From assembly GCA_949152475.1 (NCBI GenBank), contig OX424566.1:33172423-33236422 (forward strand): a stretch of 64,000 nt of DNA. The letters are read 5' to 3'. Both the position numbers and the translations under genes were made by a program. The stretch's first letter is position 1, and the number at the start of each line of letters is the position of its first letter. Of the stretch, positions 1 through 64,000 are shown one piece after another. This DNA is from Terebella lapidaria. Its lineage: Eukaryota > Annelida > Polychaeta > Terebellida > Terebellidae. The notes beneath the pieces are model-generated. The model was not told the origin of the DNA and did not search any database. It saw only the letters and a list, made by a program, of their open reading frames with translations.

Positions 1-1
1 A

Positions 2-472
2 GATTCGCCCTGGAGCGCACAGGTAGTGCTCGTGCGGAAGAAGAACGGACAAGTACGCTTCTGTGTCGACTATCGGCTCCTGAATGACGTCACCCGCAAG
101 GACTCGTATCCCTTGCCCAACATTCAGGACACTCATGACGCCCTGGCAGGCGCCAACTACTTCTCGGCCCTAGACCTGGCCTCCGGCTACTGGCAGGTCG
201 AAGTCGACCCAAGCGACAGACCGAAGACTGCCTTCGCCACAAGGAAGGGACTCTATCAGTTTAAGGTCATGCCATTCGGCCTTAGCAACGCCCCGGCAAC
301 CTTCGAACGGCTTATGGAGACCATACTCCGTGGTTACTTGTGGACCCGGTGTATGTGCTATCTCGACGACGTGAGCTTACGGCAGAACATTCGATCAGGC
401 ACTCGCAAACCTGGAAGCGGTCCTGGATCGGATCAGATCGGCAGGCCTGAAACTACAGCCCAAGAAGTGTGA
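2..472 (+). pseudogene. Gypsy-A reverse transcriptase, N-terminal part (frameshifted)
   Basis: The frame is open from base 2, so the coding region starts before the window. It reads RT fingers and palm: a WSAQVVLVRKKNG segment, FCVDYRLLN, the LDLASGYWQ box and PFGLSNAPATF, then the catalytic YLDD at 359-370. Immediately after YLDD, within about 371-380, the protein similarity moves to another frame, and this frame then runs nonsensically to a stop at 470-472. The polymerase was therefore functional in the ancestor, and this copy carries a one-step frameshift. Motif order identifies the Ty3/gypsy class. Confidence 0.9.
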
Positions 473-473
473 G

Positions 474-2729
474 TTGTTCCAACGGGAATTCTTGTACTTA
501 GGGTTCATAGTGAGCGGCCAAGGAATCCGAGTCGACCCCAACAAAGTTAAAGCCATCAGAGAATGGCCGACCCCGTGCGAGATCACCGACGTCAGGGCTT
601 TCCTCGGTTTCGCCAACTACCACAGGCGATTCATCAAGGACTACGCTGAGATCGCTGAACCTCTCGTAGCGCTTACCCGAGGTGAATGCCACTTCACTTG
701 GGGACCGGCCCAGCGACGAGCTTTCCAGCGACTCCGCGACGCCCTCATCAAGGCGCCCAAGCTCGCTCATCCGACCCAGAATCCGGAGGACTACTTCATC
801 CTCGACACGGATGCAAGCGGCTTTGCTGTGGGAGGAGCCCTCTCGCAAAGGGTTAACGGGAAGGAGATCCCCATCGGGTTCGCCAGCAAGACCCTTTCCC
901 GGACCCAGCGGAACTATTGCACCACCTATCGGGAACTACTGGCAGTAGTTGAGATGGTGCAACACTATCGGCACTACCTCTGGGGTAGGAAATTCCTCCT
1001 CCGGACCGACCATAGCTCGCTGAGGTGGTTGAAAAACTACAGCGACGCCGACGGCATGCTCGCCAGGTGGCTCGCCAAGCTACAGCAGTATGACTTTCGG
1101 ATAGAGCATCGACCCGGAAAACTACACGGTAACGCCGACGGCTTGTCACGGTGCCACAGTTGCAAACACCAAGACTGTCCCGGACGACTCGTCACACCTC
1201 CGACCGACCCAGAAACAAGTTCCGGAGAACTTCCAGTTCGTCGGATAACTGTTGTTCCGACCCAGACAAGGGCAGACCTCCTGGACAGTGATTCGATAAC
1301 ATCACCGGTCTTGCCCCAGCTAGTTTCGGCACGCCAAGTTGTTCGAGTCCGTGCTTTGGACGCCACACTTGATGGACAAAAGTGGCTTTCGGACTATTCG
1401 ACCCAGGACATTGTCGCGGCACAGCAAGCCGACCCCAGCGTCGGAAAAGTGCGGCAATGGATACTAGCCGGCACCAAGCCTGACTCACGAGAAGTCGCCC
1501 GCCAAGGAGAGGAGGTAAAGACACTTGTTTCTCGCTGGAACCTCCTGGCGTTACAAGGCGGAGTGCTGGTTCGACATATAAAACCCGACCCTGCTGGACG
1601 GCCCGTGGTGCAAACCGTGCTCCCCGTAGCACTCATGACACAAGTTCTGCACCAACTACACGACCTCAAGATTGTCGGACATCTCGGCATACAGCGTACC
1701 ATCGAGAGAGTCAGGCGCCGATTCTACTGGCCCGGCTTGGCGCTGGACGTCGCCCGCTGGTGTGCCCGCTGCCCGCAATGTGTGACCCGCAAGGGTAAAC
1801 CGGCCCCAAAAAGATCGCCCCTGACACAGCTACCGACAGGAGCGCCGTTCGACAGAATAGCGATGGACATCCTCGACACCCACAAGGTCACGGGAAGAGG
1901 CTATCGGTATGTACTAGTCGTGTCGGACTACTTTACGAAGTACACTGACGCTTTTCCGCTACGGCGACATACGGCCAAAAATGTTGCCGACACCCTGGTG
2001 AATCGGTGGATAGTCTACCACGGTGTCCCCAAAGCGGTCCATAGCGATCAAGGTACTGAGTTTGAGTCGTCCCTGTTCCGGCATGTTGTGCGTCTACTGG
2101 GCGCTAAGAAGATTCGTACGACCCCATACCGACCCCAGAGCGATGGCCAAGTTGAGCGATTCAACAGGACATTGCTCAACATGCTGAGTGCGTTCGTCAG
2201 CGATCGTGCAAACGATTGGGACTTGCACCTGCCATATGTGTTAATGGCCTATCGAACCTCAGTACACTCGTCCACGGGATGCACCCCGCATCTGATGGTG
2301 TATGGACATGAGTGTAACTTGCCAGTCGACCTCATGTTTCCGACCTACGACCCTGAGCCTCTACCTCCGTGTGGTCCGGAGTATGTGGAGTATTTGCGGC
2401 AAGCCATCAGGACGGCCCACGGTTTCGCCCAAGACCATCTCGAGAAAGCGGCAATTCGGCAAAAGATGGGTTATGACGCCCACGCGAAACCACGACCCCA
2501 GTTTCAACCAGGCGAACTGGTCCGGTATTATTATCTGCCACTCACGCAGAATAATAAGTTCGCTCGGCCCTGGACTGGTCCCTGGAGGATCATCGACCGT
2601 GTAACTGAGGTGGATTACCGAATCGCCCTGGTTTCCAACCCTCGGAACACTCGTGTTGTTCATCTGGATGTGCTCAAGCCATACGAAGGTGACAACCAAG
2701 CGGCCCACATCTACTCCGACCCTGTATGA
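474..2729 (+). CDS. Gypsy-A pol: RT C-terminus, RNase H, integrase
   Basis: 751 codons counted from the first ATG of this frame. The true frame begins upstream at about 375, where RT similarity resumes. RT thumb and connection come first (YLGFIVSG; AFLGFANYHRRFI). RNase H follows, with the LDTDASG box (D111, D113), a TYRELLAVVE helix and RTDHSSLRWL. The integrase zinc domain is H396-x6-H403-x29-C433-x2-C436. The integrase core has D465, D525 and E561, which gives DD35E spacing. A GPY/F-like module with WTGPWRII lies near residues 700-720. The protein copies the element RNA and inserts the cDNA into chromosomes. The TGA at 2727-2729 is in frame with a basic tail downstream. CGRCCC hexamers occur here in more than one codon phase. 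Confidence 0.93.
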   Translation: MFQREFLYLGFIVSGQGIRVDPNKVKAIREWPTPCEITDVRAFLGFANYHRRFIKDYAEIAEPLVALTRGECHFTWGPAQRRAFQRLRDALIKAPKLAHPTQNPEDYFILDTDASGFAVGGALSQRVNGKEIPIGFASKTLSRTQRNYCTTYRELLAVVEMVQHYRHYLWGRKFLLRTDHSSLRWLKNYSDADGMLARWLAKLQQYDFRIEHRPGKLHGNADGLSRCHSCKHQDCPGRLVTPPTDPETSSGELPVRRITVVPTQTRADLLDSDSITSPVLPQLVSARQVVRVRALDATLDGQKWLSDYSTQDIVAAQQADPSVGKVRQWILAGTKPDSREVARQGEEVKTLVSRWNLLALQGGVLVRHIKPDPAGRPVVQTVLPVALMTQVLHQLHDLKIVGHLGIQRTIERVRRRFYWPGLALDVARWCARCPQCVTRKGKPAPKRSPLTQLPTGAPFDRIAMDILDTHKVTGRGYRYVLVVSDYFTKYTDAFPLRRHTAKNVADTLVNRWIVYHGVPKAVHSDQGTEFESSLFRHVVRLLGAKKIRTTPYRPQSDGQVERFNRTLLNMLSAFVSDRANDWDLHLPYVLMAYRTSVHSSTGCTPHLMVYGHECNLPVDLMFPTYDPEPLPPCGPEYVEYLRQAIRTAHGFAQDHLEKAAIRQKMGYDAHAKPRPQFQPGELVRYYYLPLTQNNKFARPWTGPWRIIDRVTEVDYRIALVSNPRNTRVVHLDVLKPYEGDNQAAHIYSDPV

Positions 2730-3098
2730 CCCACAACGTCGTCAAGTCACTCCGACCCAGAACAGTCACCCGACCCCATGGGACTTCTCAAGGAGTTCTA
2801 TTACCCTTGGGAGGTAACAGTCCAAGATCGACATACCGATTCAGACCAAACAGCTGAGTCTGATTCGCCAACGACCCAGGATCGTCAATCGCGATCTCCG
2901 ACCTCATCCGGCTCAAGTCGACATCGGCAACGGAAAAGATCACGTAGATCAAGTTCCGACACTCCAAAACCGGCACGCAAGACGCGCAGGCAAAAGCCTG
3001 TGGTATCTTCCGACCCTGAGACAAGCGAGGCTACGCCCCCGCCTGCACGACCAAATCGACCCAGACGCAACGCACGCAGACCGGCCCGATACAGATAA
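2730..3098 (+). pseudogene. Gypsy-A pol C-terminal basic tail after an in-frame TGA
   Basis: The same frame as pol continues without another stop from 2730 to TAA at 3096-3098. It encodes a Ser/Pro/Arg-rich disordered tail ending in RRNARRPARYR. Gypsy pol proteins commonly end in such a basic tail, so the TGA at 2727-2729 looks like a mutation, or less likely a readthrough stop, and not the original end. CGRCCC hexamers continue at the same density across the stop. Confidence 0.6.
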
Positions 3099-4543
3099 CC
3101 CCGGCCTTGTTATCTGATTGATATCATTGATGATGAATTATGCATGTCTAATGGACTATGATATCATGTCATTCACAATAATAATATATTATATTACAAT
3201 AACAATATATGCATTTAACATGTACAAGATGTCAGTGAGGCAAATTCGATATATACACACTAGATATGATATTATAATTATGATGCTGGTGAAAAATTGG
3301 TTGCATTATGATATATGTTTCGACCCCGTATAACATGTACCATTGATCAAGGCGTATGTTACGCAATGACTAAGATTATCATGTAAAGCTTCAATCCATG
3401 TGCCAGCCGAAGAGGATAAATACCAGTCACACCGTGAGTAAGGCCACTCAGTTGTCGAAGAGGTGATAGTGTGATTCGTTCCGGAGTATGCGTCGACAGA
3501 GCCTCTACTCACTCCATGTAATATTCGGAGGAACGGCCCAGTGGTACGGGAACCAGTCACTACATAGCTATCATGCCAAGATGCGGCCTGTCACCAAATT
3601 CATCACCCAAATATTCAAAGCGCCGCGGTGTGACCGACCCAGTTCATTGCAAATTCGACCCCCTACAATATAGCGGCCCCGTCGTCTTGCGAACTGGCTG
3701 AAAATGAATGGAACGATGTCCACCCCTGTGAGTGATTGATATTCATATCTCAGCCTTTAATAACTGTGTGTCGTCTGTGAAACAGCAATTCGACCCCGTA
3801 GTTTATTGTGCGCTAACTTGTGGGAAAAGGAATGATAAGCTGTTTAGTTCACAAGGTACGCACGAGCGCAAATAAACATTTTAGCTGTTTACAGCACCTA
3901 CATGAAGTCTCCACTGCTAAAGACAATAGTGAGTCGTCGGGCAAAAAGAGCCCAGTAACTCGAACAGTCGACTAGTATAAATAGACAATGATTCGGAACG
4001 AGTTATCCAGGGGACGGCAGATGGACATACGGAAATCTGGACAGTGTGAGAACACCCCTACTGTCGTAATGGACTGACCCAAGAGGTCAGAGAAGGATCG
4101 CTCTGCGTTTCCTTGACGACGGCCCCGCCTTGCTGTGTGTACGCTTGGAACAATGATACATAGCGTAAAGACGTTTTCTATACAGATAGAGAGCGCCCCC
4201 CGGCCCAGTTCTAAGAATCGAGATGCTGTCAGCATCTTTGTGTACGGCATTGAAGATTAGCGGCAATCAGGTCACTTGTGCCTGAGACTTTGAAGGAGAA
4301 AGACGGTCTTGAAGTTTCGGATACCAGAATACAGACTAGTGATACAGAAACTGTGCTAATCAAATAATAATTATCGGCCTATAAACTGTGACATTGTATA
4401 AATCCTGGTCACAAGACTTTGGAGTTAATTCGGCTTTGAGTATCGGCATTTGAACTAGGCTGGTTTTGAAGAAATCCGGACTTTGTTACAACCAGCCTAG
4501 TCAGTACTTGGGAAGTACTTCGGCTTGATTTCGGCCCGTCAGC
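3099..4543 (+). other. Spacer between pol and ORF3 of Gypsy-A
   Basis: No convincing ORF. The first 250 bases are AT-rich with many ATAT runs, and the rest is mixed. CGRCCC motifs continue here, for example near 3322, 3534, 3657, 3674, 3791, 4120, 4200 and 4533, so the motif does not depend on coding. The spacer ends at a CAG immediately before the C-ATGG start of ORF3, which could be a splice acceptor for a subgenomic mRNA. No donor is visible in the window. Confidence 0.6.
4454..4501 (+). other. Stem-loop upstream of ORF3
   Basis: Perfect 12-bp inverted repeat: ACTAGGCTGGTT at 4454-4465 and AACCAGCCTAGT at 4490-4501, with a 24-nt loop. It ends 42 bases before the ORF3 ATG. It could be a structured RNA element of the leader, or chance. 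Confidence 0.45.
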
Positions 4544-7342
4544 ATGGCTGACAAACCCGGAGACGACCGGGAAAATAACAACCCAGGTGATAATCGGCCC
4601 CGCACAGACAAGTTGGACGGCGATAACATCACCGTCCAAGTAATCGACACCGGGGATGAATCGGATCATCCTATAGTGGTCCCCGACAACGAAGCTTCGT
4701 CCGGCCCCGACTCGCAGCCTGAGCAGCGCGATCCAGTCACGCTCAGTGACACGGCAAGTGGATCGGAGAAGGGAGCGCGACCCAAAACGGCCCGGAACAA
4801 GCTGGCGCAACGAGGAGAGCGCCATACACCGAGCCCGACTCCGGACGACATTTTTAATATCGACCCCGAACGCTTCCGCCGACTCGAGGAGGGCGGAAGT
4901 ATCGTCCAGCGTGCGATTGAGGCACGACAAGCGGCCCAAGAGGCTCAACGAGTCGCCACAGCGAGCCGCCAACCCGACCCAGCAAATCAGGTGATCGCCC
5001 CGATCGCTCCGGCCCCGACTTCACCCGCTTCCAGTTCAGCGGTAGCACGACCTGCGGCCTCCCGTTCTCCAAACAAGAGAACTTATACTTCTTTTAAGAA
5101 GAAACATGGAGCGGGAGCCCGATCGACCTCTAGCAGTTCGTCGCGCTCTAGTGGCGGATCTGCTGTTCCGGCCCCGACCTCGACTTTCCGTCGGCAAGTG
5201 GCGGAATTGATGGAATTGGTGCCACCTCCCGTGACGCCTTACGGAACTCGGCCCATAGACTGGAACAAGGTTCCACTCAGCAAACGGAATCGGAGCGCTG
5301 GATACGGCCATATCCACAACTTCGATGAACAGTCGACCCTGTCGGAGGGAAACCTCCTCACGTTGGCTCCGCTACAGCGTGGAGACGGTCGCTACGAGTG
5401 CCCTTTCTGCATCGGCGAAGAGGAAGGAGCAGGAGAGCGACAGTGGTCCTCCGTGCCACGACGCGGACCTTTCCGGACGGCCCAGAGTCTCGACGCGCAC
5501 GTACTAGCGTACCACTTTCCGTTCTTACGCTACTTCGTGTGCCCGGCCCGCGACGGCTTCCGGACATTGGCCCAGGAGGAGATGTTCCGGCACCTGTCCC
5601 AAGCGACCCCGCAACACGTGACGTCGTTTCCGTTCTACCAGGAGGGACGACTATCGGCATCCGGCCCCATGCTCGTCAGGTTCGCGCTACGCTGCAGAGT
5701 CGACATGCAGCCGAACCCGAATTATCGACCCCCAAGAGTTCCGGCTAACATCCCGATCTTCAGGAGGGATGTTAACACAGTCCTGACATTCGGCATTTGG
5801 CACATGGCGCCAGAGCTCTTTGAGCAATATCCGCCCAACTCGGCCCCGGAAGTGCAACAGGTACTCCGTCGACTAGAGTACAATCGTGCTTCGACTCCGG
5901 CAGACGAGATTCGGCTTACCCGCAGGGTCAGTGACATTGAGACCATGAACACGCGGGTTCGAATTCGACGACCCAGCACGATTTTCTTCGTCCGGCCCAT
6001 CAATTATCAGACAACATCGGTGAGCACGGCGGAGGAGGTCCCGACAACGACCACCGGTGTTTCGGCCTCGGCAGTTGTCACGACGGCTTCGTTCGCGACA
6101 GTGGCATCGCCAGCGACAACCCGACCGGTCACCACAGTGACATCTTCGACCCCGTCTAGAGCTCGACCTTCGGATATTATACCCAGGCGGATGGTTGTGG
6201 AGCGACCCACGGCCTCTAACGTCACGGACTACCGAGTCCGTGAGGGATTGGTCCCTCCACCTGAGGAGTATCCGCCACTCCCGAGTCGACCCCTGAATAC
6301 CACACCGGTATCGTCATCAACCGGCAAGGAGACTCCTGAACCAAAGAGTCCAGCCGAAGATCGGCCGCCTCCACTCAGGGAGATTGCACCCGGATCTCCT
6401 GTACGTGCGTCCCCGACACAGTTCTCGACCCCGGAATCCTCACCAGAGCCTTCACGACGGATGGTGGAACCCGTCCCGCTCCCGCCGTACCTCACGGAGG
6501 AAGTGGAACCTCTGTGCTCCGTCCCGACACGCGGCACTGATAGTGATCGGCCCCGACTCCAAGTGGACGACCCGGAGCAGCTTGAGTCGCTCCACAGGGA
6601 CCTCGACGAGCGTCTTCCGTTTCATGGGTCCGGCGAGTTTGCGGCCGACTTTCAATTTCTGCGGCAACACGGCAGACGTCTGGCGACTCGATCGCTTCCC
6701 GGCCTGCAGGCGCTACCCGGCCAGAACCCCGACCTCACGGACTTCCTACGGGATGAGGACGCCCAGCGGCTCCCGAACTACCTCGGGTTCCATGAAGACT
6801 TTTGGTCGGCCCGCCTTGAACAGGCCGCCCATAATGCCGACCCCTTGCTTCTCCCGTCAGAACCGGAAGAGCATCTACCGACCCTGGCTCTCGCTCGCGC
6901 TGACGACTTGGCGCACCAGTACTTACGGCTGATACGTCGGGAGTACTTGACGGCCCTGGACCACCACATCAGACAGGCAGAGTATAACGGCCTGTCTGTC
7001 GGCTTTGGGATGGGGGCTCTGCATGAGCGCCACCAGCCCACGTTCCCGGACACCTTGTCCGAGGAGAACCTTTGGCTCCGAGTTCGCGTGACTCAGTTGG
7101 AGGATCGGGTTGCTAACCTCCAACAGGAAAACGCTCGGCTCCAAGCAGCATCGACCCCAACTACTCCGGAAGCAACAGCTCCGCCGACCCCGACCACACC
7201 GACCATTCCGGGAGAACTCTTGGCCACAATAGTGTCCATCCTGCCGAGGTTACCCCCGGATGAGCAGTTGCAACTCATGCGACAAGCATCGCCAGCGGCC
7301 CCGCCTCCTCCCGCCAGCAGGCGTGAACGGGAGGAGAAATAA
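4544..7342 (+). CDS. Gypsy-A third ORF: zinc-finger and coiled-coil protein in env position
   Basis: An uninterrupted 932-codon ORF. The start is favoured by A at -3 and G at +4. The N-terminal 200 residues are acidic, then Ser/Ala/Pro-rich, with a basic patch near residues 178-190 (PNKRTYTSFKKKHG). A possible long-loop C2H2 finger follows (C286-x2-C289-x29-H319-x4-H324), then a folded-looking stretch to about residue 500. A Thr/Val/Ala-rich linker leads to a helical region near 680-830. A predicted leucine-zipper coiled coil runs about 838-870 (LWLRVRVTQLEDRVANLQQ), followed by a Pro-rich end. I see no signal peptide and no membrane segment, so this is not a classical Env despite its place between integrase and the 3' LTR. 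An open frame of this length beside a lightly damaged pol suggests a conserved product. I do not recognise the family. Nucleic-acid binding is inferred from the finger and basic patch. Confidence 0.85.
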   Translation: MADKPGDDRENNNPGDNRPRTDKLDGDNITVQVIDTGDESDHPIVVPDNEASSGPDSQPEQRDPVTLSDTASGSEKGARPKTARNKLAQRGERHTPSPTPDDIFNIDPERFRRLEEGGSIVQRAIEARQAAQEAQRVATASRQPDPANQVIAPIAPAPTSPASSSAVARPAASRSPNKRTYTSFKKKHGAGARSTSSSSSRSSGGSAVPAPTSTFRRQVAELMELVPPPVTPYGTRPIDWNKVPLSKRNRSAGYGHIHNFDEQSTLSEGNLLTLAPLQRGDGRYECPFCIGEEEGAGERQWSSVPRRGPFRTAQSLDAHVLAYHFPFLRYFVCPARDGFRTLAQEEMFRHLSQATPQHVTSFPFYQEGRLSASGPMLVRFALRCRVDMQPNPNYRPPRVPANIPIFRRDVNTVLTFGIWHMAPELFEQYPPNSAPEVQQVLRRLEYNRASTPADEIRLTRRVSDIETMNTRVRIRRPSTIFFVRPINYQTTSVSTAEEVPTTTTGVSASAVVTTASFATVASPATTRPVTTVTSSTPSRARPSDIIPRRMVVERPTASNVTDYRVREGLVPPPEEYPPLPSRPLNTTPVSSSTGKETPEPKSPAEDRPPPLREIAPGSPVRASPTQFSTPESSPEPSRRMVEPVPLPPYLTEEVEPLCSVPTRGTDSDRPRLQVDDPEQLESLHRDLDERLPFHGSGEFAADFQFLRQHGRRLATRSLPGLQALPGQNPDLTDFLRDEDAQRLPNYLGFHEDFWSARLEQAAHNADPLLLPSEPEEHLPTLALARADDLAHQYLRLIRREYLTALDHHIRQAEYNGLSVGFGMGALHERHQPTFPDTLSEENLWLRVRVTQLEDRVANLQQENARLQAASTPTTPEATAPPTPTTPTIPGELLATIVSILPRLPPDEQLQLMRQASPAAPPPPASRREREEK

Positions 7343-7843
7343 TGTCGACCCTGAACTGTTCGGCCCCTTTGATGCGGCCCAGTGGTGACCGACCATCCTG
7401 GTCACAGGTTTATTTGTGTAAATAGTTGTATATATATTCTATCCTAGTCATGGCATTTCGTTTTTATACATGTAATTTAGTTAAGTTTAATCACCATTTT
7501 TATTCCAGAAATGAACTTTAAAGAGTGATTTTTTTCCATTCTACTAGAGAATGTCGAGGAGTTTTGTCTTTATACATTCCATTCCATTCTTCATCAGTCA
7601 TTGTTGTGCATGTATTTGTATATGTATCATCGTAGAGACTGCTGACGGACTGACTGCTGACGTTTATTTTGACAGTTAGGAATTTTTATTGTATGTAGTG
7701 TTTTCGCATTTCGCGCGGCGTGTGGGTGTGTGTGTTTTTGGGTTTGACCTTTAGGACTTCTTAGCTTTTTATTGTTTAGTTTTGGCGACGGTAGGGTCCG
7801 GGGAGGGTAATCCCGAGGGCGTAGGATTAATGAAGGGGTGTTA
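7343..7843 (+). other. Spacer between ORF3 and 3' LTR
   Basis: No gene. Three CGRCCC motifs lie in the first 40 bases (near 7346, 7361 and 7375), then a T-rich stretch with none until the LTR. Confidence 0.6.
7826..7843 (+). promoter_or_regulatory. Polypurine tract region of Gypsy-A
   Basis: A purine-rich stretch containing GAAGGGG lies just before the TGTAG start of the 3' LTR, as expected for the plus-strand primer of an LTR element. A second purine-rich stretch (GGGAGGAGAAA, 7330-7339) overlaps the end of ORF3. It is a weaker candidate because LTR similarity starts at 7844. Confidence 0.55.
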
Positions 7844-8596
7844 TGTAGTAATTTTAGTGACTGTTACTCCCGTCCCTCCCGCGCACTACACATTTCCACA
7901 ACAAACATTCATTCTACATGACTTACATACAGGACAGGTACATACTATACGATCACAAGCATAAACTCCATGTAGTCATGGTTACACACACAGGTCAAAC
8001 CACGCACCTGCGGCCCCGCTAGCTCAGTACACTCGGCCCCGTTTACTCGACCTTGACCTTCACATGCACTGACTTCTAAACATAGAACTTGACACACATA
8101 CTCCACACATCACGTGCACAGATACAGGCATTACAAGTATTGACACGAGCCGGGGAAACCCACTTTCCCGGTGACATCAGCGCATTGCACCACACATTCA
8201 ACCTATCACAACACCGCTTACACTTGGCGGGAAATTACACAGCCACATGGTCCCTCGGCCCCAGTCATCTGCGCAGTTGAGAAGTAGATGTCCAAGTGAA
8301 CGGTCGCATTGTATATTGTAACCAGAAGAACGGCCGTAATCGCATAAAAGGAATATAAAAGCTGATATAACGTGGATGTATAAACTGTCATATATATATA
8401 AAGGACTATAATATTTAGGATATTCGACTGGGAATCACCGACGTAGGTGTGAGCGGCCCCGTTTGTGGTGTGAGTGTTATCATCGACATTATCGCCACAA
8501 TAAACAGTTTGAATTGAACTGCCGGCTTGTTGGTCTGTAGCACAACCTCACAGACATTCGGCCTGATACGGGCCAGTGAACCGTATTCTTCACACA
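7844..8596 (+). repeat. 3' LTR of Gypsy-A
   Basis: Starts TGTAGTAATTTTAGTGAC and ends near TTCTTCACACA. It aligns by eye with the minus-strand LTR at 39273-39953: near-identical TGTAG start, a shared CCCGTCCCTCYCGCGCAC block, shared CATTCT..CTACATGAC, an AATAAAC polyadenylation-type signal at about 8500 followed by similar sequence, and a similar end. TATA-like runs lie near 8392-8400. It carries CGGCCC at about 8012, 8034, 8253 and 8453. The end is uncertain by 2 bases because CACACA offers two CA choices. Confidence 0.8.
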
Positions 8597-8911
8597 TAGC
8601 TGCAATCTGATATGCTCAAATTTTTCACGATTTTTTCGCAAGCTCTGCACATTCAAATGACACACTGATATATCACGTAATTTACAGTCGTTCATAGTCG
8701 GCCCAGGGTTGCTCTCAATATCACCACACATGAGCAATACAATATTCATATATGAAGGGATACCATGAGACATTTTTGATATACATTTGTATTTGTTTTC
8801 ACACAAACAACTTGTTCTGTCACGGTGAAGTAAATCACAGCAAACAGCCATCATATTTGGCACACTTGTAAATTCGATATATACCACAGATAGTAAATAA
8901 CTTTGCAACAA
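8597..8911 (-). pseudogene. 5' end of a non-LTR retrotransposon with a 2A-type motif, interrupted by Gypsy-A
   Basis: Minus-strand frame from 8911. A hydrophobic segment (MNIVLLMCGD) leads into D-I-E-S-N-P-G-P at 8722-8699, which matches the ribosome-skipping 2A consensus DxExNPGP. It is followed by DISVCHLNVQSLRKN and then KFEHIRLQL, the opening of an AP-endonuclease domain as in CR1/L2-type elements. Similarity stops at about 8597, where the Gypsy-A LTR begins; codons below that are LTR sequence. 2A-like peptides at the N-terminus of such ORFs are known from other non-LTR retrotransposons. Only the first 100 or so codons are preserved here. Confidence 0.8.
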
Positions 8912-9013
8912 GATCCAACAATAATAAGACGTAGCACAAAAACCAGTAAGATTAGAGAACAGTCCATCGATGGTCCAAACGTAAACGTGCAGGGCCTCAG
9001 AGTTTACAGCTAA

Positions 9014-9532
9014 TCATGTTGGCGCATCGATCGTTGCGCTCTGGATCGGACGGCTCTTCTTCATGAAAAAAGATCTGATCGACTTGGAAGGTTTTCTGCT
9101 GTCTGGGGTTTCGTTTATATTCACAGGGCTGGTTGGTTTTCTTTTCACACTGATGGGCTTGGACGAATAGGTTTTCGTTTTCACCTGGGTTGGTTTGTCA
9201 TCATCGGTTGAGGGTTCTGAGCGTTTCTGGTGTTCACTTGTGTCGAGGAACTTGTCAGCTCTGTCTAGAAGCTCTGGGGAACTGCAGGAGGCTGGCTCTT
9301 CAGAAAGAACTCGTGAGATGAGCTCGTCAGCCAGTCTGGCGCCGACGGAGGGGTCTCTAGACAGCGGCTGTTGTGCGGAACTTTGTCCTGCGTCTGATCG
9401 ATCGCCCTCGCGGTAGCCCTGTCTGTCATCTCTGAGCTGCATCAAGAGCCGTCCCAGACGATTTTCGCCCGGCCAATCCTCAGGACCCCTTGTAATCGTG
9501 GCGCCTGGTGGGAGACCCGACGCCCAAAACAT
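9014..9532 (-). CDS. Leader/gag-like ORF of a second gypsy family (Gypsy-B)
   Basis: 172 codons starting at the inner edge of the minus-strand LTR. The early codons overlap the presumed primer-binding region, so translation may start at an internal Met (for example the MQLRDD Met). The product is charged and disordered: Asp/Arg-rich, then Ser/Pro/Glu-rich, then Lys-rich (KTKTYSSKPISVKRKP). There is no zinc knuckle or recognisable capsid fold. The frame ends at 9014 near the non-LTR element, so the rest of the gypsy element is missing. Gag is inferred only from position after an LTR. Confidence 0.4.
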   Translation of the reverse strand: MFWASGLPPGATITRGPEDWPGENRLGRLLMQLRDDRQGYREGDRSDAGQSSAQQPLSRDPSVGARLADELISRVLSEEPASCSSPELLDRADKFLDTSEHQKRSEPSTDDDKPTQVKTKTYSSKPISVKRKPTSPVNINETPDSRKPSKSIRSFFMKKSRPIQSATIDAPT

Positions 9533-10070
9533 GTGAGAAGTCGCCTCGGTTAGTGTTGTGCTTGAAGTATCACAAACCAGTCCGAATTCAATTCATCCAA
9601 GTTTATTAGGATGAATATTCCGATGACTCGATCACGGCCACCTACGCAACTTCCCTATATAGTCCGAATAATAGTCCGACAAGTTCAACAGTATATCACA
9701 GATATCTTTTTTAAAAAAATTTCAATATTTAAGAGATACGTATTCATTCTCTAAATCTCTCAAACTCGACTCCGAAAAGCGCGGGGATTTTTCCATGCGG
9801 TGTCTGGTTTTTCCCGCGTCGTGGAACAGGAGTTCATGTGATTTGCTGAATGTGATGTAATGTCTGTGTGGGCGTGGTTAGGTGTCTGGAAATGTCGTGA
9901 TTGGTGGTGTGTTCTGTCTGACGTCATTTGTGGAGTTGTTTACATGACTTGGACGGTGTGTGTCGGTTCTCGTGAGTATGAAGTCATGTGATGAATCTGT
10001 GCCATGTATGTCGAGTGGGATAAAGTGTAATGGAGGGTTTCGTGCCGATAACTGTCATAAATATTCTACA
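9532..10070 (-). repeat. LTR of Gypsy-B (5' LTR, minus strand)
   Basis: On the minus strand it begins TGTAGAATATTTATGAC at 10070 and ends CTTCTCACA at 9532, about 539 bp. The start matches the Gypsy-A LTR at 39953 (TGTAGAATATTTA) and the end resembles TTCGTCACA, but most of the interior differs. An AATAAAC signal lies near 9602. A candidate primer site beginning TGGGCGTCGGG follows within 6 bases. Unlike Gypsy-A, there is no CGRCCC enrichment on either strand. Confidence 0.65.
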
Positions 10071-10719
10071 TCAAGTTACATGCATCGAAATACTGATATT
10101 CCTGTATACTAATTTATACCTAAATTGTCACCATTTTGGATGTGACTTGAGCGTGATTGCACTCAGCGATCAATGCAATTATCGAGACAGCCCCGCCTTT
10201 CTTGACCCCTACTGAACAGGGTTATAAAAAAAACGTATATTGACAGTATTGCGAAATTTGACTTTGATCACTCCAGATTCACAGTGCACAATCAGCATTA
10301 TGATTCCAGGGGCATTCCATTACTCTGGGGGTAGGGTTTTGTGATTTTAGGAGGAATACATTGTCAACAAAGGTCGGGTGTCCTTGAATATTGAGCAAGA
10401 ATATGTCAATTCTCCAAGAATGAAAACAATCACATGTATCATCCGATCAGTTGGCTCAATTGTTGCACATTTCACACAAAAGGAGATTTTATGCAGGGTG
10501 TATCCTATATTCGCGTACATCGATTCCATCACTTACTGGTAGACTGTCAAGGCAAAATCGAGTACCCAGGAATTAAACATTTCAAAGCATTTGGTCATGT
10601 TTCGGAGGGATTTAGGATGACAAAGAATTACCATTTATTTTAGTAATGAAATTACGGCTAGGAAATGCAATCACTTCACGAAAATTGGATTTTTCTGGGA
10701 AAATATGATTCTGCAAGTT
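10071..10719. other. Unannotated sequence left of the minisatellite
   Basis: No gene, repeat or element boundary recognised. The short ORFs on both strands show no family motif. Confidence 0.5.
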
Positions 10720-13700
10720 CACCTTCCACTTACCATGAACACTTCCCAATGTCATGTATGCTTCACACCTGGCTTGTACACAACACGCAGCAATGTGTAT
10801 TTCCCACTTGTCTTCTAGACCTCTTACTTGTCGTGTACACTTCCCACTCTAACCATGTGCTCTCCCCGCTTGTCATTTACACTCATCACCCGGCTTGTAC
10901 TCCTCCCACTTACCATGTGCTCTCCCCATTTGCCATGTACACTCGCCACCTGGGTTGTACTCCTCCCACTTACCATGTGCTCTCCCCACTTGCCATGTAC
11001 ACTCGCCACCTGGCTTGTACTCCTCCCACTTACCATGTGCTCTCCCCACTTGTCATGTACACTCGCCACCTGGCATGTACTCCTTCCACTTACCATGTGT
11101 TCTGCCCACTTGCCATGTACACTCGTCACCTGGCTTGTCCTCCTCCCACTTACCACGTGCTCTCTCCACTTGCCATCTACACTCGCCACCTGGCTTGTAC
11201 TCCTCTCATTTACCATGGGCTCTCTCCACTTGCCATGTACACTCGCCACCTGGTTTGTACACTCGCCACCTGGCTTGTACTCCTCCCACTTACCGTGTGC
11301 TCTCCCCACTTGCCATGTACACTCGCCAACCGGCTTGTACTCCTCCCACTTACCATGTGCTCTCCCCACTTGCCATGTACACTCGCCACCCGGCTTGTAC
11401 TCCTCCCACTTACCATGTGCGCTCCCACTTGCCATGTACACTCGCAATCTGGCCTGTACTCCTCCCACTAACCATGTCCTCTCCCAAGTTGCCATCTACA
11501 CTCGCCACCCGGCTTGTACTCCTCCCACTTACCAGGTGCTCTCCCAACTTGCCATGTACACTCGCCACCTGGCCTGTACTCCTCCCACTAACCATGTTCT
11601 CTCCCCACTTGTCAGGTACACTCGCCACCTGGCTTGCACTCCTCCCACTTACCATGTGCTCTCCCAACTTGCCATATACACTCGCCACCTGGCCTTTACT
11701 CCTCCCACTAACCATGTGCTCTCACCACTTGTCAGGTACACTCGCCACCTGGCTTGTACTCCTCCCACTTACCATGTGTTCTCCCCACTTGCCCTGTACA
11801 CTCGCCACCTGGCTTGTCCTCCTCCCACTTACCATGTGGTCTCCCCGCTTGCCATGTACACCCGCCACCTGGCTTGTACTCCTCCCACTTACCATGTGCT
11901 CTCCCCACTTGCCATGTATATTCGCCACCTGGCTTGTACTCCTCCCACTTACCATGTGTTCTCCCCACTTGCCATGTACACTCACCAACAAGCTTGTACT
12001 CCTCCCACTTACCATGTGCTCTCCCCACTTGCCATGTTCATTCGCCACCTGGCTTGTACTCCTTCCACTTACCATGTGCTCTCCCCACTTGCCATGTACA
12101 CTCGCCACCTGGCTTGTACTCCTCCCACTTACCATGTGTTCTCCCCACCTGCCATGTACACTCGCCATCTGGCTTGTACTCCTCCCACTTACCATGTGCT
12201 CTCCCCACTTGCCATGTACACTCGCCACCAGGCTTGTACTCCTCCCACTTACCATGTGCTCTCCCCACTTGCCATGTACACTCGCAACCTGGCTTGTACT
12301 CCTCCCACTTACCATGTCCTCTCGCCACTTGCCATGTACACTCGCCACCTGGCTTGTACTCCTCCCACTTACCACGTGTTCTCCCCCACTTGCCATGTAC
12401 ACTCGCCACCTGGCTTGTACTCCTCCCACTTACCATGTGCTCTCCCCACTTGCCATGTACACTCGCCACCTGGCATGTACTCCTTCCACTTACTATGTGC
12501 TCTCCCCACTTGCCATGTACACTCGCCACCTGGCTTGTACTCCTCCCACATAACATGTGCTCTCCCCACTTGCCATGTACACTCGTCACCTGGCTTGTCC
12601 TCCTCCCACTTACCACGTGCTGTCTCCACTTGCCATCTACACTCGCCACCTGGCTTGTACTCCTCCCACTTACCATGTGCTCTCTCCACTTGCCATCTAC
12701 ACTCGCCACCTGGTTTGTACTCCTCTCACTTACCATGTGCTCTCCCCCACTTGCCATGTACACTCGCCACCTGGCTTGTACTCCTCCCACTTACCATGTG
12801 CTCTCCCCACTTGCCATGTACACTCGCCACCTGGCATGTACTCCTTCCACTTACTATGTGCTCTCCCCACTTGCCATGTACACTCGTCACCTGGTTGTCC
12901 TCCTCCCACTTACCACGTGCTCTCTCCACTTGCCACCTGGTTTGTACTCCTCTCACTTACCATGTGCTCTCCCCACTTGCCATGTACACTCGCCACCTGG
13001 CTTGTACTCCTTCCCACTTACTATGTGTTTTCTCCACTTGCCATGTACACTCGCCACCTGGCTTGTGCTCCTCCCACTTACCATGTGCTCTTCCCACTTG
13101 CCATGTACACCCGCCACGTGGCTTGTACTCCTCCCACTTACCATGTGCTCTCCCCACTTGCCATGTACACCCGCCACGTGGCTTGTACTCCTCCCACTTA
13201 CCATGTGCTCTCCCCACTTGCCATGTACACCCGCCACGTGGCTTGTACACCTCCCACTTACCATGTGCTCTCCCCACTTGCCATGTACACTCGCCACCTG
13301 ACTTGTACTCCTCCCACTTACCAGGTGCTCTCCCCACTTGCCATGTACACTCGCCACCTGGCTTGTACTCCTCCCACTTACCATGTGTTCTCCCCACTTG
13401 CCATTTACAATCGCCTCCTGGCTTGTACTCCTCCCACTTACCACGTGTTCTCCCCCACTTGCCATGTACACTCGCCACCTGGCTTGTACTCCTCCCACTT
13501 ACCATGTGCTCTCCCCACTTGCCATGTACACTCGCCACCTGGCTTGTACTCCTCCCACTTACCATGTGCTCTCCCCACTTGTCATGTACACTCGCCACCT
13601 GGCATGTACTCCTTCCATTTACCATGTGCTCTCCCCACTTGCCATGTACACTCGCCACCTGGCTTGTACTCCTCCCACTTACCATGTGCTCTCCCCACTT

Positions 13701-16700
13701 GTCATGTACACTCGCCACCTGGCATGTACTCCTTCCACTTACCATGTGCTCTCCCCACTTGCCAGGTACACTCGCCACCTGGCTTGTACTCCTCCCACTT
13801 ACCATGTGCTCTCCCCACTTGCCATGTACACTCATCACCTGGCTTGTCCTCCTCCCACTTACCACGTGCTCTCTCCACTTGTCATCTACACTCGCCACCT
13901 GGCTTGTACTCCTACCACTTACCACGTGCTCTCCCCACTTGCCATGAACACTCGCCACCTGGCTTGTACTCCTCCCACTTACCATGTGCTCTCCCCACTT
14001 GTCATGTACACTCGCCACCTGGCATGTACTCCTTCCATTTACCACGTGCTCTCCCGAGTTGCCATGTACAATCGCCACCTGGCTTGTACTCCTCCCACTT
14101 ACCATGTGCTCTCCCCACTTGTCATGTACACTCGCCACCTGGCATGTACTCCTTCCACTTACTATGTGCTCTCCCCACTTGCCATGTACACTCGCCACCT
14201 GGCTTGTACTCCTCCCACTTACCATGTGCTCTCCCCACTTGCCATGTACACTCGTCACCTGGCTTGTCCTCGTCCCACTTACCACGTGCTCTCTCCACTT
14301 GTCATCTACACTCGCCACCTGGCTTGTACTCCTACCACTTACCACGTGCTCTCTCCACTTGCCATCTACACTCGCCACCTGGTTTGTACTCCTCTCACTT
14401 ACCATGTGCTCTCTCCACTTGCCATGTACACTCGCCACCTGGCTTGTACTCCTCCCACTTGCCATGTGTTCTCTCAACTTGATTTCTGCACCCGCCACCT
14501 GGTTTGTACTCCTCCCACTTACCACGTGCTCTCTCCACTTGCCATCTACACTCGCCACCTGGCTTGTACTCCTACCACTTACCACGTGCTCTCTCCACTT
14601 GCCATCTACACTCGCCACCTGGTTTGTACTCCTCTCACTTACCATGTGCTCTCCCCACTTGCCATGTACACTCGTCACCTGGCTTGTCCTCCTCCCACTT
14701 ACCACGTGATGTCTCCACTTGCCATCTACACTCGCCACTTGGCTTGTGCTCCTCCCACTTACCATGTGCTCTCCCCACTTGCCATGTACACTCGCCACTT
14801 GGCTTGTCCTCCTCCCACTTACCACGTACTCTCTCCACTTGCCATCTACACTCGCCACCTGGCTTGTCCTCCTCCAACTTACCACGTACTCTCTCCACTT
14901 GCCATCTACACTCGCCACCTGGCTTGTGCTCCTCCCACTTACCATGTGCTCTCCCCACTTGCCATGTACACTCGCCACCTGGCTTGTACTCCTCCCACTT
15001 GCCATGTGCTCTCCCCACTTGCCATGTACACTCGCCACCTGGCTTGTACTCCTCCCACTTACCAGGCGCTCTCTCCACTTGCCATGTACACTCGCCACCT
15101 GGCTTGTACTCCTCCCACGTGCCATATGCTCTCCCCACTTGCCATGTACACTCGCCACCTGGCTTGTACTCCTCCCACTTACCAGGTGCTCTCCCCACTT
15201 GCCATGTACACTCGCCACCTGGCTTGTACTCCTCCCACGTGCCATATGCTCTCCCCACTTGCCATGTACACTCGCCACCTGGCTTGTACTCCTCCCACTT
15301 ACCAGGTGCTCTCCCCACTTGCCATGTACACTCGCCACCTGGCTTGTACTCCTCCCACTTACCATGTGTTCTCCCCACTTGCCATTTACAATCGCCTCCT
15401 GGCTTGTACTCCTCCAACTTGCCATGTGTTCTCCCAACTTGCGTTCTGCACCTGCCACCTGGTTTGTACTCCTCCCACTTGCCATGTGTTCTCCCTGCAT
15501 GCCATGGACACTCGCCACCGGCTTGAACTCCTCCCACTCACCATGTGCTCTCCCCACTTGCCATGTACACCCGCCACGTGGCTTGTACTCCTCCAACTTA
15601 CCATGTGCTCTCCCCACTTGCCATGTTCACCCGCCACCTGGCTTGTACTCCTTCCACTTACCATGTGCTCTCTCCACTTGTCATCTACACTCGCCACCTG
15701 GCTTGTACTCCTCCCACTTACCATGTGCTCTCCCCACTTGCCATGTACACCTGCCACCTGGCTTGTACTCCTCCCACTTACCATGTGCTCTCCCCACTTG
15801 TCATGTGCACCCGCCACCTGGCTTGTACTCCTCCCACTTACCATGTGCTCTCCCCACTTGCCATGTACACTCGCCACCTGGCTTGTACTCCTCCCACTTA
15901 CCATGTGCTCTCCGCACTTGCCATGTACACTCGCCAACTGCCTTGTACTCCTCCCACTTACCATGTGCTCTCCCAACTTGCCATATACACTCGCCACCTG
16001 GCTTTTACTCCTCCCACTTACCATGTGCTCTCCCCACTTGCCATGTACACTCGTCACCTGGCTTGTCCTCCTCCCACTTACCACGTGCTCTCTCCACTTG
16101 CCATCTACACTCGCCACATGGCTTGTACTCCTCCCACATAACATGTGCTCTCCCCACTTGCCATGTACACTCGTCACCTGGCTTGTCCTCCTCCCACTTA
16201 CCACGTGTTCTACCCCACTTGCCATGTACACTCGCCACCTGGCTTGTACTCCTCCCACTTACCATGTGCTCTCCCCACTTGCCATGTACACTCGCCACCT
16301 GGCATGTACTCCTCCCACTTACCAGGTGCTCTCCCCACTTGCCATGTACACTCGCCACCTGGCTTGTACTCCTCCCACTTACCTTGTGTTCTCCCCACTT
16401 GCCATTTGCAATCGCCTCCTGGCTTGTACTCCTCCCACTTGCCATGTGTTCTCCCAACTTGCGTTCTGCACCCGCCACCTGGTTTGTACTACTCCCACTT
16501 ACCATGTGTTCTCCCTGCATGCCATGGACACTCGCCACCGGCTTGAACTCCTCCCACTTACCATGTGCTCTCCCGACTTGCCATGTACACCCGCCACGTG
16601 GCTTATACCCCTCCCACTTACCATGTGCTCTCCCCACTTGCCATGTTCACCCGCCACCTGGCTTGTACTCCTTCCACTTACCATGTGCTCTCTCCACTTG

Positions 16701-18800
16701 TCATCTACACTCGCCACCTGGCTTGTACTACTCCCACTTACCATGTGCTCTCCCCACTTGCCAAGTACACCTGCCACCTGGCTTGTACTCCTCCCACTTA
16801 CCATGTGCTCTCCCCACTTGTCATGTACACCCGCCACCTGGCTTGCACTCCTCCCACTTGCCATGTGTTCTCCCCACTTGCCATCTACACTCGCTACCTG
16901 GCTTGTACTCCTCCCACTTACCAGGTGCTCTCCCCACTTGCCATCTACACTCGCCACCTAGCTTGTACTCCTCCCACTTACCATGTGCTCTTCCCACTTG
17001 CCATGCTCACCCGCCACCTGGCTTGTCCTGCTCATACTTACCATGTGCTCTCCCCACTTGCCATGTACACTCGCCAACTGGCTTGTACTCCTCCCACTTA
17101 CCTTGTGCTCTCCCCACTTGCCATGTACACTCGCCACCCGGCTTGTACTCCTCCCACTTACCATGTGCTCTCCCCACTTGCCATGTACACTCGCCACCTG
17201 GCTTGTACTCCTCCCACTTACCATGTGCTCTCCCCACTTGCCATGTACACTCGCCACCTGGCTTTTACTCCTCCCACTTACCATGTGCTCTCCCCACTTG
17301 CCATGTACACTCGCCATCCGGCTTGTACTCCTCCCACTCACCATGTGCTCTCCCCACTTGCCATGTACACTCGCCACCTGGCTTGTACTCCTCCCACTTA
17401 CCATGAGCTCTCCCCACTTGCCATGTACACTCGCCAACTGGCTTGTACTCCTCCCACTTACCATGTGCTCTTTCCACTTGCCATATACACTCGCCACCTG
17501 GGTTTTACTCCTCCCACTTACCATGTTCTCTCCCCACTTGCCATGTACACTCGCCAACTGGCTTGTACTCCTCCCACTTGCCATGTGTTCTCCGAACTTG
17601 CGTTCTGCACTCGCCACCTGGTTTGCACTCCTCCCACTTACCATGTGTTCTCCCTGCATGCCATGGACGCTCGCCACCGGCTTGAACTCCTCCCACTTAC
17701 CATGTGCTCTCCCCACTTGCCATGTACACCCGCCACGTGGCTTGTACTCCTCCCACTTACCATGTGCTCTCCCCACTTGCCATGTTCACCCGCCACCTGG
17801 CTTGTACTCCTTCCACTTACCATGTGCTCTCTCCACTTGTCATCTACACTCGCCACCTGGCTTGTACTCCTGTACTCCTCCCACTTACCATGTGCTCTCC
17901 CCACTTGTCGTCTACACCGCCACCTGGCTTGTACTCCTCCCACTTACCATGTGCTCTCCCCACTTGCCATGTACACCCGCTACCTGGCTTGTACTCCTCC
18001 CACTTACCATGTGCTCTCCCCACTTGCCATCTACACTCGCCACCTGGCTGGTACTCCTCCCACTTACCATGTGCTCTTCCCACTTGCCATGTACACCCGC
18101 CACCTGGCTTGTCCTCCTCCCACTTACCATGTGCTCTCCCCACTTGCCATGTACACTCGCCAACTGGCTTGTACTCCTCCCACTTACCATGTGCTCTCCC
18201 CACTCGCCATGTACACTCGCCACCTGGCTTGTACTCCTCCCACTTACCATGTGCTCTCCCCACTTGCCATGTACACTCGCCAACTGGCTTGTCCTCCTCC
18301 CACTTACCATGTGCTCTCCCCACTTGCCATGTACACTCGCCACCTGGCTTGTACTCCTCCCACTTACCATGTGCTCTCCCCACTTGCCATGTACACTCGC
18401 CACCTGGCTTGTACTCCTCCCACTTACCATGTGCTCTCCCCACTTGCCATGTACACTCGCCAACTGGCTTGTACTCCTCCCACTTACCATGTGCTCTCCC
18501 CACTTGCCATGTACACTCGCCACCTGGCTTGTACTCCTCCCACTTACCATGTGCTCTCCCCACTTGCCATGTACACCCGCCACCTGGCTTGTACTCCTCC
18601 CACTTACCATGTGCTCTCCCCACTTCCCATCTACACTCGCCCCCTGGCTTGTACTCCTCCCACTTACCATGTGCTCTCCCCACTTGCCATCTACACTCGC
18701 CACCTGTCTTGTACTCCTCCCACTTACCATGTGCTTCCCCCACTTGCCATCTACACTCGCCACCTGGCCTGTATTCCTCCCACTTGGCTTTGCACCTCCC
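10720..18800. repeat. 8-kb minisatellite, 60-bp unit
   Basis: About 130 head-to-tail copies of a 60-bp unit. Its parts are TCCTCCCACTTACCATGTGC, TCTCCCCACTTGCCATGTAC and ACTCGCCACCTGGCTTGTAC. Composition of this unit is 26 C, 17 T, 9 A and 8 G, giving strong strand asymmetry. Both edges decay (degenerate units at 10720-10850 and 18740-18800). Because 60 is divisible by 3 and the unit lacks stops in most frames, ORFs above 500 codons appear in all three plus frames and long ones on the minus strand. Units of 59 or 61 bp (near 11423, 12384, 12744, 13455, 15524, 16213, 16540, 17680) switch the frame repeatedly, which argues against one protein. Each unit has E-box-like CACCTG and CATGTG, and some variants have CACGTG. 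A rare variant block recurs at 15.36-15.54, 16.38-16.56 and 17.58-17.69 kb, showing higher-order repeats. Confidence 0.97.
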
Positions 18801-19199
18801 ATCAATGATAGAATTCGCATATACAATACTAAATATGCGTGATTGAGTATGCATAATATCAAATATGTGTCACGAGTATGCACAGCAGCTGAACCACATC
18901 CATTTTTTATTAATCTAAGTACGCTTTCTTAATATAGAATACGTGTATTCAATATTAAGTATGCATATTTCATGTTATGTATGGGTAATTAATATTATGT
19001 ATGCGTGTTTAGTATTAAGTATACATATATTTAAAATATTTATGTGTAATCAAATATTATGTACGCGTGTTTAATATTAGGTATGTATATTTATTATTAT
19101 GTACACGAATTTAACATGGAGTACGCAGATCTACCATTAGATGGGTGCATTCGAGTCTTTTACATTCTTTAGAATGTCCGTCTGATAAAAATACAATAT
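18801..19199. repeat. AT-rich degenerate short tandem repeats
   Basis: Loosely repeated TATTATGTACGCGTGTTTAA-type units of about 20-25 bp, heavily diverged, for example near 18955-19100. No gene. Confidence 0.55.
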
Positions 19200-19816
19200 G
19201 GAAGCCCATAGGTGACAGGTGCGGGAAAAAAATTTGGTGTTTTTTTTCTATTAAAAAACCTTGCACGTTCGAACGTAGAAAGTTTGAAACTACCACGTTC
19301 GCACGTGGAAGCATTTAGCGCTATCACGTTCGCGCGTGGTAACTTTGAAATTTATCACGTTCGCACGTAGAAAGGTTTTAGGCTTCCAAGTTCACATGTA
19401 GATAGTCCAAAGCTACCACGTTCACACGTGGAAACATTATATGCTTTCACGTTCGCACATACAAACTTTGAAACCTATCACGTTCGAACGTAGAAAGATG
19501 TAGGTTTTCATGTTCAAACGTAGATAGTTTCAAAGCTACCACGTTCACACGTGAAAGCATTTGATGCTACCACACCCAAATCTTTGCACGTGCGAACGTG
19601 GTAGCTCCTGAAGTTTACACGTGCGAACGTGGAAGCGTTAAATGCTTCCACGTGTGAACGTGGTAACCTCAGACTTTCCACGTGTGAACGCAATAGCTTT
19701 AACTGTTTTCACGTGCGAACGTGATAGTGTTAAATGCTTCCACGTTCGAACGTGCTAGTTTTTTGCTGGAAAAGACATAGAATTTTTTTTTACGCGCATG
19801 TCACCTATGGGCTTCC
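19200..19816. mobile_element. Foldback element of about 31-bp palindromic repeats
   Basis: Terminal inverted repeats GGAAGCCCATAGGTGACA (19200-19217) and its complement ending at 19816. Inside are about 10 units with core CACGTTCGCACGTGG spaced about 31 bp (19264-19555), then about 6 units with the reverse-complement core CACGTGCGAACGTGG (19586-19755). Each core is itself nearly palindromic (CACGT..ACGTG). There is no ORF. No clear target duplication was found, so the superfamily is open. Confidence 0.8.
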
Positions 19817-20164
19817 GTAATAAATAAAAATGTAAATTGAAACTTAAAACCATGACATATCAGCCACCATAGCACGTTGGTATATGCACCAATTATCCTA
19901 TTGGGAATTAAATATTATCGCCCCAATGGTTTCCCCTAACATGGCCTTGACATTGCTAATATTGCTGATTGTCCAGACGACTAGTTCCTTAATCATACTA
20001 TCTATCTCGCTTCTTAAGCTTCACTGAAAATAGAAGACAGAGTCGCGTAACAAAGGTGTTCCCTGTGTGAGCTGTGTGTTTGGTAAGTCAATCTTGTTGA
20101 GTCGCTAAGATGAGTGGCCCTCAAGGGATCTCAATGGCACTTTGAGCAATGTCAAGTCCAAGTT
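19817..20164. other. No recognised feature
   Basis: AT-rich. No ORF or repeat noticed. Confidence 0.5.
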
Positions 20165-20775
20165 TAACAATGGGCGAAAATACCACATTTTCCAATAAAG
20201 TCAAGTTCATTTCTCAGTGGAACCTGCTACTTTGGCCATAGTTATGTTTTGGATAATCGAATCAACTTGAACTTGTGTGTGTCTGAACTGGGTGTCATAC
20301 CGTAATTTTTCACAGAATTTCAGATTTCTATCTCAAAAATTTAAGAAGTTGATAATCTACGCCAATGTTAAAATTCAGTCCCAACATGGATACCAATAAA
20401 GTCTGCACACAAAAACGACCTTTTTTGCGATGTTCGAGTTATATATCGCTTCTAAATGAACATGTTCACTTAATATACACCGTGACAATGCCTTCTTCAG
20501 ATCAATGCAATAGGTTCATTCTGTACTTGCATAAACGTGATAAAAGCTCCGAATTTGTTGGAATTCATTTAATCCCAATTTGAACTGAAATTTAACATTG
20601 GGGCATATTGCCAACTTTTTGATATTTTTTAGTTTGAATTCTGAAAAATTACGGCATGACACCCAATTAGGACGCACACAATTTTAAGTGGATTCGATTA
20701 TCCAAAACCAAACTACGGCCGGAAAGCGTGTTTCTCTGGCAGATGAACTCGACTTTAGTGCAATGGGTGTATTGT
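20165..20775. repeat. Long imperfect inverted repeat (hairpin element)
   Basis: The left arm from about 20165 pairs with the right arm down from about 20775. Matching landmarks are TAAAGTCAAGTTCAT (about 20197) with its complement near 20740-20756, TTTTGGATAATCGAATC (about 20247) with its complement near 20692-20708, and GGGTGTCATACCGTAATTTT (from 20290) with its complement ending near 20664. The arms are close to 300 bp with moderate divergence. A transcript could fold into long double-stranded RNA. Probably a MITE-type element. Confidence 0.75.
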
Positions 20776-21185
20776 CGCAATTTATTCAAACGCCAAGTAC
20801 ACTGAATCACTAGATATGCACTGATCAATCAGATAGTGTGATTGACACATGAGGTAAAGTGATTATCACCGATGATTTATACTTTTGGTAGTAAAATGAT
20901 ATATGATTCACTGTTTCAAATCAAGGAATGCGAAAAAAGTTGAATATGAATTTATTGGTATTTCTGGTTTATAAAACCAAGCATTAATGTTTAAGAAATA
21001 GCGATACTTGAGTAAGCATGGTACTCAAATACATGATACTTATACATGCATGTGTCAGTTCCCAGTTATCATACACTGTACTATTGGCAGTATTACTGTA
21101 TAGTATAAGTTATTTTGTAAGACAACTATACCCTGATTTTTCCAACTTATTTTTCTAACCCTAATTTTTTGCTATGCTGAATGAC
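20776..21185. other. No recognised feature
   Basis: AT-rich with no gene. It separates two related hairpin repeats. Confidence 0.45.
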
Positions 21186-21580
21186 ATCGTTTTTTAACCT
21201 AGAATACCTTACCTGGGAGTAAAACGTAAATTATGGAAAAAATTGGAGAAGTTGGCGATATACCCAAATGTTCAATTTCAACCCGAAATCGAGAATTTGA
21301 GCATATTCGAGGATTTGGTCGTGTTTAAATCATTCAGAATTCGAAGTATTATTGTAATTTTGCACCAGAAGACACACTTGGATATATTTTACGAAAGCAT
21401 GTTGATTTCGAAACATAACACCGGTACAAAACCGAGCAAATGCGCAAAATTGTGTGCGTACCCAGAGATTAATGACAGGGCTAAATTCAACTTTGGGACG
21501 GATTGCCAACTTTTTCAATTTTCGAGATAGATGTCTGAAATTCGGTAAAAAATCTGCCGTTTGACACCCAGAAGAAGTAT
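21186..21580. repeat. Second hairpin repeat related to 20165-20775
   Basis: Contains AGAAGTTGGCGATATACCCA (from about 21248) and, inverted at about 21480-21510, a matching GGATTGCCAACTTTTTCAA. It ends with a TTGACACCCAG boundary like the first hairpin. The ORFs on both strands are products of the inverted repeat. Confidence 0.55.
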
Positions 21581-21853
21581 ACCAAGTTTTAGAACGATAC
21601 CATTCAGCATCACAAAAATATCAGCGAAAAACGGTATAAACGAGTTATACAAATCAGAGTATACATTTGTTATTCAACAGTTTTTTTCGCAAGGCAATCA
21701 TAGGTGCAAGGCAGTCACATGAATACACGAGAACGTCACCACTTCTACGGCATTAAAAATTATTACAGAAATACCGATCTGACATGTGTGTGACATTTTT
21801 AAAATATATGGTATCCATGATATCTGAGCAATTAAGCACGATGTCTGTTGTAT

Positions 21854-22546
21854 TTATGTTTCGAACTCGATGCAGACATAGTACAGTCCGGTACCTTCGC
21901 GACCACGGCGGCCACTGACGACACGGTTTAGTCCCAGGTACACAGGTCTTGTCTTCATGTCATCGATCCGGAACATGTTCTGATTGAGGTAGCGAGCCTT
22001 TCGAGGGTCACAGTCTGGATAAACCCGCTCCACATAGTTGTTATGGGTTACGACGTTCCCTGATGGGACTTTCCAGACGGTGATCTCCATCTCGGACCGT
22101 GTCATCCGAGATACGAATTCACTGTGGTCAATGAATGATGGTCGGGCGTCGGGGCCAGGGCCAGGATAGCGCCCATAAGCGAACAAGTCGCGTCCGTGTG
22201 TATGTATCTCAGCATTATACCCACTGAAGCCGTCAGTCCAGTCCATCGCCAGGTGCCACGAGGCGAAGCAATTCTCACCCTCTTGGTGAAGTCTGATGAT
22301 GACTTTCGTAGCGTTGGCTGGCGTGGTGATCCGCAAGACTCCTTGCCGTCTGTGAGAATTAGCGCTGCCGGGGCAGACGGATGCCGGAGGATCGAACAGG
22401 TTTACCATCCATCGAACGTAGGGTGTGTTGGGCGTCTGCGAAGTGCTGTTTATGTACTGCTCGAAGTGGCATGCAGAGTTGGCCATCGATAAACCCGCAG
22501 CGAGTAGAACGAAAGCGTAGTGGAACCCCATCTTCAATTGTCCCAT
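21854..22546 (-). CDS. Secreted protein of unknown function, single exon
   Basis: About 230 codons from the ATG at 22546; a second ATG at 22531 has a better context (A at -3, G at +4). Residues after the second Met form a classic signal peptide (MGFHYAFVLLAAGLSMANSA), so the product enters the secretory pathway. The mature part is about 205 residues with five cysteines (SACH, SVCP, ENCF, PDCD, YVCI), N-glycosylation sites (NST near the start and NAT in the PANAT segment), Gly/Pro-rich YGRYPGPGPD and a basic GRRGRE stretch near the end. A TATAT box lies about 50 bp upstream of the ATG. GC content and codon use differ from the AT-rich flanks, and the frame is intact amid decayed transposons, so it is probably a live gene. 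I do not recognise the fold; a lectin-like or extracellular-matrix role is only a guess. Confidence 0.8.
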   Translation of the reverse strand: MGQLKMGFHYAFVLLAAGLSMANSACHFEQYINSTSQTPNTPYVRWMVNLFDPPASVCPGSANSHRRQGVLRITTPANATKVIIRLHQEGENCFASWHLAMDWTDGFSGYNAEIHTHGRDLFAYGRYPGPGPDARPSFIDHSEFVSRMTRSEMEITVWKVPSGNVVTHNNYVERVYPDCDPRKARYLNQNMFRIDDMKTRPVYLGLNRVVSGRRGREGTGLYYVCIEFET

Positions 22547-22593
22547 GAACACGAAGATTTTAGCTGTAGTGAGCGTTGTCTTGGCAGATCGTG

Positions 22594-22601
22594 GCCCTAT
22601 A
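22594..22601 (-). promoter_or_regulatory. TATA box of the secreted-protein gene
   Basis: CTATATAG on either strand, about 50 bases upstream of the 22546 ATG, with a short leader (ACGCTCACTACAGC) between. Position and context fit a core promoter. Confidence 0.55.
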
Positions 22602-22834
22602 TAGTGAATAATGTTGAATCCGTGCCAAGCAACTTGCTGAGGCGTGAAACACCCCTACCACACCAGACGCCAGAGTAAAAAAATAGCACATGGGCCTGAA
22701 ATGTTACTGGAGAAATGTAGAGTACAGTCAGAGCCGAGAAAGTAATGCGTTTGATCTCAGGGGTCCTCATGCATACTTCATACAACTTATAATATCCAAA
22801 ATGAATTCAAGGTGAAATTTGAATATTGGAATAT

Positions 22835-23976
22835 TGTAACGGTTTTGGAGACGTAACCGGAGACGGAACCGGAGCCGGAGACGGAGCCGGAACAATGGAG
22901 TACAAAAACGTAATGACGTTATTTCCGGAAGGTCATGTGATCAGCCTCGTTTTCGGTTTAAAAGGTGACGTGTCAGCCACTGATTGGTTCTAGCATGTTT
23001 TTGGAAATTCCGGGAAAATCAGTGTTTTGGCGGACTATCACGTCACAATAGGTTGGTCACGTGATGTGGGTCTCAGGTCTATGAAAGCCCTCGTTTCGGC
23101 GGGAACGGCGGAGTTGGTGTCCTGACGTCGACCTGTTCAGACCCTTCTCCCTTAGCAGAGTACTCCCTTGCTCCGGCTTGAGTCATGCAGATGATTACAG
23201 TTTATGTCTTCCGACTGAACACTTATAGAAATAAATCCGAAAACTTATTCCGGGTTGTTTGTCCGTGTTCGTTAGGGAACTTGGAAATTATGATAAAGTT
23301 AAAAGTAATCGGAAAAGAAAGTAATACGGAGAAGAAGGGAGACAAGTTAACGGTCGGTTAAGACAAAGTTTGTGACGACGTCGAGGGTGATCCAGAACCC
23401 AGATCACCGGAGAAGAAGACGGAGACGGAGGTGGAAGCAGCAGACCCACTGGGGAGGCGGTACCTGACGGAGCAGTTGAGGAGACAGGAGCAGTTGCAGT
23501 ATCAGAGGCGGAGACGCTTCTAGAATCTCCATTTCAGGTGCAGTCGCGGTTGCAGTGGAGACAAAAGCAGCGGAGCGGATGCAGAGGCAGTACCTGACGG
23601 AAAAGTTGCAGAGTCGGAGGCGGAGACGCTTCTAGATTCCTCATTTCAGGTGCAGCCGCAGTTGCAGAGAGACGGGAAACAACGGAGCAGTTGCGGAAAC
23701 GGTGACCCGACAGAGCAGTTGCAGTATCCAGAGGCGGAAAAGCCACCGGATTCTTACTTTCAGGTGCAGTTGCAGATTGCAGTCGGGGGAAGAGAACGGT
23801 TGGAGGTCCTTTCCAGACCACGCTACCAACCCTTAGAGACTTCTAGCCGTGATCAAGCCGTGCAAGCAGCAGTGTCCCGGAATTTTCCGTTCCAGCTCCG
23901 GTTAACTGAAACAGACTCAACCACCTTCCAAGAAACCGTGTTATCCGGACGTCACAGAGGGGGAAACCCCGTTACA
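22835..23976 (+). mobile_element. Solo-LTR-like element, copy 1 (1142 bp)
   Basis: Starts TGTAACGGTTTTGG and ends CCCCGTTACA, flanked by ATAT and TTAT (3 of 4 bases match). The body carries the shared CGGAGACGGAACCGGAGCC block, a conserved AATGACGTTATTTCCGGAAG segment, an AATAAA near 23232 and a GCAGTTGCAG-rich end. It lacks about 170 bp near its start that copies 2 and 3 have. Same orientation as copy 3. Confidence 0.8.
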
Positions 23977-24009
23977 TTATTATCCATTTTCATGTAAATC
24001 ACCGGTGTT

Positions 24010-26100
24010 TTAAAAAAAGGGCGAAATTTAAAACATAATACTAAATATGGTAAGTATGGTATGGTAAATATGGGGTCAATGTTTGATACATGGAATTCCC
24101 CTAATGCATAATGTTTGTTATGCATGCACCGCCCCGCTATTCGATAAGGAATCCCCCCCCCCCCCACATATATTGGGCACACAAGTCCCACATTTCACGA
24201 AGAAGTATAATGTTTGTTCGGCATGCTATACCATATTGAATCCTGAATATTATAATAGTCAACGACCTGGCGGTGTTTCAAGGAAAGCTACGTACTAGGA
24301 AAGCTACGTAACAAACTATTATATACTGCACAATTAGTTGTCACGCATTTATAAACGAGTCTGTTCCATGGATCTATATCCAGGGCATGTATTGCAATAT
24401 ATGTTAGGCACACATCTTACCGGAAAGCGTGTGTCCTGGAATACAACGCTCAGCATGTTCAATACAAAGGATATGACACAATGAATCTGGTCACATGATT
24501 TCTTGCCGAACATTGCAAACGGTCCAAAAATATAATCTTGAAATCAGTAATAAGCTGACACGATGTTACAGGAGAGATAATGCCCTTCAATCTTTAGCTG
24601 CAGCGAAAATCTTTTAGCTCTGACGAAAATAGTTTTAGATGCATCGAAAATGTTCTAGCTGGAGCCAAAATAGTTTTAGTTGAAGCGAAAATATTCCTGT
24701 TGCTCGATAATTTGGAATTGATTTTCTGTGAAATAAAAAAAAAATAATATATGGCACAAATAAGCCGCCGTAGATGACCCTTTCGTATTTTTTTTTCTGC
24801 ATATTGGGCTTTATATACGAACTTTTCCAACTGTCTCTTTCTGGAACAAGACATACAGATTCCGTGTTTGTTCTATAAACCCATACAATCAAGAACATGG
24901 TCAGGGTAGCAAAATTAGCCTGCAACAAAAAAAAAACTTACCACATATTAACCTGAGGTTAGGTTTATTGCAAAAAAAAAGTAGTACGGACAATACCGGT
25001 AATATGTAATACAAATATATATTTTTTTACATTTACAACTATCGTTAGCTGAAAATTGTAACCCCATCTTGATAGTATTGCTCGATTGTTGTAGACGCCA
25101 AATACATTTGCCGCAACACATTTCGTTTGATTTCATTTGATGCATACATGAACCATTCTTTCATTCCTCACTATTATATGCTTCGATCTTTTCAATCGAA
25201 TTATACACGTTGTATTATATGGAAAATCGTAATATGGTTCCGTACATTTGGCTACACATACATTTGTGTTTTTGGGAAACATTCATTCAATTCCACAAAG
25301 ATTCTGTAACGTCTGTACGTAAACGGGGAATCCCACGCTCAGGAGAGCGGTATTTGATTAAATGACTCCTTGGATGATACATGAGACCTCATTTGTGTAT
25401 ATATGAAATGTATTCAATTCCATGAAGTTTTCAACAACAAAAAATCTGATCGTGAAATTGAGCATGAATCCTCGGATAATAAAACTGACATCACTTTCAA
25501 TGTGATGCTGTTCATGGCGTCGCATCTCTTTGTGCGCGAATATTCGTCCTAGCGTTCAATAGTCCAAAGTTGATATAAATAAAGTAAAGTTAGCTATGTC
25601 ATGGTGGATATAGTTCTACTTCAGAAATTGATAACTGTTGAAACTATGTGTATTTCTGTACTATAATGTCCCTCTCACTGGAATGCGTAGGTTGTACATA
25701 TTCATGTGTCCGAATGAATATGGTTCATACAAAAAATGTTGACGTCGTTTCCATCGCATACCTGACATTTCATTTGGAGAAAATAGTACAAATTCTGTAC
25801 ATAGCTAAAAGTTGAAAAGCAATTGTGGAACCATCTGCTCATGGTGAATTATTGGATAGAAACAAAGTGAAGTGACCCCAAATTTTACCCCTATAGATAT
25901 CTATTTTCTCTAACCTAGCATATACACACAACCACGCAGCAGACGTGACGGTGATGGATATGCGACTAATCATATTTTCATTATATGTGCAACATTTGAG
26001 CTTCGTTGGGGCAATCAATATAACCTTAATGCACAAAGTTGGCTCCAAATTCTGGCTTGTAGTTTGTAGGTAAACCATACAAAATTAGTATCAATGCATC
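24010..26100. repeat. Dispersed or duplicated segment, copy 1
   Basis: Collinear with 40795-43650. Shared landmarks include CATGGAATTCCCCTAATG (24090 and 40902), TTTCAAGGAAAGCTACGT (24277 and 41321), GTATGTATTGCAATATATG-type sequence (24385 and 41440), TCTGTACGTAAACG (25310 and 42930), GGTGGATATAGTTCTACTT (25602 and 43187) and AATTTTACCCCTATA (25880 and 43413). No coding sequence recognised. A 13-C run lies at 24153-24165. Confidence 0.8.
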
Positions 26101-26104
26101 AAAT

Positions 26105-26854
26105 GATTCTATAAACGAGAGCCCCTAGGGCACCCACTTGCCGGAATGCATACTTGATAGTTTTCAGTAAGTTCGAAAACTTGCCCTTGAAATTTTGTTC
26201 ATGGGACTACATTTTTGTGACCAAGTTCGAGGTCAATCATGGAATTAACATAAGTCTGAGTAACATGCATGTTCTGAATGATATGATTCAAATTTCATGA
26301 GCCTCCGACGATTCAACAGAAGTTATTAACAAAATGTGGGTGTTTTTGGATTTCGATGACGCTCACTTTGACCTTTGGTTTATTTCGTAGAGGTCAATGC
26401 TGTTAATATGCATATCAAGTTCCGAAAGATACCCTTCGGTATTGACGTTGTTATGGCACTTTGAAATGTCGGAAATTTGACGTTAATAACGTCATTGTGA
26501 CGTCGCTGAACATCATAACGCCAAAAGTAAGACCTCACTAGACTCCGAAGACCAAGACCTTCCTAACTGTATACGTTTCGGTGTGGTGCATTGTACTTTG
26601 TACTTGACCTCGAAATTCACTCAAGGTCTTCACTCAAGGCGAACTTTTCAAGGTCCAGGTCAAAAGTCACACTCAAGGTCATCTTAGAAAATCCTTTTGA
26701 AATGCCACAATATGGTCCTAGTTTCTATGACGATTAGTTCCGGAGTTATGGCCATTTATGTGATTTTGATCTTTTCCTTGACCTTGACCTTTGGGTTGAC
26801 CTTGGGTCTCGAAAATAGTTTATTGCCTGTGTATGGCGATACAGATTATACTAC
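26105..26854. repeat. Dispersed repeat R, copy 1
   Basis: Shares ordered blocks with 28340-28960 and 31390-31830: GACCAAGTTC(A/G)AGGTCAATC, ATTCAA..GAAGTTATTA-type sequence, TTTGACCTTTG, and a conserved GTTATGGCCATTTATGTG near the end (26744; also about 31773). It is rich in TGACCT/AGGTCA half-sites. Non-coding. A solo-LTR-like element is inserted at its right edge. Confidence 0.65.
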
Positions 26855-28236
26855 TGTAACGGGTTTGCACCCTTCTGTGACGTCTTGATGAACCGGTTTT
26901 CTTGGGAGGTGGGTGAGTTGTTATTTAACCGGAGCTGAAACGGTAAAACTCCGGGAAACTGCTACTGCTGTACGGTTGAACTCCGGCTAGAAGTCTCTAA
27001 GGTTGGTAGCGTGGTCTGGAATGGACCTCTTAACCGTTGTCCGACTGCTAATCTGCAACTGCACCTGTAACGTAAGAGTCCGGAGGCGTTTCCGCCTCCG
27101 GGTACTGCAACTGCTCCGTCGGGATACCGCTTTACTGTAACAGCTCCGTCGTTTTCCGCCTTACTGCAACTGCGACTGCACCTGGAATAGAGAGTCCGGG
27201 AACGTTGCCGTTTCCGAATACTGCAACCGCTCTGCCAGGTTCCGCCTCACTGCAAACTGCTCCGGTTGGATCCGCCTCACCGCAACCTGTGACTGCACCT
27301 GAAATGGGGTATCTCGGAAGTGTTCTCACTTCCGGTTACCGCAACCGCTCCGTCAGGTACTGCCTCTGCAACTCCGTCGTCCGGTACCGCCTCTGCAACT
27401 GCTTTGTCGTTCCCGTCTCTGCAACTGCTCCGTCCGATACCGCCTCCGTAGTTGCTCCGTTGAATTCCACCTCCGTCTCCGTCTCCTTCCTTGGTGATCT
27501 GGGTTCTTGGATCACCCTAAGACGTCGTTACAACTTGGTCTTACCCGACTGTGGTCTTATCTCCCTTCACTCCGTATTACTTTCTTTTCCGGTGAACTAA
27601 CTTTATTATAAATTCCAGTTCCCTAACGAACACGGAAAAACAACTCGGTTGAAGTTTTCATGTTTATTTTCCAAGTGCACAGTCGGAAGACTTATCTGCT
27701 ATCATCTGGATGACTCTATCCGGAACAAGGGAGTATTCTGCTATGGGAGAAGGGGTCTGCACAGGTCGACGTCAGGACACCAACTCCGCCGTCCGCTGTG
27801 AAGCGGGGGCTTTTATAGACCTGAGACCCATGTCACGTGACCAACCTATTGTGACGTCATAGTCCGCCAAAACACTGATATTTTCCGGATTTCTAAAAAC
27901 ACTCTAGAACCAATCAGTGGCTGACACGTCACCTTTTAAACCGAAAACGAGGCTGATCACATGACCTTCCGGAAATAACGTCATTACGTTTTTGTACTCC
28001 ATTGTTCCGGCTCCGTCTCCGGTTCCGTCTCCGGTTCCGGCTCCGTCTCCGGCTTTACCAACATCACAAATATACCAAGTTCCGAGACGGAAAACCTTTT
28101 AAACATTAACAATACGGAACCGTATGAACCTTTAAACACATATACTTTTTAATAAACGGTTATTTAACCATAATATCACAAAACACTAATAGAATTACCT
28201 AGGGGAAACCTTTGGGTACGCCCCAAAACCGTTACA
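26855..28236 (-). mobile_element. Solo-LTR-like element, copy 2 (1382 bp)
   Basis: On the plus strand it starts TGTAACGGGTTTGCACCC and ends AAAACCGTTACA. Perfect 4-bp duplications CTAC flank it at 26851-26854 and 28237-28240. It is the reverse complement of copy 3 and matches it at nearly every base I compared, so both are recent. The 4-bp duplication, TG..CA ends, an internal TATAAAAG (reverse strand) and AATAAA favour a solo LTR. Confidence 0.85.
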
Positions 28237-28339
28237 CTACAATGATTCCCTCGGAATTGAACAAGATTTCCGAAAAATACGTTCATGGCGTCACTATGTC
28301 GTCAATAAAATTCACATCTGAAAAATAATGAGACAGTAT

Positions 28340-28960
28340 GTATCAGGGGATCCAGACTTTCCATTTGATATACTACTTGATAGACTTCAGTTAGCTTGAA
28401 AATTTGACCTGGAAGGTCAGCTAATGTGACCTCATTTTTCCGACCAAGTTCAAGGTCAATCATGGAAATGACATATACGTCTGATTGCCATACCTCTTCT
28501 GAATGATATGGTTCAAATTACGACGATTCAAGCAGATGTTATTACACGTCTAATACGTTTAATCGCCATACCTCAACTGAATGAAATGATTCGAATTCCA
28601 TGAACCGACGACGATTCAAGCAGATGATATTACCGAAAATATGTTTTTTTCTGGGATTTCGATGTCCTTGAACTTTGACCTTTGCAAATCAATTTGTAGA
28701 GGTCGAAGTTCAAATACATATCAAGAGATTCAAAAGATTCCATACAGTGTTGAAATTTCGGAAATTCGACATTTATGACGTGCTTGTGACGTCACTGAAC
28801 GTCGTAGAGCCGAAAATAAGACATCACTGGAATCGGGGGCTCTAGTTCTTTCCAACGATATACCACTCAATATGGTGTGTTGGCCTTCGTACTTCGCCTT
28901 GACATTCACCTCATGACGAACTTATCAAGGCCTGGTTCAAGATCACATACGATAAGCCCT
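28340..28960. repeat. Dispersed repeat R, copy 2
   Basis: Second copy of the repeat at 26105-26854 with the same order of blocks (GACCAAGTTCAAGGTCAATC at about 28441, GACGATTCAAGCAGATG, GAACTTTGACCTTTG, GACGT-rich segment, TTTCCAACGATATACCA). Confidence 0.65.
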
Positions 28961-28989
28961 TTGATTAGCTATTCAATGAACCAAGTAAC

Positions 28990-30540
28990 AAAGTAACAAC
29001 CCCTCGGGAGGTAGAGATGAAGGTTCTCGGTGCCGCTCGATGTGACGAGTGTCCTCTTGCTTGGGTGAACACGGGAGACTGCTGGGGACGGGCCTCTGCC
29101 GGAAGAGAGAAGTGAGGGATGCTGGCTGTCTGGTCTTCTAAAATGCGTCTGCGGCTGCGTTGAGCTTTGGCACTGTGGAAGTCTCGGTTTCTAAACTGTT
29201 GTTTCGGGTGACCAGTGCTGGCTGGATGATGGAAAAGGATCTAGGTGCTGCTATCGCTCCTGTAACCAGGGTGGTTGCAGTGATCTTTGGTCGAGCTGCT
29301 CCTCTAGGGTCGGTCAGAGATGAAGCCGTTCAGCCGGCTGTAGTGACGGTCTCCAATTCTTCGGTTGCAGGCATTCAAGAGACAAGGGGACTTGTGTCGA
29401 TGGTCAGCATCCGGAACGGGGAAGGAGACTGTGTCTGGGGCACAGTAGTCGGCGGCTCCTGGAAGCTGGCTGTGGAGGTCTCAACCGCTCGACCGGACAG
29501 CACTCAGCGCAGGTCTTCTAGTCAGATGACAGAGTCGCAGGCTCGGCAGTTTTTGAAGTCGGAACCGGGGTTATCTTGGTGGATCCGGACTCTGAGGTCT
29601 TAGACTGCGTGCTCTGCTTGGTGCTGAATGTGGTCACTCCCGCTCCCGCCACGATAAGGGACGGGGATTGTCTCGGGCTCCTCCCTCGGCTGTCTGTTCG
29701 GCGGCCTCGTCTAGGTAAAGGGCTCTGATACCGGGTCGACTTCGGCTTTGGACTCCCTCCTTGCTTATCACAAGGCTTGGATCTCTTAGAATACGGATTC
29801 TCTTTCTCTTTCGGGGTGAGGTCGAACGACTTCACACACTTTTCTTCGGCAGATCTTTCTCTGTGTGTGGGTGTCAATCTCCCCCACTTTTCTCAGATCA
29901 GGGTCAGGGCCAGGTTGGCTTGGAGTTGGAAGAAGGCTCATCCACCTGTCTGATGCCTGGATCTAGATGCTATGGAAGCAGAGGAGTCAGACTCAGTGTC
30001 GAAGGGAGGATGAGTCGGGTTCTTCTTCGGGGTGTGCTTCTTCCCGGCATGCTAATTGAATTCATTTTGGCTGATTCTCTGAGGCTCGGGGCTGACATCC
30101 ATCAGGTTGTGCTTGTTCTTCATGAGTTTCTTCACATCAGGCTTTCGGCTCCATTGATTACACTGAGCGCAAGCATAGATGCTCACAGGTGCGAGGTGTT
30201 GCTCCTTGGTGTGTCTCAGGAGAGCATGGGCAGCATAGAACTCCTGGCCACACTCGTCACATCGTTTCTCTTTCACTTTTCTGGCAGTATCCTTAGTTTG
30301 GGTCATCTTTTTGGTCCGAATCCGGAATGAAAGGCTTCAGGAGAAGAACTCAGTTGACTTGGAATTGACTCTGGAGTGGAAGGTTTCTCTTCGATTGATT
30401 TCGAGAGAAGAACTCGGCTGACCCGGAGTTGACTGTGGAGTGGAAGGCTCCTCTTCGGTTTTGGGAGAACTCGGCTGACCCGAAGTTGACTCTGGAGTGA
30501 AAGGCTCCTCTTTAGTTGACTTTGATCCACCTTTTTCAAT
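28990..30540 (-). pseudogene. Broken C2H2 zinc-finger ORF with S/P-rich repeats
   Basis: Read on the minus strand, the region first encodes Ser/Pro/Glu-rich tandem repeats of about 19-20 residues (units like EEPSTPQSTPGQPSSS, from about 57-60-bp DNA repeats at 30330-30530). Next come a clear C2H2 finger (CDECGQEFYAAHALLRHTKE, ORF 30306-30052) and a second partial finger (YACAQCNQW..KNKH). A Ser/Arg/Pro-rich segment with RRGRRTDSRGRSPRQSP (ORF 29877-29518) follows. The pieces lie in different frames. The layout resembles N-terminal regions of some non-LTR elements or a gag-like ORF, but no RT follows, so the identity is open. Confidence 0.5.
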
Positions 30541-31389
30541 TAACCTTTTTCAATTGGCTACAACTCGGTTCTATTCATTATTATTTTCAAAGCTTCTTTT
30601 GTATTGTTCTTTGCCAAAATTGTGATCGTTTGGTGTACAACCGATGGTCTTATGACCAAAACTTCTTATTATCATCCGAGGTAAAAAAACTTGGTGATTC
30701 TTGAGTGTTCTGAGATTCAAGACCATAATGTGAAGACAGTTTCCAATATTGACTTATGAACTTTCACATTATTGTTTCTATTCTCGAGGCACATCTCCCG
30801 AACAAAATGTTCCGAAAAGATCAAAAACTGGCTTCAAAATAAGGTATTAAATCTTAGAACACTCAAAAGCCGTATAATCGTGATTCTCAAATTTTCGATT
30901 TTGGGCGACAATGGGGAAATTTGGTCTTATGGCCATCAGTCGTACAATATACGATCGGCAGTTTAAAAGAAAAATACAAAAATAGTCAGAAAAATTAACG
31001 ATAATTAGAACCTAAGTTATAGCCAACTGTGTGATTTTCACCTTTTCGGTTGCCATGCCATTTTATTAGATTTTGAAAAATACGTGGGAGGACCGCGCAA
31101 CTGACATACCGCTTCATGGCATGAAATTTCAAGTTGATAGGACCATATGTTTCTGAGTTATGCGTGCAGACAGACAGACAAACAGACAGGGAGACAGACA
31201 TATGAAATTAGTCGCTCTCTTCCGTTCAAAAGCGACGACTTGCACGAATATACCAGAGTTTTTGCTATGATCTTGGCGGCTTAATACTTGATGGTAACTC
31301 CCACAAAAGTATGTTAATTCCGTCAGTATAGCACAGCACAGCCTCAGCGTAGTACATGCTTGCTAACGGAGGGATATGATGGTTTGCTA
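30541..31389. other. No recognised gene
   Basis: AT-rich. A short ACAG-type microsatellite (CAGACAGACAGACAAACAGA) lies near 31170-31200. The ORFs show no family motif. Confidence 0.5.
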
Positions 31390-31830
31390 ATGTCGACGAT
31401 TGCGCCTATAGCTGTCCCTTTGACCTTTGTAGTTCATGCCTTAGACTTGCCCATCAAGTTTCAGGCAATTCTATGCAATATTGACGCGTATATGGCCTTT
31501 TGGAATATCGGTGATTTGATGTTTATGACGTCAATGTGACGTCTCTATACGTCATAGCACAAAAAAATGTATATCTGGAATCAAGGGCTCAAGACCTTTC
31601 CAACAGTATAGTACACGATATGGTGCACTGAGCTTCGTACTTGACCTTAACAATTACCTCAGAGCGAAGTTCTGAAGGTGAAGGTTGAAGGTCACGGTTA
31701 CTTTAGGAGAGGCCTTTTGATATGCTACAATATGTTCTTAGCTTGAACTCGCTACGACAATTATCTCCACAGTTATGGCCATTTATGTGTTTTATCCTGT
31801 TCCCTGACGTTGACTTCTGATCTATGATAT
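31390..31830. repeat. Dispersed repeat R, copy 3 (partial)
   Basis: Matches the right-hand part of copies 1 and 2: CCTTTGACCTTTG, a GACGTCAATGTGACGTC block (about 31528), CAAGACCTTTCCAAC, GGTTGAAGGTCACGG and GTTATGGCCATTTATGTG (about 31773). Confidence 0.6.
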
Positions 31831-31924
31831 TGAAATTTTGGCTGTTGTCAGAACTGTTGTCATATTCTGATAGTGCATCGAAAATAAAATCATACAATCA
31901 AACAGTATGAAAACTGTTTAAATG

Positions 31925-32215
31925 TTAAATAGAGTTTCCATTTAAATTAAAAAACGTCAAAGGATCCGGAATCCGGGTCGGATTCAGATAAAATTTCTCA
32001 GCACTATATAGTTTGAAACCCTGCATACCTGTGTCAAAATTCAAAGCAATCGCTTGATTATTCACAGATATATAGCCATTAGAAAATTTTAAATGGGATT
32101 TTCCATGTTAAATATAAACCGTCATAAAATCCGCAACCGGATTGGATCCGGATATAATTTCACACCTCTATGAGGTTCGGAACCTACATCCCTGTATGAA
32201 AGAACTCTGGGAGTT
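31925..32215. repeat. Diverged tandem duplication of about 150 bp
   Basis: Two units share TTTCCAT..AAAT, CGTCA(A/T)AAGGATCCGGA-like sequence, GGATC(A/G)GATA(A/T)AATTTC and ATAT..TTTGAAAC/GGTTCGGAAC-CC. Non-coding. Confidence 0.4.
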
Positions 32216-32559
32216 CGAGCGTTTGACAGACAAACAAACACACATAGCAACATACTTGCCGGAATTGAAAATTCCAGCAAGTAACAAACTGACCCAAATG
32301 CAATACCCTCTCCCCCTATCGGGGCGAGGGTAACAATGTAAGAAATTGGTATCAACTAAACATTGGCTGAACGTGATTTGGATAGTCGTCTTTATGATCT
32401 GGTTGAAGGTTACGCCAAGCCTGTCACACACATGATGGGAAACATCCTTATAGTTTTGTGTTTATATTTCCGTCTCGATATGCCAGATTGGATATCACAG
32501 CGGGTGTCGCATGCGAGGCAGGAGTTGCTCACACCTGATCTCACACTCAGCTGGCTATT

Positions 32560-33254
32560 TTGCTAGTAATCCCAAGTTTGATGATTATTCGGATGTCATA
32601 TATTCTGAGAAACTTGAAATTAAGGATACTACAGACTCCTAATTTTTCCAACTATCTAGACCTAAGGTTGGAGATTGATAATGATTCTAACCTTTCAACT
32701 AGATTGTGTGACAAACGTGAAGATTTCAATTTCTCCATAGTCAATTTCCCTTTTCTAAGCAGCAATATTCCTGTGTCACCAGCATATGGCGTGTTTATTT
32801 CTCAACTTATACGTAATTCCTGAGCTAGTTGCAAATATGAGGACTTTGTTTATCGAAGTGCCCAGCTAGTCTGTAAACTGCTGCGATAAGGATATGTTAT
32901 ACCAAGACTTATAGCGGCGTTTAAGAAATTCTATGGACGTCATCATGATCTGGTTGATAAATACACCAAATCCATGTCTGCCATGCAACTAGATCTATTT
33001 TCATGTTAATTTTGGGGGAATTCATGACGGGTGCCACTAGTGGAGCAAGAAATGATTACTCTTTCCGGAACACCTGCTTTCACCTCCTAATGGCCATTTT
33101 GGGGGGTTCATGAGTTTCCCTGTCATTTTTGTTTTCTCTCACTTCGTATGCCTGATATGACTTTCTGTCCCCGGACTATGAGATTGGAGAACGAACCCAG
33201 TTTTTCTCGCTCTGAGTACTTAATACTTGGGTATTGATTCTACGTCTATGGCAT
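32560..33254 (+). pseudogene. Retroelement RT C-terminal fragment (also copied at 48944-49440)
   Basis: The frame at 32560-32823 reads YLDLRLEID, CDKREDFNFSIVNFPFL and NIPVSPAYGVFISQLIR. This signature is typical of the region after the catalytic domain in a family of invertebrate RT-bearing elements. It continues through stops and frame changes as GRHHDLVDKYT (about 32935-32970). The sequence from 32721 to 33254 matches 48944-49440. I cannot assign the clade with confidence. Confidence 0.6.
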
Positions 33255-33301
33255 ATGGTGTAGCGTAATCAGGGCGCCTGTGCAAATAATAAAAACAGTA
33301 C

Positions 33302-34688
33302 TGTAACGGTTTTGGGGCGTACCCAAAAGTTTCCCCTAGGTAATTCTGTTAGTGTTTTGTGATATTATGGTTAAATAACCGTTTATTAAAATGTATATGT
33401 GTTTAAAGGTTCATACGGTTCCGTATTGTTAATGTTTAAAAGGTTTTCCGTCTCGGAACTTGGTATATTTATGATGTCGGTAAAGCCGGAGACGGAGCCG
33501 GAACCGGAGACGGAACCGGACACGGAGTCGGAACAATGGAGTACAAAAACGTAATGACGTTATTTCCGGAAGGTCATGTGATCAGCCTCGTTTTCGGTTT
33601 AAAAGGTGACGTGTCAGCCACTGATTGGTTCTAGAGTGTTTTTAGAAATCCGGAAAATATCAGTGTTTTGGCGGACTATGACGTCACAATAGGTTGGTCA
33701 CGTGACATGGGTCTCAGGTCTATAAAAGCCCCCGCTTCACAGCGGACGGCGGAGTTGGTGTCCTGACGTCGACCTGTGCAGACCCCTTCTCCCATAGCAG
33801 AGTACTCCCTTGTTCCGGATAGAGTCATCCAGATGATAGCAGTTAAGTCTTCCGACTGTGCACTTGGAAAATAAACATGAAAACTTCAACCGAGTTGTTT
33901 TTCCGTGTTCGTTAGGGAACTGGAATTTATAATAAAGTTAGTTCACCGGAAAAGAAAGTAATACGGAGTAAAGGGAGATAAGACCACGGTCGGTTAAGAC
34001 CAAGTTGTAACGACGTCTTAGGGTGATCTAAGAACCCAGATCACCGAGGAAGGAGACGGAGACGGAGACGGAGGTGGAATTCAACGGAGCAACTACGGAG
34101 GCGGTATCGGACGGAGCAGTTGCAGAGACGGGAACGACGAAGCAGTTGCAGAGGCGGTACCGGACGACGGAGTTGCAGAGGCAGTACCTGACGGAGCGGT
34201 TGCGGTAACCGGAAGTGAGAACACTTCCGAGATACTCCATTTCAGGTGCAGTCGCAGGTTGCGGTGAGGCGGAGCCAACCGGAGCAGTTTGCAGTGAGGC
34301 GGAACCTGGCAGAGCGGTTACAGTATTCGGAAACGGCAACGTTCCCGGATTCTCATTCCAGGTGCAGTCGCAGTTGCAGTAAGGCGGAAAACGACGGAGC
34401 TGTTGCAGTAAAGCGATATCCCGACGGAGCAGTTGCAGTACCCGGAGACGGAAACGCCTCCGGATTCTTACGTTACAGGTGCAGTTGCAGATTAGCAGTC
34501 TGGCAACGGTTAAGAGGTCCATTCCAGACCACGCTACCAACCTTAGAGACTTCTAGCCGGAGTTCAACCGTACAGCAGTAGCAGTTTCCCGGAGTTTTAC
34601 CATTTCAGCTCCGGTTAAATAACAACTCACCCACCTCCCAAGAAAACCGGTTCATCAAGACGTCACAGAAGGGTGCAAACCCGTTACA
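33302..34688 (+). mobile_element. Solo-LTR-like element, copy 3 (1387 bp)
   Basis: Starts TGTAACGGTTTTGGGGCG and ends GCAAACCCGTTACA. Perfect 4-bp duplications GTAC lie at 33298-33301 and 34689-34692. TATAAAAG at 33721-33728 and AATAAA at 33870-33875 give a promoter and polyadenylation arrangement expected of an LTR, though some 800 bp follow the signal, which is long. That part is built of degenerate GCAGTTGCAG/GCGGTACC repeats. The 8-base inverted ends would also suit a DNA element, but LTR fits better. Confidence 0.85.
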
Positions 34689-34692
34689 GTAC

Positions 34693-35254
34693 TTTTGTTA
34701 TATTTAAAAAAAATTTAACTCAAATAACTCCAAAATTACAGAAACATACACTTTTGCCATATATATGTATTGTACATATCAATTTTACACACTTCTGTGT
34801 TTTTACATTTACAGAATTGCATCTGGGGAACATGTGTGTTCAACTTACACGCCTGTTATATCATGTTGTATTCAACTTTGATGGTCAAATATCTTTGAAA
34901 TATCATATGTCACATCATGTTTCAACAAATCATTTATTGTAATTTAATAAAACATAGTCTTTTGAAGGGTATGTATCAATTTGGTCTCAATTTTCGTCAT
35001 GATAGAAGCTTATATTAATGAGGTATTGCATCCATTTGTAACATTCTGGCTGAACGAGGAAACTGACACCTAGATAGTGTAATTTTAAGCTGAATGAGGT
35101 TTGTCACATGACAGACAAACAGAAAACATGTCCTCTTTCTACTTGTATTTGTAACGAAATAACTGGATTGTTCTTATGTCACATTACATACAGAGAGACA
35201 GATACCTTGTCCTTATGTTACTTGTATTCGTAACAAAAGGACTGGATTGTAGTT
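34693..35254. other. No recognised gene
   Basis: AT-rich. Two copies of an approximately 80-bp direct repeat carry TTGTATTYGTAAC and ACTGGATTG (about 35143 and 35223). Confidence 0.45.
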
Positions 35255-35786
35255 ATGTTCTCCAAGAGTGACACAGACATTGGATTCGTCAGTCTCGTCA
35301 AGCACGAGATCAACTTGGAGAATGAGATTCCATTCAAACAACGTTATAGAAAGATACTAGAAGTGTATGATGAGGTCGGGGAACATCTGAAGGGCCTTCT
35401 GGACACAAACGTCATCTTGAAGTCACACAATGCATGGGCTTCGAATGTTGTACTTGTTCGGAAGAAGGACAAATCCCTGCAACTGTGCGTTGATTATTGA
35501 CAGTTGAATGCCCGCACCGATGAAGACTTCTATGCATTGCCCGGGATTGATGAAATCCTAGAAGGACTTGCTGGATCATGGTACTTGAGTGTCTTGGACA
35601 TGAAGTCAGGGTGCCACCAGACAGAGATCCAAGAGGAGCACAAAGAGTGCACAGCTTTACAGTCGGCCTGTTGGGATTCTTCTTGTACACCAGGATGCCT
35701 TTTGGCCTATCAAATGCTCCGGCGACATACCAGAGTCTGATGGAGGAGTGCCTAGGTGACCTAAGTCACCATATTTGTCACATATA
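35255..35786 (+). pseudogene. Gypsy reverse transcriptase fragment cut off by a Tigger relic
   Basis: N-terminal RT with PFKQRYRKI, WASNVVLVRKKDKSLQLCVDY, then an in-frame TGA (35498-35500), then LPGIDEILEGLAGSWYLSVL and, after a frame change, MPFGLSNAPATYQSLMEECL. Similarity ends just before the catalytic YxDD box, at the start of the Tigger remnant. The family differs from Gypsy-A. Confidence 0.85.
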
Positions 35787-37470
35787 CATTGAAACCTCAA
35801 TATTAAGGTCAGTGAGCAGACTGACCTCAAATGACCTGATTAGTGGGGTGACCTTATTAGTGAATACAACCTCCAAAGAGATATTTATAGGAACACACTC
35901 ATGTAAAGATAATCATTAATTTTTATTAAAAGGAAATTGTTGCATTACATTGTTTGTCAACGAAAAAGAAATTACTTCAAAATTGGGCAACAATTGTTTG
36001 CACGAACATTCAGAAGATTTACACTTCAAAACAAAACAGAATATTGTCAGATTGGCACTGTTAATGTCAATTGATTTTCGAGAAAAAGTCCATCTTTGAT
36101 TGCTTTCCCTGGATTCCACCTTGATAATTTGTCCCGCGAGCTGGTCCTCTGCATTGGCGAAAGTTTGCCACAAGTCGAGTCCCTTTGAAACACAAAACAG
36201 TTTCAGTCTGGCAGCAATGGCAGTGGCGTCTTCCAATGTTATGTCATCTCTTTCGGCTGGAACACTGACATCCTCTTCTCCCTCAGAGTCGGGATGCACA
36301 TCTGAAGTCGTGCTGTCTGCCACAAAAAGCCTCACTGTCGATGTTGACATACTCCAGTGGGTCAGTGATGATGTCAGTGAGGTCAAATGAGCGAACGCAA
36401 GCCAAAAGTTCTGAGAGGGAAATGTGGTCTTCAGGGTCATCGTCAGTGGGAGGTAAGGGTGCCGAGGGCGAGGGGAAGCCAGCCTTCACAAAACACTTGG
36501 TGATGGTTGTGGTTTTGATGGCCTTCACGGAATCTGCTATCCAATGGACTGCTTCGAGCACATTTATGGCCTTTACCAGATGGGATGATGTGAGATTTTT
36601 GTCTATCTCAGTCAAGAGCTTGCGGACCACACATTGCCAGTATTGCAGTTTGAAGGCCTGAATTATCCTGTGATCCACTGGCTGCAGTACAGATGTGGTG
36701 TTTGCTGGGAAAAACGCTAGCTTGACATTTGACATTTATCATATCGCGAGGGTGGCTTGGTGCGTTATCCAATAATGGCAAAACCTGACGTTTTTTGGCG
36801 ACGCATCTTCTTGTTAAAATCCCCAAGCCAGGTCCTGAAGATGTCAGATGTCATCCACGCCTTGCCGTTGTGTCGCCATGTGACTGGTAGCTGGGTGTCG
36901 GGGTTTAGGTTGCGGAAGCAATGCGGCTTTGCTGCTTTCCCTATCACGAGGGGGTGAAACATTCGCCAGTCATGCTGCACGCGAGACACAGTGTGAGTCT
37001 TTCCTTTGATTGTTTGCCGCCTGCACATTCCTTTAACTGCCAGCGTATGGCCGGGGAGTGTTCGAAAAACAACACTCGTCCATGCTCCAAATGTCTTTGG
37101 GATCGTATCCACCGCAGATGCCAGTGACTTTTTCTTTCCAATCAGAAACGACCTCGCTGCGCTCTCCACAAATCACCGCGCTTGAAATGTTGTGGCGAGC
37201 CTTGAATCGATCGAGCATTCCATTCGAATCTGCAATTTGTTCAGGGGTTGGTGTTTCCCACTGATTTATTTGTCCCATGGCACAAGAGAGTTCACCGTCA
37301 ACGTGTTTGTCACCAACATATCCGAGCGTTGGTATGTTGGCATGCCGTGTACTTCGATAACGGTCCCTGTGGGTCCTCTGTCGGCGGCTCTCAGCCTTGA
37401 GGACGGCCGTTAGTGCTACACTATGTGTAGCAAAAGTGAACACACAGTTTATCAGCAATGGGGTCAGGTT
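35787..37470 (-). pseudogene. Tigger/pogo-type DNA transposon relic (transposase, minus strand)
   Basis: Minus-strand pieces in several frames: DNA-binding and helical region with FKARHNISSAVICGE (ORF 37458-37033); first catalytic Asp in WSMDECCFSN; PLVIGKAAKPHCF and WMTSDIFRTWL (ORF 37169-36765); second Asp in PLLDNAPSHP (36826-36608 frame); then VKLAFFPANTTSVLQPVDH and FKLQYWQCVVRKLL (ORF 36735-36283). The order and motifs are those of Tigger/jerky-type DDE transposases in the Tc1/mariner group. The left end, CATTGAAACCTCAATATTAA at 35787, looks like a terminal repeat. I could not find its right partner, so that end is truncated. Confidence 0.85.
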
Positions 37471-37498
37471 GGCCGTTTATGAACTGTGAAATCACAGT

Positions 37499-38078
37499 TC
37501 ACTGTCGTGATTCTGGCGTGACGTCATCAAAGACTTGCTCAGCCAGAGCTTGAAGCCGTTTGAGATATTGTTCTGCGTCCCCCTTCCGTTCTTGTTTGAG
37601 GAACGGGAAGTCGTCACGTTTGGAATGTTGGCATGACGTGGGCTCCCAGCCCTCTAGGAGTCGGTGACGGAACTTCTCCCAGGGTGTCTCTACCGGGATG
37701 TTCAGGGCAATCGCTTCCGCACGGCCGCGCAGCGTGATTCGGAAGGTTCCAGTTTTGTTAAGGTCGGAATTCGTGAAAGCAGCAGTGAATTGCTCGTAGC
37801 TCTAGATGTACTGGGTGAGATTAGCGTCTTTGAACGTCGCATGCGATTGAGCCGTTATAGCCACAGCTAACGTTCGGGGCTCAGACGTGAGTCTCTTGGG
37901 CGTGGGCATATTGGTGCTCACTGAAGTCGGCATAGTCGTGACGGAGGCAGCCGGTGTCGTGGCAGCCAGAGCAACTGGGGTCGTAGTAGTCAGAGCTGTC
38001 TGGGTCGTGTTAGCGGGGGCAACAGGCGTGGTCGTAGCGAAGGAGGCGGGCGAGGCGGCGGGTGGTGTCGGAGCTTAG
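37499..38078 (-). pseudogene. Gag remnant of Gypsy-A copy 2
   Basis: Minus-strand frame from 38078 to TGA at 37499-37501, broken once by TAG at 37802-37804. A Thr/Ala/Pro-rich linker leads to a retrotransposon gag core: FRITLRGRAEAIALNIP, TPWEKFRHRLLEGW and DAEQYLKRLQALAEQVF. It assigns a gag to the family whose 3' half lies at 1-8596. The segment ends at a small palindrome (GAACTGTGA, AA, TCACAGTTC; 37480-37499), where the rest of the element is lost. Confidence 0.75.
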
Positions 38079-39104
38079 CCGGGGTTGTGTAGCACATGCG
38101 CGACAGGGGCCGTTTGGCTGTATTGTGGCGACACCCATGGTACTCCGATTGAGGATGGGATACCAGCCGGTGGAGGATATCGGTATACCAAACCGTGCGG
38201 GGTCACAATAAGATACACAACTCCATTTCGAGCACCGTGATATCAGATATCTGCTATTCCATTCGGAACGCCACCATATCCGATGAGAGGGTTATTGTAT
38301 CCGATACCCGCTACTCCATTTGGAACGCCACTATATCCGATTGGTGGGTTCACGCAGCCGACTTGGGGGTTATGGTATCCAACTGACTGACAGATCGGCC
38401 GTCCGATCATGGGTGGCAGTCGGTGCGCAGTTGGGCGCATGTGCCGGAGGTTGACATGTCGAGGTCATGAGGTCGGCGACTTGACGTGGATGGTGGTTGC
38501 CCCGGTCACGCTTGTCGCAGGGGCGCTGTAGTCGTGGTGGTAGTCATCATCGGGATGCTCCCTGTGGTTGATCTCGCTTGGCTGGGTCGGACATACTCCA
38601 TCATGGTCAGCTCGGTCAGTATACCTGAGTACACCATTGGTACTGGGTCGTGTTGTGCTGGCGTCATGTGCAATACGACCCAGTACCAATGGTGTGACAG
38701 CTATGTCACAATGTCAGTATCACAAACCCACTGTCTTATCCAAGAGTTACTCGGTGGATGCGTAACCATTGACGTATCCAGTGTTACAGGCCAGACACTC
38801 ACCGAGGAATGTTCTGGGTCAGCACGATCACACACACTCGTTCGTTGGCGAGAACGAGTATAGTCTTTGTCAGCAAAGTCACTTGATAATTTCTGGGTCG
38901 TTCTGGCTGGCGTGGCCGAGTACGACTGCACGTGCGCATTGATAATGTCACTCACAGTGTGCAGGGGGCTAGCAGATCTTCGTCCAGGAATGCTCCGATC
39001 TGGTCGGCGGGTGGCGAAGACGATATCAGGGACGACTGGTCACCAATAGATTCGAATAGACCGGTCGGTTGTTGCTCCTGCAACGGCGGGACTGTATCGC
39101 TCAT
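38079..39104 (-). pseudogene. Gag N-terminal region of Gypsy-A copy 2, frameshifted
   Basis: Begins with ATG at 39104, about 168 bases after the PBS, and reads MSDTVPPLQEQQPTGLFESI to a stop at 38952-38954. Similar composition continues in other frames, including Tyr/Gly/Pro repeats (GYSGVPNGV, GYGGVPNGI; 38243-38440) and a His/Asp-rich stretch. No single frame survives. GGGYCG on the plus strand (CGRCCC in element sense) recurs throughout. Confidence 0.5.
38631..38695. other. Perfect 21-bp inverted repeat inside gag remnant
   Basis: Left arm 38631-38651 (ACACCATTGGTACTGGGTCG then T) and right arm 38675-38695 are exact reverse complements with a 23-nt loop. Each arm carries a CGACCC-type hexamer, in opposite orientation. 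Confidence 0.8.
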
Positions 39105-39254
39105 GGCAACTGAGCAGGGGCCGGGAGGTCAGAAGGGCGGATTCAGATTAAACGTCACCTCGTCATCCGTCGGGTCGAACGGCTTGCCACGGGGTGTTCC
39201 CGGGGCCATCGCCATCACTGCCGGTGGGGTCGATTATCCAAGACTGGCTCAGAT

Positions 39255-39271
39255 CCTGGTCGATGGCGCCA
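39255..39271 (-). promoter_or_regulatory. Primer-binding site of Gypsy-A copy 2
   Basis: On the minus strand TGGCGCCATCGACCAGG begins one base after the LTR end (..TTCGTCACA). TGG start and position fit a tRNA primer site. I do not assign the tRNA. Confidence 0.65.
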
Positions 39272-39272
39272 A

Positions 39273-39953
39273 TGTGACGAATATCATTCATAGGCCGATA
39301 TCTCGCCTTTTGTCGAAACGTACTTCGTGTCGTAAGATTGAAAAGGCCGGCAATTTCCAATGAAACAGTTTATTGGGATGATAAAGTCCAATCCTGCTAA
39401 TATACCTCATGCCGACGTTCACACCTTTGTCCAGATGATACTCCGAGTCATATATGTATATTCTGCTATAGCTAGTCCAATTATTTATCACAGTTTATAG
39501 ATTTCTCCTAATACTTTTCTTCACCTATATGAACACGACTATCTTCTTTTACAGATGCTAGACAAGTGCGCGGGGCCGAGTCACATGTGGGGGGAATTTC
39601 CCGCCTTGAGCATACGGGGTCGTGTGATTGGCTGTGTATGTGCTGATCTCATTGAGAGTAGTGGAATTTCCGTGTTCATGTCCTGACATGTTTGGTCACG
39701 TGATCTGGGGGCGGGTGTCTGTAATTTTCCATGTGTTAAAGTATAGGCATGTATGTCAGTGTAATCAGTGCAGGGTGCGCGTGAGCTGTATGGATCGGGG
39801 CCGCGTGGTTGTATGGGGTTTTACATGTATTGATCGTGTATTGATCGTGTGGTGGCCATGTATAATGTGCCGTGTCATGTAGGAGAATGAGTGTTGTCAT
39901 GGAAATGTGGTGCGCGAGAGGGACGGGCCGTTACAGTCGCTAAATATTCTACA
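39273..39953 (-). repeat. 5' LTR of Gypsy-A copy 2
   Basis: 681 bp on the minus strand, from TGTAGAATATTTAGCGAC (39953) to TTCGTCACA (39273), TG..CA ends. It is homologous to the LTR at 7844-8596 (shared CCCGTCCCTCYCGCGCAC block, AATAAACTG signal near 39366-39374, similar terminus). It carries CGGCCC/CGACCC in element sense at about 39574, 39608, 39797 and 39924. Confidence 0.8.
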
Positions 39954-40794
39954 GACATCGTAGACGATCGAGTTATTTGCGGCTTTATAGCAAGCTACTC
40001 TACTATCACGTTTTCCTCCAATGATCTCACGCCCCCACTCCCAATAATCCAGGGTTCGCTTGACCCCCATGAAATGCGTCCAATATACACAACAGAAATA
40101 CTGTTTTCTCTCAAGATTTTATGAGCTTCAGATCACACAGATACGGCACTTTGCTCTGATTGTTGTCAACATGGAATATAATTCAAGATTTTGCAGCATT
40201 AGAGTCTGACACAACTTGTCTGATTGCAAATTGGATATGTACTCCCATATTCTCATTATTCTTTTTGTCCCATAAATTTACATGGAGCACATAATCATTA
40301 GAAACAATTATTACAAGCACACAATTATGAACGCAAATTTAAGAAAAAAAATGTACACATATATGCACGGTAATACTTACTTCCCAATAGTGTTGTAGAA
40401 GTGTGTCCTGGGGCCTCTAACTCAAAGCACTCTTGCCCTTGCGTTAATACTTACGACAACCTCAAGATTTTCTCCCTCTAACTCGACACTGTCTTGGCTT
40501 ATATTGCAATCTTAAATCATAGATTTTTCCTCTTAACTTAATAAGGGAGCTTGGATGTTGGTGTAACGCCATCTTAGCTGCTGCTTTCAAGTGTTTCACA
40601 TAATTTCATTGCAACGACGTGAAAATCGGCGGCGTTTTTCCAAGAGAGGGATTTTCGCGCAAGTAGGAGCTTTGAACTTCAGGCTGATCATAAAATAGTA
40701 AAATGAAACTACAAATTGGACAGGTTAAGTTTAATTAAGTTCAACACACAATTTCGAATTGTTTTTGGCCATATCATTAATTTGGATTGTCAGT
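39954..40794. other. No recognised gene
   Basis: AT-rich sequence. No element boundary noticed. Confidence 0.5.
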
Positions 40795-43650
40795 TCAATT
40801 TGAAATTTAAAACACAATACTAATTGGAACGGACGGCGGATGCCAACTTCTTTCTGGACCGTAGGTATGGTAACCTAAAATATGTGATCTATGTTTGGTA
40901 CATGGAATTCCCCTAATGAATAATGTTTATTTTGCATGCACCCGCACCCCCCTCCGCTATTCAATATGGAATTCCCCCCACATTAATTTAAGCAGACAAA
41001 CCCATATTTCACCAAAAAAAATCAGGATGTAAGCAGAGAGTGTAACATCAATAAGAGGCCGCACTTCCACAAAAATGCGTGACTGAGCAATTCTAAGTCG
41101 AGAAACTCAGGGTGACTTCAATGCCAAGGAACCGCTCCCTCACGGGCGAAGTTCATATTGTTTGCCTTTCCTCCACCGACGAAGTTTCTATTGTTTGTGC
41201 TTGTTACATAGGGCTATAGAGAGAGTGGGGGCTCTTATTGATGTTACACACTTTGATGTAAGTCCGACATGCTATACCGCATTGCTTCCCTAATATTGTA
41301 ATAGTCGCCAACCTGATGATGTTTCAAGGAAAGCTACGTGCTGGTCATGGAAGCCCATGTGGGACAGCGAATACTTATATCCTGCATCAGTAGTTGTTAC
41401 TCACTTTTATTCGACTGTTCCGTGGAATTTTTATCCAGGGTATGTATTGCAATATATGTTAGGCACCCATCTGAGCGTGTCTCTTGGAATACAACGTTCA
41501 GAATGTTCAATACAAAGGATACGACAGACACAATGAATCTGGTCACAGGATTTCTCCCCGAATATTGCGAACGGCCCAATAATATAATCTTGAAAACAGT
41601 TATAAGCCGACATAATATTACTGGAGTGATGATTACTAAAGCTTCATTGTTTTGTTCTTGTTAATGTAATCTTTCAAATAATATATTTGAAAATGACACA
41701 TTTTGTGGAATATATGTGAACTGATCACCAACGCTAGGTAGCCACATGCAGACCTGTTGGCGTCATTCGTATTAAAGTGGAATAATCGGTTTCTGAAATT
41801 CGTTATCAATCAATTGGCTAGCATATATTAGATGATATAGCACCGTTACAACCCCCAAAATGCGTCCGCATGATCCTGCAGTGGGGTTTGAACATACCGT
41901 GAAAAACGCACGATGTGGACGAGTTGTGTACCTATTTACATCTGCGCTAGCATAAACAAAGTCATGAATTTCCCAATATTGTCATTATTTGCAACACAAA
42001 AGAATCAAACGGAATATTTGGGGTTCCACCAGTATGATAGGGCTGCTCTGGGAACAGCTGTTGACCGCCTTCTACCAGAAAACCAAGAACCGATTTAAAC
42101 GAAATGTGGAATACATCTGTCTGCCTTCAGTTCTGTTAAGTTATGCTCACTCCGATGTGGAGCAGGGAATGTAAAGAAATCGGTTGTCGTGTTTTACTGC
42201 AAAGAAACAAAACAAAAACAAATAGTCAAATTAGGTGATTCCAAATGCGATAATTAGGTTTCTATCAAATGTATATATCAACACATTACCGCTTCATATA
42301 GTATTCTGAAGATGTCAAAAAGATGAAAAGCCAGCCCACATACGAGCTGAGATAACAGTCAAGTCTAACTGCTTAGAAGAAAAAAAATCGGGTCCATTTT
42401 GCCTTCAACTCAAGGACTATCCTATTATAGTTTTATGATATCTACATGCTGGGTCCATATACGAACATTTTTCAGATAGCAGCAGTTTCTCTGTGGCACA
42501 AGACATACATGTTTTGCATTTCTTCTCTAAATTCGCAAGCACGTGGTCAGGGTAGCAAAACTAGTCGACAAAGAAACACTCACTGCTTATTATCTAAGAT
42601 TAGGTTTTAAAAAAAAAAAATGTGAAGAAAAATCGAAAAAAAAATCTCACGACCATTTTAAGCTAAGAAATTGTAAGCTCGTCTTCATGAATATTGCTCG
42701 ATTGTACTAGACGTCAACGACATATTCCTCCCAACTCACATTTTTAAAGATATAAATTTGATGCATACATGAACGATTATCTCTCTTATCTCTTCAATAT
42801 TTTTAGGGAAAATATACATATTGTATTATATGAACAATCGTAATATAGTTCCATCCATTTGGCTACATGTAAATTTGCAGGTTTTTTTTTTGTTTTGAAT
42901 CCAGTATCCAATTCCACCAAGATTCTGTAACGTCTGTACGTAAACGCATGATCTTTAGATGATACATGAGATTTTATTTGTGTATTTATAAAAGGCATTC
43001 AAATAATGAAGTTTCTTTTAAAATCTTGGCGTAAAAGGGGAACCCCATCCTCGGGGAGTGGAATTGTATAACGTCGCCTTTCATGTGATGCGGTTCATGG
43101 CATCGCATTTATTTGAGCACGAGTATTCACCCTAGCGTTAAGTAGTTCAAACTTGACATAAAATAAAGTAAAGTTAGTTACGTCGTGGTGGATATAGTTC
43201 TACTTTCAAAATTGATAAGTGTTGAGACTATGTAATTTTTGTACAATCATGTCCCTCTCACTGAATGTGTATAGGCCGATACATACACCCCATGCCTGTA
43301 AACTGACATTTGGAGAAAAGTTACAGATTCCGTACATCAAGAAAAGTTGAAAAACAAGTTTGAAACCAACTGCGCATCTTGAATTATTTGTTTGACATAT
43401 AAAGTGACCCCTAATTTTACCCCTATATATTTCTTTTCTTACTTTGCATACACGCAGCCCACGCAACGATGGTGGGCATCCGGCTCGTCATATTGTACGT
43501 GCAGCATTCCAGGTTCGTTGGAACAATCAATAATACACAAGGTTACTTAGAAGCGGGATAAGTAGCGGGAGAAATTGGCTCCAAATTTTGGCTTAGTAAT
43601 TTGTGGGTAAACCATACAACATTCGTCTCAATGTAACAAGTGATTGTAGG
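40795..43650. repeat. Dispersed or duplicated segment, copy 2
   Basis: Collinear, diverged copy of 24010-26100 with a longer interior (about 2.8 kb against 2.1 kb). Same orientation. It includes the matched blocks listed for copy 1. No coding sequence recognised. Confidence 0.8.
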
Positions 43651-44099
43651 GGTACTCAATATTGATACTGATGCCAAGATCATTGCCACCTACTACACCA
43701 AGAGAACTAAAATCGCAAACTATAGTATATAAGTATTTGATCAGCTCCAAGCCCCCCCCCCCCCCCTTGGCCAGGTAGTCATTGATTTTGTGGCCATGAC
43801 GGAGACACTAGGTGAGAGAAAGGAGTAAATATATTTGATTTATTTTCTACAAAACATTTACAATATAATATGTTAACATAATAGAAGTTATTTAAACACA
43901 TATCCACCAGTAACATGTCAACAATTGCTTAGAGAATCGTTGAACAATGTATTCAATCATGTTAGGATTTTGATTGCTGTTCGGCCCATTTTGACCATGC
44001 AGCATGAGTCAAAAAACACACTCGAACTTCGAGTACATAATAAAATACATATGTATGAGGATTGTACACACACTGGATATAAGAAGTGTGGACCCCGTG
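43651..44099. other. No recognised gene; poly-C run
   Basis: Contains a 15-C run at 43752-43766. Otherwise AT-rich. Confidence 0.5.
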
Positions 44100-44250
44100 T
44101 ATTACGAGACAAACCAGAGTGCTCTGTAAACTCAAATCCGCCATAGTGGTCCCGTTATACAAAAAGGGTAACAAAGCATGTAGTGATAATTATAGGCCGG
44201 TTTCTGTACTGAGTTTTGTTTCAAAGATCTTTGAAAGGATCGCGAATCAT

Positions 44251-44366
44251 GACCCAAGTATCATACACTGCGCCTCAATACTACTGGTCCACTAAATGAA
44301 TACCATTTAATCCGTTTTTAATCCTTATTGAATATAGAGGAAGGCGCAGTGTATGATACTTGGGCC
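44251..44366. mobile_element. MITE M1, copy 1 (116 bp)
   Basis: Inverted repeats CCCAAGTATCATACACTGCG (with CCT following) at 44253-44275 and 44342-44364 are perfect over 23 bp. Flanking 8-mers are CGAATCAT (44243-44250) and GGAATCAT (44367-44374), 7 of 8 matching. It interrupts the non-LTR RT. A second copy lies at 55932-56060. Confidence 0.88.
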
Positions 44367-44927
44367 GGAATCATCTCACTTGTTGTATGAAGACCAGTCA
44401 GGTTTCCGCTCAAATCATTCCACAGACAGGTTGACATGATGGACTATCTTAACCTACAGGCTGACCACAGTAAATACACTGGAATGGGGGGTCCTAGACT
44501 TGTAAAAAGCGTTCGACACGGTGATTCGTTGTATATTGACTAACAAGTTGTCTGCCATGGGTGTAAATAACCAATCATGTAAATAGTTTGAAACATATTT
44601 GTTTAATCGAAAACAAGCAGTTGATGTAAAAGGTACCTACGCAGAATCTATGACCATCACGTGTTGTTCCTTAGGGGTCTATTTTGGGACCTTTATTGTT
44701 CCTGGTTTATATAAATGACATACCTGCGTCCACCGACTGTAAATTTTCTACTATGCTGACGACTCAGCTTTAATTGTATCCCACAAAAATGTTGAAACAA
44801 TTGAAAGTACCCTCACTCGAGAACTACATAACGTATGTGGCTGGCTTATAAACAACAAACTCTCTCTTCATTTGGGTAAAACTGAATCACTTTTGTTCGC
44901 CTCTAGCAGGAAGTTGAGTATTGTAAA

Positions 44928-46042
44928 GGGCCATTTATACTGCATCGCTTTCGCTTCGCTTTCAAAAGAGAATTGCTAGCGATTCGCTTTATGATGTTGT
45001 GCTTTAATAGCCTCTGTCAACATGATAACTGATAGCGGATCTGTCTGATCGATACAGCATATAAGGTTAAATAATATATCAAAATAGTACTAGTAAAGAA
45101 GGGTAACGTGTATTGTTTTCATCACATTATCCCATACACTTTTGCAATGATGTTGCTGATAGAAGATGGCTATACAGTGTATGCGGTACGGATGAGAGAA
45201 TGATTTCTTGGAATCTCCTGATGCCAAAACTTTATAATATAACACCAGAAATACATAAAGAGAGATTTTCTGATAACACGTATGCATAAAATAACTTAGA
45301 AACAGAAAAGAAAAGAAGTGTCGATATGTCTATATTTTAACAATATACTATCAATTAATAGTATCAAATCAATCATAATACGACAAAATCGGGAAGCCCA
45401 TATCTAGGCACATAGGCCTAATAACCATCGTACATTGTATATTAATTCAATATGAATATCCATAAATATCTATAAAACATACCAAACTCCATATGATGGA
45501 CCTTAGAAATTTTATTTCTGAACATATATGCCTACCTCAGTGCCAATTTTATACGGCATGGTATAAGATCTATGACGTTGTCATAGATATTAAAAATCTT
45601 TGACATTTGATTATATAAGATTACAACTTTTCTATCAGATGTTCAAAACATCCCGCTGATATTCTAGTGTAGTTTTGAAAATAATCTATGTCTTCTTTTG
45701 CAGGATTTGTCCACATTAGCACGATATTGTCCTATATATCGTCCCTTTCAGTGCAAAAATCTCGTATGTAGGAGTTTCTTAGGCACTTATTCTTTATACG
45801 ATTGTATAGTGGAATATATATTATTCTTTGTCTATTCAAAATAGCTTGGTACGCCATCGCCGTAAAACTTTCCAATAAATAAAATTTGTTTACCTATATT
45901 CTTATATACAAACAATTGTTATCACGATGAGGCAATATAATAGAACAACAGTAAACCCAGACGTCGGGTGAATTTCGCGCGAATCGCTTTTCAATGAAAG
46001 CGAAGCGATAGCGAAGCGAAAGCGATGCAGTATAAATGGCCC
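44928..46042. mobile_element. Non-autonomous DNA transposon (1115 bp)
   Basis: The ends are inverted repeats identical over about 33 bp, starting GGGCCATTTATACTGCATCG and running into GCTTTCGCTTCGCT subrepeats. The flanks are TAAA and TTAA, suggesting a TTAA target with one change. No transposase inside; the interior is AT-rich. It splits the RT gene between LLFASSRKLS and the YLGLVLDQ region. Confidence 0.85.
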
Positions 46043-46844
46043 TTAATTGGTGTTGGATATGTTCGAACTAAATGCTGAATGTAACGGTAGAAAAAGTACA
46101 CCTAAATATGAAGTAACCTATTTGGGCTTAGTACTTGACCAATGTTTCTCGGGTAATGTAACTGCTGCAAAAGCCATCTCAAAATGTACAAACAAACTCA
46201 AATCGATGTATAGAAACTGCAAGAGCTCCTGGTGTCAAATTTATTACAACCACAGTTCGATTGTGCAAGTGTAGCCTGGAATTCGGGTATCTCAAAACAC
46301 TACAAAAATAGGCTTCAAACGACACAAAACAAAATCCTATGGTTAATGTGAGTGGGCACCCCCGATTTCATATTGGTGCCGATCAATTTTCAACGATTAA
46401 TGTATTACCTGTACAATATCGTGTGGGTCAACTCAAGTTAAACCAAATGTTCAAAAGTCAACTCGGGTAGTGCACCGTCGTTAATTTTGTAACAGCTTTG
46501 TTGTGAACAACTCTGGTATCATTACTCGTAACAGTTCTCAATTGTTTCAAATACCCCATGTCAAAAGTTATGGACAATCTTCGTTTGTATTCACTGCAAC
46601 AAAATTGTGGAATGGTCTTCCAACAGGTATCGAAAACATATCCTCCAAACAGTGCTTAAAAAAACAGTCAAATCTTTGCTATTCGAGTGCTATAACTCTA
46701 GCGAATCGAATCCATTTGTACACGAGTCTACAAGTAGGAAATCATGTTAAATACAATAACCATGTACTGCATTATGTGACACAAGTAATCACTATACAAA
46801 AAAGTTTTGCCTCCCGGCATATATATTGTTATACATAGTATATT

Positions 46845-48465
46845 TTAGTAATATAATAATGTTCAAACCAAACGTATTAAAAACCATCCTGGAGGACTAT
46901 AATGGAAGTTAGCGTAACCCAATACTTTTTGTGCTATCCTCGGCAATAATATATTTATGTGTGAAATACTACACTTTTACTGAGGCGATATACACGATAC
47001 CATGCCGAGCGTCAGCGAGGCGTGATGATCGTGCATATCGCCGAGGGGTGACAGTGTATTATTTGTCATACATAGAGAGTAAAACCGATTGTTTTTAATA
47101 CCAAAACGAACAGAACCTCCTCAAATAATGTGGAATGGTCCTCATATCGCCCCTAGAGCGGGATATGAACAGTGGACTCGCCCGTCGCGCTCCACTTCAA
47201 CAAGGCCTGTACATGTGAGACATATCTGCTCCACACGTAAGAACAATACCTAACCTAAACTAGGTGGCGCCAGTGTTACCTGGTATTGACACCATTGTTA
47301 TGTTCTATATCCTGGCTATATCCTGGCTATGATATCCAATGGTTCACATTGGATAAACTAATCCCATGTTATACAAGGGAGATTCCAGTAATTTGTTGAG
47401 TGTTGTCCATGAAAATTAATATAACTGGCCATAGACAGATAAATATTCAACATATATGTGATCTGAAGACATCACTGGACAGGTTTTTCAATATCCTTCC
47501 CAAGGGTATATAACAGGTAATGATCCATGGCATGAATCTGACATAGTAGGCTATTTACCAAGTACACCCCCTTATTTCGAACATGCGGAAATCGCGAAAA
47601 GTGCATTGAGGGTTACACATGTTTATACTTTGTTGATATGAATGTAGGTATCAATCTATTACCACAAATACAGTAGATTTCGATGATGCCAATAACAAAC
47701 GTAAAATACAACATTTTGCAATAGAAACAAAGCCCGACCAAATAGTTTGTCCAAAGACACACTGGCGTCATCAGGGGCAGACAGTGTGTTAAATGTAGTT
47801 GTTTCTACTGTACACCTGATGGAATTAATGAAGTTAATTCATAATGAAGTTCGTCCCTATATTTTTTAATGTTAACATGTTTCATTTCATTCAGTGGACC
47901 CTACTGGACAAAATGATACCAGTTGGTGAGGGTTCTGTGGGGATACACATGGTCCCAAATGTGCCCAAGCACTATATGGGTTCTGTCGAGCGATTCGAAG
48001 AGTTATTGATTAAAATTTCGTTTAAACCTATGTAGAAGAGTGAAGATTATGTTTACAGTGATGTTTGATAATCATTCAATAAAGGTGATTCAATTCCTCT
48101 TCTTTTGATACCTCTTGTGTGAGGATATACCAATTAGAACTGATATTACAGACCTAAAGGCAACCATACCCCCTAGTGCTTTTTGTCGCGAAAGCGTCGA
48201 AAAGCGATTTAGGGTACCTTCAAATAAGTGGTGTGAACAGAAAGTGCATCCCTATATTTTCAATGTTAACATTTGATTGCCAACTAAGGACACCCTGGGG
48301 CTTCTGAAAAAATATGTTTCGCTGAAAATATGTTTCGGTGCATGGGGGACCCCCGTAGCCCGTGGCCTATTGTTGACAGTATCATTTCTCACCATTCCTG
48401 GGGGACAAGCGATGAGTATTATTGTTGTTGCTATTTGTTCCATCGTGGAACATTTGCCCCGATAG
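46845..48465. other. No recognised gene
   Basis: Mixed sequence. Two short related stretches (CCCTATATTTT..AATGTTAACAT at about 47854 and 48248) suggest old repeats. No protein motif. Confidence 0.45.
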
Positions 48466-48469
48466 TTTA

Positions 48470-48880
48470 TCTCGCCTCGGCGAACTGTTATCTCACCTCA
48501 GCGAACTGTTATCTCGCTCTCAAACTGTTCACTCGCCTCGGTGAACTGCAAACTCGCCTCGGCGAACTGTGGTTGCCATTTAGATGTGATACATAACTGG
48601 CTTTTTAGTAGTTGGCGAAGGCGAGACAGCAGTTCGCCGAGGCGAATTAGCAGGTCGCCAAGGCGAGATAACAATTGACCGAGGCGAGATAACATTTCGC
48701 CGAGGCGAGATAACATGTCGCCGAGGCGATATAACAATTGGCCGAGGCGAGATAACAATTGGTTGATAAGAGACCAGTTAGTAGTTCGCCGAGGCGAGTT
48801 TGGATTCCGCCGAGGCGAGTTAGCAGTTCACCGAGGCGAGTTAGCAGTTCGTCGAGGCGAGTTAGGGGTTCGTCGTGCCG
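48470..48880. repeat. Inverted arrays of a 21-bp repeat
   Basis: About 5 units in one orientation (core CTCGCCTCGGCGAACTGTTA, 48470-48575) face about 12 in the other (core AGTTCGCCGAGGCGAGATAA, 48610-48875). Each core holds the palindrome CGCCTCGGCG or a variant. The 7-residue periodic ORFs on both strands (RRGELAV) come from the 21-bp period. Confidence 0.85.
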
Positions 48881-48943
48881 AACTTAACTTAGGGGGCAAG
48901 TGTCCTATCTGGGCTTGCATACAAACGGGATTATTTCAATTTT

Positions 48944-49440
48944 CAATAGCCAATTTCACTTTTCTAAGTAGGAACATTCCTGTGTCACCAGCATATGGTG
49001 TGTTTCTCTCAGAGCTAGTTGCAAATATGAGGACTTTGTTTATCGAAGTGCCCAGCTAGTCTATGAACTGCTGTGACAAGGATATGTTCTACCAAGACTT
49101 ATAGCTGCGTTTAAGAAATTCTATGGACGACGTCATCATGATCTGGTTGATAAATACACCAAATGCATGACTGCCATGCAGCTAGATCTATTTTCATGTT
49201 AATTTTGGGGAATTCATGACGGGTGCCACTAGTGGGGCAGGCAATGCTCACTCTTTCCGGAACACCTGATTTCACCTTGTAATGGCCATTTTTAAGGGTT
49301 CGTGAGTTTCCCTGTCATTTTTGTTTTCTCTCACTTCTTATGCCTGATATGACTTTCTGTCCCGGACTATAAGATTGGATAACAGACCTGTTTTGTTCGC
49401 TCGGAACACTTAATACTGGGTAATGATTCTACGTCTATTT
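48944..49440 (+). repeat. Second copy of the RT-tail segment at 32721-33254
   Basis: Shares CCTGTGTCACCAGCATATGG, AGGACTTTGTTTATCGAAGT, GATCTGGTTGATAAATACAC and CGGGTGCCACTAGTGG in the same order, including NIPVSPAYGVF-coding sequence. The similarity ends near TCTACGTCTAT in both. Confidence 0.85.
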
Positions 49441-50374
49441 TAATAAACCAATCTTTTGTTTTGCCGTAGTGAAGGCCGATGATGTGGAGACTGATCGCGA
49501 GTGTGCTGGCTACAGGACGCCAGCGCCTGGTATCTACAGATATCCTGATAGTTATAGTACAATTTGTTTGCAAGCAGTCGTAGACTGGACGGTAATAGAA
49601 TATTTCGGGTGACTCTCATTCTTTCTATTTTCCATGTTATTTTAATGTGACCAATATCATATTAATTCTTTTATAGACTGTATGAAATCGAGCCGGGTTG
49701 TACCGGATCTTATATAATTGAGATTAATTTATATTGTTGGAGACATGTACCCAAGTGGCCCTGTAGATGGACAGAGTACACCGGGATAGTTTTATAAACG
49801 GTTGTCCTGTGGTTAGAACACTCGCGATCAGTTTCCAAAGTTATCCGTTTCACCAGGCCCAAAGAATAACTTGTTTTCTTGAAACAAATCCTACATCGCT
49901 AAACAACCAGTCTGTGAACGTTGCTGATGAAAACTCGACATTATATATAAATATAATATTACCCTCAAGAAGATTAAATGATAATGGTGATTATGATCAT
50001 GTATACATAAATTGATTTATTGAAGCTACAAATCCTCCAACATGTACGTGCCTTTTTATTTTTTATTCTTATATGTGATGGTCCACTTTAGGCATGTATG
50101 ACATGTATGTAAAATAATATCACTTACACTCGACACTCACTCACACTTACTTATCACTTACACTCGAGGCCATGCGTAATTCAACCCTTAGGCTTTGTTT
50201 TGGTCTCTCAGTAGTTTTATTATACCCTTGTTTTTGTTTCATAAGCCATGTATAATTAATATTTATTATAATTTTTATTCTTACTATCTCTGCATATGGT
50301 ACATGAGCTCTCTACTAACTATGTTCAAAATTTTGTAAGTTTAGGTAAATGTTAACTTTTACCTATTGTGTCCT
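49441..50374. other. No recognised gene
   Basis: AT-rich. No repeat or protein motif noticed. Confidence 0.45.
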
Positions 50375-53300
50375 GTGACCATGAAAATGAGATCAAAATT
50401 CAAATTCAATTGATTCCTAAGCTGTAAAATCGATAATAGGCGAGATATTTGCAATTTTGTGCTCTGACCTTGAAAATAAAGGTCAAGTTCAAGGTCATGA
50501 GAATATTCAATATATAACATTTCCTATCTGTCCACAATTGATTCCTAAGCTGTAATGTCGATAATAAGCTATATATTAGCCATTTTATTCTCTGACCTTA
50601 AAAATGAGGTCAAAGGTCACGGAAATATTCCGCATACGTCATTTCTTATATGTTCACTATGGATTCCTGAGATATTTTTAGGCATTTTAGTGCAAAATTA
50701 TAGAAAGATTGTATTGTAATCTTTAAATATAAAATGTATTCAGGCGACGACGGACGATGGATGATGGACACAAGACGACGGCAAAAGGTTATCGGACCAA
50801 AGGTCTGGTAACCTAAAAATCAGGTCAAAGGTAAATTTCAAGGTCATGAGCATATTCAGCATATATCATTTCCTATTGGTCCAAAATTGATTCCTAATCT
50901 CTAATTTCTATAATGAGTGAGATAATTAGAATAAAGTGTCCCATCATAAAGCATAGGAGTATTTAGCATGGGAAAGTACCACTTGGGCCAAGTTTGGACC
51001 AAAATGGCCTACTTTCAGAGATTCAAGGGCGACAGAAAGTTATGCACAAGACAGGGATACGAATGAAGAGCTTTATGCATCAATTTAAAAAAAAATACTG
51101 AACAGGTCTTGAGAATATGGGTGCCAAAGTCCAAAATCAGGCATTTTCCATGGAAAATGGCCACCATTTTGAAAATTGGCCTAAGAGCTAAGAAAGGTTA
51201 CCGGACGATGTATATTTTAGATATCAGCCTTTTGTCTCATGACCTTGAAAATGAGGTCATTGGTAAATTTAAGGTCACGAGAATATTCAGCCCATATCAT
51301 TTCTAGCATGTCCACAATTGATTCCTGAGCTATAAAGTCGATAATAAGTGATATATTAGTCATTTTGTGATCTGACCTTGAAAATGAGGTCAAAGGTGAA
51401 GTTCGAGGTCATGAGAATATTCAGCATATATCATTTTCAATATGTTCGCAATTGATTCCTAAGCTGTGAAGTTAAGCGAGATATAAACCTTTTTTGTTGT
51501 CTGACCTTGAAAATGAGGTCAAGGTCAAATTCGATGTCACCAGAATATTCACCATATATCATTCCGCATATGTTCACTATGGATTCCTAAGCTGTAAAGT
51601 CAATAATGAACTAGATATTACCCATTTTGTTCTGCGGTCAAAGGTCAAATTCAAGGTCAACAGAATATTCAACATGTATCAATCATTTCCTATATGTTCA
51701 CTATGGATTCCTAAGCTGTAAAGTCGATAATAAGCGAGATATTAGCCATTTCGTTCTCTGACCTTGAAAATGAGGTCAAAGGTTAAAATCAATGTCACCA
51801 GAATATTCACCATATATCATTTCCTATATATTCACAATTGATTCATAAGCTGTAAAGTCAATAATATTAAGCATATATCATGTCCACAGTTGATTGCTAA
51901 GCTGTAAATTCAATAATCAGAGAGATATTAGCAATTTTGTGCTGTGGCCTTGAAAATGAAGGCAAAGGTCAAATTCAAGGTCATCAGAATATTTGGCGTA
52001 TAACATTTTCTGTGATTTTCACATGGCTTCGACATTGATACTTTAGTATCACTCGGATTTGACTACTCACACTGATCTTGTAAAATTCGTCCATGGATTC
52101 TGTCTTGGAATATGAATTTGTCTGTTTGTCGGTATCCATTTCTACTTTTTTCCTATATGTCTTTCATTGATTCTCACAATATGAAGTCAATAAGTAAGAT
52201 ATTAGCCGTTTTGTCCCGGTCACTGTGAAAATCAGGTCAAAGGAAACTTGAAAATAAGGTCATTGGTCAAGTCGAGGTCACAAGACTATTCAGCATATAT
52301 CATTTGGAGATTGACCACAATTGATTCCTAAGCTGTAAAGTTCATAAAAAGTGAGATATTAGCCATTTGCGATCTGACCTTGGAAATGAGGTCAAAAATC
52401 AAGTACAAGGTCATGAGTATATTCAGCATAATATTATCTCATTTCCTGCTCGCATTTGATTCCTAAGCTGTAAAGTCGATTGCAAGCGAGATATTGGCCA
52501 TTTTGTTCTCTGACCTGGAAATTGAGGTTAAAGGTCAAATTCAAGGTCACCAAAATATTCAGCACATATCATTCCCTATACGTCCACTATCAAATCCTAA
52601 AGTCGATAATAAGTGATATATTAGCCATTTTGTGCTCTGACCTTGAAAGTAAGTTCAAGGTCATATTCAAGGTCATGAAAATATTCAGTGTATTTCATAT
52701 GTCCACAATTGATTCCCAAGCCATAAAGTCAGTAGATGAGCAAGATATCAGCCATTTTGTCCTTTGACTTTGAAAATAAGGTCAAAGGTCTAATTCAAGG
52801 TCATGGCAATATACAGCATATATCATTTTCTATATCTTCATAATTGATTCCTGAGTTGTGAAATCGATAATAAGGGAGACATTAGTCATTTTGTCCTGTG
52901 CCCTTGAAATTTAGGTCAAAGGTCAAGTTGAAGATCATGAGAATAATCTGTATATATAATTTCCTATATGTTCATAATTGATTCCTAAGCTGTAAAGTCG
53001 ATTAAAAGCGAGATATTAGCCGATTTGTCCTGTGACCTTGAAAATTAGGTCAAAGGTCAAGTTCAAGGTCATGAAAATAATCTGCATATATAATTTCCTA
53101 TATGTTCATAATTGATTCCTGAGCTGTAAAATCGATAACAAGCGAGATATTAGCCATTTTGTCCTGTGACCTTGAACATAAGGTCAAAGGTCAAATTCAA
53201 GGTCATCAGAATATTCAGCATATATCATTTCCTATATGTCCACAATTGATTGCTAAGCTGTAAAGTCGATAATAAGCGAGATATAAGCCATTTTGTGTTC

Positions 53301-53830
53301 TGACCTTGAAACTGAGGTCAGAGGTCAAATTCAAGGTCACGAGAATATTCAGCATATACCATTTCCTATATGTCCACAATTGATTCCTAGTCTCTAATCT
53401 CAGTATTAAGTGAGATATTAGGCATAATGTGTCCCATTATAAAGCATAGGAGAATTTAACATGGGAAAGTCCCATTTGGGCCGAGTTTGGGCCAAAATGG
53501 CCCACTTCGAGCGATTCAAACGCAACGAAATTTATAGACATCATAGGAGTACATATGAGGAGTGTTATGTATCAAAAAGAAACAGATTTTGAGAAAATGG
53601 CTGCCAAAGTCCAAAATCAGGCATTTTTTTGTCGAAAACGGCCGCCATTTTGGGAAAATTGCGAAAATGAAAAAAACTAAAATATAACTCCTTCTTGAAT
53701 TATTTTCAAGTATTTTTGCGCAAAATTTCAGAAAAATTCCCCCTAAAACAAAAAAGATAAAAATGTGGACGACGACAACGGACGACTACGGACGACGGAC
53801 GCAGAGCCATGCCAATAGGTTATCGGATGA
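50375..53830. repeat. Tandem array of about 134-bp units dense in nuclear-receptor half-sites
   Basis: Roughly 20 diverged units in the order TGACCTTGAAAATGAGGTCA, AAGGTCAAGTTCAAGGTCAT, GAGAATATTCAGCATATATC, ATTTCCTATATGTCCACAAT, TGATTCCTAAGCTGTAAAGT, CGATAATAAGCGAGATATTA, GCCATTTTGT. Perfect DR1 sites (AGGTCA-N-AGGTCA) are at 50607-50619, 52913-52925, 53047-53059, 53181-53193 and 53315-53327. Extended TCAAGGTCA half-sites occur in most units. Two copies of a 300-bp block (GTGTCCCAT.ATAAAGCATAG through CAAAATCAGGCATTTT) lie at about 50935-51160 and 53430-53630. Two related GACGACGGACG..GGTTATCGGA segments lie at about 50745-50800 and 53770-53830. Non-coding. Confidence 0.9.
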
Positions 53831-55430
53831 TAGGTGTGAAATAATAACTGTGAAAACACTTGTTTGATTGAAGTTAATTATTGTGAATTGTTTTCCTAGG
53901 GCTTTCCCCCAAAATACATGTAAATGTCATTAGTTTCAAATAATGAATTAGTGGGCTTCGGAAAATCCAAAGCCACTGACCAATATGTCGAAACGTAGTC
54001 TTTTTCGCTGCTTCCCACTATTCATGGTCAGTGCCAAACGGAGTTTTCGTTTCCTACATGCATTCCTGAAAATAGAAAGTACAATTCAATAAAACCATTA
54101 CACGAATAGCTTGACAGTGACAGTTATGTTCTCACAGTGTTATGTTACCCTCACTCTCATTCGTGTCTATATGAATTACATCTTTGAGAGTAGTATAGTG
54201 GCAATAAATTCTACCAAAGCAACAATCAATTTGTGATAGAAGCGACTAGCCTATCCGTAGTCCGAATGCATGTGGTATGCCTATCCATCGGCATTCATAA
54301 ACTACTAGTAGGTAATATATATTTTAAATCACAGCACATGCATTTGGCAGAGTCTTCTATAACTAAGTTTCGCCTCCCAATTTCTCATATCAAACTCAGG
54401 TCCGTACTTGCCAAATATCCTATCCCAACTTCCGACAAAATCGATCTGAAACCCACTTTTCGACTTCAATGGTTGTAAATTTCACACCCATATTGTCACT
54501 TAAGATTCCTCTGAATGGTATACAGTAGCATTGGTCGCTTTCTTCCACATTTCTATATGTTGACGACGGATTTCGTGGACCCTTTTCGCATTTCCCAATC
54601 GCCGATACTCTGGGGCTAAATTGGGGCCGCTGATTACGGATATTTTGTAAGAGTTAGGTCCAACAACTTATGCTACATGCTTTTCATTATGATTCCAATA
54701 GCTGATGGGTGTGATGATATGTACTTGGAACGTGTTTATCTCCTAAAATATATACATTTCCTGGACTTGGCTGTGCACTGACGTGTCCATTGTTGTGCTT
54801 TTACCTCGAATTCAACCGTTGCGCCTCCAAGTGCGTCAGTTGCGCCTCCAGGTCAACCGTTGACGTTACTCAGCGTGAACGTTCAAGTTACAGAGTCCAG
54901 GCTAAGTTACAAGGCCCAAAGTTGGAACGTCACAAAGACCATTTTCTGGGTTACAGCGTCCCATTTTAGGTTTCATAATCCATATTTGGGCCATGGCCAA
55001 TATGGTCCCCCTCATCATCTTCTTCGTCGTAATCGTGGTGGTGTTGGGGCTGGGGTTATCATTGACTGCATCATCGTCAAACTCCTGATTGCTGCTGTAT
55101 CCATCTTGACGGGCTGGGCCATAGTTGCTGACATTATCATTGGTGTTCACTGATGTTCATTATGATGAATGTGCTGCAACTCCGATGGTTCTGTGTGTAG
55201 ATAAATCTGTTCATCACTGTTCGAGTTGTTATCAGCAATGCTGACACTGCTTCGTGAATTCGAATCTGAATTGTCCTAGTGACCAGATGGTGGTATGTGC
55301 GCTCTGCTGCTTGAGGATGTAATGTTCGGTCACACAGAATCTTGTCGTTTTGGGCAGACATCATGAAATTGCTGTCCCCCTGTGACGGCTCTACTGATCA
55401 CCGACTAAGAGATGAAGGTGGAGGAATTGG
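53831..55430. other. No recognised gene
   Basis: The short ORFs overlap on both strands (54860-55153 plus, 54902-55150 minus) and show no family motif. No repeat boundary is clear. Confidence 0.45.
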
Positions 55431-55434
55431 TACT

Positions 55435-55636
55435 TGTGATGTTTCATAGTGTTCAATGTACAGAGGAAAGGCACACAACTTTGAATAACCGTCTGTATAT
55501 CATCTTGACTACACAAATGCACAGGTACAAAAACATAGCAAAATCATGGAGCCCCTAACAGGCCATTTCCACAGGCAAACGACATTCCATAAAACAAATG
55601 GCATTGCATTTAAACCATTGAACTAAAGATACACCA
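55435..55636 (-). repeat. 3' LTR of Gypsy-D
   Basis: 202 bp. On the minus strand it starts TGGTGTATCTTTAGTTCAAT and ends CACTATGAAACATCACA. Closely similar to 59920-60119. Confidence 0.85.
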
Positions 55637-55650
55637 TTTCTTCCCTTACC
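55637..55650 (-). promoter_or_regulatory. Polypurine tract of Gypsy-D
   Basis: On the minus strand GGTAAGGGAAGAAA directly abuts the TGGTG start of the 3' LTR, which fixes the LTR boundary. Confidence 0.8.
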
Positions 55651-55931
55651 AAAATGGAACATAGAACGACAAGCAAAATCTAGTCTCAATTCGAAATTGC
55701 TCTGAAAGAAAACACAAAGTTGTTAAATGAGAATGAATGAATGATTCAATGCACAGGAACATAACAAAACAGATCTAACTTGGATTATAAGAACTTAACA
55801 CATAGTTCATCAGTCATTAATAGGTGAGTTTATCAGGTGGTTTGGATACCCTGGTTGAACGTCTCAGTGGCGGGGCTGCGACGGGTGAAACAACTGTTGG
55901 TGTAGATTCTACAGATGCTGTTGGAACAGAT

Positions 55932-56060
55932 GGCCCAAGTATCATACCCTGCGCCTTAATACTACTCGTCCACTAAATGAATGCCAATTAATCCGTGTTT
56001 CACCTTTTTAATCCTTATTGAATATAGAGGAAGGCTATATACTTGGTATATACTTGGGCC
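55932..56060. mobile_element. MITE M1, copy 2 (129 bp)
   Basis: Ends GGCCCAAGTAT and ATACTTGGGCC. A perfect 8-bp duplication GAACAGAT lies at 55924-55931 and 56061-56068. The internal sequence matches copy 1 (CCTTATTGAATATAGAGGAA). It is inserted in the 3' part of Gypsy-D pol, so it is younger than that element. Confidence 0.92.
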
Positions 56061-56068
56061 GAACAGAT

Positions 56069-58548
56069 TTGTCAACTGGATCCTCTTCAGGAGACCCATC
56101 GTGTGATGGTGTTGACACAGAAGATGCCTGCTCAGGAGTTGGGGAAAGAGTGACAAAACTGTCATCCTCAGGATTGTCTTCTGAAGCACACAGGCGCAGA
56201 CGAATATGGTCCAGGTGGCGTCTAACCACACGGCCATCATCCAGATGAATACTGAATGGCAGTGGTCCATTCTGTTCAGAGATGATCCCATTCAGCCACT
56301 TCGAAACGAGAGAACCACCCTCCATTTTCCCACACCAGTTTTCAGTGTTTGGAAAGCCCTCTCCGCCATGCCATTTGAGGCAGCATGGTAGGGGGCAGAG
56401 AACGTATGGTGTATCCCATTTGCAGATGTGAACTGTCGGAACTCCTCACTTGAAAAGCATGTGGCATTGTCTGTGACAATAGATCCGTGTAGGCAATGAG
56501 TTGAGAAGCAATGCATCAGGTGTTCAATGTTACAGTAGATGTAGAAGTATTTGACACATATGCATCAATCCACTTTGAGTGAGCGTCAACGATCCCCAAG
56601 ATCATTTTGCCCAAGAAAGGTCCAGCATAATCCAAATGCAGTCTTTCCCATGGCTGCTGAGGCCATTCCCATGGATGTAGTGGTGCTTGAACTGGTACTT
56701 TCTTCAACGACTAGAACGTAGAACACTCCTGCACGGTAGCTTCGATGTCAGCGTCAATCCGGGGCCACCAATCGTAGCTCTGTGCTGGATTTTTCATCTT
56801 TCGAGTGCCAGGATGTGCAACATGCAGTTCGTCAAGCACAAGCTTTTGGCCTTTTGGAAGGACAACAACGCGAGATCCCCACAACAAGCAACCATTGTCA
56901 ATACTAAGTTCATCTTTCCTGTTTGCGAAGGGACGAATGGAGATGTCTTCAGATTCGTTCGCAGACCAGCCATCATGAACACAGTGGAGAACCTTAGAGA
57001 TCAAAGGATCTCGCTGCGTCCATAGCTTGATTTTTTACTGCTGTCACTGCAGTGTTTGAGAGATGATCCATCACGCAGATCACGTCCCCTGGTACTGGAA
57101 CTGGCTCTGATGAGTGAGATGGAAGAGGCACTCTGCTCATGGCATCTGCAGAAGCATTGTTCTGGCCACTCCTGTGCTCCAGAGTGTAGCTGTAGGCACT
57201 GAGCCTCAGACTCCAGCGCTGAATACGTGGCGATGCCATTTGTGGAATGACTATGCTTGGATGAAACAAACCAGTGGTTTGTGATCTGTTACAATAATCA
57301 CGTGCCTGCCAAAGAACTTTTTGATTCCAAAGATGATGGCCAGAGCTACCGTGTCCAGTTGTGAGTACCGTTTCTTTGCATCGAGCAAAGTTCGTGATGC
57401 AAACGAGACAGGCCTTTCAGATCCATCCTCCATTTTGTGTGACAACACAGCTCCGACACCATACGGTGAAGCATCACAAGATCAGATGATTTCTTGGGCA
57501 GGGTTATAGTGAACCAGCACAGGCGAAGAAGACAAATGTTGTTTGGCTTGCCTGAATGCAGTGTATTGTGGACTACCCCACCTGAAGGACGCGCCTTTCT
57601 TCAGTAACAGATTGAATGGAGCTACATGTAGAAGTGTAGACAGTCGAGGAATGAATTTCCCATAGAAATTCAGCATCCCAAGAAACGCTCGTAATTCTCC
57701 AACTGACTTGGGCTCTGGAACATCTGTTAGTGCCTTGATTTTAATTTCTGTGGGATGTAACCCAGATGCGTCAATCTTATGTCCTAAGTAGCTGACATCA
57801 GAAGCATGAAATGTGCCTTTCTCCTTCTTCAGACGAATTCCAGCATCCGAAAGGCGATTCAACACTCTCTCCAAGGTTTCAAAGTGTTCATGGTCGGACT
57901 TGCCAGTTACCAAAATGTTTTCCAGATAACAGCACACGAGTTTATGGAGATTGAGTTTATGGTGACTTTGTAATCGCCACAAAGTCTGACACTTGTGCCA
58001 TCTGCTTGGATGACCAGCACAACGGGAGCTGCCCAATCCGAGTGTTGAACTGGTTCAATAATTCCCAAACTCTCGAGACGGTCAAGCTCTGCAGAAACTT
58101 TATCTTTCATGGCAAAGGATAGAGGTCGTGCATTGCAGAATTTGGGCACAGCGTCGTCGTTGATGTAGATTTTTGCAGACACACCCTTGGAGGTGCCCAG
58201 CTCGTCCTTGAAGAGATCAGAGTGCTTGGCCAGCAGAAGAGCTGTTTCTTTGTTCTGGTTGTGACGAAGTTCATGAATGTCCTTCCAGTTCAGCTGTAGT
58301 TCACGAAGCCAGTTCCGCCCCCTGTGGGCTGGAACCTGATCCTGGTGCCACATAAAGTGGAAGCAACTTTTCCTGTTGATCGTGTTTAACGATGACGTCC
58401 ACTTTCCCAGTTATGGGGACCACTTCTCCTGTATACGTTCTTAAGGAATCACTTGTGTGTTGGAGTTTGGGTTTCCTGTCTCCAGGCCAGAGTGACTGGT
58501 ATGTATCTGCACTGATGAGAGAAACACATGCCCCAGTGTCAACTTCCA
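56069..58548 (-). pseudogene. Gypsy-D pol remains (protease, RT, RNase H, integrase)
   Basis: In minus-strand order: protease with VDTGACVSLIS (ORF 58549-58301); RT N-terminus with FCNARPLSF and WAAPVVLVIQADG (58353-57907); a deletion removing most of the palm, with only CYLENILVTG near the former catalytic box (about 57910-57940); RT connection YLGHKIDASGLHP and AFLGMLNFYGKFIP; RNase [21 protein letters not shown] and [10 protein letters not shown]; integrase zinc region HPGTRKMKNPA and core HLDYAGPF, IVTDNATCF and NGMAERAFQ; C-terminal VRRHLDHIRLR. Frames change repeatedly and the RT active site is gone, so the copy cannot be functional. Confidence 0.9.
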
Positions 58549-59551
58549 TCAGCAGCGGTTTTCCCTGACTATGTTGACCAAGGTGGTGACTGGTTGGGTG
58601 TTATCATCCGTGTCCACGTGGAATAGTGAGTAGAAGTGTGACTCCGGTTCAGGGTTGTCATCAGTTTCATTGTCCACATAGTGAGTGTTATGTTTCTGCA
58701 TCTTTGGTTTGGACGATTTGCTCGCAGGTACTTTGGACATGTCTCGTAGTCTGGACTTGCAAGCTGGCTTGATGTGTCCTTCCTTGTTACAGTAGTGGCA
58801 GACAGCATTCTGTATGGGCAATCCGCCTCTGCGTGACCATCCCCCACAATCCCGTCACATCGGTAACACACCGTCTTTGACTGATGCCGGCTTCCTCTCT
58901 CCCTGTAAGAAGAAGACCCAGACGCACGACGTGAAGCCTGAGCAGATGACGAATGTTGGCCACGTGATCCAGTGTGAATGTGCACCATGCTTTGGCTGAC
59001 AGCTTCTGAGTGAGTTTACAGTAGATTGTGCGCCACGCTGTACATCAGACGCATTTTTATTGGCTGTCTCCATTGCTTCTGCGAGTTCATATGCCTTTGC
59101 AAATGTCAAGTCCTTCTCGGCAAACAAACGACGTTGGAGACGATCTTCAGCTATTCCACACACTAGACGGTCCCTCAGCATGTCGTCTAATTTGTCACGA
59201 AAGTCACAGTACTCCGATATTTGACGGAGCTGAGCCACGAAATTTGCAACTGACTGACCGTGTTGCCTTGCAGTGCTGTTGAAGTTGAACCGCTGAAGTG
59301 TTATCGACGGCTTTGGGCTGAAATGATCCTTCAAAGTTTTGATAAGTTCGTCAAAACTTTTCTCATTTGGCTTGTTAGGAGACACCAAGTTCCGCAGAAG
59401 CCTGTAAGTTTGAGAACCTCAGGAAAATTGCCCTCTTTTTATCTGCGTCCGTAATGTCGTTGGTTATGAAATAGCAGTCCATTTGTTCACTGTAGCTATT
59501 CCAGTCAACAGTGTCTTTACAAAACTCTCCAATCCGACCGTGAAGAGCCAT
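58549..59551 (-). pseudogene. Gypsy-D gag remains
   Basis: Starts with ATG at 59551 (MALHGRIGEF) and changes frame near 59400. It continues with LIKTLKDHFSPKPS, NFVAQLRQISEYC and DRLVCGIAEDRLQRRLFAE (ORF 59388-58855). Two nucleocapsid knuckles follow in other frames: CYRCDG..H..DC and CHYCNKEGHIKPAC (58821-58549). Typical gag order of capsid then CCHC fingers. Confidence 0.88.
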
Positions 59552-59904
59552 GGTTAATCTTTATTATGTCCACAGAAAATATATGTAATGTCAAAATGTA
59601 TTGTACATCGAGCACTGTGTTCGTGCAATCAAGCTACGCCCATGTAATTATATGGATAAATTTGACGTGTCAACTTGTATGCTATGACGAGTGGCCGCCA
59701 GGCTGTTCACTTGATGTGGCCTAGTCCAGTACATTAGCTGTACATGAGCGTATGTGCACCATTGCGCTATTGTCCAGCAACAGACATAGAAATCTGTGGT
59801 GCGTGACGAATGTTCAAATGGCAAAAATGTTGGTTATTTCCACTATATTTGTGCACAAACTGTTCAGCAAACATACTCACAAGAAATTCATAATATTCTT
59901 CATC

Positions 59905-59919
59905 CTCGTCGCCAAATAA
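59905..59919 (-). promoter_or_regulatory. Primer-binding region of Gypsy-D
   Basis: On the minus strand TTATTTGGCGACGAGGATG directly follows the 5' LTR end (CATTACA). TGGCGACGAGG is the probable tRNA-pairing part. Confidence 0.65.
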
Positions 59920-60119
59920 TGTAATGTTATAGTGTTCAATGTACAGAGGAAAGGCACACAACTTTGAATAACCGTCTGTATATTATCTTGACTACACAAG
60001 TGCACAGGTACAAAAACATAGCAAAATCATGGAGCCCCTAACATGCCATTTCCACAGGCATACGACATTCCATAATACAAATGGCATTGCATTCAAACCA
60101 TTGAACTAAAGATGCATCA
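59920..60119 (-). repeat. 5' LTR of Gypsy-D
   Basis: 200 bp. On the minus strand it starts TGATGCATCTTTAGTTCAAT and ends ATAACATTACA. It shares with the 3' LTR the blocks CATGGAGCCCCTAACA and TGTACAGAGGAAAGGCACAC (plus-strand text). Confidence 0.85.
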
Positions 60120-60124
60120 TTACT

Positions 60125-61300
60125 ATTAATTTCTTGATGAAAAACACACAACAAAAACAAAATGCAAACTTGCTATAACGAAATGTTAAAATGTAGTATT
60201 ATATGTATGACTTGTATTTTCTTAATGGAATATCGTTGATAATTCCACTGTCAATTATATTTCATAGTATGAATAAGCTAAATCATTCTATTAAATATTA
60301 ACACTAGGCCTTATAAAGTATTATGCCATAATTTTTTTGTGATAAACTTCAGTGATAATATTATATAGGCTTATTCAACATTAAAAATCAGATGAAATAG
60401 AAGGTAGGCCTAATAATGAATTATTATGTCATTGTTTTATTAGATTTCATCATTTTATTTCATTTTATAATAATCTGACAGGTATTTATTTTTTATCAAC
60501 ATTAGAAATCAATTTCAATCGAACTAAAAGACACTTCAGTGCGAAAAAATGCCATAAATTAAATAGATAAAAATGCCTAGAAAGTGCCCTCAGTCATGTC
60601 TCTCATCACAGATTTATCTAGATTTTCCTGTAAAAATTCACGATTTGTCCACCAAAGACCACAAGCTATATTAATACATTATTGCACATACAAGTGCCTA
60701 GCAGGGTGAACACGGACAGTTGCATTGATCCTTTGAAGCCCCCTCGCCATGGGACCCATGAACATGATGATTGGCTGCCTACACATGAACAATATGCAAT
60801 CTATAATTATGATTCTGCATTTAGGTATAATATGTCTCGATCTATTATTCCGCTGTACATACCACTTAACTTGTGTAGTCTGGTGCACCGTCTGACAGTG
60901 CAGATTCTAGCACAAGGCCAACGATTTCGACGGCAAATGACAACATACATAGGCATTTTTTCCCCTTACAAAAAGTGGAGATAATGCCGAATTATATGGT
61001 ACATTTCAATACAGTACATCATCATACTTCTTTCTGAATCTTACTTTTATGGGAACCATGCGAGCGCACGTGGATAAAATAGACAATTTGTACAGATAAA
61101 TCCAAAATTCCGCTGGTGAACGCCAAGGTCAAGGTCTCCTCAACACAGTTGTCAGTTTTGTCCGACATGCGGTACGCCAGCATGCAATCTCTCGCCAGCT
61201 AAGCAACACTGGGCCACCGGCGAAATTCGATATCGCTCGTATCGCATACCATCAGATACCATACATTCATACAAACATACCGACATACACAAATACATAT
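60125..61300. other. No recognised gene
   Basis: AT-rich. ORFs overlap on both strands at 60680-60980 without family motifs. Confidence 0.45.
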
Positions 61301-61368
61301 GATTCTCATATATTTATATATACTTGCAGTTGTTGTTTAACAGCAAACAGGCGAAGATTCCAAGCGAA

Positions 61369-61432
61369 ATGTGGAGCTCCAGAGCCGTCTTCTTGGTCGT
61401 GTGTGGAGTCGGTGTGCTGCAGCTTACCTCAG
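61369..61432 (+). CDS. Possible first coding exon with signal peptide
   Basis: ATG with G at -3 opens MWSSRAVFLVVCGVGVLQLT followed by SG, a textbook secretory signal peptide with an n-region Arg, hydrophobic core and small-residue end. Directly after comes CTCAG|GTTGGT, a plausible splice donor at 61433. A TATAT-rich stretch lies at about 61305-61322. The unspliced frame soon stops. No acceptor or second exon is identified in the remaining 2.6 kb, much of which is transposon. The downstream protein is unknown. Confidence 0.4.
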
Positions 61433-62125
61433 GTTGGTACAACAGAGAGATGGACAAGCATCCCAACAGCAGAACTTAGGTTACGTGTACGGCCACGGGA
61501 ACAAATGAGACTGGAACCAATACCTTAGTTACCTGAAACCAATTGGCTTAGTTAACACAAAACCATAAAAAGATAAGTGAACACAAAACGGTTCGGTGGT
61601 CAAATTGGCATAATCGATTTTCAGTTTCCGTATCAAAGTGTTCAATAGTCGTATAAAAAGCAGTTGTACAGTCGTGACAGTGCGAAATTTTCAACACGCA
61701 CACTAATTTGTCTAAATTTGACATTGAAAATTAGGTTTTTGAACTGTTTTTGAAGTCTCGAACGGAAAAGTTCAAATGCAGTGGTACAAAAATAACAAAA
61801 ATATAGAAAAATGCACAGTTCAATCAGCTGGAACTCGCATGGAAGGGGTCGATGTATGGTATATCTTAGTGATGAAACCTCAAATATTCCATTGGCTTGT
61901 TTTATGTTGAAAATAACGACAATATGTGGAAATTCATGTCTTTGTTTATGTTCGTTCACATCATGCGTTTTTGATTCGTTCACATCGTGCGTTTTTACAG
62001 TATGTTCAAACTCCACTGCAGGATCAGGCGGATGTATTTTGGAGGTTGTAACGGTGCTATATCATCGAATACATTCTAGCCAGTTGGCTTATAACAAAAT
62101 TCAGAAAGAGATAAACCAATATTTA
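61433..62125. other. No recognised gene (possible intron)
   Basis: AT-rich. A short internal repeat of TTCGTTCACATC(A/G)TGCGTTTTT occurs at about 61955-61997. Confidence 0.4.
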
Positions 62126-62193
62126 TCTGCACACAAAACAACAACGTTTGTGATACGAGTCTGCACACAAAACAACAACGTTTGTGATACGAC
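62126..62193. repeat. Tandem duplication, two 34-bp units
   Basis: Unit TCTGCACACAAAACAACAAC followed by GTTTGTGATACGA., at 62126-62159 and 62160-62193, essentially identical, so recent. Several CGACTATCCCGGGA-like repeats follow (62190-62320). Confidence 0.85.
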
Positions 62194-62578
62194 TATCCCG
62201 GGACTGCGACTATCCCGGGAATCTCGGTACCACTCTGTCGGGAACGGCTACTATCCAGGGAAGAGTAAACCCCCTCATACGACTAAGTCGGGAAATGCGA
62301 CTATGCCGGGAATCGTGATATATGATACCGAAAAATATTGTGAATTGTTCATAGAACTAACATGCAGTTGTAACGTCAGTATTGATAAAATTGAGATATT
62401 TTAGGAATACATAAAATAAAAACACAAACATAACCACTTCTTTATTCAAAGATCGTATGTCAAACAAGTCGAACTTGGAAAAAATCTTTTGTATGCTAGT
62501 AATTTTCTTGCTCAAATGGGCGAGAAATAGCATGATGATTGGTTTAAGTCACAACCTACTAATTGGAACGTGCTAAAC

Positions 62579-64000
62579 CAGGGGCCTAGTGCACCAAACC
62601 GTCGTAAAACAAGCGTCGGTGGAGTGTCGGTGGCACCTACGTCCGTCGTAGAAACGTATGTCGTGAAATCACCGCCCGTGTGGTGTGTACCAAGCAGTCG
62701 CAAATTGATCGTTGGTCCGACGCGTCGGCGTGCCTACCGACGGATCGGTGCATATTTGTATGAGCTTTTGAGTGTCAAGATTATCAGTTTTAACCATTAA
62801 ATGCATAGTATATGGATGGCTGATGTTGGAAATACACGTACAGTATAAGTCTGGAAAGGTATTGCGTGGACATTAACGTAGTCCGCTACAAACAAGGAGG
62901 TAATGAAAAGTCAAAATTTAAAAGTTATATCTTGAATATTATCTTTTCAAAATAATATATTTTATAGAGTAAATAATCAGCATTCTAATACTGAAAAGAA
63001 AATAGGGGGTCACCGTGCTGGTTTCTTCGACATATTCGATCAAAAATCACGAACATTTACTAAAATGACTTAATTAATAGTATTTTTACACCTTTTTTTC
63101 CCCATAATCACATCTTGCATCTTGTTTTCCAAGAGAACGGATACGGTGACCCCCTATTTTCTTTTCAGTTTTAGGATGCTGATCAGTTACTCTATAAAAT
63201 ATGTCATTTTGAAGCTCTAGATTTTGTTAATACAGTCATTTATGTTGAAAAACTCTTTGACCCCCTCCCCTCACTGTTTGGAGCGGACTACCTTAAATTT
63301 ATGAACATTTACTGTAACCACTCTTGTAGGCACTGCCGCTGCAAACACAAAGCTATTGAAGCCTAAAATAGATCTGTTGACAATGAATGTACATTTTCCC
63401 CTGTGCGATTCCAATATTTTACCGTTATTGTACTTCAGCATTGATTACCACATTATGCATATAATTGCAAAGGATCAAACATAAAATGCCCTTTGGCACA
63501 TAATGAGCAGTGATATCGTCCCTTGTCATAATATAATATGTCATGTACATTGGGTTAGTGTATAAATATATCTAAGTATTTGGAAAAAAATATGGCTATT
63601 TACAGTAAATGATATAGTACAGTTTCATAATTTGAGTCTTCTTCGCGTGCTCAAGCAATATCATAACAGCGCAGTTGTTAGCATAATTATACTGATACTC
63701 TGCAATCATTAAAATTTTGATAACAGCTCGTTCCCAACGCTATCAGAGAGTTATGTGAACATATCGCACAGATAAGAAATATTTCACTCCACTTATATTG
63801 TATGGTACACGATTTCAAAAGCTGTACGACCCATCTACGACTGCTCAGTAGGAGTCGCAGATTTTACGTCCAGTGGACGTTAGTTTTCAACGACCGACAG
63901 CTTGGTGCAAACCAACTTTCACACCGACGCAGAATTCACGACGGACGTTGGTGTTTTTACGACGGACGTTGTCACCGACGCTTCACCGACGGTTTGGTGC
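62579..64000. mobile_element. TIR DNA transposon, right end at or past the window edge
   Basis: Left end CAGGGGCCTAGTGCACCAAA then CCGTCG. The last bases of the window (63987-64000) read CGACGGTTTGGTGC, the exact complement of 62591-62604. Further inverted matches (GCGTCGGTG, ACGTCCGTCGTA) continue inward on both sides for over 100 bp, with an imperfect overall fit. The CAGGG start would suit a hAT-type element, but the target duplication is outside the window. No transposase was seen. Confidence 0.75.
62877..63292. mobile_element. TTAA-flanked foldback MITE
   Basis: Ends CGTAGTCCGCT and AGCGGACTACC (10 of 11 inverted matches). TTAA lies directly outside at 62873-62876 and 63293-63296. An internal inverted repeat of about 60-90 bp pairs 62950-63017 with 63143-63210 (core CTGAAAAGAAAATAGGGGGT then CACCGT). 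It is nested in the larger TIR element. TTAA targeting points to piggyBac- or Kolobok-like machinery acting in trans. Confidence 0.85.

What the first reader, a model, noticed from the sequence alone, without database searches (positions are those of the whole stretch)
1..8596. Strand-specific saturation of a gypsy element with the hexamer CGRCCC
By hand I count about 75 CGACCC or CGGCCC sites on the plus strand, roughly one per 115 bases. For two hexamers on one strand in 8.6 kb, equal base use would give about 4. I noticed no GGGYCG here. The sites fall in pol in different codon phases (V-D-P at 533, W-P-T-P at 568), in ORF3, in both spacers and in the LTR, so amino-acid choice does not explain them. 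The preceding base is usually C or T and the following base often C or A. This looks like selection on nucleic acid: a dense recognition array for an RNA-packaging factor, a DNA-binding anti-silencing factor, or a mark for or against host silencing. A conceptual parallel is the motif arrays read by VANC proteins in Arabidopsis VANDAL elements.
Basis: partly seen in the sequence, partly recalled or inferred. Interest (0 to 1): 0.88.

Follow-up and report, generated by a model that had tools for sequence, protein, structure and literature searches.

The report
One-strand hexamer array in a retrotransposon
A young, many-copied animal retrotransposon carries the six-letter word CGACCC or CGGCCC about every 115 bases, always on its RNA-sense strand, and evolution preserves the word even where the protein would not care, so the element seems peppered with a recognition tag whose reader is not yet known.

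Summary
The window holds the 3' part of a 14.6-kb Ty3/gypsy-type LTR retrotransposon with identical LTRs. The whole element has 125 CGRCCC and 0 GGGYCG. Codon-preserving shuffles give about 6 in ORF3, where 33 are seen. In two ORFs, 53 of 68 places where the protein allows the word with at most one synonymous change already hold it; for the reverse word, 0 of 11. Relatives 19-27% diverged in gag keep the one-strand array. Twenty pol fragments of other gypsy elements in the same genome do not (8 versus 11 in 44 kb). Among 30 copies of ORF3, substitutions shared between copies almost never hit the word (1 of 180 columns versus 217 of 2,595), while single-copy substitutions hit it as often as elsewhere. 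That is selection on nucleic acid while the element replicates. Strict orientation, absence of the complement and predicted accessibility favour recognition in the sense RNA. Best reading: a genome-length RNA recognition array read by an element protein, Gag (packaging) or the orphan 937-codon ORF3. A DNA-level, VANC-like reading is weaker but open.

The parts
1..8594 (+). 3' part of the LTR retrotransposon; carries 76 of the element's 125 CGRCCC sites and no GGGYCG
   Evidence: the 5' part is L009 2979-9000 (C13:33166401-33172422)
2..472 (+). reverse transcriptase, 3' part of the PR-RT frame
   Evidence: Pfam RVT_1 E 5.1e-24
375..2729 (+). RT end, RNase H and integrase ORF (784 codons), 20 CGRCCC
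   Evidence: Pfam RT_RNaseH, Integrase_H2C2, rve, Integrase_p58_C over cut-off; count and shuffles
2730..3098 (+). small ORF, arginine-rich towards its end by eye, 6 CGRCCC
   Evidence: no Pfam match over cut-off
3096..4528 (+). spacer without a long sense-strand ORF, 8 CGRCCC
4529..7342 (+). ORF3, 937 codons, orphan protein; 33 CGRCCC; candidate reader
7844..8594 (+). 3' LTR (TG...CA, about 751 bp), 4 CGRCCC
   Evidence: 753 aligned bases at 100% identity to the 5' LTR; ends printed
8595..8598 (+). target-site duplication CATA, also directly before the 5' LTR
   Evidence: by eye from letters printed
37231..39272 (-). fragment of a related element's gag, 73-77% identical in its two main blocks, with the array on its own sense strand (9 versus 1)

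Best explanation
The element's sense RNA is selected to carry a short recognition word, CGRCCC (with a preference for Y before it and MG after it, and CGRCCT and CGRCCA as likely weaker forms), about once per 115 nucleotides along its whole length. Shown here: the enrichment, its strict orientation, its independence of codons, its absence from the other gypsy fragments examined, and its conservation during replication but not after insertion. Inferred: an element-encoded RNA-binding protein reads the words together and so marks the RNA as self. The likeliest reader is Gag, through its nucleocapsid knuckle, for packaging (about 0.35); the second candidate is the orphan ORF3 protein, for protection or export of the long RNA.
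For: 125 versus 0 sites that are not linked by direct repeats of 20 bases or more in the window part and are spaced at random, so orientation was chosen site by site. The complement is absent where about 5 would be expected (4.4 from codon shuffles in the ORFs plus 0.6 from a Markov model in noncoding parts), as if pairing within the RNA were avoided. Reverse words fill 0 of 11 reachable synonymous places, forward words 53 of 68. Sense-strand sites are predicted more often unpaired than permuted words (median 0.045 versus 0.020, p 1.4e-4); on the antisense strand the complement does not differ from GC-matched words (p 0.82). Shared substitutions avoid the word, singletons do not. The array is confined to this family among the fragments examined, which suggests a family-specific reader. 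A CCHC-like knuckle is present in gag (below Pfam's cut-off).
Against: No binding data. The Gag knuckle match is weak (E 0.1 and 0.054, below cut-off) and no known specificity for this word was found in the paper searches. The accessibility result is modest and not independent of the missing complement. The middle R position should tolerate A/G exchange, but only 1 of 36 R columns in ORF3 has a shared change, and that one is to T. In the piece before ORF3 singletons also tend to avoid the word (1 of 50 versus 157 of 1,439, p 0.056). The LTR piece is not significant after filtering (p 0.065). Density is about half as high in noncoding parts as in ORFs, which a pure length-coverage model does not predict.
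Confidence: 0.5

Rival explanations
1. DNA-level array: an element-encoded DNA-binding protein (ORF3, with a finger-like CPFC...HVLAYH stretch by eye) coats integrated copies through CGRCCC and keeps them from being silenced, as VANC proteins do for VANDAL elements.
For: Family-specific dense array in one orientation, as described for VANC21 targets (PMC5735166 passages). ORF3 is an orphan protein whose residues 240-505 are 99-100% identical among 12 copies.
Against: Duplex binding gives no obvious reason for 125:0 orientation of sites that arose separately, nor for loss of the complement. VANC targets are noncoding tandem repeats; these sites are mostly in coding sequence and not in tandem.
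Confidence: 0.2
2. Host RNA code: a host RNA-binding protein (splicing suppression, nuclear export, stability or escape from small-RNA processing) reads CGRCCC and only this family has exploited it.
For: Sense-strand restriction and presence over the whole transcript; a long RNA with a far-downstream ORF3 would profit from being kept unspliced. That profit is inference.
Against: None of the 20 other gypsy pol fragments uses the word, and none shows another word enriched beyond codon shuffles to a comparable degree (maximum z 5.6 versus 8.4 and 11.8).
Confidence: 0.17
3. No function: composition, codon usage or a biased mutation process of the reverse transcriptase makes CGRCCC common.
For: The element is C-rich (28.6% C in window 1-8596).
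Against: Codon-preserving shuffles keep codon usage and fall far short in the five larger or denser ORF pieces. Permuted words fill 253 of 822 reachable places against 53 of 68. In ORF3 singletons hit the word as often as other sites, so it is not a general mutational cold spot.
Confidence: 0.03

Closest known systems
VANC/VANDAL anti-silencing arrays of Arabidopsis (PMC5735166 and PMC10398659, passages seen)
   Same: A transposon family carries a dense array of one short word in one orientation, specific to the family; readers evolve with it.
   Different: VANC words lie mainly in noncoding tandem repeats and are bound as duplex DNA.
Dispersed RNA packaging signals of single-stranded RNA viruses and hepatitis B virus (PMC6281560, passages seen)
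   Same: Many copies of one recognition motif on the sense RNA, dispersed through coding sequence, proposed to be read by the coat protein.
   Different: Those are described as stem-loop motifs with loose consensus sequences; here it is a strict hexamer with about 125 copies, and no capsid contact has been shown.
Skewed genome words of bacteria such as Chi and KOPS (recalled, no call)
   Same: Genome-wide short words with strong strand bias maintained by a dedicated reader.
   Different: They occur in bacterial chromosomes and are read by DNA motors; I know of none in a retrotransposon (recalled).

Membership tests
Ty3/gypsy-type LTR retrotransposon | two LTRs with a target-site duplication | tested here: met
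   753 aligned bases at 100%; CATA on both sides by eye
Ty3/gypsy-type LTR retrotransposon | protease, RT, RNase H and integrase in that order | tested here: met
   Pfam matches over cut-off
Ty3/gypsy-type LTR retrotransposon | primer binding site for a tRNA after the 5' LTR | not tested
   the letters begin TTGGCGCC but no tRNA was matched
VANC-type anti-silencing system | dense family-specific short words in one orientation | tested here: met
VANC-type anti-silencing system | words mainly in noncoding tandem repeats | tested here: not met
   most sites are in ORFs; no direct repeats of 20 bases or more in window 1-10500
VANC-type anti-silencing system | VANDAL DNA transposon encoding a VANC homologue | tested here: not met
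   the element is an LTR retrotransposon; ORF3 has no Pfam match over cut-off and no homologue among the 7,994 candidates scored
VANC-type anti-silencing system | encoded protein binds the word as duplex DNA and removes silencing | not testable with these tools
   needs binding assays and methylation data
Dispersed RNA packaging signals | recognition motif dispersed on the sense genomic RNA | tested here: met
Dispersed RNA packaging signals | motif presented in stem-loops | tested here: inconclusive
   only mean accessibility was computed; sites are more accessible than permuted words, but loop context was not examined
Dispersed RNA packaging signals | capsid protein binds the motif | not testable with these tools
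   needs a binding assay or CLIP

The most novel reading that the evidence does not exclude
A retrotransposon has evolved a genome-length, orientation-locked self-identification code: a hexamer written through coding and noncoding sequence alike, filling most synonymous opportunities in the ORFs tested, and read on its RNA by its own protein so that its machinery acts on its own transcript.
Probability: 0.45. Interest if true: 0.93.

Novelty: new variant of a known kind. Interest (0 to 1): 0.82.

Why it matters
How LTR retrotransposons tell their own RNA from the host's is largely unsolved outside a few models (recalled). Here selection on a short word can be read from sequence, with a contrast between mutations that passed through replication and mutations that came after insertion. 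It gives an exact, testable target (CGRCCC), about 125 sites per element and few candidate readers. It also shows that the coding sequence of a mobile element can be shaped strongly by nucleic-acid recognition.

Tried and rejected
Codon usage, amino-acid choice and C-richness were rejected by shuffles, permuted-word controls and the shared/singleton contrast. Tandem-repeat origin was rejected for the window part and by random spacing. A general gypsy or host feature was rejected for the 20 pol fragments examined, picked by me from 150 listed places. More distant relatives held in public collections were uninformative: L085-L087 (34-42% identity) and L088 (79%, but over 24 residues only), all from bacterial assemblies, had 9:6, 3:1, 3:3 and 2:3 over the whole loci; the 11 viral-contig loci matched at 28-44% and were not analysed further. 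Pol relatives at 51-60% identity head the list of metagenome proteins (first 15 of 120 shown, of 1,090 found), but their DNA could not be fetched here. Structure prediction of ORF3 residues 240-505 failed (mean pLDDT 28), so no fold search was run. Genome-wide counts of site pairs within 30 bases, 25,889 in the same orientation (backward control 15,774) and 3,787 convergent (control 3,032), are suggestive only, because tandem arrays contribute. The triple-site count was no higher than its backward control (6,026 versus 5,998); the listed places include a tandem array, which may inflate the counts. Whether other repeats carry the array could not be checked. In decayed relatives only short open frames were available, so codon shuffles there are weak (L041 z 3.8; L042 2 observed versus 0.7). 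Paper searches for a precedent listed no retrotransposon with a one-strand hexamer array that I could recognise; I saw listings with the start of each abstract, plus passages of three papers.

Full report
WHAT IS THERE. Window 1-8594 is the 3' part of an LTR retrotransposon that begins about 6.0 kb upstream. Its LTRs of about 751 bp are identical (753 aligned bases at 100%), end in TG...CA and are flanked by CATA on both sides (by eye), so the insertion is recent. The order is gag-like ORFs, protease-RT, RNase H-integrase, a small arginine-rich ORF, a 1.4-kb spacer and a 937-codon ORF3. Protease and pol match Pfam families over their cut-offs. ORF3 has no Pfam match over cut-off (best E 0.07) and no homologue at E 0.001 among the 7,994 candidates scored. 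Forty-nine ORF3 copies of 97-100% protein identity were listed (only 49 of 3,627 candidates were scored, so this is a lower bound).

THE ARRAY. CGRCCC occurs 76 times and GGGYCG 0 times in window 1-8596, and 125 versus 0 over the two element pieces (14,618 bases). Of the one-mismatch forms, CGRCCT (43:3) and CGRCCA (27:4) are also strand-biased, while forms changed in the first position are rare (2:0, 3:2, 6:3). The second base after the hexamer is G in 79 of 125, against 89 of 272 after other CCC. Spacing fits an exponential (KS p 0.47), and density is 5-11 per kb in fourteen 1-kb bins.

NOT CODONS. Permuting synonymous codons within each ORF 2,000 times gives: ORF3 33 observed versus mean 6.3 (maximum 15); RT-integrase 20 versus 4.4 (10); PR-RT 13 versus 4.8 (11); gag1 17 versus 5.5 (12); the small ORF 6 versus 0.9 (4); the two short gag pieces 6 versus 2.6 and 6 versus 2.0 (maximum 6 each, so reached by some shuffles). 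All three codon phases are used. The noncoding parts also exceed a dinucleotide Markov model (spacer 8 versus 0.4; LTR 4 versus 0.3; after ORF3 3 versus 0.1). In RT-integrase 20 of 22, and in ORF3 33 of 46, of the places that the protein allows with at most one synonymous change already hold the word; permuted words, pooled, fill 78 of 251 and 175 of 571 (the best single one 78% and 65%), and the reverse word 0 of 5 and 0 of 6.

NOT GENERAL. Twenty pol fragments of other gypsy elements in the same genome (44 kb, picked from 150 listed places; 30-46% protein identity to this pol) have 8 versus 11. In none of them does any one-degenerate hexamer exceed z 5.6 against codon shuffles; CGRCCC reaches 8.4 in this element's pol and 11.8 in ORF3. 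The rest of the window, without the relative, has 3 versus 8 in 51.7 kb.

FAMILY-WIDE. Thirty of the 49 listed copies were fetched (ORF3 plus 1.5 kb each side): each has 48-55 forward sites and 0-2 reverse, reverse sites occurring in 3 of 30. Relatives that are 19-27% diverged from this copy in gag (12 sequences) keep the array: L041 35:2 in 7 kb, L042 54:0 in 8.5 kb, further pieces of the same two copies L063 20:0 and L064 8:0, L065-L073 6-15:0, and the fragment in this window 9:1. In the 13-sequence gag alignment a site is retained in pairwise comparison in 1,076 of 1,517 cases (71%), against 6,936 of 14,542 (48%) for permuted words; 5 of 107 random degenerate hexamers reached the same value. 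Occupancy shows both widely shared sites (up to 12 of 13 sequences) and sites present in one sequence only (10), so sites are kept and also gained or lost.

SELECTION DURING REPLICATION. In the 30 ORF3 copies, motif-core columns carry a substitution shared by at least two copies in 1 of 180 cases, against 217 of 2,595 elsewhere (p 9e-6) and 49 of 634 in permuted words (p 6e-5). Singleton substitutions, which should be mostly post-insertion, are equal: 16 of 180 versus 190 of 2,595 (p 0.46). At third positions where a transition is synonymous: shared 1 of 62 versus 185 of 845 (p 1.2e-5), or 62 of 272 at other C positions (p 1.8e-5); singletons 9 of 62 versus 101 of 845 (p 0.55). The 1,500 bases before ORF3 give shared 0 of 50 versus 130 of 1,439 (p 0.019), but singletons there also tend to be fewer (1 of 50 versus 157 of 1,439, p 0.056). 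The piece after ORF3 with the LTR gives shared 3 of 40 versus 254 of 1,205 with all 30 copies (p 0.045) and 3 of 40 versus 237 of 1,202 after dropping 6 poorly aligned copies (p 0.065). Pooled: shared 4 of 270 versus 584 of 5,236 (p 3e-9), singletons 17 of 270 versus 414 of 5,236. Three ORF3 sites segregate between subgroups of copies. The R column shows 1 shared change in 36 in ORF3, and that one is to T, so free A/G exchange within a site was not seen there.

RNA OR DNA. Every site in this copy points the same way although no direct repeat of 20 bases or more links them in the window part, and the complement is absent where about 5 would be expected. A word read in duplex DNA over 14 kb would not obviously need this; a word read in the sense RNA, and needing to stay unpaired, would. 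Local folding gives sense-strand sites a higher unpaired probability than permuted words (median 0.045 versus 0.020, p 1.4e-4), while on the antisense strand the complement does not differ from GC-matched words (p 0.82). This is modest and not independent of the missing complement. I put RNA-level reading at about 0.65 overall (element or host reader) and DNA-level at about 0.2.

WHO READS IT. Restriction to the family suggests an element-encoded reader. Candidates: Gag, with one CCHC-like knuckle below Pfam's cut-off; ORF3, whose residues 240-505 are 99-100% identical among 12 of the copies while the ORF3 DNA of the 30 copies is down to 93.3% identical to this one, and which has a finger-like CPFC...HVLAYH stretch by eye, recognisable in the relative L063; and the small arginine-rich ORF. 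AlphaFold gave no usable ORF3 model. I favour Gag and packaging because the array runs over the whole genomic RNA including the LTR; this step is inference.

COMPARISON. VANC arrays (PMC5735166 and PMC10398659, passages) share density, orientation and family specificity, but are mainly noncoding, tandem and bound as duplex DNA. Dispersed packaging signals (PMC6281560, passages) share the RNA strand and dispersion, but are stem-loop motifs. The paper searches listed no retrotransposon with such an array; that library lacks most subscription papers, so absence from print is not shown.

VERDICT. A real, strongly selected, one-strand recognition array in a recently active gypsy family. Its existence and selection are well supported; its reader and purpose are inferred.

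Noticed in passing
L009 about 5056-7203 (upstream of the window): This copy's gag region holds a tandem duplication of about 1.2 kb whose two units are 99.9% identical over 945 compared bases; in the relatives both units map to one stretch, and gag here is split over several ORFs.
   Followed up: partly
window 8489-9013 (-) and L009 1096-2988 (-): The element sits inside what looks by eye like a LINE on the opposite strand; the piece on the window side encodes CGDIESNPGP, which resembles a 2A peptide (recalled).
   Followed up: no
window 10834-18785: C-rich satellite: 60-bp unit, about 132 copies, 89% matches, 42% C on the plus strand in its middle part.
   Followed up: no
window about 36490-36965 (-): Remains of a DDE_1 transposase gene (Pfam PF03184) next to the related gag fragment.
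   Followed up: no
G000 C1:3498700-3499260: A short tandem array, unit apparently about 18 bp, also carries CGRCCC on one strand; unrelated at first sight, not examined.
   Followed up: no
window 1-8594 and L009 2979-9000: CpG observed/expected is 1.05 and 1.16 in the element against 0.69 and 0.79 in the rest of the window; without the motif it is still 1.04.
   Followed up: partly
L085-L087: Gypsy-type pol genes in contigs filed as bacterial genomes (Calditrichota, Oligoflexales, Robiginitomaculum), probably eukaryotic contamination of those assemblies.
   Followed up: no
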